This document shows positions 1 to 64,000 of a stretch of DNA of 64,000 bases, piece by piece (position 1 is the stretch's first letter; the number at the start of each line of letters is the position of its first letter). Under the pieces are notes generated by a model, which was given only the letters and a program-made list of their open reading frames with translations, searched no databases and had not been told where the DNA came from. Made by a program: the position numbers and the translations under genes. Origin of the DNA: Rhodobacteraceae bacterium KLH11 (GTDB lineage Bacteria > Pseudomonadota > Alphaproteobacteria > Rhodobacterales > Rhodobacteraceae); contig DS999532.1 of NCBI GenBank assembly GCA_000158135.1, positions 358,263 through 422,262 on the forward strand. Reading direction: 5' to 3'.

Positions 1-367
1 TGACGGCCGAGAGAATTCCCGCAGGGATGCCGATCATCAGCGCAAAGAGGATTGACATCACAGCCAGCTGAATGGTCACAGGCAGTTTCTCAGCCATCAA
101 CTCGGTCACGGGCTGGTTCGACCGTAGTGAAATTCCCAGATCGCCCTGTAGCGCATTGCCGACCCAGGCAAGGTATTGCACCGGAATTGGGTCGTTCAGG
201 CGATATTTCTCGCGCAGGAATTCCAGCACCTCTGGGTCACGCTCTTCCCCGGCAAGCACAAGCAGCGGGTCGCCCGGCAGCAGTTTCTGCAGGGCAAAAA
301 CGAAGATCGAGATCAGGATGATGGTTGGCACCGCGATCAGAACGCGTCGCACCAGAAACGGGATCAT
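1..367 (-). CDS. Peptide-type ABC transporter permease (DppB-like), partial at left edge
   Basis: N-terminal 122 residues of an inner-membrane permease of the dipeptide/oligopeptide/nickel family; the rest lies beyond the window. It opens with the family's MIPFLVRR start and one membrane segment (about residues 8-30), followed by LLPGDP and a periplasmic stretch containing GDLGISLRS, all typical of DppB/OppB. It is the fourth gene of a minus-strand operon: two ATPases, a binding protein, then this permease. A strong hairpin (391-420) separates it from the binding-protein gene, which fits the usual need for less permease than binding protein. A DppC partner is expected just outside the window. 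The family call is secure; the substrate is unknown. Confidence 0.88.
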   Translation of the reverse strand, partial: MIPFLVRRVLIAVPTIILISIFVFALQKLLPGDPLLVLAGEERDPEVLEFLREKYRLNDPIPVQYLAWVGNALQGDLGISLRSNQPVTELMAEKLPVTIQLAVMSILFALMIGIPAGILSAV

Positions 368-385
368 AAGCAAACCTCTTGCGCG

Positions 386-426
386 AAAAAGGCCCCGCGC
401 GACGTGATGGCGCGCGGGGCTTTTTT
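386..426 (-). terminator. Intercistronic hairpin with flanking A and T tracts between binding protein and permease
   Basis: GCCCCGCGC and GCGCGGGGC arms (391-420) are flanked by AAAAA on the left and TTTTTT on the right, so the element can act as an intrinsic terminator on either strand. On the operon strand it follows the binding-protein stop codon by only a few bases and precedes the permease gene. It probably works as a partial terminator or 3'-end stabiliser that raises binding protein over permease. Confidence 0.7.
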
Positions 427-428
427 GG

Positions 429-1949
429 TCACTCTTCCCAGGTGACGTTTTCCAGACGGATCATGCCATCTGGGTAGGCGACAAAACCCTTCAGGTTGTC
501 GTTGTAAGCCCAGATCCATGTGACGTGATACAGGAACAGGCGTGGCAACTCGTCCAGCATCATCACCATGGCGTCGTCATACAGCGCTTTGCGATCATCC
601 GAACTGGGCAGAACCCGTGCCTTGTTCATCATCTCATCCATATCCGGATGAGAGAAGTGGCTGTCATTGATGCCACCACCCGTCGTGACGAACTGGTGGT
701 TGTTGCCATCGGGGTCAACACGTCCTGACCAACCGATCTGGCTGGCGGTGTAGTCACCTGCAGACTGATCAGCCAGCAAGGTCGCAAATTCCTTTGAGGT
801 CAGCTGGATATTGATCCCGGCCTGCGCCGCCATCGCCTGAACCACCTGCATCACGGCCAGAGGCTCGGTCGAGTTCGGAACCTGTACCTCAAGATCGATC
901 CCGTCCGGGTAACCCGCCTCGGTCAGCAAAGCCTTGGCTTTTTCCAGATCCTGACCTTCGACCGGCAGGCTGGTGTTGTACCAGGGCGAATTTGGCGGGA
1001 AGGACTGATTGCCGGGCGCATAGGCCCCTTCGAACACCACCTGGTTCAGCGCGTTGCGATCGATGGCATAGCTGAGGGCCTGACGCAGACGCTTGTCATT
1101 GCCCCAGGGATTATCCCCTTTCTCACCATTGTTGATGTTGAAGGTGATGCCCTGATAGCCAAAGGAAACCGCACTATCGACCACCAGCCCGTCATCGCCT
1201 TCGGCCTGCGCAATGTCGGTCGCGGCCAGACGCTCCAGCATGTCGATGTCACCGGATTGCAGGTTTGCCAGACGCACTGTCGTATCGGGAATTGGCAGGA
1301 AGGTGACGCTGTCGAAATGGATCGCATCCGCGTTCCAGTAATCTTCGAATTTGGTCAGAACGATCTTGTCCTGTGCGACGCGTTCTTCAAACTTGAAGGC
1401 CCCGGAACAGACCGGGTTCAGCCCGAAATCGGCCCCGGCGGCAGCGGCGGCTGTGGGTGACACCATCATCCCGGCCCGGTCTGCGAGCTGCGCGATCAGT
1501 GTCGCATCCGGCCCGGCCAGATTCAGCACGATCTCATATTCGCCGGTCACCTCGGTCGAGGTAATCGATTTCAGTTCGGACTTGCGGCGGGATTCGTCCA
1601 GCGTCTGCGACCGTTCGATATTGGCGGCAACGGCCTCGGCGTTGAAGGGGGTGCCGTCATGGAACACCACCCCTTCGCGCAGTTGCATGGTGATCTGGGT
1701 GCCGTCAGCGGAGGTTTCCCACGCGGTGGCCAGTTGGGGAATAATCTCAAGCTCAGGGGTGATATCGACCAGCTTGTCACACATCGAGGCATAAACAATC
1801 CGGCCGACAAAGGTGCGGGATTGATCCGGGTCCAGCACGTCCGCATCTGATTGCAGCGCAATGCGCAGGTCCTTGGCAAAGCCCGGCGTTGCGGTTAGCG
1901 CAGTCGCGCCCAGTAACGCTGAAAGCATGGCTGTCTTTACGTATCTCAT
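429..1949 (-). CDS. ABC transporter substrate-binding protein, family 5 (DppA/OppA-like)
   Basis: 506-residue periplasmic solute-binding protein for a peptide-type ABC importer. Residues 1-25 form a signal peptide (positive start, hydrophobic core rich in Leu/Ala/Thr, cleavage near PGFA-KD). Family-5 landmarks follow: LDPDQS, PQLATAWE, a VVFHDGTPF segment near residue 95, and RLRQALSYAIDR near residue 290. Length is normal for the family. It starts 3 bp after the stop of the upstream ATPase gene, so it is in one operon with both ATPases and the partial permease. Family-5 proteins bind peptides, opines, nickel chelates or sugars; nothing here fixes the ligand. Confidence 0.9.
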   Translation of the reverse strand: MRYVKTAMLSALLGATALTATPGFAKDLRIALQSDADVLDPDQSRTFVGRIVYASMCDKLVDITPELEIIPQLATAWETSADGTQITMQLREGVVFHDGTPFNAEAVAANIERSQTLDESRRKSELKSITSTEVTGEYEIVLNLAGPDATLIAQLADRAGMMVSPTAAAAAGADFGLNPVCSGAFKFEERVAQDKIVLTKFEDYWNADAIHFDSVTFLPIPDTTVRLANLQSGDIDMLERLAATDIAQAEGDDGLVVDSAVSFGYQGITFNINNGEKGDNPWGNDKRLRQALSYAIDRNALNQVVFEGAYAPGNQSFPPNSPWYNTSLPVEGQDLEKAKALLTEAGYPDGIDLEVQVPNSTEPLAVMQVVQAMAAQAGINIQLTSKEFATLLADQSAGDYTASQIGWSGRVDPDGNNHQFVTTGGGINDSHFSHPDMDEMMNKARVLPSSDDRKALYDDAMVMMLDELPRLFLYHVTWIWAYNDNLKGFVAYPDGMIRLENVTWEE

Positions 1950-1952
1950 TGT

Positions 1953-3050
1953 CTAATCCTCTGCTGTTGGTGAGTTATTATTGTGAATGACGGTGCCGCC
2001 AGTGGTCGCGGCGCGGTAAAGCGCGAATCGCGCTTCGGCGGTTTCGGATTTCCGGGTCGGTGCCGGGACAGGTGCTCCGGCGATCTCCTCCCAGAAGTGA
2101 CAGGCTGTCTGATGCGCCTCTCCGGTCAGCGCCGGACTTTCGGTCTGACAGAGGGGACGCGCATAAGGGCAGCGTGTGTGAAAACGGCAGCCCGATGGCG
2201 GGTCTGACGGGTTCGGCAACTCTCCCAGCAGTTCAGGCGCCTTTTCCCGATCTGTCCCATCCATCATCGGAATGGCTGCCATCAGAGCCTGCGTATAAGG
2301 GTGGCGTGGGCGCGACAGGACGTCCTCGGCATCGCCCACCTCGACGAAACGGCCCAGATACATGACGGCGACCCGGTCGCTCATATGCCGGATAACGCCC
2401 AGATCATGGGCGATCACCACCAGTGTCAGGCCCAGATCGCGCCGCAGATCGGCGAGCAGATTGATCACCTGCGCCTGTACCGAGACATCCAGAGCCGATA
2501 CAGGTTCATCCCCGATAATCAGCCGCGGTTCTGCTGCAAGGGCGCGGGCAATTCCGATCCGCTGACGTTGCCCGCCGCTGAATTCATGCGGATAGTGATC
2601 TGCGTGCTCGGCGCGCAGCCCGACCTTGCGCAACAGCGCGGCCACACGCGTGCGCCGCTCTTGCGGGGTGAGGTCCGGGGCGTGGACCTCCAGCGGTTCT
2701 CCGACAAGGCGCCCGACACTCATCCGTGGATTAAGCGAAGAAAACGGGTCCTGAAAGACGAACTGCATGTCTCCACGCAGTGATTTCAGGTCATTTCCCT
2801 GCGCATGGCTCACATCGGTGCCATCAAATTTCACGCTGCCTTCGGTTGGCTCAAGCAATCGCATCAACACCCGCGCGAGGGTTGACTTGCCGCAGCCGGA
2901 TTCCCCGACAATTGCAAAGGTTTCGCCCTGCCGGATCTGTACCGAGACCCCGTCAACCGCCTGCACCGGGCGTTTGTTCGACAACCACCCGCCGTTTGCG
3001 CCGAAATGCTTTACCACATTGACCGCTTCGAGGATGACGTCGCCACTCAT
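1953..3050 (-). CDS. Peptide-type ABC transporter ATP-binding protein (DppF/OppF-like)
   Basis: 365-residue ATPase. Walker [10 protein letters not shown] is at about residues 49-57, the signature FSGGQRQ at about 157-163 and Walker B LIIGDEP at about 177-183, followed by the oligopeptide/dipeptide C-terminal extension with the [10 protein letters not shown] cysteine motif. I chose the ATG at 3050, giving a 4-bp ATGA overlap with the upstream ATPase. A longer reading to 3143 would add 31 residues that lie over the upstream gene and match nothing in the family. It pairs with the DppD-like gene to power the importer. Confidence 0.9.
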
Positions 3051-4156
3051 GCGCTTACCCTGATATGCGTTTCCAACGGGACGAAATGGCATGCAACCGC
3101 GTGCCCTTCGCCATGGTCGGTCAGGGCAGGACGGCGTTTGCATGCCTCAGCGGCAAAAGCGCACCGGGTCCGAAACCGGCACCCTTCCGGCATGTTGGAG
3201 ATGGTGGGAACTGTGCCGGGAACGATCGCCAGCGGCTCTCCGGGGCGATCGAAACGCGGCATCGCGCTCATCAATCCGATGGTATAGGGGTGCTGAGGAT
3301 TGTCGAAAACATCGCGCACAGGCCCCTGTTCAACCACCTGTCCGGCATACATGACCGCAACGGTATCAGCTATTTCGGCAACGACACCCAGATCATGCGT
3401 GATCATCAGGGTTCCCATCCCCGTTTCATCACGCAAATCCCGGATCAGATCGAGGATCTGTGCCTGAATGGTAACATCCAGCGCGGTTGTCGGTTCATCT
3501 GCGATCAACACATCGGGATTATTGGCCAGTGCCATGGCAATCATGACCCTTTGGCGCATACCACCGGACAATTGGTGCGGATATTGCCTTAACCTCTGAT
3601 CAGGGTTGGGGATTCCGACACGCCCAAGCATCTCTTTCGCGCGCGCCATTGCCTCGTTTCGCGTTGCATCGCTATGGCGCTGCACCACTTCAGCGATCTG
3701 ATCCCCGATGCGAAAGGCGGGGTTGAGTGAGGTCATGGGTTCCTGAAAGATCATCGCGACCTTGTTGCCGCGCATATTCGCTGGCAGCCACTCTTTCGAC
3801 AAATCCCACTCGCTGGACAAAAGCGACAATTTTCCAGCGGAAATTCGCGATATCTTTGGGGGAAGCAACCCCATTGCTGCCATGGATGTGACGCTTTTCC
3901 CGCAACCGGATTCGCCCACGACACACAGGACTTCCCCTTGCCGGACCCGCAGGCTGACCCCCTGAACCACGTCATTTTTCTGACCCTTGAACCTTAGTGT
4001 CAGGTTCGAAAGTTCAAGCAGGGTCTGAGGGGGCTCAGCATTCTTAAGTGTATCGGTGTGTGGTGTATTCAAAATCGATAACCTCGATTCGATATCGTTG
4101 AACCAATTATAAAATGGTTCGTAAAAATTGCTAGGAATATTGTGCGAAACCGTCAA
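3047..4156 (-). CDS. Peptide-type ABC transporter ATP-binding protein (DppD/OppD-like)
   Basis: First gene of the peptide-type ABC operon, 369 residues from the ATG. Walker A GESGCGKS is near residue 79, the signature LSGGMRQR near 195, Walker [13 protein letters not shown] near 215, and the C-terminal [10 protein letters not shown] motif is present. The 45 residues before [11 protein letters not shown] are longer than usual and unlike the family, so translation may start later, for instance at the TTG about 28 codons in. A 213-bp gap separates it from the LacI gene upstream on the same strand. Confidence 0.87.
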
Positions 4157-4246
4157 ATCTGCTCTGATTGCGCATGCTTTGACGCCGCTATGTAGCTGGG
4201 AATGTGTCGATATTTGTCAGTGCATCGGGTGTGGGAACCAATTTGA

Positions 4247-4286
4247 AAACCAACCCTTGAGGCGACCGAGGCAGCGGGTTTGGTTT
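4247..4286 (-). terminator. Possible terminator after the LacI-family gene
   Basis: Imperfect inverted repeat in the gap between lacI-like and dppD-like genes: AAACCAACCC (4247-4256) pairs with GGGTTTGGTTT (4276-4286) with one bulged base and a 19-nt loop. On the minus strand it ends in TTTT. The large loop and bulge make it a weak candidate. Confidence 0.35.
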
Positions 4287-4369
4287 GGCCGGCCCGTCCC
4301 TGCAGGTTCTGTACCGCGCCGATGCGATTACGCGCGGGTTTTGGGTGAGGTTTCGAGGCCGCTCTAACC

Positions 4370-5392
4370 TTACCGTGTTGTCTGCCGGACAACTATTTCA
4401 GTTGGAAGGTACTGTTGTCGGGGCTGGGCATGTGCGCCTTTGTTCAGGGCGCTGCGTATCAGTTCGATCGCGTTGTAGCCAATCTGGTACCGCGGTGTTG
4501 CAACCGATGTTAAGGGTGGGTTCAGGTGGGCGCTCATTTCCAGATCGTTGAAGCCACAGATGCCCAGTTGCTGGGGCACTGGTATGTTGCGTCGTTGTGC
4601 CTCGAACAATGCGCCAGCGGCCAGGTCGTCGTTGTTGCAAAACACCGCATCCGTATCGGGTGCCCGTGCCAGCAGGTCCGATAGCAGCTGCCCGCCTAAC
4701 CCTGTAGACGAGGATTGCGGCGTGGTCAGAATGCGCGTTGGATCAAGCAGCCCGTGGCGCTCGGCCGTGTGGCGGAAACCGGCTACGCGCGCCTGCGATC
4801 GGGGATCCATGCGCGCCGCGATCAGGCCAGGTTTGCGGTATCCGCAGGCGATCAGATGCTCGATCGCGTCCACTGTGGCGTCAAAATGAGAGAACCCGAT
4901 CTGGTGGCCAATCGGATCCGGGCCGATATCCATGATCTGCACAATCGGACATTCGGCCTCGGACAGTTCCGAGCGGGCCTGCTGCGTCTGATCAATGCCC
5001 GAAACAATCAGGCCAGACAGTTTTTGCCGCAGAAAGGTGCGGATCAGGACCTCTTCCTTGCTGGGGCTGTATCTGGAATTGCCGATTTGCAGGGACAGGT
5101 TGCTGTCTTCCAGCGCGTCATAGATGCCGCGTATCACGTCAGCAAACACCGCGTTGGTCAGTGAGGGGACGATCAGGCCCACCACATTTGTGCGTCCCGA
5201 AGCCAGGGTCGAAGCCGCCTGATCAGGCACATAGCCCAGTCGGGCAATCGCAGCTTCGATTCGCTCCCGCGCCTTGGGAGAAACCTTTTCGGGTTCGCGG
5301 ATACAGCGCGAGACGGTGATTGCGCTGACATTCGCTTCGCGCCCGACGTCAACAAGCGTAACGCGTTTATTTTCAGACGTTTTCCTTACCAT
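4370..5392 (-). CDS. LacI-family transcriptional regulator of the sugar-acid module
   Basis: 340-residue repressor-type regulator. Residues 11-60 form the LacI helix-turn-helix and hinge (VTLVDVGREANVSAITVSR, then VSPKARERIEAAIARLGY and a SGRTNVVG hinge end). Residues 65-335 are a periplasmic-binding-protein-like sensor domain of the GntR/gluconate type (IVPSLTNAVF, GFNDLEMSAHL). It is transcribed divergently from the TRAP/dehydratase/kinase operon. The 123-bp spacer holds a perfect 18-bp palindrome with a central CpG, the expected operator form for this family. Likely role: repression relieved by the imported sugar acid or its keto-deoxy product; the effector is not known. Confidence 0.88.
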   Translation of the reverse strand: MVRKTSENKRVTLVDVGREANVSAITVSRCIREPEKVSPKARERIEAAIARLGYVPDQAASTLASGRTNVVGLIVPSLTNAVFADVIRGIYDALEDSNLSLQIGNSRYSPSKEEVLIRTFLRQKLSGLIVSGIDQTQQARSELSEAECPIVQIMDIGPDPIGHQIGFSHFDATVDAIEHLIACGYRKPGLIAARMDPRSQARVAGFRHTAERHGLLDPTRILTTPQSSSTGLGGQLLSDLLARAPDTDAVFCNNDDLAAGALFEAQRRNIPVPQQLGICGFNDLEMSAHLNPPLTSVATPRYQIGYNAIELIRSALNKGAHAQPRQQYLPTEIVVRQTTR

Positions 5393-5435
5393 ACCTGTTC
5401 CATATCAAATTCCGTTTCGGGAAAAAAGATTGACG

Positions 5436-5453
5436 AATGATTGCGCAATCATT
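5436..5453. promoter_or_regulatory. LacI-family operator, perfect 18-bp palindrome
   Basis: AATGATTGCGCAATCATT is exactly self-complementary with a central GC/CG core, as in LacI-family operators. It lies 63 bp before the TRAP binding-protein ATG and 44 bp upstream of the divergent lacI-like start, so it could control both directions. Confidence 0.75.
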
Positions 5454-5515
5454 ATGAGCACCCCATGCGTCGGACGTGAAGTGAACCCGTGTCGGCGCAA
5501 AATGGGAGGATAATC

Positions 5516-6538
5516 ATGCGCATTGCAAACACGCTTGGCCGCACGGTGGCGGCTCTGGGAATGATCTTGGGGTCGGCGGTGGCCGCACAGGATTACGCGT
5601 TAAAATTCCAGTCATCCGATCCGGCCGGAAACGCCAATTTCATCCTGCAGCAGGAATGGCTGCAAATGGTCGCCGACAAATCTGGCGGGCGGGTATCAAT
5701 CGAACTGTTGCCGGTCGGCTCGATCGTGGCCCATACGGAAACGCAGGATGCGGTTGCCGCAGGCATTCTGGATGGCCACATCACCGACACGTCTTACTTT
5801 TCGGGCAAGGAGCCGGCCTTTGGCCTGATCGCCAATCCCGTTGGTGCGTGGTCTGCGCCTGATCAGATGTTTGATTTCATGAACGAAGGCGGTGGCAAAG
5901 AGTTGATGAATGAATTGCTGGAGCCCTACGGCCTGCATTTCATCGGTGCCACCACGCCGGGGCTTGAGGCGTTCTTGTCCAAGAAACCTCTGGACGGGGT
6001 GGATGATCTGAAGGGTCTGAAACTGCGCGCGCCTGAAGGTATGGTGCAGAAGGTTTTCGCAGCCGCAGGGGCCGCGCCGGTCAACCTGCCGGGGTCCGAG
6101 GTTTTCACGTCGCTGGATAAAGGTGTGATCGACGCCGCAGACTACACCGTGTTCTCGACCAACCATGCGCAGGGCATGCATGATGTTGCGACGCATCCGG
6201 TTTATCCGGGGTTCCACTCGATGCCGCTGGTCGAAATCTCAATCAACAAGGGGATTTGGGATTCGATGCCCGACGACCTGAAGGCGGTGCTTGAAGAGAC
6301 AGTGATCGAGTTTGCCGAAATGCAGACCTCGACCCTGGCTGAACGTGATCTGCAGGCGGTGGAAGAGGCAAAAGCCACGGGCAACGTCACCATTCACAAC
6401 TGGCCGGATGAAGAGCGCGCCAAGTTCCGTTCCATCGCTGTGACTGAATGGGAAAAAGCCGCCGATGCCTCACCTGCGTCGCAAAAGGTGTATGACGTTC
6501 TGGTCGGCTATCTGTCCGAACAAGGTCTGCTGAACTGA
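5516..6538 (+). CDS. TRAP transporter substrate-binding protein (DctP family), sugar-acid module
   Basis: 340-residue periplasmic binding protein. Signal peptide of about 24 residues ends at SAVAA-QDY. Family features include KGLKLRAPEG with the conserved carboxylate-binding Arg, and IDAADYTVFSTNH. The ATG at 5516 follows GGGAGGA by 5 bases; a GTG at 5489 has no such site and would spoil the signal peptide. It is the first gene of an operon encoding the TRAP membrane subunits, a dehydratase and a sugar kinase. TRAP proteins bind organic acids, so with the dehydratase/kinase context a sugar acid (aldonate or uronate) is the best guess. Confidence 0.9.
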   Translation: MRIANTLGRTVAALGMILGSAVAAQDYALKFQSSDPAGNANFILQQEWLQMVADKSGGRVSIELLPVGSIVAHTETQDAVAAGILDGHITDTSYFSGKEPAFGLIANPVGAWSAPDQMFDFMNEGGGKELMNELLEPYGLHFIGATTPGLEAFLSKKPLDGVDDLKGLKLRAPEGMVQKVFAAAGAAPVNLPGSEVFTSLDKGVIDAADYTVFSTNHAQGMHDVATHPVYPGFHSMPLVEISINKGIWDSMPDDLKAVLEETVIEFAEMQTSTLAERDLQAVEEAKATGNVTIHNWPDEERAKFRSIAVTEWEKAADASPASQKVYDVLVGYLSEQGLLN

Positions 6539-6544
6539 ACCTTC

Positions 6545-6577
6545 GGGCTTTGCCATCACCAGATGGTGGCAAAGCCC
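6545..6577 (+). promoter_or_regulatory. Intercistronic stem-loop between dctP and dctQ
   Basis: GGGCTTTGCCA (from 6545) pairs perfectly with TGGCAAAGCCC (to 6577), an 11-bp stem, just after the binding-protein stop and before the DctQ ribosome site. There is no T tract, so an mRNA 3'-end stabiliser fits better than a terminator. It would let the binding protein be made in excess over the membrane subunits. Confidence 0.6.
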
Positions 6578-6596
6578 GGGCCTGTCGGAGGTTTCC

Positions 6597-7151
6597 ATGG
6601 CACATGACGATCGCGCCGCGGCGCCAGATATTCCCACCGGGGCGATCCCGGAAGCGGGGGCGCTGGGAAGAGCGATCGATCGTCTCGGGTTGATCTTCGC
6701 GTTTGGTATCGTTGCTTCAGCCGGAATGCTGCTGATCGAGATCGTCATGCGGTACGGGCTGAACGCGCCCACATTCTGGGCACATGAAACCGTCATTTTT
6801 GTCAATGCCACCGCCTTTGTTTTTGGGGGCCTGTATGCCGTGGCCCGTAATGCGCATATCCGCGTTGTGCTGATCTATGACCGATTGAGTGACCGGGTGC
6901 GGCAACGGGTTGATATGCTGATTTCGATGGTCTGTCTTGTGGCAACGGTGTTCTTTGGCTGGGCGTCCTGGCTGAGCCTGACGCGGGCCGTCTGGACGCC
7001 GACGGGCGAGATTCGGCTGGAGGGCAGCGGCAGCGCCTGGAACCCGCCGACGCCCGGGTTGCTCAAGGTTTTTCTGTTTGTTGTTCTATGCGTGATGGCG
7101 GTGCAATTCGCGGTACTGGCGTGGAACTACGCGTGCAAGGGGTCGCGATAA
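6597..7151 (+). CDS. TRAP transporter small membrane subunit (DctQ family)
   Basis: 184-residue inner-membrane protein with four predicted hydrophobic helices (roughly residues 28-52, 60-82, 103-125, 147-170). It shows the DctQ pattern: MLLIEIVMRYGLN in the first helix, WAHE before the second, and a basic loop NAHIRVVLIYDRLSDRVR between helices 2 and 3. The start follows CGGAGG. It ends 3 bp before the large subunit gene, with which it forms the TRAP membrane complex. Confidence 0.88.
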   Translation: MAHDDRAAAPDIPTGAIPEAGALGRAIDRLGLIFAFGIVASAGMLLIEIVMRYGLNAPTFWAHETVIFVNATAFVFGGLYAVARNAHIRVVLIYDRLSDRVRQRVDMLISMVCLVATVFFGWASWLSLTRAVWTPTGEIRLEGSGSAWNPPTPGLLKVFLFVVLCVMAVQFAVLAWNYACKGSR

Positions 7152-7154
7152 ACT

Positions 7155-8480
7155 ATGGACTTGCTTGCATTGCTGCCTGATGTGAAGGCAATGGGGATTG
7201 AATGGGCCACCTTCGCGATGTTTGTCGCATTGTTGGGGCTGTTGCTGACCGGAATGCCGCTGGCCTTTGTCACGCTACTGGTCGCGTTGATCTTTGCGTT
7301 GCTGTGGTTCGGTCCGATGGCGGTACCGCTTATCACTTCGCGCATCTTCAGCTTTGTGAACAGCTTCGTCTTTGTCTCGGTGCCGATGTTTGTTTTGATG
7401 GCAGCCATATTGGACAAGTCGGGCATCGCGAAAGACCTGTTTGACGCCATGCGCGTGGTTGGCGGGCGATTGCGGGGCGGCGTGGCGATCCAGACATTGC
7501 TGGTGGCGGTGGTCCTGGCGGCGATGTCCGGCATCATCGGGGGCGAGGTGGTGCTGCTGGGCCTGCTGGCCCTGCCACAGATGCTGCGACTTGGCTATGA
7601 TCGCCGTCTTGCCATCGGGGTCTGCTGCGCCGGTGGGGCGCTGGGAACCATGGTGCCCCCGTCGATCGTACTGATCATCTATGGGCTGACCGCAAATGTC
7701 TCGATAGGTGATCTGTTTACCGCATCGTTCCTGCCGGGTCTGATGCTGGCCAGCTTTTATGTTGTCTATGTTCTGGTGCGGGCATATCTGAACCCCTCTG
7801 TCGCTCCGGTTCCCGAGGCGGGCGAGATTCCCATGGCTGAGAAACTGCGCTTGCTGAAAGGGTTGATCCTGCCTCTGCTGGTGGTGGTTTTTGTGTTGGG
7901 TTCGATCTATGGCGGCATCGCGTCAGTCACCGAGGCCTCGGCGGTAGGTGTTGGCGGGGTGCTCCTGTCGACTGTCGTGCGGGGTGAGTTTTCGGTGGCG
8001 ATGCTGCGCGAGGCGGCTTTGCGCACATTGTCGACGGTGGGCATGATTGTCTGGATCGGGATTGGTGCTTCGGCGCTGGTGGGGGTGTTCAACCTGATGG
8101 GCGGGATACGTTTTGTGTCGGGCCTGATCTCGGGTATCTCGGATGACCCGACCACGATTGTCCTGTTCATGATGCTGATCCTCTTTGTACTGGGTATGTT
8201 TCTGGATTGGGTCGGGATTGCACTGCTGACCATGCCGATCTTTGTGCCGATCATCCGTGAACTTGGCCTTGATCCGGTCTGGTTCGGGGTGGTCTTTGCC
8301 ATGAACATGCAGGTCAGCTTTCTGTCGCCGCCGTTTGGGCCTGCGGCCTTCTATCTGAAATCCGTCACGCCAGACGATATCACTCTGGCCGAGATTTTCC
8401 GCTCGCTGTTACCATTCATCGCGTTGCAGGTACTGGCCCTCGCGGTGCTGATCATTTTTCCGGGTATCACCGGACGCTAG
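7155..8480 (+). CDS. TRAP transporter large permease subunit (DctM family)
   Basis: 441-residue polytopic membrane protein, about 12 hydrophobic segments. It carries DctM landmarks: GMPLAFVTL near residue 32, the [15 protein letters not shown] segment near 158-172, a [10 protein letters not shown] stretch near 255 and a C-terminal [13 protein letters not shown]. It uses a sodium gradient to move the ligand delivered by the DctP protein. Normal length, downstream of dctQ in the same operon and 14 bp before the dehydratase gene. Confidence 0.9.
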
Positions 8481-8494
8481 CAAAGGATGCAAAG

Positions 8495-10288
8495 ATGAAA
8501 ACCAAACACCCCGGCCTGAGATCGCGGCAATGGTTCGATAATCCTGACGACCCGGAAATGACCGCGCTGTATCTTGAGCGGTATCTGAATTATGGCCTGA
8601 CACTGGAAGAGTTGCGCGCCAACAAGCCGATCATTGGCATTGCCCAGACCGGCAGCGATCTGTCACCCTGCAATCGACACCATCTGGAACTGGCCAAGCG
8701 CACCCGGGATGGCATCATTGCCTCTGGTGGGATACCGATCGAGATCCCGGTGCATCCAATTCAGGAAACCGGCAAGCGGCCGACTGCGATGCTGGATCGC
8801 AATCTGGCCTATCTGTCGCTGGTGGAAACGCTGTTTGGCTATCCTATCGACGGGGTGGTGCTGACCATTGGCTGCGACAAGACCACGCCTGCCTTGCTGA
8901 TGGCGGCAGCAACTGTTGGCATTCCCGCCATCGCCTTGTCTGTCGGGCCGATGCTGAACGGCTGGTATCGCGGTGAAAGGGCCGGTTCGGGCAGCGTGAT
9001 CTGGGCTGCGCGGCAGGATTTGGCTGCCGGTAAAATCACGGCTGAGCAATTTCTCGAAGTTGCCGCCTCTTCCGCGCCCAGTGTCGGGTATTGCAATACG
9101 ATGGGCACTGCCAGCACGCTGAACGGTCTGGCCGAGGCGCTGGGGATGCAATTGCCGGGCGGTGCCGCCATTCCCGCGCCCTATCGCGAGCGGGGGCAGA
9201 TTGCCTATCATACGGGTCGCCGTATCGTCGGGCTGGTCGAAGATGACCTGACCCCCGACAAGGTGATGACCCGTGCGGCGTTTGAGAATGCCATCGTGAT
9301 CAATTCGGCACTTGGGGGCTCGACCAACGCGCCAATTCACCTGAACGCCATCGCCCGTCATCTTGGCATCACCCTGACCAACGCGGATTGGGAGAAGATC
9401 GGGTACGAGGTGCCGCTGCTGGTGAACATGCAGCCGGCCGGGCATTATCTGGGTGAGGATTTTCACCGCGCCGGTGGTGTACCTGCTGTGATTGGGCAGC
9501 TGCTAAAGGCAAATCTTCTGCCACATCCCGATGCGCTGACTGTAACCGGGCAGACCGTCCGTGATCTCTATCAGGATATAGAGATCGCAGATGAGGATGT
9601 GATCCGCCCTGTTGCCCAGCCGTTAAAACCCAATGCAGGGTTCATGCATCTGACAGGTAACCTGTTTGACAGCGCGATCATGAAAATCTCGGTCATTGGT
9701 GATGAGTTCCGCCAGCGCTATCTGAGCGATCCAAAGGACCCGATGGCGTTTGAAGGTATTGCCGCAGTGTTCGATGGGCCCGAGGATTTTCACAAGCGGA
9801 TCGACGACCCTGACCTGAAACTGACCGAGCATTCCGTTCTGATCATGCGCGGGGCAGGGCCGAAAGGGTATCCCGGCGGGGCCGAGGTGGTGAACATGCG
9901 CCCGCCCTCTTACCTGATCAAACAGGGGATTACGGCGTTGCCCTGCATCGGGGATGGTCGGCAGTCTGGCACCAGCGGATCAGCTTCGATCCTGAATGCC
10001 TCGCCCGAGGCGGCGGATGGCGGCGGGCTGGCCCTTGTTCGTACGGGCGATCGGGTCCGGGTGGACCTTGGCGCCCGTCGGGTGGATATGCTGATCCCGG
10101 ATGCTGAGTTGTCGGCCCGTCAGGAGGCGCTAGAGCAGCAAGGCGGCTACAAGGTCCCGGAAAGCCAAAGCCCGTGGCAGGCGCTGTTTCGGGAAAAGGT
10201 GCGCCCCTTTTCCGAAGGTATGGTGCTGGATCAGGCCCCGGATTTTCGCGCGATCGCCCGAACACATCTGCCCCGCAACAATCATTGA
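8495..10288 (+). CDS. IlvD/Edd-family sugar-acid dehydratase
   Basis: 597-residue Fe-S dehydratase. The three cluster cysteines of the IlvD/Edd family are visible: C59 (SPCN), C127 (GCDKTTPA) and C200 ([13 protein letters not shown]). The [11 protein letters not shown] and [12 protein letters not shown] segments and the length near 595 residues match the pentonate/hexonate branch (xylonate, arabonate, galactonate dehydratases) better than true IlvD or phosphogluconate dehydratase. It should dehydrate the imported aldonic acid to a 2-keto-3-deoxy acid, which the kinase encoded 8 bp downstream would phosphorylate. The exact sugar acid cannot be read from the sequence. Confidence 0.87.
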
Positions 10289-10296
10289 GGCCGGAC

Positions 10297-11211
10297 ATGA
10301 CCGCCCCTTCGATATTGTGTCTGGGCGAACCGATGGTCGAGTTCGCGCAACTGTCTGATGGCCGCTGGCAACAAGGCATAGGTGGGGATGTTTCCAACGT
10401 GGCCATAGCGGCGGCGCGGCTGGGGATGAGTGCGGGTCTGATTTCGGCGGTTGGTGATGATGCTTTTGGGCAGGAACTGCGCAGAATCTGGCGACGTGAA
10501 GGGGTGGATCACGGCGGTGTCGGAACAATTCCGAATGCGCCCACGGGCCTCTATTTCATACGCCAAACGGACGCAGGCCATGCGTTCGAATATCGGCGCT
10601 CGGGTTCGGCGGCCAGCCGATTGTCCCCTTCGGACCTGCCGCGGGATGTGATTGCCTCGGCAGAGGTGCTGCATCTGTCGGGTATCTCGCTGGCGATCAG
10701 CGCAAGCAGCCGCGACGCTGCTGATGCAGCGGTTGATCTGGCCCGGGCGGCGAACCGAAAAGTGTCTTTCGATCCCAATCTGCGCCTTGCCCTGTGGCCG
10801 TTGGAGAAGGCGCGCACCCAGTGCCATCGAATGATGGCCAAATGTGATATCGCTTTGCCGGGGTTGGAAGATGCGCGGCTGCTGACAGGGCTGCAAGACC
10901 CCGGTGATATCGTGCGGTATTATCTGGATATGGGGCCATCGATCGTTGCCCTGACGATGGGCGAGGACGGGGCCTTGCTGGCCACCTCGGACCGGGTGCA
11001 CCATGTCCCGGCCCGGAGCGTGGCGGCAGTTGACGCTTCGGGCGCGGGCGATTGTTTTGACGGTGCCTTTCTCAGCCGCCTCCTGCTTGGTGCCGACCCG
11101 ACAAGCGCCTGCCGATATGCGGTGGCAGCGTCGGCACTTGCCGTGCAGGGTATCGGCGCGGTTAATGCGTTACCAACCGCTGACCGGGTTTCAGCCTTTG
11201 TGGCGGCATGA
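10297..11211 (+). CDS. PfkB-family sugar kinase, probable 2-keto-3-deoxy-sugar-acid kinase
   Basis: 304-residue ribokinase-family kinase. N-terminal GEPMVEFAQ and GGDVSNVAIAAARLG are typical of 2-keto-3-deoxygluconate kinases, and the C-terminal PfkB signature VDASGAGDCFDGAF contains the catalytic Asp and anion hole. I start at the ATG at 10297, 8 bp after the dehydratase stop; an upstream in-frame extension to 10174 would overlap the dehydratase and has no family counterpart. With the dehydratase it gives import, dehydration and phosphorylation of a sugar acid. No KDPG-type aldolase is present in the window, so that step must be encoded elsewhere. Confidence 0.86.
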   Translation: MTAPSILCLGEPMVEFAQLSDGRWQQGIGGDVSNVAIAAARLGMSAGLISAVGDDAFGQELRRIWRREGVDHGGVGTIPNAPTGLYFIRQTDAGHAFEYRRSGSAASRLSPSDLPRDVIASAEVLHLSGISLAISASSRDAADAAVDLARAANRKVSFDPNLRLALWPLEKARTQCHRMMAKCDIALPGLEDARLLTGLQDPGDIVRYYLDMGPSIVALTMGEDGALLATSDRVHHVPARSVAAVDASGAGDCFDGAFLSRLLLGADPTSACRYAVAASALAVQGIGAVNALPTADRVSAFVAA

Positions 11212-11228
11212 AGGTTGGGGCCGCGCTG

Positions 11229-11942
11229 TCATCGCAACCAGCGCAGCAGCTCTTCCTCGGCCGAGACGATATCCTCGGCATTGATGATCCTGAGCCGTAT
11301 TGCGCAGGAAATGGCTCGCGTTCGTTTGTTGATCTGCAAATCGGGAATTTCTGTCAGATCGTCCTGAATGTTCAGCTTTTCATAGATTGACATCAACCGG
11401 TTCTGCACTGTCCTGAGCGACAGGTTGCGCCGCTGTGCGATGGTTTTGTCGGGCAGACCCAGTGACACATCCAGCAGAATCTGATGTTCGGTCTCGGTCA
11501 ACGCTTGCGCGGAACGGGCCTGTAGCGATTGCAGCGAGTGAATCTCGCGGTCGATCATGACCTGTCCCTCGAACAGCACGGCCTGCAGCGCCAGAGCCAG
11601 ACGTTCGGGCGGTGCGGTTTTCAGCACATAGCCATAAGCCGCATCCTTGGGAACAATGCGCGAGATGCCCCGCAGATAGGCCTCGTCCGAATGATTGGAC
11701 CAGAACAGGATTCGGGTATCAGGCCGCTCAGACCAGATCGTGCGCGCGGCTTCGATGCCGTTCCGGTCGCGCATCCGCAAATCCATGACGATGGCCGAAA
11801 CCGCCTCGGCACGGGCGATCTGTTCGGCCTCGCGCCCCGAACCCGCGGTCAGTACGGCGTCGGTTTCGCCCAGATGCCCGTTAACCTGCGTGTTCAGGTA
11901 GGTCATGTGCAATTGGTCGTCTTCCACCAGCAGGATTTTCAT
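11229..11942 (-). CDS. NarL/FixJ-type response regulator
   Basis: 237 residues. The receiver domain (1-120) has the acidic pair VEDDQ, phospho-acceptor D54 in IVMDLRMRD and conserved Lys in GYVLKTAPP. A LuxR-type helix-turn-helix lies around residues 148-200 (LTETEHQILLDVSLGLPDKT, RTVQNRLMSIYEKL). Its start overlaps the stop of the histidine kinase gene by 4 bp (ATGA), so the two form a classic pair. The pair is divergent from a sugar ABC operon, its most likely target. It ends 17 bp from the convergent sugar kinase gene. Confidence 0.87.
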   Translation of the reverse strand: MKILLVEDDQLHMTYLNTQVNGHLGETDAVLTAGSGREAEQIARAEAVSAIVMDLRMRDRNGIEAARTIWSERPDTRILFWSNHSDEAYLRGISRIVPKDAAYGYVLKTAPPERLALALQAVLFEGQVMIDREIHSLQSLQARSAQALTETEHQILLDVSLGLPDKTIAQRRNLSLRTVQNRLMSIYEKLNIQDDLTEIPDLQINKRTRAISCAIRLRIINAEDIVSAEEELLRWLR

Positions 11943-13126
11943 AAGTTCGACTCGATCATTTCAGGAAGGGGCAGTTGGATGGTTATCATGGTGCCGTTGT
12001 GCTTGCTGATCCCGAAGCGGGCACCGATCAGCCGCGCCCGGGTACGCATATGGGCCAACCCGCCCGAGCGACGCTCGGCCGGTGGACGAAAGCGACCATC
12101 ATCCGAGATCGTCAGTTCAAGCATTTCGGGGCCATCGAACAGAAGATCAATGCGCACCTGCCTGGCGCCAGAATGGCGGATGGTGTTGTTCAACGCTTCC
12201 TGACAGATGCGGAACAGGGTGGTTCTTATGGCTTCGGGCAGCCGGTCGACGGTGCCGCCGGTTGCGTCCGAGACGGTCAGCCGCAGGCCTGAGCCGTCAG
12301 ATCCGGCCTGTTCGAAATGTGCGGTTACGGCTTCTTCAAAGCCAAAGAGTTCCAGAATCGACGGAATCGAGGTGTCGATAATCTGGCGCAGGTCCTGAAT
12401 GCAGGCCTGAAACTCGCTTTGCAGTTTCTCGGTGCGCTTCTGGCTGAGGCCCGGTTTCAATTCACGTGCCAGTCGGGTCATGTCGGCCAGCGTCTGGTCA
12501 TGCAGGTCCATGCCGATACGTTGGCGTTCACGCTCCAGCATTGTTGTCAGACGCATCGCACCTTCACGCAGGCCCTCTTCCTGCGCTTCGATACGGGCCC
12601 GTTTGATGGCCTCTTTCCGGGCAGCCTCACCCTGCCGCAAGGCAAAGAAATACGGGGCCAGAATATCGGCCAGCGTCCGCACCTGTTCGAGATTGGCAGA
12701 ACTGTAGTAGTCAGGCCTGCGCACCGAGCAATTGAGCGCGCCGATGGTCTGGCCCAGCACTTTCATCGCCACATTGATGCGGCTGCGCAGATGATGGCGC
12801 TGAATCGGCTCGCTGTTTGAGCCGGGAAATACATAGCGGTCATCAGACAGCGCGTCCCCGGTCATCATCGCATCTGATGATCCGGTCAGGATATCGCGAA
12901 TAGGCGATGTCGCCACCACGGACCGGGTCGCGCTCCAGCTGGTGCGCAGGCCAACCTCGTAGGTGGTGCAGCAGAATTTATCCCTGTCGATCAGGCAGAT
13001 ATCCAGATGATCAACCGTGATGATGCGGTCAATCTCGTCCTTGACCGCCCGCAAGGCCGAGCGGATGTCCAGCTCTCCGGCCAGATGGTTTGAAATGCGC
13101 AGGTAATATGCCAGATCCGATTGCAT
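11939..13126 (-). CDS. Cytosolic GAF-domain histidine kinase (NarX/DesK-type HisKA_3)
   Basis: 395 residues with no membrane segment, so the sensor is cytoplasmic. Residues 20-160 look like a GAF domain, 165-205 a charged coiled coil, then the HisKA_3 dimerisation box with phospho-acceptor H209 (RIGMDLHDQTLAD) and a C-terminal HATPase domain with N-box ICQEALNNTIRHS and a GGLAHMRTRARLIG G-box. It phosphorylates the response regulator encoded immediately downstream. A GAF sensor beside a sugar importer suggests sensing of an internal metabolite, which is inference. Start ATG at 13126. Confidence 0.86.
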   Translation of the reverse strand: MQSDLAYYLRISNHLAGELDIRSALRAVKDEIDRIITVDHLDICLIDRDKFCCTTYEVGLRTSWSATRSVVATSPIRDILTGSSDAMMTGDALSDDRYVFPGSNSEPIQRHHLRSRINVAMKVLGQTIGALNCSVRRPDYYSSANLEQVRTLADILAPYFFALRQGEAARKEAIKRARIEAQEEGLREGAMRLTTMLERERQRIGMDLHDQTLADMTRLARELKPGLSQKRTEKLQSEFQACIQDLRQIIDTSIPSILELFGFEEAVTAHFEQAGSDGSGLRLTVSDATGGTVDRLPEAIRTTLFRICQEALNNTIRHSGARQVRIDLLFDGPEMLELTISDDGRFRPPAERRSGGLAHMRTRARLIGARFGISKHNGTMITIQLPLPEMIESNL

Positions 13127-13192
13127 CGCTGTCCTCCGCGCCCACCTTAGCCCCAGTCAGGGGCGATTGTCTTGCGGCTGTTGGCCTGACAT

Positions 13193-13208
13193 TTGCGGGT
13201 TCCCGCAA
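13193..13208. promoter_or_regulatory. Candidate response-regulator site between kinase and sugar ABC operon
   Basis: TTGCGGG-TT-CCCGCAA, 7-bp perfect arms around a 2-bp centre, in the 199-bp spacer between the divergent histidine kinase and sugar ABC genes. NarL-type regulators often bind close inverted heptamers, so this is a plausible site for the neighbouring response regulator. Confidence 0.45.
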
Positions 13209-13325
13209 CTGCCGTGCGGTGGGTACTCTGTCAGGATGGGAAGGGGCGTGATTGTGTTGCCGCGGTGCTGGGAGGCGCCATTCCCCCGGAGCAAACCGGG
13301 GACTGGTCGCATATGGGAGGAAATC

Positions 13326-14339
13326 ATGACCAAAACTTCGACCTTACTCGCCGCTGTTGCCGGTTTGACGATGGCTGCCGTCGCTCCGGTCAGTGCCGAA
13401 ACATCTGACAAGCGCATTGCCCTATCGAACAATTATGCGGGCAACAGCTGGCGTCAGGCGATGCTGGAAAGCTGGTCCAAGGTGGGCGACGCCGCCGTTG
13501 CCGAAGGTGCTGTGGCTGCTGCTGACGCGTTTACCACTTCGGAAAATCAGGCCACCGAACAGGCGGCTCAGATTCAGAACATGATCCTGCAGGGCTATGA
13601 CGCCATCGTCATCAACGCGGCCTCGCCAACTGCAATCAACGGTGCAGTACGCGAAGCCTGCGACGCAGGTATCGTGGTGGTTTCGTTTGATGGTATCGTG
13701 ACCGAGCCTTGCGCGTGGCGGATTGCCATCGATTTCCGCCAGATGGGCCGGGATCAGATCACCTACCTGAATGAACGCTATCCCGATGGTGGCAATCTGC
13801 TGGAAATCCGCGGGCTGGCCGGGGTGTTTGTTGACGATGAAATCAGTGCCGGTATCCACGAAGCGGCCGCGGACTCGAAGTTCGAGATTGTCGGCAGCGT
13901 GCATGGCGATTGGGCGCAGGATGTCGCGCAGCGCGCGGTTGCGGGTATTCTGCCCAGCCTGCCCGAAATTACAGCTGTGGTGACGCAAGGCGGTGATGGC
14001 TATGGTGCTGCACAGGCTTTTGCAGCAACCGACCGTTCGATGCCCACCATCGTGATGGGCAATCGTCAGGATGAACTGGCCTGGTGGGCCGAACAAAAGG
14101 CGGCAAACGGGTATCAGACCACCTCGCTGTCGATCGCGCCGGGTGTCAGTACGTTGGCATTCTGGGTGGCACAGCAGATCCTTGACGGGCAAGAGGTTGC
14201 CAAGGACCTGAGCGTTCCGATGCTGCGTGTCCAGCAGGACGAGCTTGATGCGGCGCTTGAGGCGACACCCGAAGGATCGGTGGCCAATGTCGAATACTCG
14301 CGCGACGATGCAATCGCCGTGATTGAAGCGTCGCAGTAA
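13326..14339 (+). CDS. Sugar ABC transporter periplasmic binding protein (RbsB/type I PBP-like)
   Basis: 337-residue exported binding protein. Signal peptide of about 25 residues ends near PVSA-ETS. The mature protein begins IALSNNYAGNSWRQ and contains GYDAIVINAASPTAING and VVVSFDGIV, the pattern of cluster-B sugar-binding proteins (ribose, xylose, allose). The ATG at 13326 follows GGGAGGAA; readings that start further upstream have no ribosome site. First gene of a five-gene operon (binding protein, ATPase, two permeases, SMP-30 lactonase). The sugar is not identifiable, but the lactonase implies one whose oxidation gives a lactone. Confidence 0.88.
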   Translation: MTKTSTLLAAVAGLTMAAVAPVSAETSDKRIALSNNYAGNSWRQAMLESWSKVGDAAVAEGAVAAADAFTTSENQATEQAAQIQNMILQGYDAIVINAASPTAINGAVREACDAGIVVVSFDGIVTEPCAWRIAIDFRQMGRDQITYLNERYPDGGNLLEIRGLAGVFVDDEISAGIHEAAADSKFEIVGSVHGDWAQDVAQRAVAGILPSLPEITAVVTQGGDGYGAAQAFAATDRSMPTIVMGNRQDELAWWAEQKAANGYQTTSLSIAPGVSTLAFWVAQQILDGQEVAKDLSVPMLRVQQDELDAALEATPEGSVANVEYSRDDAIAVIEASQ

Positions 14340-14350
14340 GGCAAAGCCCC

Positions 14351-15835
14351 ATGACGCCCCCGGACATCAGCACCAGCGCCGATCTTTCGGCGCCGGTTGT
14401 CGAATTGAACGATGTGCATATGGCCTTCGGGCCTGTGCAGGCCTTGTCCGGGGCGTCTCTGACCATCCGCGCCGGGGAATGTATCGGCCTTGTCGGTCAC
14501 AACGGCGCGGGTAAATCTACGTTTGTGAATGTGGTCAATGGCCGCCTGACGCCAACTGGCGGGGCGGTCTCTTATACCGGTGAACAGGCACCGCAGGATC
14601 AGGTGCGCAACAGTGCCCGCGCCCACAGCGCTGGCATTCGCAGCGTGTTTCAGGAATTGTCGCTGTGCCCGAACCTGACAGTTCTGGAAAACCTCAGAAT
14701 TCCCTATTCCACAATGCCGCGCCATCGCTGGCGCAGTCTGGCCCGCACAACGGTGATCGAGGCATTGGATGCGGTTTTCCCCGATCACGGCATCTCTGCC
14801 CATGCGCTGGTCGGAGATCTGTCGATTGCTGAACGACAGATGGTCGAGATTGCCATTGCCTTCTCCAAACGGGATCACGATGCGCGTCTGGTCATTCTGG
14901 ATGAACCGACCTCGTCGCTGGATGTCTCGATTGCGCGCCAGCTTCTGGCGCATATCCGCCGCTTCTGCGCGGCGGGGGGCGCGGTGATCTTTATCTCTCA
15001 CATGTTGGGCGAGGTGTTCGAAGTGGCCAGCCGTATCGTGGTGATGAAGGATGGCCGCATCGCCGAGGCGCGTGAGACCGCTGATTTCACCCATGATGAT
15101 CTGGTTGAGGCGATGGGACATGTGGTGCCCGAGGGCGACGCTGCACAGGCGGCTGAGGCGCGGGCCGAGCTGGGCCCGGAAGTGGCGCGCCTGCCCAGCG
15201 GGCTATCGGCCCGGCAGGGCGAAATCGTTGGTCTGGCGGGTTTGGCCGGGCATGGTCAGGCCGAGGCGCTGGCGCAATTCTTCCTGTCGCGCAGCTCAAA
15301 ATGGCGGGCAGATGACAGGCCCGAGGTGGTGTTCGTCGCGGGGGATCGCGCCCGCGATGGCGTGTTGCCGCTGTGGTCGATCCTGAGAAATCTCAGCCTC
15401 GCAACGCTGAAAGAATTCAGCCGCCGCGGTATCGTGAACCGGACCGCTGAGGCGGCTCTGGCGCAGGACTGGCAGCAGCGGATCGGAATTCGGGCCGATA
15501 AACTGACCGACCCGATCCTGTCTTTGTCCGGGGGGAACCAGCAAAAGGTGCTGTTTGCACGTGCGCTGGCCTCGGCCGCGCCCATCGTGGTGATGGATGA
15601 TCCGATGCGCGGCGTGGATGTGGGCACCAAGAAAGAGGTCTATCGCATGATCCGCTCTGAGGCCGCCACTGGCCGGACATTCCTGTGGTATTCGACCGAG
15701 ACCGACGAAATCCTTGAATGCGACCGGGTATTTGTGTTCCGCAATGGTGACATTTCCGCTGAACTGACCGGTGCCGATATCACTGCCGAAAACATGTTGC
15801 GCGCCTCGTTCGAGATGCAGGAGGCCGCCGAATGA
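14351..15835 (+). CDS. Sugar ABC transporter ATP-binding protein (RbsA-type, two NBDs)
   Basis: 494-residue fused double ATPase. The first domain has an intact Walker A GHNGAGKST (residues 49-57), an atypical signature LSIAERQMVEIA and Walker B LVILDEPTSSLD. The second domain lacks a Walker A lysine (GLAGLAGHGQAEAL in its place) but keeps a perfect signature LSGGNQQKV, and its Walker B reads VVMDDPMRGVD, with Asp where the catalytic Glu normally sits. A degenerate second domain is usual in RbsA-type proteins. The gene overlaps the first permease by 4 bp. Confidence 0.88.
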   Translation: MTPPDISTSADLSAPVVELNDVHMAFGPVQALSGASLTIRAGECIGLVGHNGAGKSTFVNVVNGRLTPTGGAVSYTGEQAPQDQVRNSARAHSAGIRSVFQELSLCPNLTVLENLRIPYSTMPRHRWRSLARTTVIEALDAVFPDHGISAHALVGDLSIAERQMVEIAIAFSKRDHDARLVILDEPTSSLDVSIARQLLAHIRRFCAAGGAVIFISHMLGEVFEVASRIVVMKDGRIAEARETADFTHDDLVEAMGHVVPEGDAAQAAEARAELGPEVARLPSGLSARQGEIVGLAGLAGHGQAEALAQFFLSRSSKWRADDRPEVVFVAGDRARDGVLPLWSILRNLSLATLKEFSRRGIVNRTAEAALAQDWQQRIGIRADKLTDPILSLSGGNQQKVLFARALASAAPIVVMDDPMRGVDVGTKKEVYRMIRSEAATGRTFLWYSTETDEILECDRVFVFRNGDISAELTGADITAENMLRASFEMQEAAE

Positions 15836-16758
15836 ACCGCGAACTGATGCGCATCCTGTTGCCAGTGCTGTCGCTGGCGATCCTGCTGGGTGCGGTGTTC
15901 TATCTGCAGCCCCGCGCGATGAGCTATTTTGGCTTGAACCTGCTGTTCAATCTGGCGATCCCGGTGGCGCTGGCGACCATGGCGCAGATGATGATCCTGA
16001 TGGTCAACGATATCGACCTGTCGATCGGAACCTTCGTCAGTTTCTGCGCTTGCGTCACGGCGACATTCGTGCAGGAAACCCCGTTGCTGGGATATGCGAT
16101 CCTGCTGGCCGCCATCGCCGGATATGCCGCAATTGGCGCGCTGATCTATGTAAGGGGCTTGCCCGCCATCGTGGTGACGCTGGGCATGTCCTTCGTCTGG
16201 GGCGGGCTGGCGGTGATGATCCTGCCCTCACCCGGAGGTGCGCCGCCCCCGTGGTTGCGCACGCTGATGACGCTTAAACCGCCTCTGGTTCCGTTGGCGA
16301 TCATCGCGCCGATCGTCATCGCGCTGCTGGCGCATCTGTTCGTCAAACGCTCATCCATGGGGGTGTTGCTGCAAGGCGTTGGCGGCAATGAACGGGCGTT
16401 GGAACGCGCGGGTTGGTCAATCGTGCGTCTGCGCGCGACGGCCTACGCGGTGGCCGGGTTTTTTGGCGTGCTGTCGGGTATGGCACTGGTGGGTCTGACC
16501 ACCTCGGCCGATGCGAATATCGCCCTGCGCTATACGTTGCTGTCCATTGCCGGGGTCATTCTGGGTGGTGGTGAATTCACCGGAGGGCGCATCTCGCCCA
16601 TCGGGGCGGTGATCGGCGCGTTGACGCTGACATTGGCAGCAAGTTTCCTGTCGTTTCTACGGTTATCTCCAGATTGGCAGATCGGGGCACAGGGGGCCAT
16701 TCTGATCCTGGTTCTGGCGGCTCGCCTGCTGGTTTCCCGGCGGGAGGCGGCGGCATGA
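15832..16758 (+). CDS. Sugar ABC transporter permease (RbsC-type), first subunit
   Basis: 308-residue membrane protein with about 8-10 hydrophobic segments. Branched-chain/ribose permease marks are seen: NDIDLSIGTFVSF near residues 60-72, GLPAIVVTLGMSF near 108-120, and the C-terminal GGGEFTGGRISPIGAVIG. It overlaps the ATPase gene and the second permease gene by 4 bp each, so translation of the transporter is coupled. Two different permeases imply a heterodimeric channel. Confidence 0.87.
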   Translation: MNRELMRILLPVLSLAILLGAVFYLQPRAMSYFGLNLLFNLAIPVALATMAQMMILMVNDIDLSIGTFVSFCACVTATFVQETPLLGYAILLAAIAGYAAIGALIYVRGLPAIVVTLGMSFVWGGLAVMILPSPGGAPPPWLRTLMTLKPPLVPLAIIAPIVIALLAHLFVKRSSMGVLLQGVGGNERALERAGWSIVRLRATAYAVAGFFGVLSGMALVGLTTSADANIALRYTLLSIAGVILGGGEFTGGRISPIGAVIGALTLTLAASFLSFLRLSPDWQIGAQGAILILVLAARLLVSRREAAA

Positions 16759-17747
16759 TGATGAAGCCCGATACGTCAAACCCGGTTGCGGGCACCAGCC
16801 CCAACCTGCTGGTGGCCACTATCCGAAAACCCTGGATATGGTCTTATCTTGCGGCGCTGCTGGCCTTTCTGGCCACCATGGTTCTGTCAGGGGGGCAGGG
16901 CGCGCTATCGCTGCTTTATGCGGCGCTGACCTTCGCTTCGTTCTCGGTGATGGTGGGCATCGGGCAGATGTTCGTGATCACGCTGGGCCCGGGGAATGTG
17001 GACCTGTCGATCCCGGCAACGATGACATTGGTGGCCACCCTGTCGCTCAAATTCATGGGCAGTGAGGCGGGGCTGATCCTGCCCGGTTTTCTGATTGCTC
17101 TGATCGTGGGGCTGGGTTGCGGCATGTTCAACTTTGCCCTGATCCTGCTGCTGCGTATTCCGCCCATCATCGCAACACTGTCGTCTTCGTTCCTGTACCA
17201 GTCTCTGGCGATCTGGTCGAACCGGGGCCTGCGTATCAAACCGCCCGAGCCACTGGCCGAGTTTTCGACCAGCGGTGTGCTGGGCCTGCCCAATCTGGCG
17301 CTGGTGGCGCTGCTGTTGGCCGGGTTGGCGTGGGTTGTGCTTGAGCGCGCGGTTGTTGGGCGTTGGGTTCTGGCAATTGGTCAGAACCTGCGTGCCGCGC
17401 AGCTGAGCGGCGTGCCGGTACATGCAGTCCGGTTCTGCGTCTATGTGGGCTCGGCGCTGCTTGCGGCGGTAACCGGATTTCTGCTGGCCAGTTTTTCGGG
17501 GGGCGCGAACCTGAACATGGGGGCGGAATTCATGCTGATGTCGATCGCTGTTGTGGTGATCGGGGGCAGCTCTATCGCCGGGGGCAATTCGAACGTGCCG
17601 GGGATCTGGGGAGCCGCGTTGTTCATGTTCCTGCTGGTTTCGATGCTGAACAGCTATGGTTTGGGCGCGGGAGTGCGCCTGGTTCTGACCGGCATCATCA
17701 TTGTGACAGTTGTCATTGTCGCCAGCAAAAGAAAGCACAGCGCATGA
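16755..17747 (+). CDS. Sugar ABC transporter permease (RbsC-type), second subunit
   Basis: 330-residue membrane permease. It holds GPGNVDLSIPATMTL near residue 75, RIPPIIATLSSSFLYQSL near 133 and VIGGSSIAGGNSNVPGIWGA near 262, the equivalents of the marks in its partner. Three ATG codons lie in a row; I start at the first (16755), whose ATGA overlaps the stop of the preceding permease. An in-frame reading from 16674 would sit inside that gene. Its own stop overlaps the lactonase start by 4 bp. Confidence 0.86.
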   Translation: MMMKPDTSNPVAGTSPNLLVATIRKPWIWSYLAALLAFLATMVLSGGQGALSLLYAALTFASFSVMVGIGQMFVITLGPGNVDLSIPATMTLVATLSLKFMGSEAGLILPGFLIALIVGLGCGMFNFALILLLRIPPIIATLSSSFLYQSLAIWSNRGLRIKPPEPLAEFSTSGVLGLPNLALVALLLAGLAWVVLERAVVGRWVLAIGQNLRAAQLSGVPVHAVRFCVYVGSALLAAVTGFLLASFSGGANLNMGAEFMLMSIAVVVIGGSSIAGGNSNVPGIWGAALFMFLLVSMLNSYGLGAGVRLVLTGIIIVTVVIVASKRKHSA

Positions 17748-18640
17748 GCAACCTCTATGACATCCGCGATCCCGCGTTCAGGACGCTGATCCAGATCAAC
17801 GCCAGCCTGATGACCTTGTCGACAGGGCATTTATGGACCGAGGGACCGGTTTGGGTTCCGGCGCATCAATGCCTGTATTTCAGCGACATCCCCAACCAGC
17901 GCATTCATCGATGGACCCCGGACGGAGAGGTGACGATGTTCCGGGATCGCTCGGATTTCGCCAACGGAAACACGCTGGACGCGCAGGGGCGGTTGATTAC
18001 CTGTCAGCACGGCACGCGATCTGTCGTGCGTACCGAACCTGATGGCAGCCTGACCACGCTGGCCGACAGCTATGAGGGCAAGCGGCTGAATTCACCCAAT
18101 GATGTGGTTGAAAAGTCCGATGGCACCGTCTGGTTTACCGATCCGACCTATGGGATCATGTCGAACTATGAAGGCTATGCCGCAACGCCCGAGCAAGCGG
18201 CCAGATGCGTGTTTCGCCTGCACCCCGATACTGGTGCTCTTGTGGCGGTTGCGGCAGGGTTCAACCAACCCAATGGCCTGGCGTTTTCTCTGGACGAAAA
18301 GACGCTTTATGTCGCGGAATCCGGGCGTAGCCATGATCCGGATGTACCGGCGGTTCTGCGCGCTTTTGATGTCACTGCTGACAATACACTGACAAACCAG
18401 AGGGATTTTGCACAGATTGAACCGGGCATACCCGATGGTTTGAGGGTCGACAGGCGCGGTAATATCTGGGTGTCGTCAGCAGATAGCGTGCAATGTTTTG
18501 CGCCAGGCGGCCAGATGCTGGGCCGGATCAGGGTGCCCGAGGTGGTCTCGAACCTTGCTTTTGGCGGGCCGCGGGGTACGCATCTGTTCATCACCGCCAC
18601 CAGCAGTGTCTATGCGCTGCATGTCAATGCGATGTGTTGA
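17744..18640 (+). CDS. SMP-30/gluconolactonase-family lactonase
   Basis: 298-residue six-bladed propeller enzyme that hydrolyses sugar lactones using one divalent metal ion. The metal and active-site residues of the family are in place: Glu in LWTEGPVW, Asn in LNSPNDVV, Asn in QPNGLAFS and Asp in GIPDGLRVD. It is the last gene of the sugar ABC operon, coupled by an ATGA overlap at 17744; a longer reading from 17363 would run through the permease gene. Its presence suggests the imported sugar is first oxidised to a lactone, perhaps by the dehydrogenases encoded just downstream on the other strand. No signal peptide, so cytoplasmic. Confidence 0.87.
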   Translation: MSNLYDIRDPAFRTLIQINASLMTLSTGHLWTEGPVWVPAHQCLYFSDIPNQRIHRWTPDGEVTMFRDRSDFANGNTLDAQGRLITCQHGTRSVVRTEPDGSLTTLADSYEGKRLNSPNDVVEKSDGTVWFTDPTYGIMSNYEGYAATPEQAARCVFRLHPDTGALVAVAAGFNQPNGLAFSLDEKTLYVAESGRSHDPDVPAVLRAFDVTADNTLTNQRDFAQIEPGIPDGLRVDRRGNIWVSSADSVQCFAPGGQMLGRIRVPEVVSNLAFGGPRGTHLFITATSSVYALHVNAMC

Positions 18641-18641
18641 T

Positions 18642-18666
18642 CCGGGCGCCAGGGTGCAGCGCCCGG
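18642..18666. terminator. Hairpin between convergent lactonase and dehydrogenase genes
   Basis: CCGGGCGC and GCGCCCGG arms with a 9-nt loop, starting just after the lactonase stop. There is no clear T tract on either strand, so it may be a factor-assisted terminator or a 3'-end stabiliser. Confidence 0.45.
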
Positions 18667-18685
18667 CAAGGGTGGAGGCCGGGTT

Positions 18686-19579
18686 TTACCGTTTCAACCC
18701 GTTCGTCTGCGCAATGAAATCCGCCAGCATAGGCAGATAACGTTCACCTTGCCCAGCCGCGTCCATGGCGGCAAAGGCGTTTCGAACATCAGCCTGCACC
18801 GGGGCCACCGCGCCGACGCTGTTGGCCAGGTTGGCCAAATAGCGCATATCCTTGTGGGCATTGGTGATGGTGAATTTATGGGCGTTCTCGTCCCGCTCTA
18901 ACGTCCATTTCATAAAGGTTTCGTAGAACCCGTTGCTGAGACGCCCGGGGCGGATGATTGAATCCACCTGATCAACGCTCAGCCCCGATTTTCCGGCAAT
19001 GGCCAGAGCTTCGGAATAAAGCGCGGCATAGCCCAGCGAGATGAAATTGTTGATCAGTTTCATCTTGTGGCCCAGCCCGACCTCACCCAGATGCACCACC
19101 AGCGCCGCCCAGCAGTCAAGAACGGGTTTGATACGCTCAAACGTTTCTGGCGTGGCACCTACCATCGTGTCCAGCGTACCTGCCTCGGCCTCTTTCGGGG
19201 TCCGGGCCAGCGGGGCATCGGCCAGATCCATACCGGCCTTGCGCAGTTCGGCGGCCAGTTGCAGGGTCGAGACGGGATCAGAGGTTGAGCAATCGATCAC
19301 GATCAGCCCCTGTTTGCCCGAGGCCAAAATCCCGTTCGGCCCGCGCACCAACTGTTCCACTTGCGGGCTGCCCGAAACGCACAGATGGATAATATCGCAT
19401 TGCGCGGCCATCTCCTGCGCCGAGGTAACCTCGCGCGCGCCGCGTTGCACCAGATCGCCGACGGGCACCCGGTTGCGGTGCCCCATCACAACCAGCGGAT
19501 ACCCTTTCTTGATGATGTTCTTGGCCATGCCATGCCCCATCAGGCCGACACCGATAAAACCGATTACAGGTTTGTTCAT
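18686..19579 (-). CDS. NAD(P)-dependent beta-hydroxyacid dehydrogenase (3-HIBADH/tartronate semialdehyde reductase family)
   Basis: 297 residues. Rossmann motif GFIGVGLMGHGMAKNI opens the protein; IDCSTSDP near residue 95 and ADAPLARTPKEAEAGTLD near 120-137 correspond to the family substrate-binding signature (usually DAPVSGG, here altered to DAPLART). Catalytic Lys is in GHKMKLINNF near residue 173. Family members reduce or oxidise 3-hydroxyisobutyrate, tartronate semialdehyde or related acids. It is downstream of the aldo/keto reductase gene on the same strand (32-bp gap), likely one operon within the sugar module. The changed substrate loop makes a standard GarR assignment unsafe. Confidence 0.84.
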   Translation of the reverse strand: MNKPVIGFIGVGLMGHGMAKNIIKKGYPLVVMGHRNRVPVGDLVQRGAREVTSAQEMAAQCDIIHLCVSGSPQVEQLVRGPNGILASGKQGLIVIDCSTSDPVSTLQLAAELRKAGMDLADAPLARTPKEAEAGTLDTMVGATPETFERIKPVLDCWAALVVHLGEVGLGHKMKLINNFISLGYAALYSEALAIAGKSGLSVDQVDSIIRPGRLSNGFYETFMKWTLERDENAHKFTITNAHKDMRYLANLANSVGAVAPVQADVRNAFAAMDAAGQGERYLPMLADFIAQTNGLKR

Positions 19580-19611
19580 ACGTGTTTCCTTTTCTCAATC
19601 CCGATGATGGG

Positions 19612-20649
19612 TCAGGCGTTTGACGACTGAGCCCACAGGTTGACATCTCCGTTGGCCGAATGCCGGTCGATCTCGGCCAGTTCTTCGGGCGTGAACTCAA
19701 GATTGTCCAGAGCGCCAACGCAATCGATGATCTGTTCGGGGCGCGATGCGCCGATCAGGGCCGTCGTAATCCCGCCCTCACGCAGGACCCAGGCCAGAGC
19801 CATCTGTGCCAGTGTTTGGCCACGGTTCTTCGCGATGGTGTCCAGGGCACGCAGATTGTCGATAACCTGTTGCGTCAACAGGTCCTGATCCAGTGATTTA
19901 TCTTCGGCCGCGCGGCTGTCTGTCGGCACACCGTTCAGGTATTTGTTGGTGAGCATACCCTGTGCCAGTGGTGTGAATGCAATCGAACCGATACCCAGCT
20001 CGTTCAACGTCTGTTTCAACCCGTCTGTTTCGAGCCAGCGGTTGATCATGTTGTAGCTGGGCTGATGGATCAGACAGGGTGTGCCCAGATCATTCAGGAT
20101 TTCCGCAGCTTCGCGCGTGCGTTGGGCATTATAGGATGAAATACCCACATACAGCGCTTTGCCCGACCGCACGATCTGATCCAGCGCGCCCATGGTTTCT
20201 TCCAGCGGTGTTTTGGGATCGAACCGGTGGGAATAGAAGATGTCGACATAGTCCAGCCCCATGCGTTTCAGGCTTTGATCACATGAGGAGATCAGGTATT
20301 TGCGGCTGCCCCACTCTCCATAAGGTCCCGGCCACATATCGTAACCGGCCTTGGACGAGATCACCAGTTCATCGCGATAGCCTGCGAAGTCGTTTTTCAG
20401 GATCTCGCCAAACGCTTCCTCGGCGCTTCCCGGTGGTGGGCCATAGTTGTTGGCCAGATCGAAATGCGTGATCCCCAGATCAAACGCAGTGCGGCACAGG
20501 TCCTGTTTCAGGTTATGGGGTCTGTCGTGGCCGAAATTATGCCACAACCCCAGCGAGATCGCAGGCAGCTTCAACCCGCTGCGCCCGCAATAGTTATAGA
20601 TCATATCGTCATAACGCCCGGCATTGGGCACATAAGAGCTGCGAGTCAT
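19612..20649 (-). CDS. Aldo/keto reductase (YghZ/AKR14-like)
   Basis: 345-residue NADPH-type TIM-barrel reductase. The catalytic tetrad is visible: Asp and Tyr in FDLANNYGPP, Lys in VISSKAGYD and His in IFYSHRFDP. The phrase GRSGLKLPAISLGLWHNFG and the 345-residue length match the YghZ group (L-glyceraldehyde-3-phosphate reductase, Kvbeta-like). It is divergent from the tandem-domain GntR regulator and is followed by the beta-hydroxyacid dehydrogenase gene. Likely a sugar aldehyde or aldose step of the neighbouring sugar module, but the substrate is not known. Confidence 0.86.
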   Translation of the reverse strand: MTRSSYVPNAGRYDDMIYNYCGRSGLKLPAISLGLWHNFGHDRPHNLKQDLCRTAFDLGITHFDLANNYGPPPGSAEEAFGEILKNDFAGYRDELVISSKAGYDMWPGPYGEWGSRKYLISSCDQSLKRMGLDYVDIFYSHRFDPKTPLEETMGALDQIVRSGKALYVGISSYNAQRTREAAEILNDLGTPCLIHQPSYNMINRWLETDGLKQTLNELGIGSIAFTPLAQGMLTNKYLNGVPTDSRAAEDKSLDQDLLTQQVIDNLRALDTIAKNRGQTLAQMALAWVLREGGITTALIGASRPEQIIDCVGALDNLEFTPEELAEIDRHSANGDVNLWAQSSNA

Positions 20650-20767
20650 GTCCTGTTATTCCTCGATGCTGTGATTGAAATGCGGTCTGGGTCACATGTG
20701 CACGTGACCGGTGTCTGTGCTGAGTTCAGAGGATAACTAGTGCAGATGTTAGCGCTACTCAAATGTC

Positions 20768-20782
20768 TTTAACCCGGTTAAA
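20768..20782. promoter_or_regulatory. Candidate GntR operator
   Basis: TTTAACC-C-GGTTAAA, 7-bp perfect arms around one base, 31 bp before the GntR start and in the divergent spacer with the aldo/keto reductase. A second, imperfect palindrome (GTCACATGT/GCACGTGAC, 20691-20708) lies closer to the reductase. Both are sensible places for autoregulation and control of the reductase operon. Confidence 0.45.
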
Positions 20783-20813
20783 AAGCAGGTAATGAACAGG
20801 CGGGGGGTTCGGG

Positions 20814-21665
20814 ATGTCTCGGCCGGATCGGGTATTCAAAAACGCGGTCAATCTGGCGCTGGACAGGGTTCTGTCAGGCGTTGCGTTGGTCAACAAATCT
20901 GCGCTGGCCCGCGATCTTGGTGTCAGCCGCACAACGATACGCGCGGTTCTGACGCATCTGGAGCATGAAGGGATCATCGCACCGGATGGCACGGCCCTGC
21001 GCGCGCCCTTGCCCGAAGATTACTTTGATGCATCCGAAACCATGGATGTGCGTCACACGCTCGAAGCAGCCTTCATGCGTAAAATCCGCGAACAGGAGCT
21101 GACCCCGGGCTCCCGCATCATCGAAGGGCAAATGGCCCGGCAGTTTGGCGTATCGGTACAGACCATGCGAGAGTTCCTGATCAGCCTCAGCCGGTTTGGG
21201 TTTGTGCGCAAGGATCATCAGCGCCGTTGGGTTCTGGAAGGGGTCACCCGGAAATACGCGCTGGAATTGCACGAGATACGGGTGATGTTCGAAACCAAGG
21301 CCGTCGAAAAAGTGTGCGGCCTTCCCGATGGTGATCCGTTCTGGGGCGGGTTGATCCGGTTACAGCAAGAGCATGAGGCACTTGCTGCGCAGCCCGATTT
21401 CGCAAGGCTGGATACCAAGTTTCATCGGTTTCTGAATGCCAACGCAGATAATCGCCTGATCTTTGGGTTTCAGGACGCGATTGCGATGATCTTCAACTAT
21501 CATTACCTCTGGCCCGTGCAGGATCAGGCTGGCCACGATCTGGCCGCGGCCCGTGATCATCTTGCGATTATCGATCGTATCCTGAATCGGGATAAAAGAG
21601 GGGCCAAAGATGCCATGCAGGCCCATCTCAATAAAACGCGGGCCCGGTTTATCGCCTCGTTCTAG
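20814..21665 (+). CDS. GntR-family regulator with two tandem winged-helix domains and FCD-like domain
   Basis: 283 residues. Residues about 8-62 form one winged helix (NKSALARDLGVSRTTIRAVL, then LEHEGIIAPDG). Residues about 82-140 form a second (LTPGSRIIEGQMARQFGVSV, then TMREFLISLSRFGFVRKDH). The remainder is a helical FCD/FadR-type effector domain, with possible metal-binding His residues in TKFHRFLNAN and ARDHLAI. Most FadR-type GntR proteins have only one winged helix at 220-250 residues, so the extra 50-60 residues explain the length. Divergent from the aldo/keto reductase and dehydrogenase genes, which it probably controls. Confidence 0.82.
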   Translation: MSRPDRVFKNAVNLALDRVLSGVALVNKSALARDLGVSRTTIRAVLTHLEHEGIIAPDGTALRAPLPEDYFDASETMDVRHTLEAAFMRKIREQELTPGSRIIEGQMARQFGVSVQTMREFLISLSRFGFVRKDHQRRWVLEGVTRKYALELHEIRVMFETKAVEKVCGLPDGDPFWGGLIRLQQEHEALAAQPDFARLDTKFHRFLNANADNRLIFGFQDAIAMIFNYHYLWPVQDQAGHDLAAARDHLAIIDRILNRDKRGAKDAMQAHLNKTRARFIASF

Positions 21666-21733
21666 ACAAGCTTGCCGGGCCAGCCTTTCACAGCAAAAGT
21701 GAGTTTTATACCCGGATTCAACCGGGCCGCACG

Positions 21734-22378
21734 CTACCCACCACCAGAGTTCATCCAGTCAAGCGTTGCCTGTTTGCTGGAATCCGTTACAGCTTTGACA
21801 ACCGGATTTTGATAGATGGTTTCGCGCCACGCTGACACTTTCGGGCCATACCGAACCTCGCGCCCGAATACGGGCAGGAAAATGTCAGCAAGCGAGAACG
21901 TGGCCGGGAACGCCAGATCCGCGACCGAGATCTGATCTCCGCACATAAATGGGCCGGGCTCAAACAGCTCTTCCATCTTGTCGATACGATCCTGGAACTT
22001 GTCCAGATGACCATCAAGTTCTGATTGAACACGTGTCGCCGGATCGACATGGCCGAAGGTTCGCCGCAGATGCGGTTCCAGCCAGAGGTCGTGATAGATG
22101 GCCATGAATTGTTGTTTTGCCCGATCCTGCGCGGTGCCCGGGCGCATGGGAACATCGGGAAATTTCTCATCAACGTAGTTTGAGATCACGCTGGATTCAC
22201 TGATTACAAAATCGCCATCCTTAAGCGCAGGTATCGTGCCCAGCGGAGCGATTTTCATGTATTCGGGTGTACTATAGCCGCCGGGTGGGGGCTGCATTTC
22301 ATAGACGATCCCTTTGAGATCAAGCAGCATTCTGACTTTGGCGGTATAGGTGCTGACCGGAATTCCATATAAGATCAT
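21734..22378 (-). CDS. Glutathione S-transferase family protein
   Basis: 214 residues: a thioredoxin-fold N-terminal domain (MILYGIPVSTYTAKVRMLLD, GTIPALKDGDF, and the glutathione-binding ESSVISNYVDE near residue 65) and a helical C-terminal domain. I start at the ATG at 22378, which has GGGAAG upstream; an in-frame extension to 22498 adds 40 residues before the conserved first beta strand and is not believable. It lies about 200 bp downstream of the aldehyde dehydrogenase gene on the same strand and converges on the GntR gene. Probably detoxification or a glutathione-dependent step; substrate unknown. Confidence 0.82.
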   Translation of the reverse strand: MILYGIPVSTYTAKVRMLLDLKGIVYEMQPPPGGYSTPEYMKIAPLGTIPALKDGDFVISESSVISNYVDEKFPDVPMRPGTAQDRAKQQFMAIYHDLWLEPHLRRTFGHVDPATRVQSELDGHLDKFQDRIDKMEELFEPGPFMCGDQISVADLAFPATFSLADIFLPVFGREVRYGPKVSAWRETIYQNPVVKAVTDSSKQATLDWMNSGGG

Positions 22379-22577
22379 TGATCTTCCCTGTGTTTGACCG
22401 AGATTGTTCGCATCTCTCTGAAACTTGTCTTTTGGGGCCCGAAACAGGCCAAGCACCGGAAACCGGGCGTGCAAGTTCTGTGCCAAGACGGTGGTCAACA
22501 GGCCATATGGTTGTCAATTCGCATTAAGCGATAAAGCATGACTCTATGTTATGTAACGCGCTGTTGTGGCCTCTGCC

Positions 22578-24077
22578 TCAGGACAAATTTGTCCAGATGG
22601 TCTTGTAGTCCTGATACTTTTCGAAGGAATGAAGCGATTTGTCCCGCCCATAGCCCGATTGCCCAAAGCCCCCGACAGGTGAACTGATATCCCCAAGATC
22701 ATGGCCGTTGATCCACACAACACCGGCCCTCAGTTTATCGGCCACCCGATGCGCCTGTGTGATATTGCTGGTCCACAGCCCGGCACCCAGACCATATTTT
22801 GTTCCATTTGCAACTGTAACGGCTTCTTCGGCGGATTTGACGCTGATGACCGACAGGACTGGGCCAAAAATCTCTTCCTGCGCGACGCGCATTTGTGGGG
22901 TTACCGCGTCCAGCACGGTGGGCTCGATAAAACTGCCGCCGGTTTCAACATGCGCCATTGCACCGCCGCAGACCAGATCCGCCCCTTCGGTTTGCCCGAT
23001 ATCGACATAAGACATTACCCGTTCCGCATGGTTTTTATCCACAAGCGCCCCGGTCAGAGATGCCGGATCAAGAGGGTCACCGGGATAGAACTTCTCGGCC
23101 TCCTTGACCACCAGCGGCAGAAGGTCATCCTTGACGCTTTCGTCCACGATCAGTCGTGATCCGGCATTGCAGACCTCGCCCTGATTAAAGAAAATCCCGG
23201 TGGCGACAGCCTGGGCAACCTTTTGCAGGTCCTCCGCATCGGACAAAACGATATTCGGCGTTTTGCCGCCGCATTCCAACGTGACTTTCTTCATGTTGGA
23301 GGCGCCGGAATAGCTGAGGAATTTCCGCCCGATTTCGGTCGAGCCGGTGAATGTCAGCGCGTTCACATCCATATGCAGCCCAAGAGCCTGCCCCGCGACC
23401 GAGCCATATCCGGGCACCACATTCAAAACACCATCAGGCACCCCGGCTTCTGCTGCGAGTTCCGCAAGCTTGAGGGCAGTCAGCGGGGACTGTTCGGCAG
23501 GTTTCAGAACCATTGCATTGCCGGCTGCCAGAATAGGGGCGACTTTCCAGCAGGCGATCATCAAGGGATAATTCCAGGGCGTAACCGCGCCGATAACCCC
23601 CAGGGGCACCTTGCGGATCATCGTGACAGCATCCCGCCCGGTTGGCGCAACCTCGTCATACAATTTGTCGATGGCTTCGCCGTACCAGGCGATGCATTCG
23701 GCCGAGAAAGGCACATCCACCAGCACCGAGTCCCGGATTGGCATCCCCATATCCAACGTCTCGGTCAGCGCAAGCGCGTCGGCGCTGGCTTCGATGAGGC
23801 TGGCCAGCCGCAGCAGGATCTTCTTGCGCTCTTTCGGCGACATGCGTGGCCATGGGCCATGTTCGAACGCATTGCGCGCCGCCTTCACGGCCCTGTCGAT
23901 ATCGTCGCTCCCGCAAGAGCTGACCCGCGCAATGATCTGACCGTCAAGCGGCGATATACAGTCGAACTGTTCGCCTGAACTGGCATCGACGAAACGCCCG
24001 TCGATGAATGCCTGCGTTGCGGGTGACAGCCCCTTGCGCAGGGTGTTCCAATGGCTTCGTGATTTCACATCAGACAT
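22578..24077 (-). CDS. NAD(P)-dependent aldehyde dehydrogenase (PuuC/BetB-like)
   Basis: 499 residues, full-length ALDH. Oxyanion Asn is in TPWNYPLM (N169), the coenzyme motif FTGSTEIG is near 243-250, catalytic Glu is E268 in LECGGK and the catalytic nucleophile is C303 in NQGEVCNAGSR. The Cys loop NQGxVC resembles gamma-glutamyl-aminobutyraldehyde and betaine-aldehyde dehydrogenases. It starts 6 bp after the stop of the DRE-TIM-like gene, so the two are co-transcribed; a lyase that releases an aldehyde followed by its oxidation would be logical, but this is inference. Confidence 0.87.
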   Translation of the reverse strand: MSDVKSRSHWNTLRKGLSPATQAFIDGRFVDASSGEQFDCISPLDGQIIARVSSCGSDDIDRAVKAARNAFEHGPWPRMSPKERKKILLRLASLIEASADALALTETLDMGMPIRDSVLVDVPFSAECIAWYGEAIDKLYDEVAPTGRDAVTMIRKVPLGVIGAVTPWNYPLMIACWKVAPILAAGNAMVLKPAEQSPLTALKLAELAAEAGVPDGVLNVVPGYGSVAGQALGLHMDVNALTFTGSTEIGRKFLSYSGASNMKKVTLECGGKTPNIVLSDAEDLQKVAQAVATGIFFNQGEVCNAGSRLIVDESVKDDLLPLVVKEAEKFYPGDPLDPASLTGALVDKNHAERVMSYVDIGQTEGADLVCGGAMAHVETGGSFIEPTVLDAVTPQMRVAQEEIFGPVLSVISVKSAEEAVTVANGTKYGLGAGLWTSNITQAHRVADKLRAGVVWINGHDLGDISSPVGGFGQSGYGRDKSLHSFEKYQDYKTIWTNLS

Positions 24078-24083
24078 CTGTTT

Positions 24084-25481
24084 TCACTTATATCGTTGCG
24101 TCAGCGCTGCGGCTGTGCCGGTGTCTTCGGCGGGTTGAAGATCTTTCTCGTCCATCTGGGACAATACGTGATCGACCAGTTCCCGCAGATTTGAGGGATC
24201 ATCATAACGACGGACATCATTGGCCAGCAGGCGCGCGTTCAACTCGGCCCGAACAGCATATAAAACGGCCTGATTGTTTGCGATGTTGTCTCCATACTCC
24301 AGCTCGGCCAGTCGTTTCCCGATGACATAGGTCGGAGCCCAGCTTGGCATCAACTGATAGCCGGATTTTCGCCCGATCAAAGCAGGGTCCAGATCGCGGG
24401 GCTGGTCGGTCTGCTCAAAATACTTGTCGACATAAAGATAAGCGCGCTCACCCACGACAGGGGTGTTGGGTGGAATTTCGCAATGATCATGCACCCGCCA
24501 CATACGCTCGGCTGCTTCCTGAAACTTAACGGTATCGAATTGCTCGGCCACGTGTTTGTTTCCGGCGCGCATCAGGTTGGTCAGGAACATCAGCGCAGAT
24601 CCATGCCCACCTTGCGCCGCCTGCGGGGTAAACCCGGACCAGACGCCGTCACCTCCGGCCAGAATGCATTCCAGCGTGGCAGCATCTTCGGTGCCATTGC
24701 CCAAATGCGGATGCGCCAGAATCTTGCGCGGGCGCGGGTTGTATTCCCGCATCAGGCGTACAAGTGCGAAGGTTTCAAACGGAAAGCGCGTTCCTTTGAC
24801 ATCCTCAAACAGAATCCCGTTGATGTCTTCCTCGCCCAGCATCTTGAGAACAGCCACCAGATGGCGGGGATCATTGTCATATGTCTCCAGACAGTCGCCA
24901 ATACGGATATATATCCGGCCATTGCGCCCGTCATGCGCGGGCAGCAGTCTGCGGTATTCACGAATATGGGCGCGCAAATCGTCAATGCATTTCTGGTTAT
25001 CGACACCCATCTCGGACAGAGTCGCCGGATTGATCTCGACCAGCAGGATGACATTGGGGATGCCGAACTTCACCGTCTGGGTTGCCGCCGGGCCCATTGG
25101 AAACGGCGCGCCATCCTGCAATGGCTCAACTGCGATCGTGGTGAAGAACGGATCAAGAGGGTGCCCGTGTTCAGCCATGTATTCAAGGAATTTATCGGCA
25201 ACAGAGGGGAAGCCGAAGAAATTTGCCAACCCGAAATCCTTGAACCCCAGACCACTTGCCACTTCGTGCAGTTCGATCTTGTCCGCAAGCGTGTGCCCGA
25301 AATACGAAGACAACGTCGCCTCGCGCGAGGACATGTCGATCAGATAAGGTTCCGCATCGCGCAAAAGGGCCACCCGGTCCTCAATATATGACGACATGTC
25401 CTGCAAGCGGGCCTCATCCTGGGGTGTGAGTTCGCATGCATTTTTTGCATCTGTTTGACGGCTGATCTGTTCGCTGGCCAT
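24084..25481 (-). CDS. Uncharacterised DRE-TIM (HMGL-like) family protein with altered DRE motif
   Basis: 465 residues, no signal peptide or membrane segment. I do not recognise a named family. The layout recalls DRE-TIM metallolyases/synthases: an early strand YLIDMSSREAT (SRE at residues 52-54 where the family has DRE), ELHEVASGLGFKDFGLANF after it, GILFEDVKG near 222-230, and a late HPHLGNG (257-263) where the family has a metal-binding HxH. GGDGVWSGFTPQAAQGG then follows. An ordinary HMG-CoA lyase is about 300 residues; here about 170 extra residues form a helical C-terminal region. First gene of an operon with an aldehyde dehydrogenase, divergent from a LysR regulator. The fold call is inference from motif order. 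Confidence 0.6.
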   Translation of the reverse strand: MASEQISRQTDAKNACELTPQDEARLQDMSSYIEDRVALLRDAEPYLIDMSSREATLSSYFGHTLADKIELHEVASGLGFKDFGLANFFGFPSVADKFLEYMAEHGHPLDPFFTTIAVEPLQDGAPFPMGPAATQTVKFGIPNVILLVEINPATLSEMGVDNQKCIDDLRAHIREYRRLLPAHDGRNGRIYIRIGDCLETYDNDPRHLVAVLKMLGEEDINGILFEDVKGTRFPFETFALVRLMREYNPRPRKILAHPHLGNGTEDAATLECILAGGDGVWSGFTPQAAQGGHGSALMFLTNLMRAGNKHVAEQFDTVKFQEAAERMWRVHDHCEIPPNTPVVGERAYLYVDKYFEQTDQPRDLDPALIGRKSGYQLMPSWAPTYVIGKRLAELEYGDNIANNQAVLYAVRAELNARLLANDVRRYDDPSNLRELVDHVLSQMDEKDLQPAEDTGTAAALTQRYK

Positions 25482-25605
25482 AATATCCCCCTCGCGGATG
25501 CCTCATAGTCGCATGAACCCGGCTGAATATCGCTGTTTTCTGTGCTCTTTGGCACGGTTTCAGTATTTTCGTTGTCAGCGTCAACGTGTATTGGTGAGAG
25601 AGCCA

Positions 25606-25624
25606 TACTCATTTGTTATGAGTA
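25606..25624. promoter_or_regulatory. Candidate LysR binding site
   Basis: TACTCAT-TTGTT-ATGAGTA, perfect 7-bp arms with a 5-bp centre, 25 bp before the LysR start and 124 bp upstream of the divergent DRE-TIM-like gene. The dyad contains a T-N11-A arrangement. Position fits autorepression plus activation of the divergent operon. Confidence 0.5.
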
Positions 25625-25649
25625 CCACCCTTTCAAAGATGCCGCGAAG

Positions 25650-26570
25650 ATGATCACACACAAGCAGATCGAAGCTTTCAGGATGATCATGATTTCCGGT
25701 TCGGTGACGGCGGCGGCAAAGCTGTTGAATGTATCGCAGCCTGCGATCAGCCGCTTGATCTCGGCCCTTGAATACGAGCTTGGGTTTTTGCTGTTTCAGC
25801 GGCAGAACAGGCAGATGAAGCCAACCCCGGAAGCCGGGGCGTTTTATGCCGAGGTTGAACGCTCTTTCGTAGGGATTGAAAGGCTGCAAAGGTCGGCGGC
25901 CGTCATTCGGCAAAACCGCAGTGGCAAGCTGAACATCATCAGCATTCCAAGCGTAGCACCCAATGTTTGTGTAGAGCTCATCGCACGGGCCACCAAACTC
26001 ACCCCCGATCTGAAAGTCGCACTTGAGGTCTTGCCGTCTCAGACATTGTTCGAGCGCGTGTCTTCCAGCCTGACCGATATCGGGATCACCACCTTGCCGA
26101 TCACATCTCCGGGGATTGAGAAAATCGTTCTGGCGACCGCTCCGGCTGTGTGCCTTCTGCCCGACGGGCACCCGCTTGGGGGGCAAGATCATGTGGCGCC
26201 CGAAGATTTGCGCGACCAGACCTATATCGACTATCGCCGCAGTTCCGATTTTCGCAAACGTGTTGATGCTGTATTTGAAACGGCGCAGGTTGATCGGAAG
26301 ATACAATTTGAGGCAAGCGCGACGCAGCCTGTGGTGCAGATGGTCAAGCAAGGGTTGGGCGTTGCCATCATCGAGCCGAGCTTTTCCAACCTCGACGACA
26401 GGGCAGGGTGCGTGGCCGTCCCGTTCTTGCCCGAGATTGCAGTTGAGCTTTGTATCGTTCACTCAAAGCAAATTTCCACCATTGGTGACATAGAGCGTTT
26501 CATCAACATGGCTGTGAATCATTTCGCGCCGACAAGTATCCACAAGCCGGAAGCCGTGGCCCCCCTGTGA
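25650..26570 (+). CDS. LysR-family transcriptional regulator
   Basis: 306 residues. The N-terminal helix-turn-helix (MITHKQIEAFRMIMISGSVT, AAAKLLNVSQPAISRLISALE) and a substrate-binding domain from about residue 90 are typical in length and order. I start at the ATG at 25650; an upstream in-frame reading would place 36 unrelated residues before the conserved start. It is divergent from the DRE-TIM/aldehyde dehydrogenase operon and lies upstream, same strand, of the glycine-riboswitch operon. The former is the normal target for a divergent LysR gene. The sequence reads as the opine/octopine-catabolism (OccR-like) branch, which is a weak impression. Confidence 0.85.
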   Translation: MITHKQIEAFRMIMISGSVTAAAKLLNVSQPAISRLISALEYELGFLLFQRQNRQMKPTPEAGAFYAEVERSFVGIERLQRSAAVIRQNRSGKLNIISIPSVAPNVCVELIARATKLTPDLKVALEVLPSQTLFERVSSSLTDIGITTLPITSPGIEKIVLATAPAVCLLPDGHPLGGQDHVAPEDLRDQTYIDYRRSSDFRKRVDAVFETAQVDRKIQFEASATQPVVQMVKQGLGVAIIEPSFSNLDDRAGCVAVPFLPEIAVELCIVHSKQISTIGDIERFINMAVNHFAPTSIHKPEAVAPL

Positions 26571-26678
26571 TCAAATGATCTTGAAGCAATGAGATGGTCC
26601 TGATGCGAGCCCTTTCAACGTTAAAGAAATATGCTGCAAAGGGGTGCGGGCCATTGGCGGCGGGTCATAGAAATTTCG

Positions 26679-26706
26679 TTGACTCACCGCTTTGTTCCTT
26701 ATAGGA
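26679..26706 (+). promoter_or_regulatory. Possible promoter for the glycine-riboswitch operon
   Basis: TTGACT at 26679-26684 resembles a -35 box, with TATAGG at 26700-26705 as a possible -10 (15-bp spacing, short) or TAGGAA at 26702 (17-bp spacing). It ends just before the first riboswitch aptamer, where a promoter must lie if transcription is not only read-through from the LysR gene. Confidence 0.35.
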
Positions 26707-26711
26707 AACTC

Positions 26712-26892
26712 TGTGACGGGAGAGATACAAGAGTATCGCCGAAGGAGCAACCGCCCCGGAAACTCTCAGGCAACCGGACCGTCATCGTAGTTCAAACTCT
26801 GGAAAGCGAGGGCGCAAGTTCTCCGCCCATGGTGTAAGCGCTGATCCATTCAGGAGTGGCGTGAATCTCTCAGGCCAATGACAGAGGGGGCG
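26712..26892 (+). ncRNA. Tandem glycine riboswitch
   Basis: Two consecutive glycine aptamers in the 355-bp gap between the LysR gene and the FAD dehydrogenase. The first shows GACGGGAGAGA, CGCCGAAGGAGCAA, GGAAACTCTCAGGCAA and the closing GGACCGTC. The second begins CTCTGGAAAGCGAGGGCGCA and ends GAATCTCTCAGGCCAATGACAGAGGG; its core GGTGTAAGCG is less canonical than the usual CCGAAGGGGCAA. The linker is short, as in cooperative tandem glycine switches. About 30 bases separate the second aptamer from the GTG start and its AGGAGG site. No strong terminator hairpin is visible there, so control of translation initiation is more likely than transcription termination. Confidence 0.9.
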
Positions 26893-26925
26893 CTGTAAGT
26901 CGCGATCCACGCGAGGAGGAGTGCC

Positions 26926-28179
26926 GTGAACGATACTGTAAGAACCGCAGTTATTGGCGCCGGAATTACCGGAATCACAACAGCTTATCAGTTGGCCCGG
27001 AAAGGCGCTGATGTGACTGTCTTTGAGGCCAATCCCTATCCCGCGATGGAAACCAGCTATGCCAATGGCGGGCAGCTTTCGGCCTCGAATGCCGAGGTAT
27101 GGAACAGCATTCCGACCATGATCAAGGGTGTCCAGTGGATGTTCTCGGCGGGTGCGCCTTTGTTGATGAATCCCAAGCCCTCATGGCATAAGTATTCGTG
27201 GATTGCCGAGTTCATCGGGGCGATTCCCAATTACGAGAAAAACACGCTGCAAACTGTCAAATGGGCTCTGGACGCGCGCAACCAGCTGCTTGAAATGGCC
27301 AAGGCAGAGAATATCGACTTTGACCATGAAGAAACCGGTATTCTGCATTTCTACGAGACAAAGCATCAGTTTGAAGTTGCCGAAAAAGTCACGGCTCTTC
27401 TCAAGAAGGGCGGGCTTGAGCGCCGGCCTGTGACAATCGAAGAGATTGCCAAGATCGAACCCACGCTGAAGGGCGAGATTTACGGCGGTTTCTATACTGA
27501 ATCCGATTTTACCGGCGACATTCACAAATTCACCAGTGCGCTGGCTAAGGCCTGCACCAAACGCGATGTTGAAATGCGATTGTCTACGACGGTCGAGAAA
27601 CTGCGCACCGAGGATGGTAAAATCGCGGTTTTCAGCCGTGTCGAAGACAAGCATGGCAGCTCTTCTCCGGGCCAATCCAAAGAGGTGTTTGACCAGATCG
27701 TTATCTGCGCGGGCGTTCATTCACGCAAATTCGCAGCCATGCTGGGGGATCGCTTGAACATCTACCCGGTCAAAGGATATTCGATCACGATTAACCTGGA
27801 AGATGAGGCCAATCAGGCCGCAGCGCCCTGGACAAGTCTTCTGGACGACAACGCCAAGCTGGTGACCAGCCGTCTTGGTAAAGGTCGCTTCCGGGTCGCG
27901 GGCACGGCAGAGTTCAACGGGTTCAGCAAAGACATCGTCTGGGGCCGGATTGCGCCTATGCTGAATTGGTGTCACCGCCATTTCCCGGGTATGAGCACAT
28001 CCAGCTATATCTCGTGGGCAGGGCTGCGCCCGATGATGCCAAACATGCTGCCACGTGTTGGCAAGGGCAACCGCCCGGGTGTTTTCTATAATACCGGGCA
28101 TGGCCACCTTGGATGGACCTTGTCTGGTGCCACGTCCGACATAATCTCTGAACTTGTTATCAGCGAAAGGGCTGCGTGA
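26926..28179 (+). CDS. DadA-type FAD-dependent amino acid dehydrogenase under glycine riboswitch control
   Basis: 417-residue FAD oxidoreductase of the D-amino acid dehydrogenase/glycine oxidase (DAO) superfamily. The dinucleotide motif VIGAGITGITTAYQLA opens the protein, METSYANGGQLS is the DadA-type flavin region near residue 43, GDIHKFTSALAKAC lies near residue 207, and NTGHGHLGWTLS near the C-terminus completes the FAD site. GTG start preceded by GAGGAGG. It heads the operon with bhcB (overlapping stop and start), bhcC and bhcD. The riboswitch suggests glycine, sarcosine or a D-amino acid that raises glycine as substrate. Oxidation of glycine would supply the glyoxylate that BhcC needs; this role is inference, whereas the family and operon structure are seen. 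Confidence 0.88.
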   Translation: MNDTVRTAVIGAGITGITTAYQLARKGADVTVFEANPYPAMETSYANGGQLSASNAEVWNSIPTMIKGVQWMFSAGAPLLMNPKPSWHKYSWIAEFIGAIPNYEKNTLQTVKWALDARNQLLEMAKAENIDFDHEETGILHFYETKHQFEVAEKVTALLKKGGLERRPVTIEEIAKIEPTLKGEIYGGFYTESDFTGDIHKFTSALAKACTKRDVEMRLSTTVEKLRTEDGKIAVFSRVEDKHGSSSPGQSKEVFDQIVICAGVHSRKFAAMLGDRLNIYPVKGYSITINLEDEANQAAAPWTSLLDDNAKLVTSRLGKGRFRVAGTAEFNGFSKDIVWGRIAPMLNWCHRHFPGMSTSSYISWAGLRPMMPNMLPRVGKGNRPGVFYNTGHGHLGWTLSGATSDIISELVISERAA

Positions 28180-29126
28180 TGACCATACCCACCCTCACTG
28201 ACATGCGGTCTGCGCATGATTTGATTCGTCCTTATGTGCGTCGGACGCCTGTTCGTGTTTCGTCTTATCTGAATGAGCTGACGGGTGCGGAGCTGTTTTT
28301 CAAGTGTGAGAACTTTCAGGAGCCCGGTGCGTTCAAGGTTCGGGGGGCTGCGAATGCGGTGTTTGGGCTGGATGAGGCGCAGGCGGCGAAGGGTGTGGCG
28401 ACGCATTCCTCGGGCAATCATGCGTCCTGTCTGAGCTACGCGGCGATGCTGCGGGGCATTCCGTGCAATGTGGTGATGCCGCGCACGGCGCCGCAGGCCA
28501 AGAAAGACACGGTGCGCCGCTATGGCGGGGTGATCACGGAATGTGAGCCCTCGACCAGTTCGCGGGAAGAGACCTTTGCCAAGGTGCAGGCCGAGACCGG
28601 GGGCGATTTCGTGCATCCCTATAATGATCCGCGGGTGATTGCGGGTCAGGCCACCTGTTCGGCCGAGCTGCTGGAACAGACCGACGGTGTGGACGCGGTG
28701 ATCGCGCCCATCGGCGGTGGCGGCATGGTGTCGGGCACCTGCCTGACGGTATCGAACCTGGCGCCCGAGACCGCGATCTACGCGGCCGAGCCCGAGCAGG
28801 CCGACGATGCCTATCGCAGCTTCAAGGCAGGCCACATCATTGCCGATGACGCGCCCAAGACCATCGCCGACGGGCTGCTGGTGCCGCTGAAGGAAAACAC
28901 CTGGCATTTTGTCTCGAACCACGTGACGGATATCTTCACCGCCTCGGAACAGGAAATCATCGACGCGATGAAGCTGACCTGGAAGCACCTGCGGGTGGTG
29001 ATGGAACCGTCCTCTGCCGTGCCGCTGGCCACGATCCTGAAGAACCCGGATGTGTTCAAGGGCAAGCGGGTTGGTGTGATCATCACCGGCGGCAATGTGG
29101 ATCTGGACAAGCTGCCCTGGATTTAA
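28179..29126 (+). CDS. bhcB: Beta-hydroxyaspartate dehydratase BhcB
   Basis: 315-residue PLP enzyme of the threonine/serine dehydratase fold (type II). PLP lysine is K53 in EPGAFKVRGA, the phosphate-binding loop is APIGGGGMVSG near residue 177 and the C-terminal serine-type motif is TGGNVDLDKLPW. The sequence closely resembles, from memory, Paracoccus BhcB, which converts (2R,3S)-beta-hydroxyaspartate to iminosuccinate. The ATG at 28179 shares its first base with the stop of the FAD dehydrogenase gene; a GTG at 28176 is also possible. Automatic annotation would call it threonine dehydratase. Its neighbours bhcC and bhcD make the beta-hydroxyaspartate assignment firm. Confidence 0.9.
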   Translation: MTIPTLTDMRSAHDLIRPYVRRTPVRVSSYLNELTGAELFFKCENFQEPGAFKVRGAANAVFGLDEAQAAKGVATHSSGNHASCLSYAAMLRGIPCNVVMPRTAPQAKKDTVRRYGGVITECEPSTSSREETFAKVQAETGGDFVHPYNDPRVIAGQATCSAELLEQTDGVDAVIAPIGGGGMVSGTCLTVSNLAPETAIYAAEPEQADDAYRSFKAGHIIADDAPKTIADGLLVPLKENTWHFVSNHVTDIFTASEQEIIDAMKLTWKHLRVVMEPSSAVPLATILKNPDVFKGKRVGVIITGGNVDLDKLPWI

Positions 29127-29189
29127 CCTGAACTCTCAACCGCGTCCGCAGGGCTGGGGCCCGGGATGTGCATTAGACCGGAGAAGACC

Positions 29190-30353
29190 ATGAACAAACC
29201 TGTAAATCTGGAAGATCTTGAAGTTGGCTATGACGTGCCCGCGCTGCCGGGTATGGATGAGGCCGACATCCAGACCCCCTGCCTGGTGCTGGATCTGGAC
29301 GCGCTGGAGCGCAACATCGTCAAGATGGGCGATTATGCCAAGGCGCATGGGATGCGTCACCGGGTGCATGGCAAGATGCACAAATCGGTTGATGTGGCCA
29401 AGCTGCAGGAAAAGCTGGGCGGCGCGATTGGCGTGTGCTGCCAGAAGGTCTCTGAGGCCGAAGTGTTTGCCCGTGGTGGCATCAAGGATGTTCTGGTCTC
29501 GAACCAGGTGCGTGACCCGGCCAAGATCGACCGTCTGGCGCGCCTGCCCAAGCTGGGTGCGCATGTCATCGTCTGCGTTGACGATGTGGACAATGTGGCC
29601 GATCTGTCGGCGGCGGCTGTCAAGCACGGCACCGAGCTGAGCGTATTTGTCGAGATCGATTGCGGCGCTGGCCGTTGCGGCGTGACCACCACGCAGGATG
29701 TGGTTGCCATTGCCCGCGCGGTGGATGCGGCTGACAACCTGAGCTTCAAGGGCATTCAGGCCTATCAGGGCGCGATGCAGCACATGGACAGCTATGAGGA
29801 CCGCAAGGCCAAGCTGGACGTGGCGATCGACATGGTCGAAAGCGCGGTTCAGGGCCTCAAGGCTGTTGATCTGGAGCCCGAGCTGGTCTCGGGTGGTGGC
29901 ACCGGGTCATATTACTTCGAGTCCAACTCGGGCGTGTATAACGAGCTGCAATGCGGATCGTATGCGTTCATGGACGCCGATTACGGCCGTATTCTGGACA
30001 AGGATGGCAAGCGCATCGACCAGGGCGAGTGGGAGAACGCTTTCTTCATCCTGACCTCGGTGATGAGCCACGCCAAGGCAGACAAGGCGATCTGCGATGC
30101 GGGCCTCAAGGCGCAATCGGTCGATAGCGGGCTGCCCTTCATCTATGGCCGTGATGATGTGGAATACGTCAAATGCTCGGACGAGCATGGCGTGATCGCA
30201 GACCCGGATGGCGTGCTGAAGGTGAACGAAAAGCTGCGTCTGGTGCCGGGCCATTGCGACCCGACCGCCAATGTCCATGACTGGTATGTGGGCGTGCGGG
30301 GCGGCAAGGTTGAAACCGTCTGGCCGGTTTCGGCGCGCGGCAAGGCCTACTGA
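29190..30353 (+). CDS. bhcC: Beta-hydroxyaspartate aldolase BhcC
   Basis: 387-residue PLP- and metal-dependent aldolase of the D-threonine aldolase/alanine racemase-fold family. It joins glycine and glyoxylate to give (2R,3S)-beta-hydroxyaspartate. PLP lysine is K62 in HGKMHKS, a conserved CGAGRCGV segment is near residue 160, and the C-terminal metal-binding VPGHCDP is near residue 356. The long nearly invariant stretches (IQAYQGAMQHMDS, SGGGTGSYYFES) match Paracoccus BhcC as I know it. The ATG at 29190 follows GGAGAAG; an earlier in-frame ATG has no ribosome site. Codon use is strongly biased to CTG, AAG and GGC compared with flanking genes, a sign of high expression. Confidence 0.92.
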   Translation: MNKPVNLEDLEVGYDVPALPGMDEADIQTPCLVLDLDALERNIVKMGDYAKAHGMRHRVHGKMHKSVDVAKLQEKLGGAIGVCCQKVSEAEVFARGGIKDVLVSNQVRDPAKIDRLARLPKLGAHVIVCVDDVDNVADLSAAAVKHGTELSVFVEIDCGAGRCGVTTTQDVVAIARAVDAADNLSFKGIQAYQGAMQHMDSYEDRKAKLDVAIDMVESAVQGLKAVDLEPELVSGGGTGSYYFESNSGVYNELQCGSYAFMDADYGRILDKDGKRIDQGEWENAFFILTSVMSHAKADKAICDAGLKAQSVDSGLPFIYGRDDVEYVKCSDEHGVIADPDGVLKVNEKLRLVPGHCDPTANVHDWYVGVRGGKVETVWPVSARGKAY

Positions 30354-30373
30354 GATCCACCACAATAAAGAAC

Positions 30374-30403
30374 CGGGGCGGCGCAACAGACCGCCCCGTT
30401 TTT
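30374..30403 (+). terminator. Terminator-like hairpin between bhcC and bhcD
   Basis: CGGGGCGG and CCGCCCCG arms with a 9-nt loop followed by TTTTT, 20 bases after the bhcC stop. This is a well-formed intrinsic terminator inside the bhc cluster. It either gives partial termination, so that BhcD is made at a lower level, or means that bhcD has its own promoter in the 35 bp that remain. Confidence 0.75.
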
Positions 30404-30437
30404 ATGTTCTGCTGAACTGATTGAAAGGCACGAGACG

Positions 30438-31403
30438 ATGATCATCGTTCCCGAGAAGGAAATCGGCGCCCTGCTGGGCCGGAAGGAAAGCTATGAAGCG
30501 GTCGAGCAGGTGTTTGCCGCGATGGCATCGGGGGATGCCTATAACTTTCCTGTTGTGCGCGAGGCAATCGGCCATGAAGACGCGCTTTATGGCTTCAAGG
30601 GCGGCTTTGACAAGGCCGGGCAGGTGCTGGGCCTGAAGGCCGGGGGCTATTGGCCGCATAACCTGGAAAAGCGGGGGCTGATCAACCACCAGTCGACCGT
30701 GTTCCTGTTTGATCCCGATACCGGCATGCCGACGGCCATGGTGGGCGGCAACCTGCTGACCGCGCTGCGCACGGCGGCGGCGTCCTCGGTGTCGATCAAC
30801 CATCTGGCGCGCAAGGATGCCAGGGTGATCGGTATGGTTGGCGCGGGCCATCAGGCCACGTTCCAGCTGCGCGCAGCACTGGAGCAGCGTGAGTTTGAGA
30901 AAGTCATCGGCTGGAACCTGCACCCCGAGATGCTGCCCAATATCGAGAAGGTCGCCGCCGAGGCTGGCCTGCCTTTTGAGGCGGTCGAGCTGCCGGGCAT
31001 GACACAGGCGGATGTGATCGTCACCATCACCTCGTCCTTTGCACCGACGCTGCTGTCGGATCACGTCGCCGACGGCACCCACGTGGCCTGCATGGGCACC
31101 GACACCATCGGCAAGCAGGAGGTCGGCACCGACCTGATCACCCGCGCCAGTGTCTTCACCGATGAGGTGGCACAGGCGATCACCCTGGGCGAAAGCCAGC
31201 ACGCGGTGAAAGCGGGCACCAAGGCCGAGGCCGATATCCACCAGATCGGCGCTGTCATCAACGGCACCCATACGGGCCGCAGCTCGGACGATGAGGTCAC
31301 CCTGTTCGACGGCACCGGCGTCGGCCTGCAAGACCTCGCCGTCGCATCCGCGGTGGTCGACCTGGCAATCAAACAGGGCATCGCCATCAAAGTCGACATC
31401 TAA
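30438..31403 (+). CDS. bhcD: Iminosuccinate reductase BhcD
   Basis: 321-residue NAD(P)-dependent enzyme of the ornithine cyclodeaminase/mu-crystallin family. It reduces iminosuccinate from BhcB to L-aspartate, the last step of the beta-hydroxyaspartate cycle. Rossmann motif IGMVGAGHQA is near residues 133-142, K67 in GLKAGGYW is the family substrate lysine, and TLFDGTGVGLQDLA is the C-terminal family signature. The sequence strongly resembles Paracoccus BhcD. Automatic annotation would say ornithine cyclodeaminase. It lies 85 bp after bhcC with a terminator-like hairpin between them and shows the same high-expression codon bias. Confidence 0.91.
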   Translation: MIIVPEKEIGALLGRKESYEAVEQVFAAMASGDAYNFPVVREAIGHEDALYGFKGGFDKAGQVLGLKAGGYWPHNLEKRGLINHQSTVFLFDPDTGMPTAMVGGNLLTALRTAAASSVSINHLARKDARVIGMVGAGHQATFQLRAALEQREFEKVIGWNLHPEMLPNIEKVAAEAGLPFEAVELPGMTQADVIVTITSSFAPTLLSDHVADGTHVACMGTDTIGKQEVGTDLITRASVFTDEVAQAITLGESQHAVKAGTKAEADIHQIGAVINGTHTGRSSDDEVTLFDGTGVGLQDLAVASAVVDLAIKQGIAIKVDI

Positions 31404-31406
31404 ACC

Positions 31407-31433
31407 AAAAAGCGCGCCCAAAAAGGGCGCGCT
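31407..31433. terminator. Bidirectional terminator between bhcD and the M20 amidohydrolase gene
   Basis: AGCGCGCCC and GGGCGCGCT form a 9-bp stem with an AAAAA loop. On the minus strand it ends in TTTT, making a good terminator for the amidohydrolase; on the plus strand it follows the bhcD stop but has only a weak T content. Confidence 0.75.
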
Positions 31434-31461
31434 AATACATCTCAAAACCGGCCAAAATAAA

Positions 31462-32610
31462 TCAGCCTTTGTCCTGAACAGGCAAGCGATCGCGGACCAA
31501 ATGCGTCCAGAACTCAGCACCAATTGGTAACAGCGCATCGTTAAAGTCGTAATCGTTCGAGTGCAGCGGCTGGCCATGCGGGCCGGTTTCGCCATTGCCC
31601 AGAAGCAGGAAGCATCCGGGTACGGCTGCGCTGAAATGGGCGAAATCTTCTGAAAAGCTCATGGGGTCGCGATCAGCAACGGTATCGAACCCCGCTTTTT
31701 GCGCTACACGGATGGCGGCTTCGGTCGGGGTTGGGGCGTTGATGGTCTCGATGAATTCGGTCTTGAAATCCACCTCCACATTGACGCCATGGGCAGAGGC
31801 TATGCCTTTGGCGATCTGGCGCATGAGGGTTTCGATCTGGTTTCGATCCTCGGGGCTGCGGGCCCGTGCATCACCCTTGAGTATCGCCGTGCCGGGTAAA
31901 ACGTTGCGTTGCCCATCTGTCAGAAACTCGGTCACGGATATGACAGCCCCTGCGCCGGGGGCGAGCTTGCGGGCGACAATTGTCTGAAGCGCCAGAACAA
32001 TTTCAGACCCGATCGTAAGCGCATCCCGCCCGGCCTGAGGCATGGATGCGTGACCGCCCTGACCTGTAATCGAAATCTCGAACAGGCTTTCGGAAGAGCA
32101 GATCAGCCCGTTTCTTGTAGAGATTTGTCCGACGGGTGCGCCGGGCAGGTTGTGAATGGCGTAGACCTCTTCGATCGGGAAGCGGCCCAGCACATCTTCA
32201 TCCAGCATGGCCTGCGCACCCAGTCCAAGCTCTTCATTCGGTTGGAACAGGAACACGACAGTGCCACTGAACCCGGGATCGGCAGCCAATGCCTGTGCCG
32301 CGCCCAGCAGCATGGTCGTATGGCCATCATGGCCGCATGCATGCATCACACCGGGGTTTTGTGAGACATAATCATGCTGGCTTGCTTCGTGGATTGGCAG
32401 CGCATCCATATCGGCCCGCAAACCGATGGCGCGGTTGCCTTGGCCTGCGCGCAGGATGCCGACCACGCCGACGCCCTCATGCACTTCCAGCCCCCACTGA
32501 CGCAGCAATGCGGCAATCTTTGCTTTGGTTTCCGTTTCCTGAAAACCCAATTCAGGGAATTTGTGGAACGCCTGTCTTAAACGGCGCAATTCGGATAAAT
32601 CCAGACCCAT
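31462..32610 (-). CDS. M20D-family amidohydrolase (hippurate/N-acyl-amino-acid hydrolase type)
   Basis: 382-residue metallo-amidohydrolase. Metal-binding motifs are clear: ADMDALPI near 65-72, HACGHDGHTTMLLGAA near 91-106, and FQPNEE near 124-129, where most relatives have FQPAEE. A late LHSNDYDF (near residue 353) supplies the last His ligand. I start at the ATG at 32610 with AAGGA upstream; a GTG 12 codons earlier lacks a ribosome site. The family cleaves N-acyl amino acids such as hippurate (releasing glycine), indole-acetyl conjugates or acetyl-diaminopimelate. Converging on the glycine/bhc operon makes an N-acylglycine an attractive substrate, but that is inference. Confidence 0.86.
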   Translation of the reverse strand: MGLDLSELRRLRQAFHKFPELGFQETETKAKIAALLRQWGLEVHEGVGVVGILRAGQGNRAIGLRADMDALPIHEASQHDYVSQNPGVMHACGHDGHTTMLLGAAQALAADPGFSGTVVFLFQPNEELGLGAQAMLDEDVLGRFPIEEVYAIHNLPGAPVGQISTRNGLICSSESLFEISITGQGGHASMPQAGRDALTIGSEIVLALQTIVARKLAPGAGAVISVTEFLTDGQRNVLPGTAILKGDARARSPEDRNQIETLMRQIAKGIASAHGVNVEVDFKTEFIETINAPTPTEAAIRVAQKAGFDTVADRDPMSFSEDFAHFSAAVPGCFLLLGNGETGPHGQPLHSNDYDFNDALLPIGAEFWTHLVRDRLPVQDKG

Positions 32611-32727
32611 TGAAGCTTGATCCTTATTAAGCGTCAGCAGAGCCACGCGGGTGTTGTGTTTCAGACTGATTGGTAGAACACCAAGGCTGCTAGGTCCATG
32701 TGAATGAAGGGGGGGTGCTGACCCATG

Positions 32728-33741
32728 CTAGTTTTTGTCGGACCAGCCGCGTCTGAACGACGTCGGTGATGCGCCGTACCGTTTCTTGAAGCGCGCGGTC
32801 AACTGGGTTGCGCTGCCAAAACCCGTGGCGGCTGCAATCTCGGCAACTGTCATTTCTGTTTCGCTCAGCAAAGCATAGGCGCGTGCGACGCGCAGTTCGA
32901 TATAGAACTGTACCGGGGATACCTCGACATATTTTTGGAACAAGCGTTCCAGCTGGCGGCGAGAGATTTGCACGATCTCGGCAATCTCGGAGATGTCCAG
33001 CGGATCTTCAAGATTGTCATGCATGATCTGCATCGCGTTAATCAGGTATTGGTTCCGGCTTCCCAATGCCACCGAAAAGGCGGATTTCTGCAGGGTCTTG
33101 CGGTTATTGGATCGGGAATGGATGCACATATCCGACACAACCACAGCCAGATCGTTCCCGAAGTCTGATTCAATCATATCCAGCATCATATCGGTTGCTG
33201 CATTGCCGCCGCCGCAGGTCATAAGATCCTTGTCGATCTCATACAGGTTGGCCGAAGGTTTCAGCTCGTCAAAATGTTCGGTGAACGCCGGGTGGTTTTC
33301 CCAGTGCAGCGTGAAGCGCTTGCCCGTCAGAGCGCCCACCTTGGCCAATGTAAAGGCCCCGGTACAGATGCCTCCCAATTTGCAGCCGAACGCTTTCTGA
33401 CGATTGATCCATGACAGGATTTTGGGGCTGGCGCTTTCGTTTGGCTCGATACCCGAGCATACAAAAACACGCGACGCGCGTGGCAATTCGCAGAGCGCGG
33501 AATCCGGCGTGATCTGAACGCCGTTGGAGCATAATACCGGGTGCCCGTCCTCAGAAATCAAAAACCATTTATAAAGTTCCCTGTTGGTCACCTGATTGGC
33601 GATCCTCAACGGCTCGACCGCGGCGCTGAAGGCCAGCATCGTCAGCTTGGGAAGCAGCAGGAAGTAGATCTCTTTTGCAGGGCCGTCATGCTCAATATGA
33701 AAGCTGGCAGCCCCTTTGGGAACAAAGTTCCGCGGTTTCAT
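32728..33741 (-). CDS. GlxA-type AraC-family regulator with DJ-1/PfpI domain
   Basis: 337 residues: a class I glutamine amidotransferase-like DJ-1/PfpI domain (about residues 20-205, with GGICTGAFTLAKVG holding the cysteine at the nucleophile elbow) and a C-terminal AraC double helix-turn-helix (DISEIAEIVQISRRQLERLF, then MTVAEIAAATGFGSATQLTA). I start at the ATG at 33741 with GAGAGG upstream rather than at 33795. Known relatives (GbdR, SouR, CdhR) sense glycine betaine, sarcosine or carnitine. It lies upstream of the amidohydrolase on the same strand and divergent from the hydroxyproline-type module, so it may control either or both. Confidence 0.87.
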   Translation of the reverse strand: MKPRNFVPKGAASFHIEHDGPAKEIYFLLLPKLTMLAFSAAVEPLRIANQVTNRELYKWFLISEDGHPVLCSNGVQITPDSALCELPRASRVFVCSGIEPNESASPKILSWINRQKAFGCKLGGICTGAFTLAKVGALTGKRFTLHWENHPAFTEHFDELKPSANLYEIDKDLMTCGGGNAATDMMLDMIESDFGNDLAVVVSDMCIHSRSNNRKTLQKSAFSVALGSRNQYLINAMQIMHDNLEDPLDISEIAEIVQISRRQLERLFQKYVEVSPVQFYIELRVARAYALLSETEMTVAEIAAATGFGSATQLTARFKKRYGASPTSFRRGWSDKN

Positions 33742-33909
33742 TGTTTTTCCTCTCGGCATGACCACTATCATCAAAGTAATTCGGGCAGAAAACAATAAAT
33801 GGGGAAGACTGTGGATATGGATGACAAAACGGTTGTCGATACCCTACCATCTTGTTTCAGAATGTAACCGGAATCAGCCTCTCTCAACCAGCAACAGAAG
33901 AAGAATTCC

Positions 33910-34869
33910 ATGTCCCAGAATATCTTCACCGGCACGATGCCTGCCTTGATGACCCCGTGCAAAGCCGATCGCACGCCGGATTATGATGCTTTGGTGAAAA
34001 AGGGCAAAGAGATGATCGCGGCGGGCATGTCTGCTGTGGTTTATTGTGGCTCAATGGGGGACTGGCCGCTTTTGTCGGATGCCGAGCGGATGGAAGGTGT
34101 GGAACGGCTGGTTGCGGCCGGTTTGCCGGTTGTCGTCGGCACTGGCGCCATCAACTCGAAATCAGCCGTGGCCCATGCGGCCCATGCGCAGCAGATCGGG
34201 GCATCTGGCCTGATGGTCATCCCACGGGTACTGTCGCGCGGTTCGTCGGCTGCGGCGCAGAAGAACCACTTTACAGCCATCCTCTCGGCTGCCCCGGATG
34301 TACCCGCCATCATCTACAACAGCCCGGTCTACGGTTTTGCGACACGTGCAGACCTGTTCTTTGCTCTGCGTGCCAGGCATCCCAATCTGGTTGGGTTCAA
34401 AGAGTTCGGCGGCAAAACCGATCTGCGCTACGCCGCCGAACATATCACATCGCAGGATGATCAGGTCACGCTGATGGTTGGCGTCGATACCGAGGTCTAC
34501 CATGGTTTTGTCAATTGCGGGGCGACCGGTTCGATCACCGGTATCGGCACCGCTTTGCCCAAAGAGGCATTGTTGCTGGCGGCCCTGTGTCAGAAAGCGG
34601 CCACCGGTCATGCCGAGGCGCGGAGGCGCGCACGTGAGTTGGAAGAGGCGCTGGGTGTTCTGGCAAGTTTTGACGAAGGCACAGATCTGGTTCTGTATTA
34701 CAAACATCTGCTGGTGCTGAATGGCGAGGCGGAATACCGTCTGCACTTCAACGAAACGGATGAACTGACCAGCGCGCAGCAGAACTATTGCGAACAGCAA
34801 TATTCCCTGTTCCAGAGCTGGTTTGCTGATTGGAGCAGGCAGGGCGGGGTGATTGCCGAGTGCATGTGA
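33910..34869 (+). CDS. DHDPS/NAL-family lyase or deaminase, probable hydroxyproline pathway enzyme
   Basis: 319-residue class I aldolase-fold enzyme. Schiff-base lysine is K164 in GFKEFGGKTDL and the catalytic tyrosine is Y136 in IIYNSPVYG. Next to a 4-hydroxyproline epimerase, the best fit is pyrroline-4-hydroxy-2-carboxylate deaminase (LhpC-type), which gives 2-ketoglutarate semialdehyde. Another possibility is 4-hydroxy-2-oxoglutarate aldolase, which would release glyoxylate. The ribosome site is weak (AGAAGAA). Its stop overlaps the epimerase start, so translation is coupled. First gene of the operon, divergent from the GlxA-type regulator. Confidence 0.83.
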   Translation: MSQNIFTGTMPALMTPCKADRTPDYDALVKKGKEMIAAGMSAVVYCGSMGDWPLLSDAERMEGVERLVAAGLPVVVGTGAINSKSAVAHAAHAQQIGASGLMVIPRVLSRGSSAAAQKNHFTAILSAAPDVPAIIYNSPVYGFATRADLFFALRARHPNLVGFKEFGGKTDLRYAAEHITSQDDQVTLMVGVDTEVYHGFVNCGATGSITGIGTALPKEALLLAALCQKAATGHAEARRRARELEEALGVLASFDEGTDLVLYYKHLLVLNGEAEYRLHFNETDELTSAQQNYCEQQYSLFQSWFADWSRQGGVIAECM

Positions 34870-35792
34870 TCGACAGCCACACCGGCGGTATGCCCACACG
34901 GGTCATTCTGGATGGCGGCCCTGATCTGGGAACCGGGCCGCTGGCCGAACGGGCGATGCGATTGGCAACAGATTACGAACCGTTCTACAAATCCGTTCTT
35001 CTGGAACCACGCGGGCAACCCGGTATGGTTGGCGCACTTCTGGTTGCGCCAAGTGACCCGGCTTGCGCGGCTGGTGTTATCTATTTCGATGCAGACGCGG
35101 TGCTGGGCATGTGTGGTCACGGAACCATTGGTCTTGGCGTGACACTGGCGCATCTGGGCCGGATCGACATTGGAACGCATCGGATCGAAACCCCGGCAGG
35201 TGAGGTTGCGATTGACCTTAAGGACGCCAATACCGTGCAGGTTACGAATGTTGAAAGCCGTCTGGTACATCATGCCGTCACCGTCGAGCCCGAAGGGTAT
35301 GGGCCGGTGACGGGTGATGTGGCGTATGGCGGGAACTGGTTCTTCATTGTTGACCCAAGCCCGATCCCGGTCACGCCTGAAAACATTCGCCCGCTGACGG
35401 ATATGGCGATCGCTATTCGCGCGGCCTGCCTGGCCCGGCAGCTTGGCGGCGAAACCGGTCAACCCGTTGATCACGTTATTTTCCAGAGGTCCTCGCCAAA
35501 TTCGGGTGTCCATAGCCGCAACTTTGTCTTGTGCCCTGATGATGAGTATGACCGCTCTCCCTGCGGTACCGGAAGTTCGGCGCGGCTGGCATGTCTGGCG
35601 GCAAGCGGATGTCTGTCTGCCGGAGAAGAGATCATACAAGAGAGTGTGATCGGAAGTGCCTATCGCCTGTCTTACCAGCCCGGGCCGGGCGGAGGTATCG
35701 TGCCCCGCCTGACGGGTCAGGCGCATATCATGGCGGAAACCACGCTGGTCTTCGCCGAAAATGACCCTTTCCGCATGGGGATCATGCGATGA
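34860..35792 (+). CDS. 4-hydroxyproline 2-epimerase (proline racemase family, Cys/Cys)
   Basis: 310 residues from the GTG at 34860 (a GTG at 34866 is equally possible; both overlap the DHDPS-family gene). The two acid/base cysteines of the proline racemase family are present: C85 in GMCGHGT and C235 in SPCGTGSS. The start HVIDSHTGGMPTRV is typical of 4-hydroxyproline epimerases. It would convert trans-4-hydroxy-L-proline to cis-4-hydroxy-D-proline, the substrate for a D-amino acid dehydrogenase; two DadA-type genes are in the window (26926 and 50172). Followed after 57 bp by a second family member. Confidence 0.87.
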   Translation: MHVIDSHTGGMPTRVILDGGPDLGTGPLAERAMRLATDYEPFYKSVLLEPRGQPGMVGALLVAPSDPACAAGVIYFDADAVLGMCGHGTIGLGVTLAHLGRIDIGTHRIETPAGEVAIDLKDANTVQVTNVESRLVHHAVTVEPEGYGPVTGDVAYGGNWFFIVDPSPIPVTPENIRPLTDMAIAIRAACLARQLGGETGQPVDHVIFQRSSPNSGVHSRNFVLCPDDEYDRSPCGTGSSARLACLAASGCLSAGEEIIQESVIGSAYRLSYQPGPGGGIVPRLTGQAHIMAETTLVFAENDPFRMGIMR

Positions 35793-35849
35793 TCTGCGTC
35801 AGCATCGGAGCGTGCGGTTTGGCAGAACCGGCTTGCCCGGGGTTTTCCG

Positions 35850-36875
35850 ATGCGCAGCAGTAAGACAATTCACGTGATCTCGGCCCATGCCGAAGGCGAG
35901 GTTGGCGATGTTATCGTCGGGGGTGTCGCCCCTCCACCCGGTCAAACCCTGTGGCAGCAACGCAGCCATATCGCGCAGGATGAAACCCTGAGGAATTTCA
36001 TGCTGAACGAGCCGCGCGGGGGTGTCTTTCGGCACGTTAACCTTCTGGTCCCGCCAAAACATCCCGATGCGGACGCGGCGTTCATTATCATGGAGCCGGA
36101 AGATACACCGCCAATGTCCGGCTCAAACTCGATCTGTGTTGCAACGGTGCTGCTGGAAAGCGGGATCATCCCCATGCACGAGCCCGAAACGCGGATGGTG
36201 CTTGAAGCGCCCGGTGGGTTGGTGCGTGTCCGGGCCGATTGCCGTACCGGGAAAGCCGAGCGTATCTTTGTTCAGAACCTGCCAAGTTTTGCTGACAAGC
36301 TGTCCGTCTCTTTGGATGTGCCGGGCCTTGGGGTGATCACAGTCGACACGGCTTATGGTGGTGATAGTTTTGTGCTTGTTGATGCAAAAGCGCTGGGTAT
36401 TGAAATCACCGAAGCCGAAGCAAAGAGACTAGCGCAACTAGGCGTGGCCATTACCAATGCCGCGAATGCGCAATTGGGATTCAGCCATCCCGAACATGCG
36501 GATTGGAACCACATCTCGTTTTGTGCGTTCTGCGGTCCGCTGGCCGAGACCGAAACAGGATGGGCCGGCAAGTCAGCTGTGGCGATCCAGCCCGGCAAAG
36601 TAGATCGGTCACCCACTGGCACCGCAGTGTCCGCGCGCATGGCCGTTCTGGCAGCGAAAGGCCAGATGCGGACCGGTCAGACCTTCGAGGCGGTGTCGAT
36701 CATCGGGTCGCGTTTTACGGGGAGCATCCTTGATGTCACGCAGATCGGCGCGCGCGCGGCCATTGTTCCGGAAATCAGCGGCCGTGGCTGGATCACCGGC
36801 ACGCATCAACATATGCTGGATCCGGATGATCCCTGGCCCGAAGGATACCGCCTTTCTGACACATGGGGCGCCTGA
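35850..36875 (+). CDS. Proline racemase-family protein with Ser/Thr in place of both cysteines, probable trans-3-hydroxy-L-proline dehydratase
   Basis: 341 residues. Aligned by eye to its neighbour, the first catalytic position is S90 ([10 protein letters not shown]) and the second is T256 (SPTGTAVSA). Loss of the second Cys to Thr marks the dehydratase branch, in which trans-3-hydroxy-L-proline becomes pyrroline-2-carboxylate; the Ser at the first position departs from the Cys/Thr pair of the human enzyme. The start [15 protein letters not shown] and the C-terminal ISGRGWITG match this branch. Start ATG at 35850, ribosome site poor. Together with the epimerase it suggests use of both hydroxyproline isomers, as found in collagen-derived material. 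Confidence 0.82.
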
Positions 36876-36964
36876 GTGATCTGAGACAGCCTGTTTGCGC
36901 AAGGCTAGCAGCGCCACTAGCCTGTTGATGAAGGATTTCGCAATCTGCAATCGGGTATTTCGCC

Positions 36965-37435
36965 ATGAAGATCGTTTCTGGAGGGCAAACCGGGGTTGAT
37001 ATGGCGGCGTTGGAGTTCGCCCATGCGCAGGGTATCCCCTACGGTGGTTGGGTTCCAAAAGGCAGAACAAACGAAGCAGGTTTGATCCCCGCCGATTTTA
37101 CCGGGCTGGTCGAAACGCAGTCTGAACATGTCGTTGAGAGAACAAGGCTTAATGTTCTGTCCAGCGATGCCACGCTTGTGTTTGTCGATGGATCAATCAG
37201 CCCGGGCACGCAACAGACAATTGTTTTTGCTCAGGAACTTGGCAAACCATATCTGCTTGTTGATATTCGGAAAGGGGTTGAGAGCTGTATAGGTCGGCTG
37301 CAGCTTTGGTTGTGCAATACCCCGGCGGCGATCCTGAATATCGCGGGCCCGCGTGCGTCCGAAGCCCCCGATCTGGGGTCGTATGTGAAGGATGTGCTGC
37401 GGGGATGCCTGCACCAGTTCGTTCAGCCCAGATAA
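36965..37435 (+). CDS. Putative molybdenum carrier / cpYpsA-family protein
   Basis: 156-residue Rossmann-like protein of the molybdenum cofactor carrier/YpsA-related group. The N-terminal SGGQTGVDMAALEFA and GGWVPKGRTNEAG are the family's nucleotide or cofactor contact segments; most members have GVDRAAL, here GVDMAAL. It is a single gene whose 3' end overlaps the convergent thiQ gene by 13 bp. The family's real function is poorly known; the molybdenum label comes from a distant plant-type carrier similarity. Confidence 0.78.
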   Translation: MKIVSGGQTGVDMAALEFAHAQGIPYGGWVPKGRTNEAGLIPADFTGLVETQSEHVVERTRLNVLSSDATLVFVDGSISPGTQQTIVFAQELGKPYLLVDIRKGVESCIGRLQLWLCNTPAAILNIAGPRASEAPDLGSYVKDVLRGCLHQFVQPR

Positions 37436-38115
37436 TCGCGCAAGGCAGGGGGCGGGTTTTCGAACAGCTGTGCGGTTGCGGCCGGAGGATGCGCGATCTG
37501 ATCCGCAACCAAAACCGTTTGGCCGGTGATGCGATGGGCATCCCGCGGATCGTGGCTGACCATCAAAAGCGTGGTGCGGGTTTCGGCAACCAGATCTGCC
37601 ACAAGGTCCAGCATCTCGGCCTTGAGCGCGGGGCCAAGGGCGGCAAAGGGTTCATCCAGCAAAAGGATATCGCGTTTTTGAACAAGTATTCTGGCCAGAG
37701 CCACCCGGCTTTGCTGACCACCTGACAATTCTGCGGGTTTTCGGGCTCCCATCTCTGGCAGGCCAACACGGCAGAGCGCGGCCTCTACCTGTTGCCGGTC
37801 TGCGTCTGATAGACGCCCGTTCGGGCGCAAGCCCAAAGCAACATTCTGTGCAGCATCCAGATGAGGAAACAGGTTTCCGTCCTGAAACAGCATCGCCAGC
37901 GGGCGTTCTCCGGGGGAAAGGGGTGTCAGGGTTTGACCATTCCACGATATCTGCCCGTTGCTCAGATCGCGAAAACCGGCAATGGTTTCCAGCAATGTTG
38001 ATTTTCCCGCGCCAGAGGGGCCGATGATGGCCACGCTTGCTCCGCTCATGATCTGAAAATCGGCGCGCAGCAGGAAATCACCGTTTGCTATGGTGCAATC
38101 GTCAAGCTTCAGCAT
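37423..38115 (-). CDS. thiQ: Thiamine ABC transporter ATP-binding protein ThiQ
   Basis: 230-residue ATPase: Walker A GPSGAGKST near 32-40, signature LSGGQQSRVALAR near 130-142, Walker B ILLLDEPFAALGP near 150-162. Short length and the PFAALGPALKAEM segment fit ThiQ. Last gene of thiB-thiP-thiQ; its start overlaps the end of thiP by 14 bp. The operon is preceded by a TPP riboswitch, which confirms thiamine or TPP as the substrate. Confidence 0.88.
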   Translation of the reverse strand: MLKLDDCTIANGDFLLRADFQIMSGASVAIIGPSGAGKSTLLETIAGFRDLSNGQISWNGQTLTPLSPGERPLAMLFQDGNLFPHLDAAQNVALGLRPNGRLSDADRQQVEAALCRVGLPEMGARKPAELSGGQQSRVALARILVQKRDILLLDEPFAALGPALKAEMLDLVADLVAETRTTLLMVSHDPRDAHRITGQTVLVADQIAHPPAATAQLFENPPPALRDYLG

Positions 38116-39649
38116 GCCAGCGGCCTCCGCGATCCAGAATCCAGAATGCGCCCATCGACAGGATCAGCAACAGCAATGCGCCTCCGGCCGCTGCCTGCAT
38201 CTGGTAAGCCCCCATCAGGCGATAAATCTGCAGGGGCAGCGTGGCGATCCGGGCATCCGCAAACAAGGCGATCACACCCAGATCACCCATGGACAGGGCC
38301 GCTGTCAGGCCAGCGGCAAAACCGATCTGCGGGCGCAGGCGGGGCAGCAGAATCCGTGTAAAGAACGTGTGGTTGTTCATGTTCAGTGACAAGGCCAGCC
38401 GCCCATGCCGGTCAACTGTATCACGGGCGGCCGGCACCAGAATCCGCAAAGCGAAGGGCAGCGCCATAACCGCATTCACAAGGGCCGTGACGGGCAAAGC
38501 CAGATCGGTGGGATTGGCCAGCGGACGGATCAGAACGAACAGCCCCGTCCCAATGACCAGTGGCGAGGCGGCGAGCCCCAGAATACCGCTGAGTTCCACA
38601 ATGCCAGTGCGACCTGTTGCAATGGCTGTGGCCATGGGCAGGGCAAGCAGCAGCAGAATCGCGGTACTCGCCACAGCAACAAGGATTGAGGTGAGTGCGG
38701 CCTGAAACACCAGTATTGGCATCTCGAACACCCCCAGGACACCCGAAATCACGACCGAGGCCAGAGGCAGAAGCAGAAATGCCGTGGCGGCGAGAATCCA
38801 GAGTGTATCCAGAACAGGCGTGCCGCCATCCCAGCGCCGGATCGCCCGGTTCAGCCCCGCGCCAAAGCCGTCGCCCCGGGAAAACTTCAGGGCCGCCAGC
38901 GCGGCAAAGGTGGTCAGCGCCAGCTGTACGGCAGACAAAAGCGCCGCGCGCCCAAGGTTGAAATCATAAGTGAATGCTTGATAGATCGCCAGCTCGATCG
39001 TGGTTGCCCGGGGGCCTCCGCCCAAGGTGAGGGCAACCGCAAAGCTGGTCAGGCAAATGGCGAAGACCACGGCCAGAACACCGGGCAGAATGCGCCGCAA
39101 CATGGGCAGCTCGATCAAGCGGAACATCGCCATGCCGCCACAGCCAAGCTGCGCGGCCAGACGAAACCGCTCGGCCGGGATCTCCTGCCAGCCCTGAAGA
39201 ATCAGACGTGTCGCGAGCGGCAGGTTAAAGAAGACATGAGCCAGAACAACGCCATGCAGCCCGTATATCTGGATGGGTGGCAGCCCGACAGTGCCCAGCA
39301 GGTCCGAGATCCAGCCAGCGCGGCCAAAGACCTGGAGCAGCCCAAGGATTGCGACGATAATCGGCAGGATGAACGGTGCGCCCAACAGGGCGATCAGGGC
39401 GCGTCTGCCGGGAAACCGACGGCGCGCCAGCGCCCTTGCGACGGGCACGGCCAAAGCGGCGCTGAACAGTGCCGATAAGGTGGCCTGCACCAGTGTGAAC
39501 CGGAGCGCGGCCCAGTCGGCGGGGTTAAACCCGCCGCCCGTTTCTGCGCGCAGGGCCACCGTGGCCAGCGTCCCCAGAATCAACGCGGCAACAAGTGAGG
39601 CCGCGCCGATACCGGGCCAGGGGGTTACTGGCTGAGCGCGCCCAGCCAT
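38102..39649 (-). CDS. thiP: Thiamine ABC transporter permease ThiP
   Basis: 515-residue fused double permease with about 12 membrane segments and two binding-protein-dependent transport signatures, one near residue 165 (LQGWQEIPAERFRLAAQLG) and one near 430 in the second half. The fused two-domain length is typical of ThiP. Its start lies 25 bp inside the end of thiB and its stop 14 bp inside thiQ, so the three are translationally linked. Confidence 0.88.
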   Translation of the reverse strand: MAGRAQPVTPWPGIGAASLVAALILGTLATVALRAETGGGFNPADWAALRFTLVQATLSALFSAALAVPVARALARRRFPGRRALIALLGAPFILPIIVAILGLLQVFGRAGWISDLLGTVGLPPIQIYGLHGVVLAHVFFNLPLATRLILQGWQEIPAERFRLAAQLGCGGMAMFRLIELPMLRRILPGVLAVVFAICLTSFAVALTLGGGPRATTIELAIYQAFTYDFNLGRAALLSAVQLALTTFAALAALKFSRGDGFGAGLNRAIRRWDGGTPVLDTLWILAATAFLLLPLASVVISGVLGVFEMPILVFQAALTSILVAVASTAILLLLALPMATAIATGRTGIVELSGILGLAASPLVIGTGLFVLIRPLANPTDLALPVTALVNAVMALPFALRILVPAARDTVDRHGRLALSLNMNNHTFFTRILLPRLRPQIGFAAGLTAALSMGDLGVIALFADARIATLPLQIYRLMGAYQMQAAAGGALLLLILSMGAFWILDRGGRWHAEA

Positions 39650-40605
39650 TCCGAAAGCGCCTGATCCCGCACGGATGCGGCTGTTTCCTGATCAAAAAGC
39701 AGGGATTTCTGCGGTGTGACAAGCGTATCGAACCCTTCGGGCAGGCCGGATGATGGGGTAACAGCCGGATACATCCAGTTTGTCGTTGGAATGATCTGCT
39801 GGAACTTGTCCGAAACCATGAAGGTCAGAAACTGATCGGCCAGTTCGGATTGCTCCGAATTCGCCAGCTTGGCCGCAACTTCAACCTGCATATAATGGCC
39901 TTCGTCAAAGGCCGCTGCCGCTTTGCTGGCGTCTTCTTCGGCAATCACGTGATATGCGGGCGAGGTTGTGTAGCTGAGCACCATGTCAGCCTCGCCCTCA
40001 AGAAACAGCCCGTAGGCTTCGGACCAGCCTTTGGTCACAGTTACGATATTGTCGGCCAGATCAGCCCAGATGGCGGGTGCATCTTCGCCATAGGCCGCCT
40101 TGACCCACAACAGCAGCCCCAACCCGGGCGTGGATGAGCGGGGGTCCTGAATGATGATCTTGGTATCACTGTCAGCCAGCGCGCGGAAATTGGCGGGGGC
40201 CGGGAGGTCAGCATTGTGAACAAATGCAAAGTAACCCCAGTCATAGGGAACAAAAACAGTGTCAGTCCAGTCCACGGGCAGCGTGTAGTCGGCGGTGACC
40301 GAATGGGGGGCAAACAGGCCGGTTTCTTTTGCGGCTGTTATCAGATTGGTATCCAGCCCCAACACAATATCAGCGTCGGTGTTTTTACCCTCAAGACGAA
40401 GGCGTGACAGTAACGCCGCGCCATCCTCGACCCCGACAAGGTTCAGATCGCAGTCACATTCCGCCTCAAACGCTTCTTCCACCTTGGGGCCGGGTCCCCA
40501 GTCGGAAACGAAGCTGTCATACGTATAAACGGTCAACTGGGGTTTATCTGCCGCCACAGCTGAAGTGGCCGCCAGAATTCCCGCAGCAATTGCCAGATGT
40601 TTCAT
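39625..40605 (-). CDS. thiB: Thiamine-binding periplasmic protein ThiB
   Basis: 326-residue binding protein (iron/thiamine type II family). Signal peptide of about 20 residues ends at SAVA-ADK; then LTVYTYDSFVSDWGPGPKV, the standard ThiB opening, and VFVPYDWGYFAFV near residue 125. I start at the ATG at 40605; an in-frame reading to 40773 would translate the riboswitch itself. It is the first gene after the TPP riboswitch. Confidence 0.9.
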   Translation of the reverse strand: MKHLAIAAGILAATSAVAADKPQLTVYTYDSFVSDWGPGPKVEEAFEAECDCDLNLVGVEDGAALLSRLRLEGKNTDADIVLGLDTNLITAAKETGLFAPHSVTADYTLPVDWTDTVFVPYDWGYFAFVHNADLPAPANFRALADSDTKIIIQDPRSSTPGLGLLLWVKAAYGEDAPAIWADLADNIVTVTKGWSEAYGLFLEGEADMVLSYTTSPAYHVIAEEDASKAAAAFDEGHYMQVEVAAKLANSEQSELADQFLTFMVSDKFQQIIPTTNWMYPAVTPSSGLPEGFDTLVTPQKSLLFDQETAASVRDQALSEWLGALSQ

Positions 40606-40647
40606 ATCATCCTCCAATGCGGCGAGAGGGCAAGGAGCGATGAAACC

Positions 40648-40742
40648 TTCACCTTTCCCTCCGCCGGTTTTAGCCGGTTCAGGTTCAACGGGTTCGTCTG
40701 AAAACATCTCAGCGCAATCTTCTGCGCACCCCGAGGTAGGTT
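40648..40742 (-). ncRNA. TPP riboswitch (THI element)
   Basis: On the minus strand, 43 bases before thiB: CGGGGTGC near the 5' end, then GCTGAGA, CCCGTTGAACCTGA and a closing GGAGGGAAAGG, which are the conserved core of the thiamine pyrophosphate aptamer. The P3-side hairpin CCGGCTAAAACCGG is intact. It should switch off thiBPQ when TPP is plentiful. Ligand and target agree. Confidence 0.93.
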
Positions 40743-40864
40743 TGTGATTAGGAGGATTGGCCAGCAACTTCAACCGGATTTAGCGGTTTGACCGGGTATA
40801 GGATGAATCCCCTGAATACGGGTGAGGTAGGGAAAAAGAGGTGTTCTCTGATTTATACGCATAA

Positions 40865-40893
40865 TTGACGCGCATATTCCATGTTGGTATTTT
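40865..40893 (+). promoter_or_regulatory. Sigma-70-type promoter for ccdAB
   Basis: TTGACG (40865-40870), 17-bp spacer, TATTTT (40888-40893), ending 21 bp before the ccdA ATG, which has a strong GGAGG site. The flanking DNA (40746-40914) is AT-richer than average and holds no gene. Confidence 0.6.
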
Positions 40894-40914
40894 GGTCAGG
40901 CGGAGGTCTGACTA

Positions 40915-41145
40915 ATGAACGCTCAATCCCGGAAGCCGACCAACCTGTCGCTTGACAGCGCCTTGCTCAAAGAAGCCAGGGTGTTGAAAGTCAACCTGTC
41001 TCGTGCTGCGGAAGAGGGGGTTCGTGCGGCTGTTGCCGCAGCCAAAGCCGAGCAATGGAAAGCCGAAAACGCGGCGGCCCTGCAAAGCTCGAACGCCTAT
41101 GTCGAAGAACACGGGTTGCCGCTGGACAGTTTCCGGCAGTTCTGA
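40915..41145 (+). CDS. ccdA: CcdA-type antitoxin
   Basis: 76-residue type II antitoxin. The N-terminal ribbon-helix-helix (KPTNLSLDSALLKEARVLKV) binds operator DNA, and the charged C-terminal tail (ENAAALQSSNAYVEEHGLPL) with the family NxYVEEHGLP end wraps the toxin. GGAGG lies 12 bases upstream of the start. Its stop overlaps the ccdB start by one base (TGATG), the usual coupled layout. Confidence 0.9.
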   Translation: MNAQSRKPTNLSLDSALLKEARVLKVNLSRAAEEGVRAAVAAAKAEQWKAENAAALQSSNAYVEEHGLPLDSFRQF

Positions 41146-41444
41146 TGCCGAAATACGATGTTTTCCCCAACCATTCGGGGGACGGTTATCTGCTGGACGT
41201 GCAAACCGATCTGCTGAGCGATCTGAACACGCGGGTGGTTGTGCCGCTTTTGTTGAAGTTGCGGGCTCCGAAACCTGCAACGCGGCTTAATCCGGTGTTT
41301 CTGGTCGAAGGTGAACAGGTCGTCATGGTGACACAATTCATGGCGGCTGTGCCGGTCGGAATTCTGAAGGCTCCTATCGGGAGTCTGAAGGATGAATTTG
41401 AACAGATTACAGGTGCCGTTGACATGCTTATGCAGGGGTTCTGA
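41145..41444 (+). CDS. ccdB: CcdB-type toxin (DNA gyrase poison)
   Basis: 99 residues, usual length 100-105. The start PKYDVFPNHSGDGYLLDVQ and the LNTRVVVPLL segment are CcdB hallmarks, and the C-terminal FEQITGAVDMLMQGF holds the family end where F plasmid CcdB has the gyrase-contacting WGI residues; here the last residues read MQGF, so the tryptophan is absent. The start is the ATG coupled to ccdA. The locus is isolated, on what looks like a chromosome, next to thiamine genes. Confidence 0.88.
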   Translation: MPKYDVFPNHSGDGYLLDVQTDLLSDLNTRVVVPLLLKLRAPKPATRLNPVFLVEGEQVVMVTQFMAAVPVGILKAPIGSLKDEFEQITGAVDMLMQGF

Positions 41445-41492
41445 CGACAGAGGTCTTCTCGCGTTCTGTCACACGCCAACCGGCGCGCGCCG

Positions 41493-41708
41493 TTAGTCCT
41501 TGACGGTGGAGTTTTGCCCGCCGACCATCCGCAGGACCAGACTGGACATCAGGCTCAGACCATACCAGGTCAGCAAAAACCCGACGCATTCCAGCGCAAA
41601 TGATCCCCATTTGTAGAACAGGTCGGCAATGACAAAGGCGATGATCAGCCAAGGGGCCTCTTGGCGCAGAAATGCTTTGGTACCTTGTGATTTGATCGCT
41701 CTATGCAT
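41493..41708 (-). CDS. Small membrane protein, hypothetical
   Basis: 71 residues with two hydrophobic stretches (about residues 19-34 and 39-60) and a short basic N-terminus. I do not recognise it with certainty; the layout resembles YrhK-like small membrane proteins. It lies 36 bp downstream of the sialidase-like gene on the same strand and converges on ccdB. The ribosome site is weak, so the start is uncertain. Confidence 0.5.
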   Translation of the reverse strand: MHRAIKSQGTKAFLRQEAPWLIIAFVIADLFYKWGSFALECVGFLLTWYGLSLMSSLVLRMVGGQNSTVKD

Positions 41709-41744
41709 GATAAAGATCCATGTTTTTGTAATAGTGATAAAGGC

Positions 41745-43022
41745 TTAGACGATGACTGGCGGATGGCGTCGTGGCGCGTCGTATCGCTGCTGGGCGAACC
41801 AGGTCATCGTTGGTTCAACGTCACTTTGATCGTCACCACCCTGCAGCGTGTAGCCCGCAGCCAGCCAGGTGAAACCATCATCGGCAACTTCGGTACAGTT
41901 CGTGTAATCTCCCCACTTGCCCAACCTTGGGGTATGCGTGCCTTGCCGGGCGAGGGCCAGCCGCCAGGTTCCATCGATGTCATCATAGGATCCGACCACA
42001 TGGCTTGGATGCAGGTTGCCTCCGCCCGCAAAGGCCGAGAGACCCACATCGCCAAACCTGTTGACAGCCGTTGAAGGATAACAAAACGCGATCTGGTTGT
42101 TCCAGATATCCGGCTCATCAATCAAAGACATAGTCGCCTCATCAATGCGAACGGCCCGAATGAAGGGGCGCGACCTGTTGGCCTGCCGGTTGGCTGTCCA
42201 TAAAAAGCCAATCACGCCGCGGCCCAGCCAGCCGGCCGTTATGCGCGGGTCGGTGCGCGACATCCAGTCTGCGCCACCGGTTGTGGGTGCCGAATAGTTG
42301 CCTGCAAACCAGGGTGTGACATCTATATCGAACTCATCAACGTCCGAGGCATTCTCGGGCCACCGGAACACGCGGATCTGCGAGTTGGTATTGTGGCTGG
42401 CAAAATACATTGCCCCACGCGCGCCCTGTACGCATCGCAGTGAAAAGTTGCCCTGTGTCTCGAAGATATCAAAGGACAACCCGGCTGCGGCTGCAAGTTC
42501 GTCCAGCGATATCCGCAGTATCACAGATCGGGTGAACTGGTTGCTGCCTGCCGTGAATACATTTGTTCCCGCGTACATGTAGTTCTCGGATAACGAAACG
42601 TGGTTGTAGTCAAACCACTCGTCAGTCCAGGCCGGATCAATCCCGACAGGCGTAAAATCCCACATGTTCCATGTGTCGTTTCCCAGCGTGCGCCCCTGCT
42701 TGACCGCAATGCGCAACGTATTGGTTCCGTTTTGCTGCACATATTGCAGCAGCCAGATCAGCAAATCCCGGCTTGGGTCGTAAACCGTGGTCTGATCGCA
42801 GCAGAACCCCCCATCCACCGGAGGGAAAAGAGTGAACGGGCTCATGTGAGACCAGCTTTGACCACCGTCCAATGAACGGCTGGCGTACCAGTTTCCAGTG
42901 GCAAGAATCTGGTTTCCATTGCTGGACACCGTTGGCTCACCCACGGTTGAGGTTTGGCCGTTGGTATCAAAATCCGTAAGGTTTACTGTATTGAAAATCC
43001 TTGGTTGATGGGTCGAGGGCAT
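41745..43022 (-). CDS. Sialidase/BNR-type beta-propeller protein, no signal peptide
   Basis: 425 residues. An Asp-box (SRSLDGGQSWS, near residues 48-58) marks a sialidase-like propeller blade; other blades are diverged. No signal peptide or lipobox is visible, so it is not obviously exported by Sec, unlike most sialidase-fold proteins. Rich in Trp, Asn and Asp, and codon use is less GC-biased than its neighbours. Start ATG at 43022 with a good GGAGG. It follows a small basic protein gene by 45 bp. I cannot assign a substrate; the conserved arginine triad of true sialidases is not evident. Confidence 0.68.
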   Translation of the reverse strand: MPSTHQPRIFNTVNLTDFDTNGQTSTVGEPTVSSNGNQILATGNWYASRSLDGGQSWSHMSPFTLFPPVDGGFCCDQTTVYDPSRDLLIWLLQYVQQNGTNTLRIAVKQGRTLGNDTWNMWDFTPVGIDPAWTDEWFDYNHVSLSENYMYAGTNVFTAGSNQFTRSVILRISLDELAAAAGLSFDIFETQGNFSLRCVQGARGAMYFASHNTNSQIRVFRWPENASDVDEFDIDVTPWFAGNYSAPTTGGADWMSRTDPRITAGWLGRGVIGFLWTANRQANRSRPFIRAVRIDEATMSLIDEPDIWNNQIAFCYPSTAVNRFGDVGLSAFAGGGNLHPSHVVGSYDDIDGTWRLALARQGTHTPRLGKWGDYTNCTEVADDGFTWLAAGYTLQGGDDQSDVEPTMTWFAQQRYDAPRRHPPVIV

Positions 43023-43067
43023 GGCAGCCTCCGTAATATTTTCATGTCAAAAACTGTTAACAATTGA

Positions 43068-43310
43068 TCAATAGTCCAATTCCGTCGGACGTGCGTCATT
43101 GCCAGCGCTGTCCGAGTTGTCCTCTTCAAGAGCAGGCCCGCCCTTCTTGCGGATTTTTGAAACTTTTTCGTCGCGCTCGCTCAGCATCTGAGGGGTCATC
43201 AGCCCTGAGGCTTCTGCCCGCTCTTCCAAGGCAGAATGTGTTGAGCGTTGAGGCCGCACCTCAACCTTGCCCTTGCGGGTACTGCGTTTTCCACGTGCTT
43301 GATTTGCCAT
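43068..43310 (-). CDS. Small highly charged hypothetical protein
   Basis: 80 residues, strongly basic at the N-terminus (ARGKRSTRKGKVEVRPQR) and acidic at the C-terminus (ALEEDNSDSAGNDARP). Likely disordered. A GGAGAG site 5 bases upstream supports translation. It is the first gene of the unit with the sialidase-like protein and small membrane protein. I do not recognise it. Confidence 0.6.
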   Translation of the reverse strand: MANQARGKRSTRKGKVEVRPQRSTHSALEERAEASGLMTPQMLSERDEKVSKIRKKGGPALEEDNSDSAGNDARPTELDY

Positions 43311-43545
43311 TCAACTCTCCTGTCCGTTCGTTCATAAACGCATCCGAATTGGCAGGTCGTCAGATGATCTTGAATATAATAATTCTAGCGGATTTTGCCC
43401 GATTTTTCAATTGAACTGACGGTATGAGGGCTTCGCGCAGGGGGTACACACGCGTAAATTCTGGGCACTCACTTGAAATCATGGTGGAATACGATCGGCA
43501 TGTCGATGCCGCCCGGGCGGCCATGGCGCGGTGCCGGGGCGCTGA

Positions 43546-44781
43546 TTACCGCGAAAACGGCATCATCCGCGACAAGCGCCCCGACAGCGGGAACAGACAG
43601 GCTTGCAGCGCATGATAGATGTCAGGCTTGCCGTCAAAGATTGAGGTTACAACGCCTCCGGTCTCGTCCACAGCGGGGAACCAGCCGCCATGCTGATGAT
43701 CCACAAATGTTTGATCTGCATAGGACCAGAGTTTCCGATACCAGATTTCATCTTCGGGGTTTTGGTCCATCACGATCAATGCCGCAACCGCGCCGATGGC
43801 TTCGGCAACCGGCCACCAGAACCGGGATGCGTTGGCAACCTTGCCGTCAAAGCCCAGCGTATAGGCCAGCCCGCCACCGGGTAGCCACGCATCGTGCAAC
43901 GCCTGTTCAATCAGTCGGCGCGCTGCAGCGGGTGCATCGGTATCCGGACGCCCAGACAGATCCCAATGCTGCAGCTGAAGCCTGCCCAGCTCAAACGAAT
44001 GCCCGGGGGTTGTGCCCGCGGGTCGGAACATCGGGTCGCCTGCATAATCGCGGTCGATCCGCCAGTTCAGGGTGTAATGCTCGGGCAGTCGCCAGTTTTC
44101 CTGCGGCGCGATCTGGCCAACAAAAAAGTCCAGAATCCGACCCGCCCGTGTGAGATAGAGGTCATCCCCTGTGATCTCGAACGCAGCAAGCAGCGCCTCG
44201 ACACCGTGCATATTTGCGTTCATTCCGCGATAGCTGGAAAAAGGGGTCCAGTTCCGGTTCCACTCATCGCGGAACAGTCCGGCATCTTCTTCCCAGAAAT
44301 ACCTATCCAATATGGTGCGGACATCCGACATCAGCGCGTCCGCGTCCGGATGCCCCACCTGTTTTGCGCTTGCGGCAGCCAGCAACACGAACACGTGCCC
44401 ATAGGCCAGTTTGCGCTCATCCTTGATTTGGTCGCCCGCAAGCGCCCAAAGATATCCACCATAATCGGCGTCTCTGTGATGGCTGGTCAGGTATGCCATG
44501 CCGTGATCTATGATACGCTCAGCGCCGTTGAAACCGATCATATGCCCCAGAGCATAGGAATGGATCAGGCGCGTGGTCGTGTGCAATTCCTGAAGCTCAT
44601 TGCGTTGCGGGCGGCCCTGATGGTCGAGGGTGAAAAAACCGGGCCCGTTCCGGCAGCTGGCGCTGAAAAATGCGAGTTGCTGCAGAGCCTGATTGTGCAG
44701 CCATGTGCGGTGGTGCTCTGTCTCAAGCCAGAACCCCGCTGCCGATCCCAAGCCCGGAGGCGATGGCTGTTCCTTGTGCAT
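43546..44781 (-). CDS. AGE-family sugar isomerase/epimerase (YihS-like)
   Basis: 411-residue (alpha/alpha)6-barrel enzyme of the N-acylglucosamine 2-epimerase/mannose isomerase family. Catalytic-region motifs include YGHVFVLLAAASA near 127-139, MNANMHGVEALLAA near 185-198 and TPGHSFELGRL near 253-263, with the expected histidines. The GGYLWAL element resembles sulfoquinovose isomerase YihS and mannose isomerases. It follows the racemase-like gene by 63 bp on the same strand. The substrate is probably an aldose such as mannose or sulfoquinovose; no other sulfoquinovose genes are here. Confidence 0.82.
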   Translation of the reverse strand: MHKEQPSPPGLGSAAGFWLETEHHRTWLHNQALQQLAFFSASCRNGPGFFTLDHQGRPQRNELQELHTTTRLIHSYALGHMIGFNGAERIIDHGMAYLTSHHRDADYGGYLWALAGDQIKDERKLAYGHVFVLLAAASAKQVGHPDADALMSDVRTILDRYFWEEDAGLFRDEWNRNWTPFSSYRGMNANMHGVEALLAAFEITGDDLYLTRAGRILDFFVGQIAPQENWRLPEHYTLNWRIDRDYAGDPMFRPAGTTPGHSFELGRLQLQHWDLSGRPDTDAPAAARRLIEQALHDAWLPGGGLAYTLGFDGKVANASRFWWPVAEAIGAVAALIVMDQNPEDEIWYRKLWSYADQTFVDHQHGGWFPAVDETGGVVTSIFDGKPDIYHALQACLFPLSGRLSRMMPFSR

Positions 44782-44844
44782 TTCGTTCCCTCGAAAGACC
44801 GTGGTCTGGCGTGTACAGGGCTGCGGTAGCAGAGCCTGATGTTG

Positions 44845-45555
44845 CTAGAACCTTGGCGGAACCAGCCCGGCCTGAAACCAGTTTATAAACGTCACAACAG
44901 AGAACACAGGCAGGCCTGTTGCCTGCTGAATATCTGCCGCATAGGGGCACATATTCGTGCATTCCAGCACAATTGCACCAAGATCAGGATTGGCTGCCTG
45001 CAACGCGCGCGCGGCTTCCACATTGTCTGCGCGGGCCTTTTCAATATCCAGCTCCAGCTTGTTGCCGAGGATTGCGTCGGTGAATTCGCGCCCGCCTTCG
45101 GTGGTGCCGATTGGCGTGCCGTCCGGGACTTGGGCGTGCTTCAGATGCGCATCGGTCAGGGTTGAGGCTGAAATGGTCAGAATGCCAGCACGTTGCCGGG
45201 CCGGAAGAATGCGGTTTACCATATCGACCTGCATCAGGGACGAGGTTGCAACCGGTACAGGAACGGCCTCGGCCAGTTCTTCCTGAAACAGCGACAGGAA
45301 GCCGCAATTGGTGGTGATCCCGTCCACCCCGTCTTTGATCAGATCGCGCGCCGCGTCGATGAAGGCACCAAGCATCCCCTCGGCCTTGTGTCGCACCACC
45401 CGATCCGGAGAAGCGTTTCGCACGATACGGTAGAGCACGGGAAACGGCCAGGTCGTCGCGTTGCCCATATCGCCTGGGATGCGCGGGAACCGGGCGTCCA
45501 GCATAAGAATGCCGACCGACGCGCCGTAGATGGATTTTCCGCCTTTGGCGATCAT
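44845..45555 (-). CDS. Asp/Glu/hydantoin racemase-superfamily protein
   Basis: 236 residues. The two catalytic cysteines of the superfamily fit TTNCGFLSLF (near residue 83) and LECTNMCPYA (near 197). The opening SVGILMLDARFPRIPGDMGN is typical of a poorly characterised branch annotated as aspartate/glutamate racemase. Its start overlaps the stop of the GntR gene by 4 bp. Substrate unknown. Confidence 0.8.
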   Translation of the reverse strand: MIAKGGKSIYGASVGILMLDARFPRIPGDMGNATTWPFPVLYRIVRNASPDRVVRHKAEGMLGAFIDAARDLIKDGVDGITTNCGFLSLFQEELAEAVPVPVATSSLMQVDMVNRILPARQRAGILTISASTLTDAHLKHAQVPDGTPIGTTEGGREFTDAILGNKLELDIEKARADNVEAARALQAANPDLGAIVLECTNMCPYAADIQQATGLPVFSVVTFINWFQAGLVPPRF

Positions 45556-46256
45556 GGGTGTGCCTCTTCCACTATGCGGGCCGAGATGTTTTCGGACCCT
45601 TCCATGTAGATGCTGGATATGCCCGCGCGCACGGCATCCTGTACCTGATCCATTCGTTTGGAAATATGAGCGCCCAGCACCTGCGCGGCCTCATCCGCGT
45701 TCCGGTCCATCAATGCCTGCATAGCACGTTTATGTTCATCCTTCGAGCGCTGAACCCGGTCACGGCTCATCGAGATCCAGCGGATGTACCGGATCCGTTC
45801 ATTGATCCGGGTCAGGGTTTGATGCAGCTCTGCGTTTTCTGACAGTTTTGCGATGCCCAGATGAAAGGCTTCATCCCGGCTGACGGCCTCTGCAACCGTC
45901 AGCCCGGTGATATCGATGCCGGTGGCATAAAGGTCATCATGAAGCGCCTGCAACGCCTCATCCGAGGCCTTGACGCACGCGGCACGGGCCGCAGCGGTTT
46001 CGATGATCTGGCGCAGTTCGAACAGGTCGAAAACGCTCTTTGGGTCCAGCGGACGGCAGAAGAAACCTTGCCCGGGGCGGAAATCGAACAGCCGCTCTGC
46101 AACCAGCCTGTTCAACGCCTCACGCAGCGGCGTGCGGCTGACCCCCAGATCTTTGGACAGGGCGACTTCGTTCAGACGATCACCCGGGCGCAGGTGGAAT
46201 GAAACCGCCATCGCCTTGACCTGATCATAAATGTCATCAACGCGGGGTCCCGCCAT
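45552..46256 (-). CDS. GntR-family regulator, FCD type
   Basis: 234 residues: winged helix at about 5-75 (LNEVALSKDLGVSRTPLREALNRL) and FCD helical effector domain with metal-ligand type residues (Asp in SRDEAFHLGI and later His residues). Unlike the GntR protein at 20814 it has a single DNA-binding domain. First gene of the racemase/isomerase operon and divergent from the TPP enzyme; the 112-bp spacer holds a TATACA/TGTATA dyad, the usual operator form for this subfamily. Confidence 0.86.
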   Translation of the reverse strand: MAGPRVDDIYDQVKAMAVSFHLRPGDRLNEVALSKDLGVSRTPLREALNRLVAERLFDFRPGQGFFCRPLDPKSVFDLFELRQIIETAAARAACVKASDEALQALHDDLYATGIDITGLTVAEAVSRDEAFHLGIAKLSENAELHQTLTRINERIRYIRWISMSRDRVQRSKDEHKRAMQALMDRNADEAAQVLGAHISKRMDQVQDAVRAGISSIYMEGSENISARIVEEAHP

Positions 46257-46313
46257 CCATAGTGCCCTTTTCCTGGTTCATTCACAGGTGCCACAGGCTG
46301 GTCTTGAAATCAA

Positions 46314-46331
46314 TATACAAAACTGTATACA
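46314..46331. promoter_or_regulatory. Candidate GntR (FCD) operator
   Basis: TATACA-AAAC-TGTATA with the 8-bp palindrome TGTATACA at 46324-46331, between the divergent GntR and TPP-enzyme genes. TGTATACA-like dyads are the usual target of FCD-type GntR regulators. Confidence 0.6.
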
Positions 46332-46368
46332 GATGTGTGTGCAGATTTAGGCAAAGGGATTATGCGCC

Positions 46369-48063
46369 ATGACAGGGACGAATTATCTGACCGGGGCCGA
46401 GGCCATGGTGCGTATGCTCCAAGCGCATGGCGTGACGCATATGTTCGGCCTGTGCGGGGATACGACGCTGCCCTTCTATGATGCGATGGCCCGTATGGAT
46501 CACGGTATTCAGCACATCCTGACGCGTGATGAACGACACGCGGCCTATATGGCGGATGGCTATGCGCGGGTGACCGGCAAACCGGGTGTGTGCGAGGGCC
46601 CGTCTGGCGGTGGCGCGACCTATATTCTTCCGGGTGTGGTTGAGGCCAATGAAAGCTCGGTCCCGATTCTTGCGATCACATCGGATGTGGCAACAACCAG
46701 CCGGGGCAAATATCCGTTGACCGAGCTGGATCAGCCCGCGCTTTTCCGGCCTCTCGCCAAATGGAACGCGTCGCTGGATGATGCATCGCAACTGCCGGCG
46801 ATGGTGCGGGCAGCATTCCGGGCGATGACAACGGGCACCCCCGGTGCAACGCATCTGGCCCTGCCGTTCGATACGCAGAAAGGTCAGGTGGATGAGGCTG
46901 AGATTTGGGCGGATGCCCGGCACCGCAGCTATCCTGCTGATAGGGCAGGCCCCGATCAGGGCGCAATCGACGCCGCCGCCGAGATTCTGGCACGGGCCAA
47001 ATCCGCTGTTGCAATTTGTGGTGGCGGGCCGGTTCTGTCCGGCGCATCAGAGGCGTTGCGCCGGGTTGCAGCCCTGCTGGATATGCCTGTCGCCACCACG
47101 GTGTCCGGGCAGGGCTCTATCGCCGAAACCGACCCGCTGGCTTTGGGCGTTGTCGGGTCAAACGGTGGCGTGCCCGCGACGCGGGCTGTGGTGGATCAGG
47201 CTGATGTTGTGTTGTTTGTCGGCTGCCGCGCCGGATCGGTAACAACCGAACGGTGGAGAAGCCCCGGCCGCGATGCCACCATCATCCACATTGATAGCGA
47301 CCCGATGGTGATCGGGGCAAACTATTCGACCGAGGTCGCAATCTGCGCCGATGCCCGTCTGGCGCTTGATGCTCTGGCGGATGCGTTGCAGGCCCGGCAG
47401 GATCTGACCGGCAAGGGTGGGGCGGCTGCCGCCCGCGCCGCGTGGGAGGCCAAACAAGCCACCTTTGCAACCTTGGCCACAAGTCGTGAAATGCCGATCC
47501 GGCCCGAGGCCGTCATGGCCGCGTTAATGGATATTCTTGACGACGATGCGATTGTCGTTGCCGATCCCGGCACACCGTGCCCTTATTTCAGCGCGCATTA
47601 CCGCTGGCGCAAACCGGGGCGGAATTTTATTACCAACCGGGCGCACGGGGCATTGGGGTATTCGCTGGGTGCCGCGATGGGTGCCCATGTGGGCCGCCCC
47701 TCGGTCAAGACGCTGTCTGTCATGGGGGACGGGTCTTTCGGCTTTACCTGCGGCGAGTTCGAGACGATGGTACGGCACAACATGCCCATCACCTCGATCG
47801 TGTTCTCGAACTCGGTATTTGGCTGGATCAAGGCCGGACAGCAGTCCGGGTTCGGTCAGCGATACTATAATGTCGACTTCAACCGGACCGATCACGCCGC
47901 TGTTGCGGCGGCCTTTGGGGTAAAATCCTGGACGGTCAAAGACCCTGAAGACCTGCCTCGTGTTCTGAAACAGGCGGTTGAACATGACGGTCCCACGCTG
48001 GTCGACATCCATTCGCAACCGCTTCACGAAGCGGCGGCGCCGGTTTCTGAATGGGTTGCGTAA
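46369..48063 (+). CDS. Thiamine-diphosphate-dependent enzyme (acetolactate synthase-like)
   Basis: 564-residue three-domain ThDP enzyme. The catalytic glutamate is in TRDERHAAYMADGYAR near residue 55, and the cofactor motif MGDGSFGFTCGEFETMV begins near 453, closing with FSNS where relatives have NNG (the second Asn ligand is kept). A central FAD/nucleotide-type domain is present. The family includes acetolactate synthase, glyoxylate carboligase, sulfoacetaldehyde acetyltransferase and oxalyl-CoA decarboxylase; I cannot choose. The gene is divergent from the GntR regulator and its last 40 bases overlap the convergent LysR gene. Confidence 0.82.
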   Translation: MTGTNYLTGAEAMVRMLQAHGVTHMFGLCGDTTLPFYDAMARMDHGIQHILTRDERHAAYMADGYARVTGKPGVCEGPSGGGATYILPGVVEANESSVPILAITSDVATTSRGKYPLTELDQPALFRPLAKWNASLDDASQLPAMVRAAFRAMTTGTPGATHLALPFDTQKGQVDEAEIWADARHRSYPADRAGPDQGAIDAAAEILARAKSAVAICGGGPVLSGASEALRRVAALLDMPVATTVSGQGSIAETDPLALGVVGSNGGVPATRAVVDQADVVLFVGCRAGSVTTERWRSPGRDATIIHIDSDPMVIGANYSTEVAICADARLALDALADALQARQDLTGKGGAAAARAAWEAKQATFATLATSREMPIRPEAVMAALMDILDDDAIVVADPGTPCPYFSAHYRWRKPGRNFITNRAHGALGYSLGAAMGAHVGRPSVKTLSVMGDGSFGFTCGEFETMVRHNMPITSIVFSNSVFGWIKAGQQSGFGQRYYNVDFNRTDHAAVAAAFGVKSWTVKDPEDLPRVLKQAVEHDGPTLVDIHSQPLHEAAAPVSEWVA

Positions 48064-48944
48064 GAGGCAATCGCCGGGGTCAACTGGGCCAGAAATTCCT
48101 GCGCCATGGCGGACAGAGGGCGCCCCTTGGCAGTGATGATCGCAAGGTCCAGCATCACCGCTGGCCGGAAAGGACGGGTCTGGTATCCGCTTTCGCAATC
48201 GAAAGTGACAGTGAACGGATCGATCATCGCAACACCCATGCCCTGTTTGACGAAACTGAGCAGGTTTTCGGACAGGTGCGTGTGGATTTGCGTGCGCCAC
48301 GTGCGCCCGGCGGTCTGGAATATGTCGCGGGTCCGGCGGTGGGTCTGATGTTCCGGCCCCATAACAATGAAGGGCTCGTTTTCAAGAAGGTCCGGCGTCA
48401 GGACGTCATGCCGGGCCAGCGGGCTGTTATCGGGAAAGGTCGCCAGTGTTTCAAACCGAAAGACCTGATAGTTCAGCGTATCATGCAGGATGGGCATCTC
48501 GACAATGCCGATCTCGAACAGGCCCGAGATCACCCACTCCTGAATCTTGGACGAGTATTGTGATTGAAAACTGACCGACAGGTTCGGGCGGGTTCTGGCA
48601 AACCGTGCGATTTCGCGCGGCATGAAGCCGAATGAAAGCATATGTGGCGCTGCAACTTGCAGCTGACCGGGATGTTTGTTTTGCAGGTCCGAGACAGCCT
48701 GGGCCACATGATCAAGCCCGCGCACCACGGTATCGACCTCGCGATACAGCAGCTCGGCCTCGGGGGTCGGCAGCAACCGGCCCCGGTTTCTTTCAAACAA
48801 AGGCAACCGCGCCTCGCGTTCAAGCTGTGCCAACAGGTTGCTGATGCCCGGTTGCGAAATCCCAAGTACCGAGGCCGCACCTGTCACTGTGCCGGTCTCC
48901 ATGATGGCGTGAAAGGCCTGTAACTGACGAAAGCGCAGGGACAT
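48024..48944 (-). CDS. LysR-family transcriptional regulator
   Basis: 306 residues from the ATG at 48944 (a GTG 5 codons earlier is less likely). Helix-turn-helix SLRFRQLQAFHAIMETGTVT and ASVLGISQPGISNLLAQLER. Effector domain of normal length. It is divergent from the enolase-superfamily/DadA/TRAP operon, its likely target, and its 3' end overlaps the convergent ThDP-enzyme gene by 40 bp. Confidence 0.86.
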   Translation of the reverse strand: MSLRFRQLQAFHAIMETGTVTGAASVLGISQPGISNLLAQLEREARLPLFERNRGRLLPTPEAELLYREVDTVVRGLDHVAQAVSDLQNKHPGQLQVAAPHMLSFGFMPREIARFARTRPNLSVSFQSQYSSKIQEWVISGLFEIGIVEMPILHDTLNYQVFRFETLATFPDNSPLARHDVLTPDLLENEPFIVMGPEHQTHRRTRDIFQTAGRTWRTQIHTHLSENLLSFVKQGMGVAMIDPFTVTFDCESGYQTRPFRPAVMLDLAIITAKGRPLSAMAQEFLAQLTPAIASYATHSETGAAAS

Positions 48945-48954
48945 ACTGTGAAGT

Positions 48955-48969
48955 ATCACTTTTTATGAT
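48955..48969. promoter_or_regulatory. Candidate LysR box ATC-N9-GAT
   Basis: ATC at 48955-48957 and GAT at 48967-48969 form the common LysR spacing ATC-N9-GAT, inside a slightly longer dyad ATCA-N7-TGAT, 11 bases upstream of the LysR start and within the 97-bp divergent spacer. Confidence 0.4.
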
Positions 48970-49041
48970 GACATCTCAACAATATAGTATTTGAAATGAT
49001 GCCATGGTCAAGGCAGGCTCTGGCCACGGGATGGGGGCGCT

Positions 49042-50175
49042 ATGGGCGATCTGGCACAGAAAATCATCGGATTTGACCTATGGCATCTTGAACTGCCTGT
49101 TACATCCCGTCGTGACCACGGGATCGGCACGGTTGAAGGCGTGTGCGAGGTCGTCATCCTGCGGCTGCGCTCGGAAGATGGCAGCGAAGGGTTTGGTGAG
49201 GCTTCTCCGTGGTCGGTTTTCACGGGAACGCCCGAGGCCACCTTTGCCGCGCTTGATCGTTATTTGCGGCCCTTGGTTGTGGGTGCCAGAGTGAGCGACC
49301 GGGCGGCCATCATGGCACAAGCGGCCAATGCCGTGGCCCATTGCACCGAAGCAAAGGCAGCGCTGGAAACTGCGCTGCTGGATATCGCAGGCCGGATCAG
49401 CGAGGTTCCGGTCTGGTCGCTTATCGGAGGGCGGTGCCGGGATACCATTCCGCTGAGCTGTTCCATCGCGAACCCGGATTTTTCGCAGGATATCGACCTG
49501 TTGGCGCGCCTGCAGGCTGATGGCGTTGGCATCGTAAAACTCAAGACCGGCTTCAAAGACCACGCTTTCGATGTCATGCGGCTGGAATATCTTGCTCAAA
49601 ATCACCCCGGTTTTGCGGTTCGTGTGGATTATAATCAGGGGCTGAGCATCGAAGAGGCCCCGGCACGGGTGCGCGATGTTGCCGGTTTCAACCCGGATTT
49701 CATCGAGCAACCCGTGCGGGCCCACCATTTTGGGATGATGGCAAAGCTGCGGCAGATGATTGATGTGCCACTATTGGCGGATGAAAGCGTGTTTGGCCCT
49801 GAAGATATGGAACGCGCGGCGCGCGACGGTATCTGTGATGGGGTTTCGGTGAAAATCATGAAGTCGGGCGGGCTGACGCGTAGCCAGACGGTTGCCCGCA
49901 TGGCCGCCGCACATGGGCTGACCGCCTATGGTGGCGATATGTTCGAATCCGGTTTGGCCCATCTTGCCGGCACGCATATGATCGCCGCCACACCCGAGGT
50001 TACGCTGGGCTGTGAATTCTATCAGGCGTCGTATTTTCTGAGCCAAGATATACTGGAAGAGCCGTTCCGGATATCAACAGGCCAGGTTTGCGTGCCGGAC
50101 GGGCCGGGATTGGGTGGCAGGCCCGACATAAGCAAACTGGATCACTATGCGGTAGCCAAGGCAGTAGCAGAATGA
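49042..50175 (+). CDS. Enolase-superfamily enzyme, muconate-cycloisomerase subgroup (epimerase or dehydratase)
   Basis: 377 residues. Catalytic lysines sit in a KLK motif (IVKLKTGFK, near residue 170) and in [10 protein letters not shown] (near 270). Metal ligands are Asp in RVDYNQ, Glu in FIEQP and Asp in LLADES. A lysine on both faces is the mark of racemases, epimerases and some dehydratases in this subgroup. With a D-amino acid dehydrogenase encoded immediately downstream (4-bp overlap), it may epimerise an L-amino acid derivative or dehydrate cis-3-hydroxy-L-proline; relatives with each activity are known. First gene of an operon with DadA-type and TRAP genes. Confidence 0.8.
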
Positions 50176-51425
50176 ATGAAAAGAAAACCATCGCTATCAT
50201 CGGGGCGGGGATTGTTGGTGTATCTGCGGCCGTCTGGTTGCAGCGGGACGGGCATGATGTGCTTTTGATCGACAAGGCCGGACCGGCAGAAGGTACGTCG
50301 CACGGGAATGGTGGTGTGCTGGCATCCTGTTCCATTGTACCGGTAACCGTTCCGGGCCTGCTGGCGAAAGCGCCGAAAATGCTGCTGAGCCGGTCGCAGC
50401 CGCTCTATATGAAATGGGGATATCTTCCAAAGCTCATCCCTTGGCTGACCCGCTATCTGAGCCATGCAAATCCCGCTGATGTGGAACGTATTGCTTCTGC
50501 CCTGACCCCGATTATCGGCGACAGTCTGAACGATCACAAAGCGCTGGCCGAAGGTACGGGCGCCGAGAAATGGATCGTACCATCGGATTACCTGTATCTG
50601 TACCGGGATCGCGCCCATTTCGAGGATGATGCCTTCGGCTGGGACATCCGGCGCAAGCATGGGTTTAACTGGGAAGAACTGGAGGGCCCGGCCTTCCACG
50701 CTTACGATCCGATCTATAGCGAAGAGATCGGCTTTGCCGCCAAGCTGGCGGATCACGGTCACATCACGGACCCGGGCCGCTACGTCAAGGATCTGGCAGC
50801 GCATGTGGAAGCAAACGGGGGCAGAATCCTGCGCGCGAATGTGGATGATGTGGTTGAAGAGAACGGAAAGGTAACCGGTGTCCGCGCTGGCGGGGAAACC
50901 CTTGCCTGCGACACAGCTATCGTAACCGCCGGCGTCTGGTCGGGTCCGCTGGCCAAGCGCTTGGGGATTTCTGTTCCACTGGAAAGTGAACGTGGTTATC
51001 ATCTTGAATTGATTGCTCCATCCGCGATGCCGCGCAGCCCTGTTATGGTTGCGTCGGGCAAGTTTGTTGCGACACCCATGGATGGGCGCATACGCTTGGC
51101 AGGCATTGTGGAATTTGGCGGACTTGATGCACCGCCGTCGCGTGCGCCGTTTGAGTTGATGCGCAAGAACGCCCGGCTCGCTTTTCCGGGTATGACATGG
51201 AAGGAAGAAGTGGAATGGATGGGGCATCGCCCTGCAACAACTGATTCAATACCGGTCATTGGCGCAGCCCCCCGGATACAGGGCGCGTTCATGGGCTTCG
51301 GCCATCACCATATCGGCCTGACAGGTGGGCCGAAAACAGGGCGCCTTCTGGCGCAGATGATCGCGGGCAGAACGCCCAATACGGATATGAGCGCCTATTC
51401 GCCTGAACGTTTCGCAACCCGATAA
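50172..51425 (+). CDS. DadA-type FAD-dependent D-amino acid dehydrogenase
   Basis: 417 residues. FAD motif [18 protein letters not shown] near residues 6-23, [13 protein letters not shown] near 40-52, [10 protein letters not shown] near 270, and the C-terminal [18 protein letters not shown] holds the second flavin contact. It is coupled by ATGA to the enolase-superfamily gene and is followed by a TRAP transporter. Likely oxidises the D-imino or amino acid product of its upstream partner, such as cis-4-hydroxy-D-proline. It is only a distant relative of the riboswitch-controlled enzyme at 26926. Confidence 0.86.
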
Positions 51426-51474
51426 ACGCCGGTGAAAAACACCGCAATCCTAGAACCCAACAAGGAGAAAAAAG

Positions 51475-52449
51475 ATGAAAAAACTGACACACCTTCTGGC
51501 AGCTACCGCGTTGACCGCGACCGCAGCTGCACCCGCAATGGCAGAGAAATGGGACATGCCGATGGCGTATTCAGCGTCGAATTTCCATTCGGCGACGGGT
51601 GCAGAATTTGCCAAATGCGTCACCACCGGGACCGGTGGCGAGATCGAGATCGTAACGCACCCTTCGGGTTCGCTGTTCAAGGGGGCCGATATCAAACGCG
51701 CGATCCAGACCGGGCAGGCCCCGATTGGCGAGCGTCTGCTGTCGGGCCACCAGAATGAAAACGCGCTGTTCGGGTTTGACTCGATCCCGTTTCTGGCCAC
51801 CTCATTTGATGACAGCGCCAAGCTTTGGGAAGCGGCCAAGCCGTCGATCGAAAAGCTGCTGGCTGAACAAAACCTGACATTGCTTTACGCCGTACCATGG
51901 CCGCCGCAGGGCCTGTATTTCAAAGACGAAGTAAACTCGGTCGCGGATATGAAAGGCATCAAGTTCCGTTCGTATAACAACGCCACCTCACGTCTGGCCG
52001 AGTTGACAGGTATGTTGCCCGTGACCATCGAAGCGGCTGAAATCAGTCAGGCCTTTGCCACCGGTGTCGCGGATTCGATGGTGTCGTCGGGCTCTACCGG
52101 CTACGACCGCAAGGTCTGGGAAAGCCTGAACTATTTCTATGAGGTCGATGCCTGGCTGCCGCGCAATTATGTGATGGTAAACTCAGACATCTGGGCAGGT
52201 GTGTCTGATGCCAACAAGAACGTCATCAACGCCTGTGCTGAGCTGGCTGAATATGCAGGCAACTGGCGGGCCAAGGAATATACCGGGTTCACGCTACAAG
52301 GTCTGCGTGACGGCGGTATGAATGTCGGCCCGGCGTCCGAACAAATGACGAATGAATTGAAAGAGATCGGTGTGACCATGACCAATGAATGGCTGGATGC
52401 CGCCGGAGACGAGGGCAAGGCCATCGTCGATGCCTTCAACTCACAGTAA
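51475..52449 (+). CDS. TRAP transporter substrate-binding protein (DctP family), second system
   Basis: 324-residue binding protein, signal peptide about 23 residues ending PAMA-EKW. Family elements: ADMKGIKFRSYNNATSRLAE with the conserved Arg near residue 160 and TGVADSMVSSGSTGYDRKV near 195. The ATG follows AAGGAG. Companion genes for DctQ and DctM follow. From the neighbours (epimerase/dehydratase and DadA) the ligand may be an amino acid derivative, proline analogue or betaine. Confidence 0.9.
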   Translation: MKKLTHLLAATALTATAAAPAMAEKWDMPMAYSASNFHSATGAEFAKCVTTGTGGEIEIVTHPSGSLFKGADIKRAIQTGQAPIGERLLSGHQNENALFGFDSIPFLATSFDDSAKLWEAAKPSIEKLLAEQNLTLLYAVPWPPQGLYFKDEVNSVADMKGIKFRSYNNATSRLAELTGMLPVTIEAAEISQAFATGVADSMVSSGSTGYDRKVWESLNYFYEVDAWLPRNYVMVNSDIWAGVSDANKNVINACAELAEYAGNWRAKEYTGFTLQGLRDGGMNVGPASEQMTNELKEIGVTMTNEWLDAAGDEGKAIVDAFNSQ

Positions 52450-52461
52450 TCTACCCGGAAT

Positions 52462-52485
52462 GGGCGGCGGGGTTTCCTGCCGCCC
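52462..52485 (+). promoter_or_regulatory. Intercistronic stem-loop between dctP and dctQ, second TRAP system
   Basis: GGGCGGCGGG and CCTGCCGCCC pair as a 10-bp stem (one G-U) around a GTTT loop, 12 bases after the binding-protein stop. No T tract, so probably a 3'-end stabiliser giving excess binding protein, as at 6545. Confidence 0.55.
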
Positions 52486-52519
52486 GCTTCCCATCAAATC
52501 ATAACATAGCGGGGACAGC

Positions 52520-53053
52520 ATGGCGGCATTGCGAGGGCTCAGGTCCGTACTGGATTTCATTTATCTGGCATCAGGGGTTCTGGCGGCGCTTAGCCTGATT
52601 GGTATTCTGTTGCTGATCGTCGTGCAGATGCTGGCCCGCTGGACCGGCGAGGTCTTTCCCGGCGCGCCGGATTACGCGGGCTACGCGATGGCGGCGGCCT
52701 CGTTCCTGGCTTTTGCCAATGCGCTGAACCGGGGCAGCCATATCCGGGTGTCGATCCTGCTGAATGCGGTCCCGGATCGGGTGCGCCGGTATCTTGAAAT
52801 CTGGTGTTTCGGGATAGGAACCGCAGTGATGTGGTATTTCTGCTGGTATGCCTATCGGTTCGTGTTTTGGAGCTGGAAGTTCAACGATGTCAGTCAGGGC
52901 CTCGACCGAACGCCCCTGTGGATACCGCAATCTGCAATGTTGATCGGCGCTGTGATCCTGGCCATCGCATTGACCGATCACCTGTTCCACGTCCTGTTCC
53001 GCGGCGATCACCGTATTACCCGCGATCTGGCCGATCAGAGCCACGGAGAGTAA
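52520..53053 (+). CDS. TRAP transporter small membrane subunit (DctQ family), second system
   Basis: 177 residues with four hydrophobic helices. LIGILLLIVVQMLARW in the first helix, PGAPDYAGYAMAAASFLAFANAL in the second and RGSHIRVSILLNAVPDRVRRYLE between helices 2 and 3 match the DctQ pattern. It starts with a GGGGACAGC site and ends 4 bp before the large subunit gene. Confidence 0.87.
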   Translation: MAALRGLRSVLDFIYLASGVLAALSLIGILLLIVVQMLARWTGEVFPGAPDYAGYAMAAASFLAFANALNRGSHIRVSILLNAVPDRVRRYLEIWCFGIGTAVMWYFCWYAYRFVFWSWKFNDVSQGLDRTPLWIPQSAMLIGAVILAIALTDHLFHVLFRGDHRITRDLADQSHGE

Positions 53054-53057
53054 GAGC

Positions 53058-54371
53058 ATGGAAAACCTGTCTGTCATCATCCTCTTTCTCTTCGTTTTGT
53101 TTACACTGCTGGGCACCGGTGTCTGGGTTGGGCTGGCCCTGATGGGCGTCGCATGGGTCGGGATGGAGCTGTTTACAACGCGACCCGTAGGCGACGTGAT
53201 GATCACCACGATCTGGTCGGCGTCGTCATCATGGACCCTGACGGCCTTGCCGATGTTCATCTGGATGGGTGAAATCCTCTATCGAACGCGATTATCCGAG
53301 GATATGTTCAAGGGCCTGTCGCCGTGGATGGCCCCGTTACCGGGCGGATTGGTGCATACCAATATCGTGGGTTGTACGGTTTTCGCGGCGGTCTCGGGCT
53401 CGTCTGCGGCCACGCTGACCACCGTTGGCAAAATGTCGATCCCGGAACTGCGCAAGAGGAACTATCCCGAGCGGATGATCATCGGCACCTTGACGGGTGC
53501 GGCAACGCTGGGCCTGATGATCCCACCCTCGCTGACGCTGATCGTTTATGGCGTAACGATCAACGAATCCATCACCAAGCTGTTCTTTGCAGGCATTCTG
53601 CCCGGTCTTGTACTGGCAGCGATGTTCATGGGATATGTCGCGATCTATTCGAAGATGGGCAAGGACTGGAACCCTGATGATGAAGGCAAATTGACATTTG
53701 CCGAGAAGGTTCGGAACTCCAAGTTTCTGTTACCCGTGATCCTGCTGATTGTGGTGGTGATCGGGTCGATGTATCTGGGCTATGCCACCGCGACCGAGGC
53801 CGCCGCATTCGGGGTCATTGGCGGGCTGCTATTGGCCGCCGGGCAAGGCTCGTTGAGCTGGAAAACCTTCACCGAAAGCCTGATGGGGGCCACGCGTACC
53901 AGTGCGATGATTGCCTTGATCCTTGCGGGTGCGGCGTTTCTGTCGCTGTCCATGGGCTTTACCGGCCTGCCGCGCGGGCTGGCGGATCTGATCGCCGGAT
54001 GGGAGTTGACGCGGTTCGAACTGCTGATGGTGCTGCTGGTATTCTATATCATTCTGGGCTGTTTTCTTGACGGAATCTCTTCGGTTGTTCTGACCATGGC
54101 GGTGGTTGAACCGATGATCCGCGATGCAGGCATCGATCTGATCTGGTTTGGCATCTTCATCGTGGTTGTCGTCGAGATGGCGCAGATCACGCCGCCTATC
54201 GGGTTCAACCTGTTTGTGATGCAGGGCATGACCAACCACGAGATGAGTTACATCGCCCGCGCCGCGATCCCGATGTTCCTGATCATGGTGCTGATGGTGT
54301 TCATCCTGATCTGGTTCCCCGACCTTGCCACCTGGCTGCCCGAGAACCTGCGTCAGAGGCCCGGCGGGTAG
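53058..54371 (+). CDS. TRAP transporter large permease subunit (DctM family), second system
   Basis: 437 residues, about 12 membrane segments. Signature segments TLTGAATLGLMIPPSLTLIV near 150-169 and ATATEAAAFGVIGGLL near 240, and a C-terminal ITPPIGFNLFVMQGMT. Follows dctQ by 4 bp. Followed by the BASS-like carrier gene after 6 bp, so the operon continues. Confidence 0.9.
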   Translation: MENLSVIILFLFVLFTLLGTGVWVGLALMGVAWVGMELFTTRPVGDVMITTIWSASSSWTLTALPMFIWMGEILYRTRLSEDMFKGLSPWMAPLPGGLVHTNIVGCTVFAAVSGSSAATLTTVGKMSIPELRKRNYPERMIIGTLTGAATLGLMIPPSLTLIVYGVTINESITKLFFAGILPGLVLAAMFMGYVAIYSKMGKDWNPDDEGKLTFAEKVRNSKFLLPVILLIVVVIGSMYLGYATATEAAAFGVIGGLLLAAGQGSLSWKTFTESLMGATRTSAMIALILAGAAFLSLSMGFTGLPRGLADLIAGWELTRFELLMVLLVFYIILGCFLDGISSVVLTMAVVEPMIRDAGIDLIWFGIFIVVVVEMAQITPPIGFNLFVMQGMTNHEMSYIARAAIPMFLIMVLMVFILIWFPDLATWLPENLRQRPGG

Positions 54372-54377
54372 CGGGCG

Positions 54378-55319
54378 TTGAACCCGCTTCATCTGGCGGC
54401 ACGCAACGGCCCTTATGTTCTGGTGATCGGGCTGGCGGCGGGATTGCTGCTGCCGGGGTTAGCCGAACCGATGCGCCCGTTCCTGTCGCCACTGGTAATG
54501 GTTCTGCTGCTCCTGACGTTGCTTCGGATGGAGCCGGGGGCGATCCTCGGGTCGTTTGTGGATTTGCGTCAGGTTGCAAAGGCTGTTCTTGGATTTCAGC
54601 TGGTCCTGCCCCTTCTTGTGGCAGCAGCAGGCTTTGCCGGTGGCTGGACCGCGGCACCGGTGTTTTTGTCCCTGCTGATCATGACGGCGGCTCCTTCGAT
54701 TTCCGGCAGCCCCAATCTTTGCCTGATGATGGGATATCCTGCGGAACATGCACTGCGTCTGGTGGTGGTCGGCACGGCTGCTTTGCCTCTGACAGCGTTC
54801 CCCGTTTTCTGGCTGATGCCAGAACTGGGGGATATTCAGGCTGTTCTGTTCAGCGCGCTTCGTCTGTTTCTGACGATCACCGCTGCGATCCTTGTGGCGG
54901 TCGCGTTGCGGCGGACTGTGCTTCGCAATCCATCCCATTCGACTTTGTTGACTCTTGAGGGCGCGGCCACGGTCACGCTGGCGGTGTTTGTCGTTGGCCT
55001 GATGCCGTCTGTCAGCGCGACGGCGCTGATTGATCCCGGCCTTGTGGCGTTCTGGATCGTGTTTGCCTGCGCAGTCAATTTTGGTGCACAGGTCGTCTTG
55101 TTCCACCTGACGCGAAACAGAATATGTGCAGCCAAGGCGACGGCTCTGTCCTTGATCGCCGGAAACCGGAACATCGCGATTTTCTTCGTGGCTTTGCCGC
55201 CCGAGGTGACGGCGCCGATCATGGTTTTCATCGGTGCCTATCAGATTCCGATGTATCTGACGCCGCTTGTCATGCGCCGACTTTATCAGGCAGCCAAGCC
55301 AAATGGATCAGCGGAATAA
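54378..55319 (+). CDS. Bile acid:sodium symporter (BASS)-like membrane carrier
   Basis: 313 residues, 8-10 hydrophobic segments. TTG start at 54378 close behind the DctM stop. The PLVMVLLLLTLLRMEPG and ISGSPNLCLMMGYPAEHALR segments resemble BASS-family transport helices, and the late SLIAGNRNIAIFFVALPP matches their GNRNxAL-type motif. It may import or export a related acid, or be an independent carrier. Convergent with ugd. Confidence 0.72.
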   Translation: MNPLHLAARNGPYVLVIGLAAGLLLPGLAEPMRPFLSPLVMVLLLLTLLRMEPGAILGSFVDLRQVAKAVLGFQLVLPLLVAAAGFAGGWTAAPVFLSLLIMTAAPSISGSPNLCLMMGYPAEHALRLVVVGTAALPLTAFPVFWLMPELGDIQAVLFSALRLFLTITAAILVAVALRRTVLRNPSHSTLLTLEGAATVTLAVFVVGLMPSVSATALIDPGLVAFWIVFACAVNFGAQVVLFHLTRNRICAAKATALSLIAGNRNIAIFFVALPPEVTAPIMVFIGAYQIPMYLTPLVMRRLYQAAKPNGSAE

Positions 55320-55337
55320 AGCTCTGCCCCGATTAAC

Positions 55338-55361
55338 CCGGCTGCCTTTGCCAGCAGCCGG
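55338..55361. terminator. Hairpin between convergent carrier and ugd genes
   Basis: CCGGCTGC and GCAGCCGG form an 8-bp perfect stem with an 8-nt loop between the two stop codons. No T tract on either strand. Likely shared transcript end. Confidence 0.5.
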
Positions 55362-55375
55362 AACCGATATTCGAT

Positions 55376-56698
55376 TTAGGAGTTTGGCGGATTGCTGACG
55401 CCAACGCCGATATAGGTCTCAAACCCCGAGCCCAGCACCAGATCGGACGAATAGATGTTGCGGAGATCGACCATCCGAGGTGTATTCATGGCCTCGGCCA
55501 AATCACCAAGGTTCAGCGCGCGGAATTCGTTCCATTCCGTCAGCAGAACCACAACATCCGCACCGGCAGCAGCGGCGTAGGGATCATCCATCCACTCGAC
55601 ACCGGGCAACAGCGCCTCGCCTTCAGCACGCCCTTGCGGGTCAACCACACGCACGCGCGCACCGCCGCCGATCAGGGCAGGCACGATGGTCAGCGAGGGG
55701 GCATCGCGCATATCGTCGGTATTGGGTTTGAAGGTCACACCCAGAACCGCCACCGTCTTGCCATTGAAACGGTCATCGCAGGCGTCCTGAATCTTTTCGA
55801 CCATACGCTTTTTGACGCCATCATTCACACGGATAACAGTCTCGGTGATTTGCATCGGGTGGGCAAAGTCCTGACCGATCCGGGCCAGTGCTGCTGTATC
55901 TTTCGGAAAGCAGGAGCCCCCATAACCCGGCCCTGCATGCAGGAACTTGTTGCCGATCCGCCCGTCAAGGCCGATCCCGCGCGCCACTTCCTTGACATCA
56001 CCGCCAGCACGTTCGCACAAACCGGCGATTTCGTTGATGAAGGTGATCTTGGTCGCCAGAAACGCGTTGGCCGCATATTTGATCATCTCGGCGCTTTCCA
56101 GATCCGTAGTCAGGATCGGGAAGTCGCGCAGATAGAGCGGGCGGTAAATCTCGGCCATCACTTCGGCGGCGCGCTCGCTTTCGACACCGACAACGACGCG
56201 GTCGGGGCGCATGAAATCATCAATTGCGGCCCCTTCGCGCAGAAATTCGGGGTTCGAGGCCACATCAAAATCTGCATCAGGATTGGCCGCGGACACGACC
56301 GAATGCACCTTGCGGTTGGTACCGACCGGGACGGTCGATTTGGTGACAACAACCGTATAGGCGGTGATCGCATTGGCGATCTCTTCGGCCGCAGCCATGA
56401 CATATGTCAGGTCGGCATGCCCGTCACCACGGCGCGTCGGCGTGCCGACCGCAATGAACACCGCATCGGCCCCATCAACAGCGGCGGCGAGATCAGTAGT
56501 GAAAGTCAGCCGCCCAGCCGCCACGTTCTTTGCCATCAGCACGTCGAGACCGGGCTCATAGATCGGCACTTCGCCCGCTTGCAGCATCTCGATCTTGCGT
56601 TCGGATTTGTCGACGCAGATCACATCATGGCCAAAATCGGAAAAGCAAACTCCGGACACCAAACCAACATATCCGGTGCCAATCATCGCAATGCGCAT
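55376..56698 (-). CDS. ugd: UDP-glucose 6-dehydrogenase
   Basis: 440-residue NAD-dependent enzyme that oxidises UDP-glucose to UDP-glucuronate for polysaccharide or envelope sugars. NAD motif IGTGYVGLVSG near residues 6-16, catalytic cysteine in GYGGSCFPKDT near residue 262, FEGH-like VTFKPNTDDMRDAPS near 325. Full normal length. Single gene on the minus strand with a 56699-56994 upstream region. Confidence 0.93.
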   Translation of the reverse strand: MRIAMIGTGYVGLVSGVCFSDFGHDVICVDKSERKIEMLQAGEVPIYEPGLDVLMAKNVAAGRLTFTTDLAAAVDGADAVFIAVGTPTRRGDGHADLTYVMAAAEEIANAITAYTVVVTKSTVPVGTNRKVHSVVSAANPDADFDVASNPEFLREGAAIDDFMRPDRVVVGVESERAAEVMAEIYRPLYLRDFPILTTDLESAEMIKYAANAFLATKITFINEIAGLCERAGGDVKEVARGIGLDGRIGNKFLHAGPGYGGSCFPKDTAALARIGQDFAHPMQITETVIRVNDGVKKRMVEKIQDACDDRFNGKTVAVLGVTFKPNTDDMRDAPSLTIVPALIGGGARVRVVDPQGRAEGEALLPGVEWMDDPYAAAAGADVVVLLTEWNEFRALNLGDLAEAMNTPRMVDLRNIYSSDLVLGSGFETYIGVGVSNPPNS

Positions 56699-56994
56699 TT
56701 ATCGAGTTCCTTCCTTCGGTTTTTGAATGGTCCCGAGGGGCCTGTGACTTTGAACCCGTCGATATCCGGGACCAAACCCCGGACCTGCACAACCGTTTGC
56801 TAAAATGACTATTCCGTACCGCAAGGCACGGGCGATCTTGGCGTTGGCCATACCCATCGGGCCGTTATTCTTTGCGACCGAATATGCTTTTTGTGCGGGA
56901 ATGTGCAAGTGCTGTTCGAAACGCTTGGGCGTCTGTACCTTCGAAACCGGTCATGTGACTTTCATATTGACGTATCCTGCGATCTCGGGCACTC
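56699..56994. other. Spacer upstream of ugd and the cobalamin riboswitch
   Basis: The 599-bp gap 56699-57297 holds ugd's promoter region on the left and the cobalamin riboswitch on the right. In this left half I find no hairpin, RNA or credible gene; a 90-codon open frame from 56805 runs into the riboswitch and has no ribosome site. Confidence 0.5.
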
Positions 56995-57190
56995 AATCAC
57001 GTGATGGTTCCCGATGGTACGCCCACGGGATGAAAAGGGAATACGGTGAGGATTGCCGCGCGGCACCAACTCCGTAACTGCCCCCGCAACTGTAAGCGGT
57101 GAGCGACGCCAAACAGCCACTGGCCCTGAGGGTCGGGAAGGTCGGCCAAGCACAGACCCGCAAGTCAGGAGACCTGCCATCACATGTTCA
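56995..57190 (+). ncRNA. Cobalamin riboswitch
   Basis: The adenosylcobalamin/cobalamin core is clear: GATGAAAAGGGAATACGGTG near 57030-57049, then CTGCCCCCGCAACTGTAAGC near 57078-57097 and the B12 box AAGTCAGGAGACCTGCC at 57162-57178. About 120 bases separate it from the first gene, a region long enough for an expression platform, but I do not see an unambiguous terminator. It should control the downstream metal-binding protein and ABC importer by cobalamin level. Confidence 0.93.
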
Positions 57191-57297
57191 ACCAACCCGG
57201 GGCGGGGCGTCCTGGAAGGAGGCTTAGATGGCACGTCTGATGCGTGTTTACATATCCGGCACCTTCTGCCTGCGCTTGAAAGCGAGTGGAGCGGGCA

Positions 57298-57654
57298 ATG
57301 TCGGAAATACCTGATCACTTTGTTCTTGTATGCACGCGCTGCGCGGGTGCGCTCTCCTCCGATGCATTGCGGGATATGTTGACCGCAAAGCTGCCGTCAG
57401 GGTTTGCCATTCGCGGGGTGCCCTGCATGGCGGGGTGTGCCCATCCAGGGACGGTTGGGTTTCAGGCCGTGGGCAAGGCGCAATACCTGTTTGGTGACAT
57501 CCAGACCGTGCCAGAGGTCGACGCGCTGGCCCAGTTTGCGCAACAATATCTCGACAGCCCGGACGGGTGGACCAACGCCACTGAACGCCCGCTTGCTTTG
57601 TCCGATAAAACCCTCTCCCGCCTGCCGAGGATCGAGTCCGAGGTGCGCGCATGA
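57298..57654 (+). CDS. DUF1636 family protein, cobalamin-riboswitch controlled
   Basis: 118 residues. CTRC near residues 12-15 and the later VPCMAGCAHPG near 41-51 give four cysteines and a His, as expected for the metal-binding or thioredoxin-like ferredoxin fold proposed for DUF1636. ATG at 57298 with a GGAGCG site. Overlaps the ATPase gene by 4 bp. Function unproven; consistent association with B12-regulated importers suggests a cobalt- or corrinoid-related role. Confidence 0.85.
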   Translation: MSEIPDHFVLVCTRCAGALSSDALRDMLTAKLPSGFAIRGVPCMAGCAHPGTVGFQAVGKAQYLFGDIQTVPEVDALAQFAQQYLDSPDGWTNATERPLALSDKTLSRLPRIESEVRA

Positions 57655-58436
57655 CGGGTTCGGCGTTCTTAAAAGCACAAGATCTGGAATATTTTGCGCT
57701 TAACGGTGATGTGCTGTTGCAGGCTGTGTCATTTGAGCTGGATGAAGGCGCGATCCTTGCCATTGCGGGGCCGAACGGGGCGGGGAAAACAACATTGCTC
57801 AATCTGCTCTGCGGGGCCGAGCCGCTGGCACTGGGTGATGTCGTGATCGACGGGCACAGTCTCAAACAGCTTTCCGCGACCGAGCGTGCCCGAAGGATCG
57901 CCGTCGTCAGCCAGCAAGAGCTGCCGGACGGGCGGCTCACGCTGCGGGATTACGTTGCGCTGGGGCAAATCCCTATTCACGCGGATCGCTCGGCCGAAGA
58001 ACATGCCAGCGAGTTGAACCGCATTCTCGATCTGACGAACCTGATCGCGCTGGCGGGCAAGCGGATGGCGCAGCTGTCCGGCGGGGAACGTCAGCGCGCC
58101 CATATCGCGCGCGCGCTGGCGCAAAACCCGTCTTTGCTGTTTCTGGACGAACCAACCAATCATCTGGACCCCGATGCCAAGGGGCGGATGTTGTCCCTGG
58201 TGGCCGAGCTTGGCATCACCGTGGTGATGATCGTCCACGATCTGGTGATGATTCCGGAATTTGCCACCCATGTCGCACTGATGAAAGCCACCCGTATGAC
58301 CGCTTTCGGCCCGGTGGCCGAGGTGCTGACGCCCGAGCATGTTCAGGACACGTTTGGCGTTGATTACCTGTGCTTTCACCACGAAGGCCGCGTGATCCCG
58401 GCGCTGGATATCAGAAGAACCAAAGTTTCCATGTAA
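57651..58436 (+). CDS. ABC transporter ATP-binding protein, BtuD/FepC/HmuV family
   Basis: 261 residues: Walker A GPNGAGKTT near 38-46, signature LSGGERQRAHIARAL near 143-157, Walker B LLFLDEPTNHLDPDA near 163-177. BtuD/FecE type by length and motifs. The gene is part of a riboswitch-controlled operon with binding protein and permease, so cobalamin or cobinamide uptake is likely, though iron-siderophore importers look the same at this level. Confidence 0.88.
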   Translation: MTGSAFLKAQDLEYFALNGDVLLQAVSFELDEGAILAIAGPNGAGKTTLLNLLCGAEPLALGDVVIDGHSLKQLSATERARRIAVVSQQELPDGRLTLRDYVALGQIPIHADRSAEEHASELNRILDLTNLIALAGKRMAQLSGGERQRAHIARALAQNPSLLFLDEPTNHLDPDAKGRMLSLVAELGITVVMIVHDLVMIPEFATHVALMKATRMTAFGPVAEVLTPEHVQDTFGVDYLCFHHEGRVIPALDIRRTKVSM

Positions 58437-58450
58437 ATCAGGAGAGCTCT

Positions 58451-59398
58451 ATGAAACACATCTGGTCCGTGACGCTGGCCGCAACCATGGCAGGCGGTGC
58501 TGCCGCGCACGAGGTCACCATCGACAATTGCGGTGCGCCGCTGGTCTTTGAAACCCAACCCGAGCGGTTGGTCGTGCATGACATGAACATGACCGACATG
58601 GCCTTTGCGCTGGGTCTGCAGGACAAGATTGTTGGACTGACCGGTATCACCGGATGGTACAAGACCAGCCCGGAATTTGACACGCTGCGCGGTGATATCC
58701 CAGAGCTTGCCCCAAAATACCCGACGGTTGAGAACCTTGTTGCGGTTGAACCCGACCTGTTCTTCGCGGGTTGGTATTACGGTATGAAACCCGGTGGCGA
58801 CGTGACGCCTGATACACTCGCGCCGTTTGGCATCAAGACGATGATCCTGACCGAGAGCTGCGTGCATCTGGACAAAGACCGCCCCGAGGCCAGCATGGAT
58901 CTGCTGTTTGATGATGTTCTGCGTCTGGGCAAGGTCATGCATGTCGAAGACAAAGCAGAAGAACTTGTTTCAGGATGGAAAGAAGAGCTGGCCGCGATCG
59001 AGGCTCAGACTGCTGAGTTGGCGAAACCCCGCGTCTTCTTGCTGGACGGCCCGGCGGATGCGCCCTTTACTGCCGGTAAATTTGCTATTCCTGACGCCAT
59101 GATTGATGCTGCAGGCGGCGAGAACGTCACCCATGATATGGATACAAGCTGGGGCCGCACCTCGTGGGAAGCGGTAGCCGCCGCAAATCCGGAATTTCTT
59201 GTGCTGCTGGATTATCAGACGGGCAATGGCGCCGCAGATACGTTCAGGTTTCTGCAGGAACATCCCGTCATGTCGCAGACCGATGCGGTCAAAAACGAAC
59301 GCTGGATCGGCCTGCGCTACGAAGAGCTGACCCCCGGACCGGCGAATATCGAGGCGATTTCGAAAATGGCCAGGGCCATGCATCCGGTTCTCAACTGA
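58451..59398 (+). CDS. Periplasmic binding protein of a cobalamin-type ABC importer
   Basis: 315 residues. Signal peptide ends near GGAAA-HEV. Type III binding fold (BtuF/FecB): VEPDLFFAGW near residue 100 and WGRTSWEAVAAANPEFLVLL near 237. ATG at 58451 after an AGGAGAGC site; upstream in-frame codons overlap the ATPase gene. By riboswitch context the ligand is a corrinoid. Confidence 0.87.
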   Translation: MKHIWSVTLAATMAGGAAAHEVTIDNCGAPLVFETQPERLVVHDMNMTDMAFALGLQDKIVGLTGITGWYKTSPEFDTLRGDIPELAPKYPTVENLVAVEPDLFFAGWYYGMKPGGDVTPDTLAPFGIKTMILTESCVHLDKDRPEASMDLLFDDVLRLGKVMHVEDKAEELVSGWKEELAAIEAQTAELAKPRVFLLDGPADAPFTAGKFAIPDAMIDAAGGENVTHDMDTSWGRTSWEAVAAANPEFLVLLDYQTGNGAADTFRFLQEHPVMSQTDAVKNERWIGLRYEELTPGPANIEAISKMARAMHPVLN

Positions 59399-59399
59399 T

Positions 59400-60413
59400 A
59401 TGAGCCGATTGGCTCTGATACTTGTGTTGGGGGTGGCCGTTCTGGCCGCCCTTTTGCTGCTGTCGACGGTTTATGGCACCACGTCCATTCCCGTCTCGGA
59501 TACGTTCGATGCGATCCTGCTGGGGACCGGGATATCCGGCGGCGAGATGTCTCCGATGCACCGCATCGTCTTTGACCTGCGCCTGCCGCGCGCCCTGTTT
59601 GCCGCTGTCATCGGGGCCGGGCTGGGGATCGTTGGTGTTGTCTTGCAGACCACCACCCGCAATGATCTGGCCGACCCGTTTCTCTTTGGTCTGTCGTCCG
59701 GCGCGGCCGCAGGGGCAGTGTTTGTCATCACGGTGACGGGGGATATTCTGGGCTTCTGGACCCTGCCGCTGGCCGCTTTCTGCGGCGGGCTGATCGCGTC
59801 GGGCATCGTGCTGGCACTGGTTCATGGTTTGCGCACCAGTGCGCCGGAAAAGCTGATCCTTGCAGGTCTCGCCGTCTCGTTCCTGTTCTCGGCCATTACC
59901 AATTACCTGATATTTGCGGGTGACAGCCGTGCGGCGCATTCGGTCATTTTCTGGATGCTGGGCGGGTTGGGTCTGGCCCGATGGGAGACATTCCCGCTGG
60001 TCTGTGCCGGGCTTCTGCTGATCCTGAGCTATTCACTTTATCGCAGGCGCTGGCTGGATGCCCTGTTGACCGGAGATCTGACCGCAGCGACGCTTGGCGT
60101 GCCGGTGCAGGGGCTTCGGTTCAGCATGTTCTTTGCCGCAGCCCTTGCGACGGCTGTGTTTGTTTCGGTGGCCGGAGTAATCGGTTTTGTCGGTTTGATG
60201 GTACCGCATATCGCCCGGGGAATTGTCGGCCCGCTGCACGGTTCGCTTCTGCCAACCGCCGCAATTGTCGGTGCAGCCCTGTTGACCGGGTCAGATATCC
60301 TCAGCCGATTGTTGCTTGCGCCTCAGGAGTTGCCGGTTGGAATTGTCACAACCTCTATCGGATCGGCTTTTGTATTTTTGCTTCTGTTCAGAACAGCAAA
60401 GGCTGGGCGCTAG
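59400..60413 (+). CDS. FecCD/BtuC-family ABC permease
   Basis: 337 residues with about 9-10 membrane segments. The start LRLPRALFAAVIGAGLGIVG is the BtuC/FecCD hallmark and the LMVPHIARGIVGPLHGSLLP segment near 265-284 is the ATPase-coupling region. It begins 1 base after the stop of the binding protein gene. Completes a BtuFCD-type system. Confidence 0.9.
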   Translation: MSRLALILVLGVAVLAALLLLSTVYGTTSIPVSDTFDAILLGTGISGGEMSPMHRIVFDLRLPRALFAAVIGAGLGIVGVVLQTTTRNDLADPFLFGLSSGAAAGAVFVITVTGDILGFWTLPLAAFCGGLIASGIVLALVHGLRTSAPEKLILAGLAVSFLFSAITNYLIFAGDSRAAHSVIFWMLGGLGLARWETFPLVCAGLLLILSYSLYRRRWLDALLTGDLTAATLGVPVQGLRFSMFFAAALATAVFVSVAGVIGFVGLMVPHIARGIVGPLHGSLLPTAAIVGAALLTGSDILSRLLLAPQELPVGIVTTSIGSAFVFLLLFRTAKAGR

Positions 60414-60442
60414 CGCGGGGCCGTCGGATCAACGCCTGAAAA

Positions 60443-60739
60443 TTATGCGCCGCGCGCTGCAAGAATGGCGGCTATCAAATCGTCTGGCACCTCGGTGCTT
60501 TCGATATTCCTCTGCGCCTCAGTTAGCGCCCTGGCGCGTTCATATTCCTTGAGATACGCCCTGCATTCGGCACAAACGCGCAGGTGCATTTCGAAAATCA
60601 TCTTTTGCCTCGGGCTCAGATCGCCTTCGATATATTCGAGAATAAAGCTCTCGAATTCCTCACAGGTGATCATCATCGGTGCTTTGAACATCACCGAATG
60701 CATACGCCGTCTAAGTGACTTGGGCGTCGTATTAGCCAT
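60443..60739 (-). CDS. Zinc-finger anti-sigma factor (ZAS-type)
   Basis: 98 residues, no clear membrane segment, so a soluble anti-sigma. The zinc-binding pattern sits in ITCEEFESFILEY and EMHLRVCAEC (His-x3-Cys-x2-Cys). I start at the ATG at 60739, which overlaps the end of the sigma gene by 8 bp; a GTG three codons upstream is possible. Inhibits the ECF sigma factor encoded before it, probably released by a redox signal. Confidence 0.83.
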   Translation of the reverse strand: MANTTPKSLRRRMHSVMFKAPMMITCEEFESFILEYIEGDLSPRQKMIFEMHLRVCAECRAYLKEYERARALTEAQRNIESTEVPDDLIAAILAARGA

Positions 60740-61304
60740 TAAATTCACCCAACACTGGTTCCAGCAGTTTTTTCAACGCAGATCTGGCGCGATGCAACCG
60801 AATTTTCACGTTGGAATCGCTTATTTTCAGAATTTGCGCGACCTCTGCCGTTGATAGTCCTTCGATATCTCTAAGGATCAGTATGATACGATACTTCTCG
60901 GGAAGTTGCATAATCATATTTTGGACATTTGTCGCGATTTCTGCATTGCTGAACAGAGATTCAGGTGTCTCGGTGACGACGAGCGATTGCTCAATGCGGC
61001 AGCCGCTGTCGTCAAATTGCGGCAGCAACGGATCGATCGGGCTTTCTTTGCGTGTCGTCGATCGGCGCAGGATCATCAAAGCTTCGTTGACAACGATCCG
61101 GTGCATCCAGGTTTTCAGGGTCGACCGGCCTTCGAAATTACCCAGGCCAGCCCAGATTTTCTGAAAGGCGTTCTGCACCGCATCTTCTGCGTGCATCCGG
61201 TCATTGAGTATCCTCTCGGCGACCGCCAACATCCAACCAATGTTGTCAGAGACAAAAGCGCGATCTTCATAGATCTCGTGCTTCATTTTCAGATTCTGAT
61301 CCAT
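60732..61304 (-). CDS. ECF-type RNA polymerase sigma factor
   Basis: 190 residues from the ATG at 61304. Region 2 DAVQNAFQKIWAGLGNFEGR near 43-62 and region 4 LPEKYRIILILRDIEGLSTA near 135-154, followed by VAQILKISDSNVKIRLHRAR. In-frame codons continue to 61403 but those 33 residues are not part of an ECF factor. Followed by its anti-sigma gene; divergent from the Rieske-glutamate synthase operon, a candidate target. Confidence 0.86.
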   Translation of the reverse strand: MDQNLKMKHEIYEDRAFVSDNIGWMLAVAERILNDRMHAEDAVQNAFQKIWAGLGNFEGRSTLKTWMHRIVVNEALMILRRSTTRKESPIDPLLPQFDDSGCRIEQSLVVTETPESLFSNAEIATNVQNMIMQLPEKYRIILILRDIEGLSTAEVAQILKISDSNVKIRLHRARSALKKLLEPVLGEFNG

Positions 61305-61426
61305 TTGGTTTTCGATCCCGATTTCGTCAGATTTTCGAAAGTTCCGGCTCTGTATGTAACCGAACACTATGTCACCGCATCTAATCTTGCATAGCGGCTT
61401 CACGGGAATGTCAGCGGCATAAAGGC

Positions 61427-61443
61427 AAACATTATGAATGTTT
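61427..61443. promoter_or_regulatory. Inverted repeat in sigma/glutamate-synthase spacer, first
   Basis: AAACATT-ATG-AATGTTT, 7-bp perfect arms, in the 339-bp AT-rich region between the divergent ECF sigma gene and the Rieske-glutamate synthase gene. Probably an operator; the binding protein is unknown. Confidence 0.4.
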
Positions 61444-61495
61444 AATGAAAGTTAATCTTGCCGTGGACCAAACCGGCGGAGTCAGAGTCTATCCG

Positions 61496-61512
61496 TTTGT
61501 AAAACATACAAA
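61496..61512. promoter_or_regulatory. Inverted repeat in sigma/glutamate-synthase spacer, second
   Basis: TTTGTA-AAACA-TACAAA, 6-bp perfect arms, 131 bp before the Rieske-glutamate synthase start. Different in sequence from the first repeat (61427), so the two may bind different proteins. The rest of the 61305-61643 region holds promoters for both sides but no gene or RNA I can recognise. Confidence 0.35.
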
Positions 61513-61643
61513 AACCCAAAGGTCGTAACGCGTTTGTCACCCAATACACGTAAAAACACGACGGTGTGATGTACCTGTTTTTGTGAAACCAAAACACTTA
61601 GCCATTGGTTTTGAAATGGCAGCTAGCAAGGAAGGCAGCCCCC

Positions 61644-63254
61644 ATGAAGAAAGTTGAAATTTATCGCTACGATGATCTGGCAGACCGCAAGCCGGAATAT
61701 GCATTGGTCGGCGAAGTTGATCTTGTTGTTGTGCGTTTTGACGACAAGGTTTCGGTTATGTACGGGCGTTGCGCGCACCGCGGCGCTTTGATGTCGGATG
61801 GCTTTGTAGATGGCGATAACCTGATCTGCGGCGTGCATAATTGGGATTATCGCGTCGATAGCGGTGTCTCGGAATACAATAACGCCGAGTCTTTGTATAA
61901 GTTCCAAAGCTGGGTTGAAGACGGCGCCATTCTGGTTGACGAGGATGAAATCAACTTGTGGGCCGAGGAAAACCCGCAGCCGTTCAATCGGGATGAGTAT
62001 CTGGGTCTCTATGCGGATACGTCGCACGGGACCGAGGAAGAGCCGTATAATCAGCTGATCCAGAACTACGCCAAGAATGGTCTGTCAAAGGTCGGTCATC
62101 ACGGTGTTGTTGAATCCATGGGCGTCCCCCGGACGCAACTGCCGGATTGGGATGACATTCAGATCCTTGCGGCACAACTTGCCAAGCAGCCGTTGCTGGA
62201 CGAAGACGCGGTAGGGACCGAAGTTGTTATCGGGCCGAATGCCAAGAAACCGCTGACGCTGAAAATCCCTCTGTTTGTGTCAGACATGAGCTTTGGTGCG
62301 CTCAGCGAACCGGCCAAGGTTGCGCTGGCGACCGGGGCGGAAATGGCGGGCACCGGTATCTGCTCGGGCGAAGGCGGAATGCTGCCCGATGAGCAAGAGG
62401 CCAACAGCCGCTATTTCTACGAACTTGCCTCGGCCCGGTTCGGGTTCTCATGGGACAAGCTGGATCGCGTACAGGCCTTTCACTTCAAAGGCGGGCAGGG
62501 AGCAAAGACCGGCACAGGCGGCCATTTGCCCGGGCCAAAAGTGAAAGGTAAAATCGCCAAAGTGCGCGAGCTTGAGCCCGGCACCCCGGCCGTGTCGCCG
62601 CCGCGCTTTCCCGAATGGACCGAGGTCAGCCAGATCCGCGATTTCGCGGATGAGGTGCGCGAGCGGACCGGAGGTATTCCGATCGGCTACAAACTATCGG
62701 CCCAGCACATTGAGAAAGATATTGATGCCGCGCTGGACGTGGGTGTCGACTATATCATTCTGGATGGCCGGGGCGGTGGCACCGGGGCGGCTCCGATCAT
62801 CTTCCGCGACAATATCTCGGTTCCGACCATTCCGGCACTGGCGCGCGCGCGGATGCATCTGGACCGGATCGGCCGCAAGGATATCACGCTGGTCATCACC
62901 GGCGGGTTGCGCAAGCCGGGTGACTTTGTGAAAGCCATGGCGCTTGGGGCTGATGCCATCGCAGTGTCAAACTCAGCCATGCAGGCGATTGGCTGTCTGG
63001 GCATGCGGGCCTGTCACACCAACAACTGCCCGGTTGGGATTGCGACGCAGAAACCGGGCCTGATGCGGCGTATTCAGGTTGAGAAATCGGCCAGGCAACT
63101 GGCGAATTTCTTTGAGACCAGCACCCATCTGATGCAGGTGATGGCGCGCGCCTGTGGCCATAATCACGTATCCAAGTTCAACCGTGATGACCTGACGACG
63201 TGGAAGCGTGAAATGGCAGACCTGACCGGCGTCGCTTACGGGGGCGTCCGGTGA
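61644..63254 (+). CDS. Rieske domain fused to glutamate synthase-like FMN/Fe-S domain
   Basis: 536 residues. Residues 1-105 are a Rieske [2Fe-2S] domain with C43-x-H45 (CAHRG) and C62-x2-H65 (CGVHNW). Residues about 150-520 are the FMN-binding domain of the glutamate synthase large subunit (GltB2): PLFVSDMSFGALSEPAKVAL, GEGGMLPDEQ, FKGGQGAKTG, and the Fe-S cysteines C-x5-C-x4-C in GCLGMRACHTNNCPVG. The amidotransferase domain is absent, so it would need free ammonia or an unknown partner. ATG at 61644; an upstream in-frame ATG at 61605 adds 13 unconserved residues. First of a run of coupled genes with two membrane proteins; probably takes electrons through the Rieske centre. Confidence 0.86.
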   Translation: MKKVEIYRYDDLADRKPEYALVGEVDLVVVRFDDKVSVMYGRCAHRGALMSDGFVDGDNLICGVHNWDYRVDSGVSEYNNAESLYKFQSWVEDGAILVDEDEINLWAEENPQPFNRDEYLGLYADTSHGTEEEPYNQLIQNYAKNGLSKVGHHGVVESMGVPRTQLPDWDDIQILAAQLAKQPLLDEDAVGTEVVIGPNAKKPLTLKIPLFVSDMSFGALSEPAKVALATGAEMAGTGICSGEGGMLPDEQEANSRYFYELASARFGFSWDKLDRVQAFHFKGGQGAKTGTGGHLPGPKVKGKIAKVRELEPGTPAVSPPRFPEWTEVSQIRDFADEVRERTGGIPIGYKLSAQHIEKDIDAALDVGVDYIILDGRGGGTGAAPIIFRDNISVPTIPALARARMHLDRIGRKDITLVITGGLRKPGDFVKAMALGADAIAVSNSAMQAIGCLGMRACHTNNCPVGIATQKPGLMRRIQVEKSARQLANFFETSTHLMQVMARACGHNHVSKFNRDDLTTWKREMADLTGVAYGGVR

Positions 63255-63628
63255 GCACTGCCGAGCTTATCTTTGTCTTGGTCAAGGCATGGCTAGTGAC
63301 CGGCGCGTTTGTGTCGGTCATCTTCCTGACCATCGGAATCGACCAGATCGATGAAGATGCGCAGGACGCTTACGTGTTCCGCCCCCTGCTTGTTCCTGCA
63401 ATTCTTCTGATCTGGCCGCTGGTTCTGTGGCGTTGGTATGTGCTGAAAACCGGGCGCGACAATCCGATGTCCAGATTCCACCCGGTTCGCAAAGCGCATG
63501 ATGTTGTGGCGGTGATGCTGGCGGCAGCCATCATAGCGGCTTTGGTTGCGGGTTTCTCGGTCCGTCAGACATGGCCTGCAGATGCCGATCCCGTGCAGCT
63601 CAGCGAAAAATCGGAGAGCTCAAAATGA
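63251..63628 (+). CDS. Small membrane protein in the Rieske-glutamate synthase operon
   Basis: 125 residues with three hydrophobic segments (about 6-28, 47-62, 84-103). GTG start at 63251 overlapping the Rieske-fusion stop, and its own stop overlaps the next gene by ATGA. I do not recognise a domain beyond a generic membrane protein. Tight coupling to the fusion and to the reductase-like gene suggests one membrane complex. Confidence 0.78.
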   Translation: MSTAELIFVLVKAWLVTGAFVSVIFLTIGIDQIDEDAQDAYVFRPLLVPAILLIWPLVLWRWYVLKTGRDNPMSRFHPVRKAHDVVAVMLAAAIIAALVAGFSVRQTWPADADPVQLSEKSESSK

Positions 63629-64000
63629 GTGTGAAATATGTTCCGGTTCAATGGAACAGAAACAAATGGATGTATGACGGCTTCCTGCTAGTTGGCGTCG
63701 GGTTGTTCCTGGGATTCTTCCTGCACATCCGCCCGGATTTCCTGAGCGGGAATGACCCCAGAATAAACGCACAGATTCTGAACGCCCGCGCGTTCGGCGT
63801 CTGTGCCTTCCTGATGCTGAGCATCATTTTGTCCATCGGCCCGCTGGCCCGGCTGGACCCCCGGTTCTCGGCCCTGTTGTACAACCGGCGTCACTTCGGG
63901 GTGATGACGGCTGCGGTCGCGCTGACGCATTTCGGCTTCATCCTGAACTGGTATTTCGCGTTTTCGAAATCCAATAAATACGAGGCGCTGCTTTTCGCAA
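63625..64000 (+). CDS. Ferric-reductase/cytochrome b-like membrane protein, partial at right edge
   Basis: First 125 residues; the gene continues outside the window. At least three membrane segments are visible, with LGFFLHIRPDF, FLMLSIILSIGPLARLDPRF and RRHFGVMTAAVALTHFGFIL. The pair of histidines in NRRHFGVMTAAVALTHF resembles haem-ligand helices of ferric reductase-like/YedZ-type membrane domains. Coupled by ATGA to the preceding gene. Likely passes electrons between the quinone pool and the Rieske-glutamate synthase fusion, which is inference. Confidence 0.72.
   Translation, partial: MSVKYVPVQWNRNKWMYDGFLLVGVGLFLGFFLHIRPDFLSGNDPRINAQILNARAFGVCAFLMLSIILSIGPLARLDPRFSALLYNRRHFGVMTAAVALTHFGFILNWYFAFSKSNKYEALLFA

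Follow-up and report, generated by a model that had tools for sequence, protein, structure and literature searches.

A glycine riboswitch operon linking a putative glycine dehydrogenase to bhcBCD in Rhodobacteraceae bacterium KLH11

Results

The segment at positions 26707 to 31403 of the 64,000-nt stretch of contig DS999532.1 analyzed here (referred to as the window; contig C5 in the analysis) is likely to be a glycine-responsive operon that serves as a glycine on-ramp to the beta-hydroxyaspartate cycle (BHAC). This reading builds on the gene content, the riboswitch aptamers, a second bhc cluster with near-identical bhcBCD genes and the recurrence of the layout in relatives; the substrate of the flavoenzyme, the direction of the switch and the flux are predicted. 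Free glycine would bind the tandem riboswitch and turn on dadA-bhcBCD, after which DadA would oxidize some of this glycine, yielding glyoxylate and ammonia and passing the electrons to the respiratory chain. BhcC would then join the glyoxylate to a second glycine, BhcB would dehydrate the resulting beta-hydroxyaspartate to iminosuccinate, and BhcD would reduce the iminosuccinate to aspartate, so that, on balance, 2 glycine would give aspartate and ammonia at zero carbon loss. The chromosomal bhcR-bhcABCD genes would be kept as a glyoxylate/glycolate route, and could convert aspartate to oxaloacetate.

Organization of the operon and its leader

The riboswitch, dadA, bhcB, bhcC, and bhcD follow each other in this order on the plus strand, as the earlier note had described, and all 4 genes are open reading frames with scores above their NCBIfam cut-offs. 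The first gene (26926..28179, GTG start) codes for a dadA-type FAD-dependent amino acid dehydrogenase, here proposed to be a glycine dehydrogenase, which scored 647.9 bits against the D-amino acid dehydrogenase family NF009074/PRK12409 (cut-off 494). It is followed by the genes for the beta-hydroxyaspartate dehydratase BhcB (28179..29126 with an ATG start, a GTG at 28176 also being possible; NF045641, 573.4 bits, cut-off 550), the 3-hydroxy-D-aspartate aldolase BhcC (29187..30353; NF045642, 766.9 bits, cut-off 690) and the iminosuccinate reductase BhcD (30438..31403; NF045643, 571.6 bits, cut-off 500). The ATG of bhcB overlaps the stop codon of dadA by one base in the motif TGATG, which makes translational coupling plausible at this junction; the starts of bhcC and bhcD, also described as coupled in the earlier note, are preceded by gaps of 60 and 84 bases, and the earlier suggestion is retained for dadA-bhcB only.

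Three of the genes of the canonical BHAC cluster are present, while the position of bhcA at its head is taken by dadA. Nor is there a divergent IclR-type bhcR beside the operon; the upstream gene codes for a LysR-type regulator (25542..26570, PF00126/PF03466) on the same strand. No LysR homolog adjoined dadA in the 12 dadA loci compared, and there is no evidence that this gene is a member of the operon.

Both aptamers of the leader scored above the Rfam gathering threshold of 32 for the glycine riboswitch (RF00504) and qualify as a tandem. Aptamer I (26707..26791, plus strand; 58.7 bits) was identified by cmscan of the window, which reported this aptamer alone and left an overlapping hit from the same clan, with a lower score, out of its output, and aptamer II (26789..26894, plus strand; 41.9 bits) was identified in a whole-genome search (C5:385051-385156). 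The latter search detected no further glycine riboswitch in the KLH11 genome. A tentative candidate for the expression platform is a hairpin at 26889..26925 (plus strand), which pairs over the GAGGAGG ribosome site ahead of the GTG start. Folded as a single sequence, it had an energy of -26.2 kcal/mol and a z-score of -1.47, with 15 of 200 shuffles being equally good. A similar hairpin was seen in 5 of 6 leaders, each folded singly; RNAalifold gave no consensus pair at the platform hairpin, which is therefore not a conserved hairpin by this method. No transcription terminator was found on the plus strand between the riboswitch and dadA. The riboswitch would turn the operon on with glycine.

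A second bhc cluster in the same genome

A bhcR-bhcABCD cluster was identified on contig C6 of KLH11, outside the window, in which the IclR gene adjoining bhcA scored 333.4 against NF045644, slightly below the cut-off of 350. The operon in the window is an addition to this cluster, rather than a rewired substitute for it. The absence of bhcA and bhcR pointed out in the earlier note holds within the window but not genome-wide, and the proposal that the FAD enzyme replaces bhcA in this genome has to be abandoned. A bhcA-bhcR locus elsewhere had been named in advance as one half of a refutation of that proposal, and the C6 cluster is such a locus.

The bhcBCD segments of the window (28194..31444, plus strand) and of contig C6 were 99.323% identical over 3251 aligned positions. 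All 18 differences in coding sequence were synonymous, leaving BhcC and BhcD with no amino acid change. With a synonymous expectation of about 0.25 to 0.32 per change, the probability of this outcome is 1e-11 to 1e-9 if the changes are free, which suggests that both copies are used; gene conversion could be another source of such a pattern. In the BhcB tree, the window copy grouped with the dadA-linked copies (90/99 support), and in the BhcD tree with 2 copies from the genus (100/99). However, AU tests did not reject a grouping of own and genus copies for BhcB (p 0.282) or BhcC (p 0.445), or a grouping of own and dadA-linked copies for BhcC (p 0.65). Five loci that repeated others and the partial locus L106 were left out of the bhc trees, and the BhcB row of locus L104 stops at its stop codon (13% filled).

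Recurrence of the dadA-bhcB junction

It was also noted that bhcB comes after dadA, or after a remnant of it, in at least 7 of the 394 family genomes, KLH11 counted, which rules out that the dadA-bhcBCD layout is unique to this strain. The layout was intact in 3 of the 7 genomes, all of which contain bhcA, and damaged in the other 4, suggesting that the operon is often lost. The carriers without a BhcA above the cut-off, G382 and G205, each have one broken operon gene, bhcB and dadA, respectively, so that no intact example of a linear route without BhcA was found among the carriers. A search for plasmid records in which dadA adjoins bhcB gave none that reached 80% coverage of the joint query (0 of 209 and 0 of 187 matched records).

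The TGATG junction was also seen in further genera and with a second DadA lineage. The bhc-linked DadA proteins did not form one clade (5 rows tested, p-AU 1.73e-7), and the KLH11 lineage is unlike that of the others, which suggests that the layout was assembled with 2 DadA lineages. A single common ancestor of the junction that includes DadA was rejected for the 5 DadA proteins in the tree; the incomplete proteins of G205 and G225 are absent from this tree, from which rows with fewer than 330 aligned residues were dropped.

This recurrence bears on the possibility that bhcBCD is a gene-dosage or regulatory duplicate, which was inserted downstream of an unrelated riboswitch-dadA unit for glycine detoxification and only adds BHAC enzyme, with the glyoxylate from DadA being handled mainly by the chromosomal bhcABCD genes. 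The near-identity of the 2 bhcBCD copies would be expected from such an event, and the riboswitch and dadA stand alone at most loci, with no adjoining bhcB in 36 of the 42 genomes that contain dadA. Moreover, BhcA scored above the cut-off in 27 of these 42 genomes and in 142 of the 352 others (Fisher p 0.0046, kinship ignored), indicating that dadA tends to coexist with the cycle, unfused. However, a chance insertion does not lead one to expect that the same junction would reappear beyond one genus and one DadA lineage, and we regard the duplicate explanation as unlikely.

Substrate of the DadA protein

A glycine riboswitch was located upstream of dadA in all 30 loci fetched in the family search, in 7 of 10 scanned loci drawn from a set of 12, and in both of the plasmid dadA loci scanned, but at none of 3 Granulosicoccus loci with a DadA relative. 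Among 54 genomes of the genus, both the riboswitch and the DadA family were found in KLH11 alone. The association in 30 of 30 loci makes glycine the likely substrate, and DadA probably oxidizes it to glyoxylate and ammonia. Furthermore, dadA adjoins glycine-handling genes, namely bhcB in the family genomes described above and kbl-tdh, which convert threonine to glycine, on an Agrobacterium plasmid. The more general proposal of the earlier note, a glycine-controlled operon pairing a probable glycine-oxidizing flavoenzyme with BhcBCD, is supported by the other genera, the second DadA lineage and the consistent presence of the riboswitch.

The family name instead points to a true D-amino acid dehydrogenase acting on D-Ala or D-Ser, or to an enzyme for beta-hydroxyaspartate, which is D-configured at C2, with the glycine switch merely reporting amino acid excess. 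The ligand of the switch is glycine, and its linkage to dadA argues for this amino acid instead. Beta-hydroxyaspartate cannot be the general substrate, since 10 of the 42 dadA genomes lack BhcC at E <= 1e-100 and 15 have a BhcA below the cut-off. Taken together, a substrate of this kind appears quite improbable.

The nearest sequences with a solved structure in the PDB are named glycine oxidases, and these were also the top fold matches of the DadA model, which is of moderate quality (pLDDT 78.3). Sarcosine oxidases came close behind, and dimethylglycine dehydrogenases were also among the close fold neighbors. The substrate of DadA might accordingly be sarcosine or a different N-substituted glycine, and its product glycine, in which case the riboswitch would sense the product and the operon would use this glycine with glyoxylate from elsewhere. 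A product-sensing switch ahead of the producing enzyme at every fetched locus would be less natural, and kbl-tdh or an M20 amidohydrolase adjoining dadA already provide glycine, leaving this alternative very improbable. That the operon is a captured remnant on its way to being lost, maintained solely through gene conversion involving its chromosomal counterpart, would agree with the damage in 4 of the 7 layouts but is hardly credible given 4 open frames above their cut-offs and the unchanged BhcC and BhcD proteins.

The proposed glycine oxidation by DadA has a published counterpart in C. necator DadA6, which is called a glycine oxidase in 2 papers (PMC11879842; PMC12421819). An attempt to link the KLH11 protein to C. 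necator dadA6 with the published primers failed at 4 Cupriavidus loci, where the best match had 6 mismatches, as compared to 5 in an unrelated control stretch.

Proposed hippurate islands in relatives

Downstream of bhcD, 4 relatives contain catB-benABCD, and an M20 amidohydrolase gene, truncated by a contig end in one case, is located upstream in 3 of them. The order in G151, G351 and G382 is M20 amidohydrolase, MarR-type gene, riboswitch, dadA, bhcBCD, catB, and benABCD, and the CatB and BenA to BenD proteins of G151 all scored above their NCBIfam cut-offs. Hippurate is benzoyl-glycine, and we infer that these islands would serve hippurate catabolism, with the operon as the glycine half. No published hippurate gene cluster matching them was found in the parts of the sources that were available.

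KLH11 also contains an M20 amidohydrolase gene, convergent to bhcD (31462..32646, minus strand; TIGR01891, 306.9 bits, cut-off 153.75). Its product is 34% identical to the M20 protein of the G151 island and has an IAA-amino acid hydrolase and an N-acyl-glutamine aminoacylase among its PDB neighbors; by this weak analogy, it might release free glycine from an N-acylglycine. No relatives of benA, benB, or benC were found in 184 kb of contig C5, which limits the hippurate context to the relatives.

Discussion

A bolder interpretation, which we offer tentatively and hold to be somewhat doubtful, is that dadA-bhcBCD would constitute a self-standing, carbon-conserving and BhcA-free route from 2 glycine to aspartate and ammonia, which glycine itself would activate by way of an RNA sensor. 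Such a route would have been assembled at least twice in the family from bhcBCD behind 2 different riboswitch-dadA units, with one lineage forming the glycine half of a complete hippurate island beside benzoate genes. An operon that responds to glycine and draws its glyoxylate from it would open the carbon-saving BHAC chemistry to free glycine, and to N-acylglycines, hippurate among them, and would avoid the carbon dioxide that the glycine cleavage system gives off. The operon also offers a strong, testable guess at the substrate of a family that is widespread and currently carries the name D-amino acid dehydrogenase, as well as ready-made parts for synthetic glycine pathways. In the open-access papers searched, among which most subscription papers are lacking, glycine riboswitches were not paired with D-amino acid dehydrogenases or hydroxyaspartate, nor beta-hydroxyaspartate with growth on glycine.

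The leader has the same 2 serial aptamers as other tandem glycine riboswitches (RF00504), but its target is dadA-bhcBCD, whereas the usual targets are gcv or transporter genes. The DadA protein finds its best PDB matches in fold and sequence among glycine oxidases of the ThiO/GoxB type, yet it belongs to a dehydrogenase-type family and scored 129.5 against the glycine oxidase ThiO model TIGR02352, below the cut-off of 250.8. Downstream of DadA, the predicted route in KLH11 is BhcBCD, whereas glycine oxidation by DadA6 in C. necator reportedly leads into the glycerate pathway. The 2 proteins are alike by description, DadA6 likewise being an FAD enzyme called D-amino acid dehydrogenase for which oxidation of glycine to glyoxylate has been proposed (PMC11879842). 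The BHAC itself is described as a pathway by which glycolate and glyoxylate are used, and its gene cluster in Paracoccus denitrificans as bhcR-bhcABCD, in the parts of the literature available (PMC11323563; PMC11166783). The KLH11 operon shares with that cluster the order bhcB-bhcC-bhcD and enzymes above the equivalog cut-offs, but it is without bhcA and bhcR and has a riboswitch and dadA in front, while the canonical cluster is located elsewhere in the genome.

Organization of the Glycine-Riboswitch Operon

A tandem glycine riboswitch, dadA, bhcB, bhcC, and bhcD follow each other at 26707-31403 on the forward strand, as the earlier note had described. Aptamer I (26707-26791, 58.7 bits) and aptamer II (26789-26894, 41.9 bits) exceeded the gathering score of 32, and the DadA-type FAD enzyme (26926-28179), BhcB, BhcC, and BhcD all passed their NCBIfam cut-offs. 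The dadA/bhcB junction reads TGATG. No second glycine riboswitch site was found in a search of the whole genome. As expression platform, a hairpin that covers the ribosome-binding site is a weak candidate.

The operon adjoins a hydroxyproline catabolic set at 33910-36875 (forward strand), in which genes for 4-hydroxyproline epimerase (549.4 bits against a cut-off of 450) and trans-3-hydroxy-L-proline dehydratase (627.6 against 550) come after a DapA-family gene. On the reverse strand, a 465-amino-acid protein (24084-25481) adjoining an aldehyde dehydrogenase gene had no Pfam or NCBIfam match, and its best PDB sequence match was citramalate synthase (E 0.0016). The window also contained a TPP riboswitch (40638-40743, reverse strand) 5' of ABC transporter genes (binding protein at 39625-40773, a permease-like frame, and ATPase at 37423-38115), a cobalamin riboswitch (56988-57195, forward strand, 134.6 bits) and a gene for a muconate-cycloisomerase-like protein (49042-50175, forward strand; TIGR02534 218.7, under the cut-off of 334.95) neighboring a TRAP large permease gene (53058-54371).

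A Canonical Cluster in the Same Genome

The FAD enzyme had been proposed to replace bhcA, which does not hold, since another contig of the genome, C6, encodes BhcA (729.1 bits, cut-off 650), followed by bhcB, bhcC, and bhcD. The set is flanked by a divergent IclR-type gene that scored 333.4 against the BhcR model, slightly below the cut-off of 350, so that the search for bhcA and bhcR elsewhere in the genome recovered the former and a near-threshold candidate for the latter. No glycine riboswitch was found in the stretch around this cluster (L008).

Positions 28194-31444 of the window were 99.323% identical to the C6 copy over 3251 aligned positions. The identity starts at bhcB codon 6; the N-terminus of BhcB is MTIPT- in the window copy, shared with several dadA-linked copies, and MLDHVSATDL- in the C6 copy, as in the genus. 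The 22 differences comprised 18 coding and 3 intergenic substitutions and 1 intergenic indel. All 18 coding differences were synonymous, for which the probability is about 1e-11 to 1e-9 if 25% to 32% of random changes are synonymous. This pattern argues that both bhcBCD copies are in use, although exchange between the copies could contribute to it.

Distribution and Origin of the Gene Pair

Among the 54 genomes of the genus, 50 encoded BhcC over the cut-off, and this genome alone contained a glycine riboswitch (strict filters) or a DadA family member (E <= 1e-100). The sole other genome of the genus with 2 BhcC over the cut-off was G044 (contigs C33 and C23), in which one BhcC frame contains TAA.

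A DadA relative (E <= 1e-110) was identified in 42 of the 394 sampled genomes of the family. The dadA neighbors were settled for all 42 by locus, except in G363 and G398, which were settled by BhcC being absent or on another contig. The bhcB gene followed dadA in 6 of them (this genome, G351, G151, G382, G205, and G331), and a search using the G151 DadA as query added a seventh carrier, G225, which also contained a ThiO-like FAD enzyme near bhcBCD (L139, 11674-12774, reverse strand; 157.9 bits, cut-off 250.8). The dadA-bhcBCD operon was intact in this genome, G351, and G151. The others were damaged by a stop at codon 43 of bhcB (G382), a dadA frame broken near codon 45 (G205), a bhcB reading frame that stays open no further than about residue 128-161, with no bhcC or bhcD at the locus (G331), or the absence of the dadA 5' half and the riboswitch (G225). 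BhcA over the cut-off was present in this genome, G351, G151, G331, and G225; the 2 carriers without it, G382 and G205, both have damaged operons. BhcA over the cut-off was commoner in genomes with dadA (27/42 vs. 142/352 others; p 0.0046, uncorrected for kinship).

A tree built from 57 DadA proteins placed the window DadA with two Rhizobiales and two Sulfitobacter MAG proteins (71% to 76% identical), and those of G351, G151, G382, and G331 in a separate clade that also held G215, G238, and G421. A single clade for the five bhc-linked DadAs was rejected (p-AU 1.73e-7), and thus either bhcBCD joined riboswitch-dadA twice, or dadA was exchanged beneath a standing operon. Either scenario means that the pairing of dadA with bhcBCD is favored.

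Evidence for Glycine as Substrate

A glycine aptamer was located just 5' of dadA at all 30 loci retrieved with the family search (20/20 and 10/10). Outside the family, 12 loci were found and 10 scanned, of which 7 had the aptamer and 3, Granulosicoccus loci with a DadA relative, did not. The aptamer was present at both scanned plasmid loci (C. necator N-1 and Agrobacterium), and in the latter dadA is followed by kbl and tdh, the products of which jointly convert threonine to glycine. By sequence, the closest proteins of solved structure carry the name glycine oxidase (best E 7.7e-13), and a fold search with the structure model (pLDDT 78.3) ranked glycine oxidases 1 to 6 and a sarcosine oxidase 7. 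These matches are in line with glycine as the probable substrate, short of proof.

A Possible Hippurate Context in Relatives

In G151, genes for a TRAP-type binding protein and an M20 amidohydrolase and a MarR-type gene precede the riboswitch and dadA-bhcBCD, which is followed by genes for muconate cycloisomerase (498.9, cut-off 334.95), BenA (797.3, cut-off 780.95), BenB (245.8, cut-off 225.55), BenC (507.7, cut-off 430), and BenD (438.3, cut-off 380). The catB-benABCD genes likewise lie 3' of bhcD in G351, G382, and G225, and directly follow dadA, without bhcBCD, in G215, G238, and G421. The loci L143, L144, and L145 and the loci L102, L103, and L104, from related genera, differ in the presence of bhcBCD between dadA and catB and are otherwise alike, a clean gain or loss of a module. 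M20 genes were present at the loci of G351, G331, G215, and G238, truncated by the contig end in G382, and not seen at those of G421, G225, and G205.

The combination of M20, Ben, and the glycine operon fits hippurate (benzoyl-glycine) catabolism in these relatives, in which benzoate would enter Ben/Cat and glycine DadA/Bhc; no hippurate-specific model matched. In this genome, a different M20 gene (34% identical) is convergent to bhcD, and no relatives of benA, benB, or benC were found within 184 kb.

A Variant of the Beta-Hydroxyaspartate Cycle Cluster

We propose that glycine switches the operon on, that DadA would yield glyoxylate, and that BhcC, BhcB, and BhcD would convert this and a second glycine to aspartate, following the roles given for BhcA-D in PMC11166783 and PMC8166194. 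BhcR is described in PMC11323563 as a glyoxylate-responsive activator, and glyoxylate made by DadA should therefore also upregulate the C6 cluster. The core idea of the earlier note is probably right; its proposal that bhcA is replaced is not. Compared with the canonical bhcR-bhcABCD, the riboswitch-dadA-bhcBCD operon is a real and meaningful arrangement and a new variant of the beta-hydroxyaspartate cycle gene cluster.
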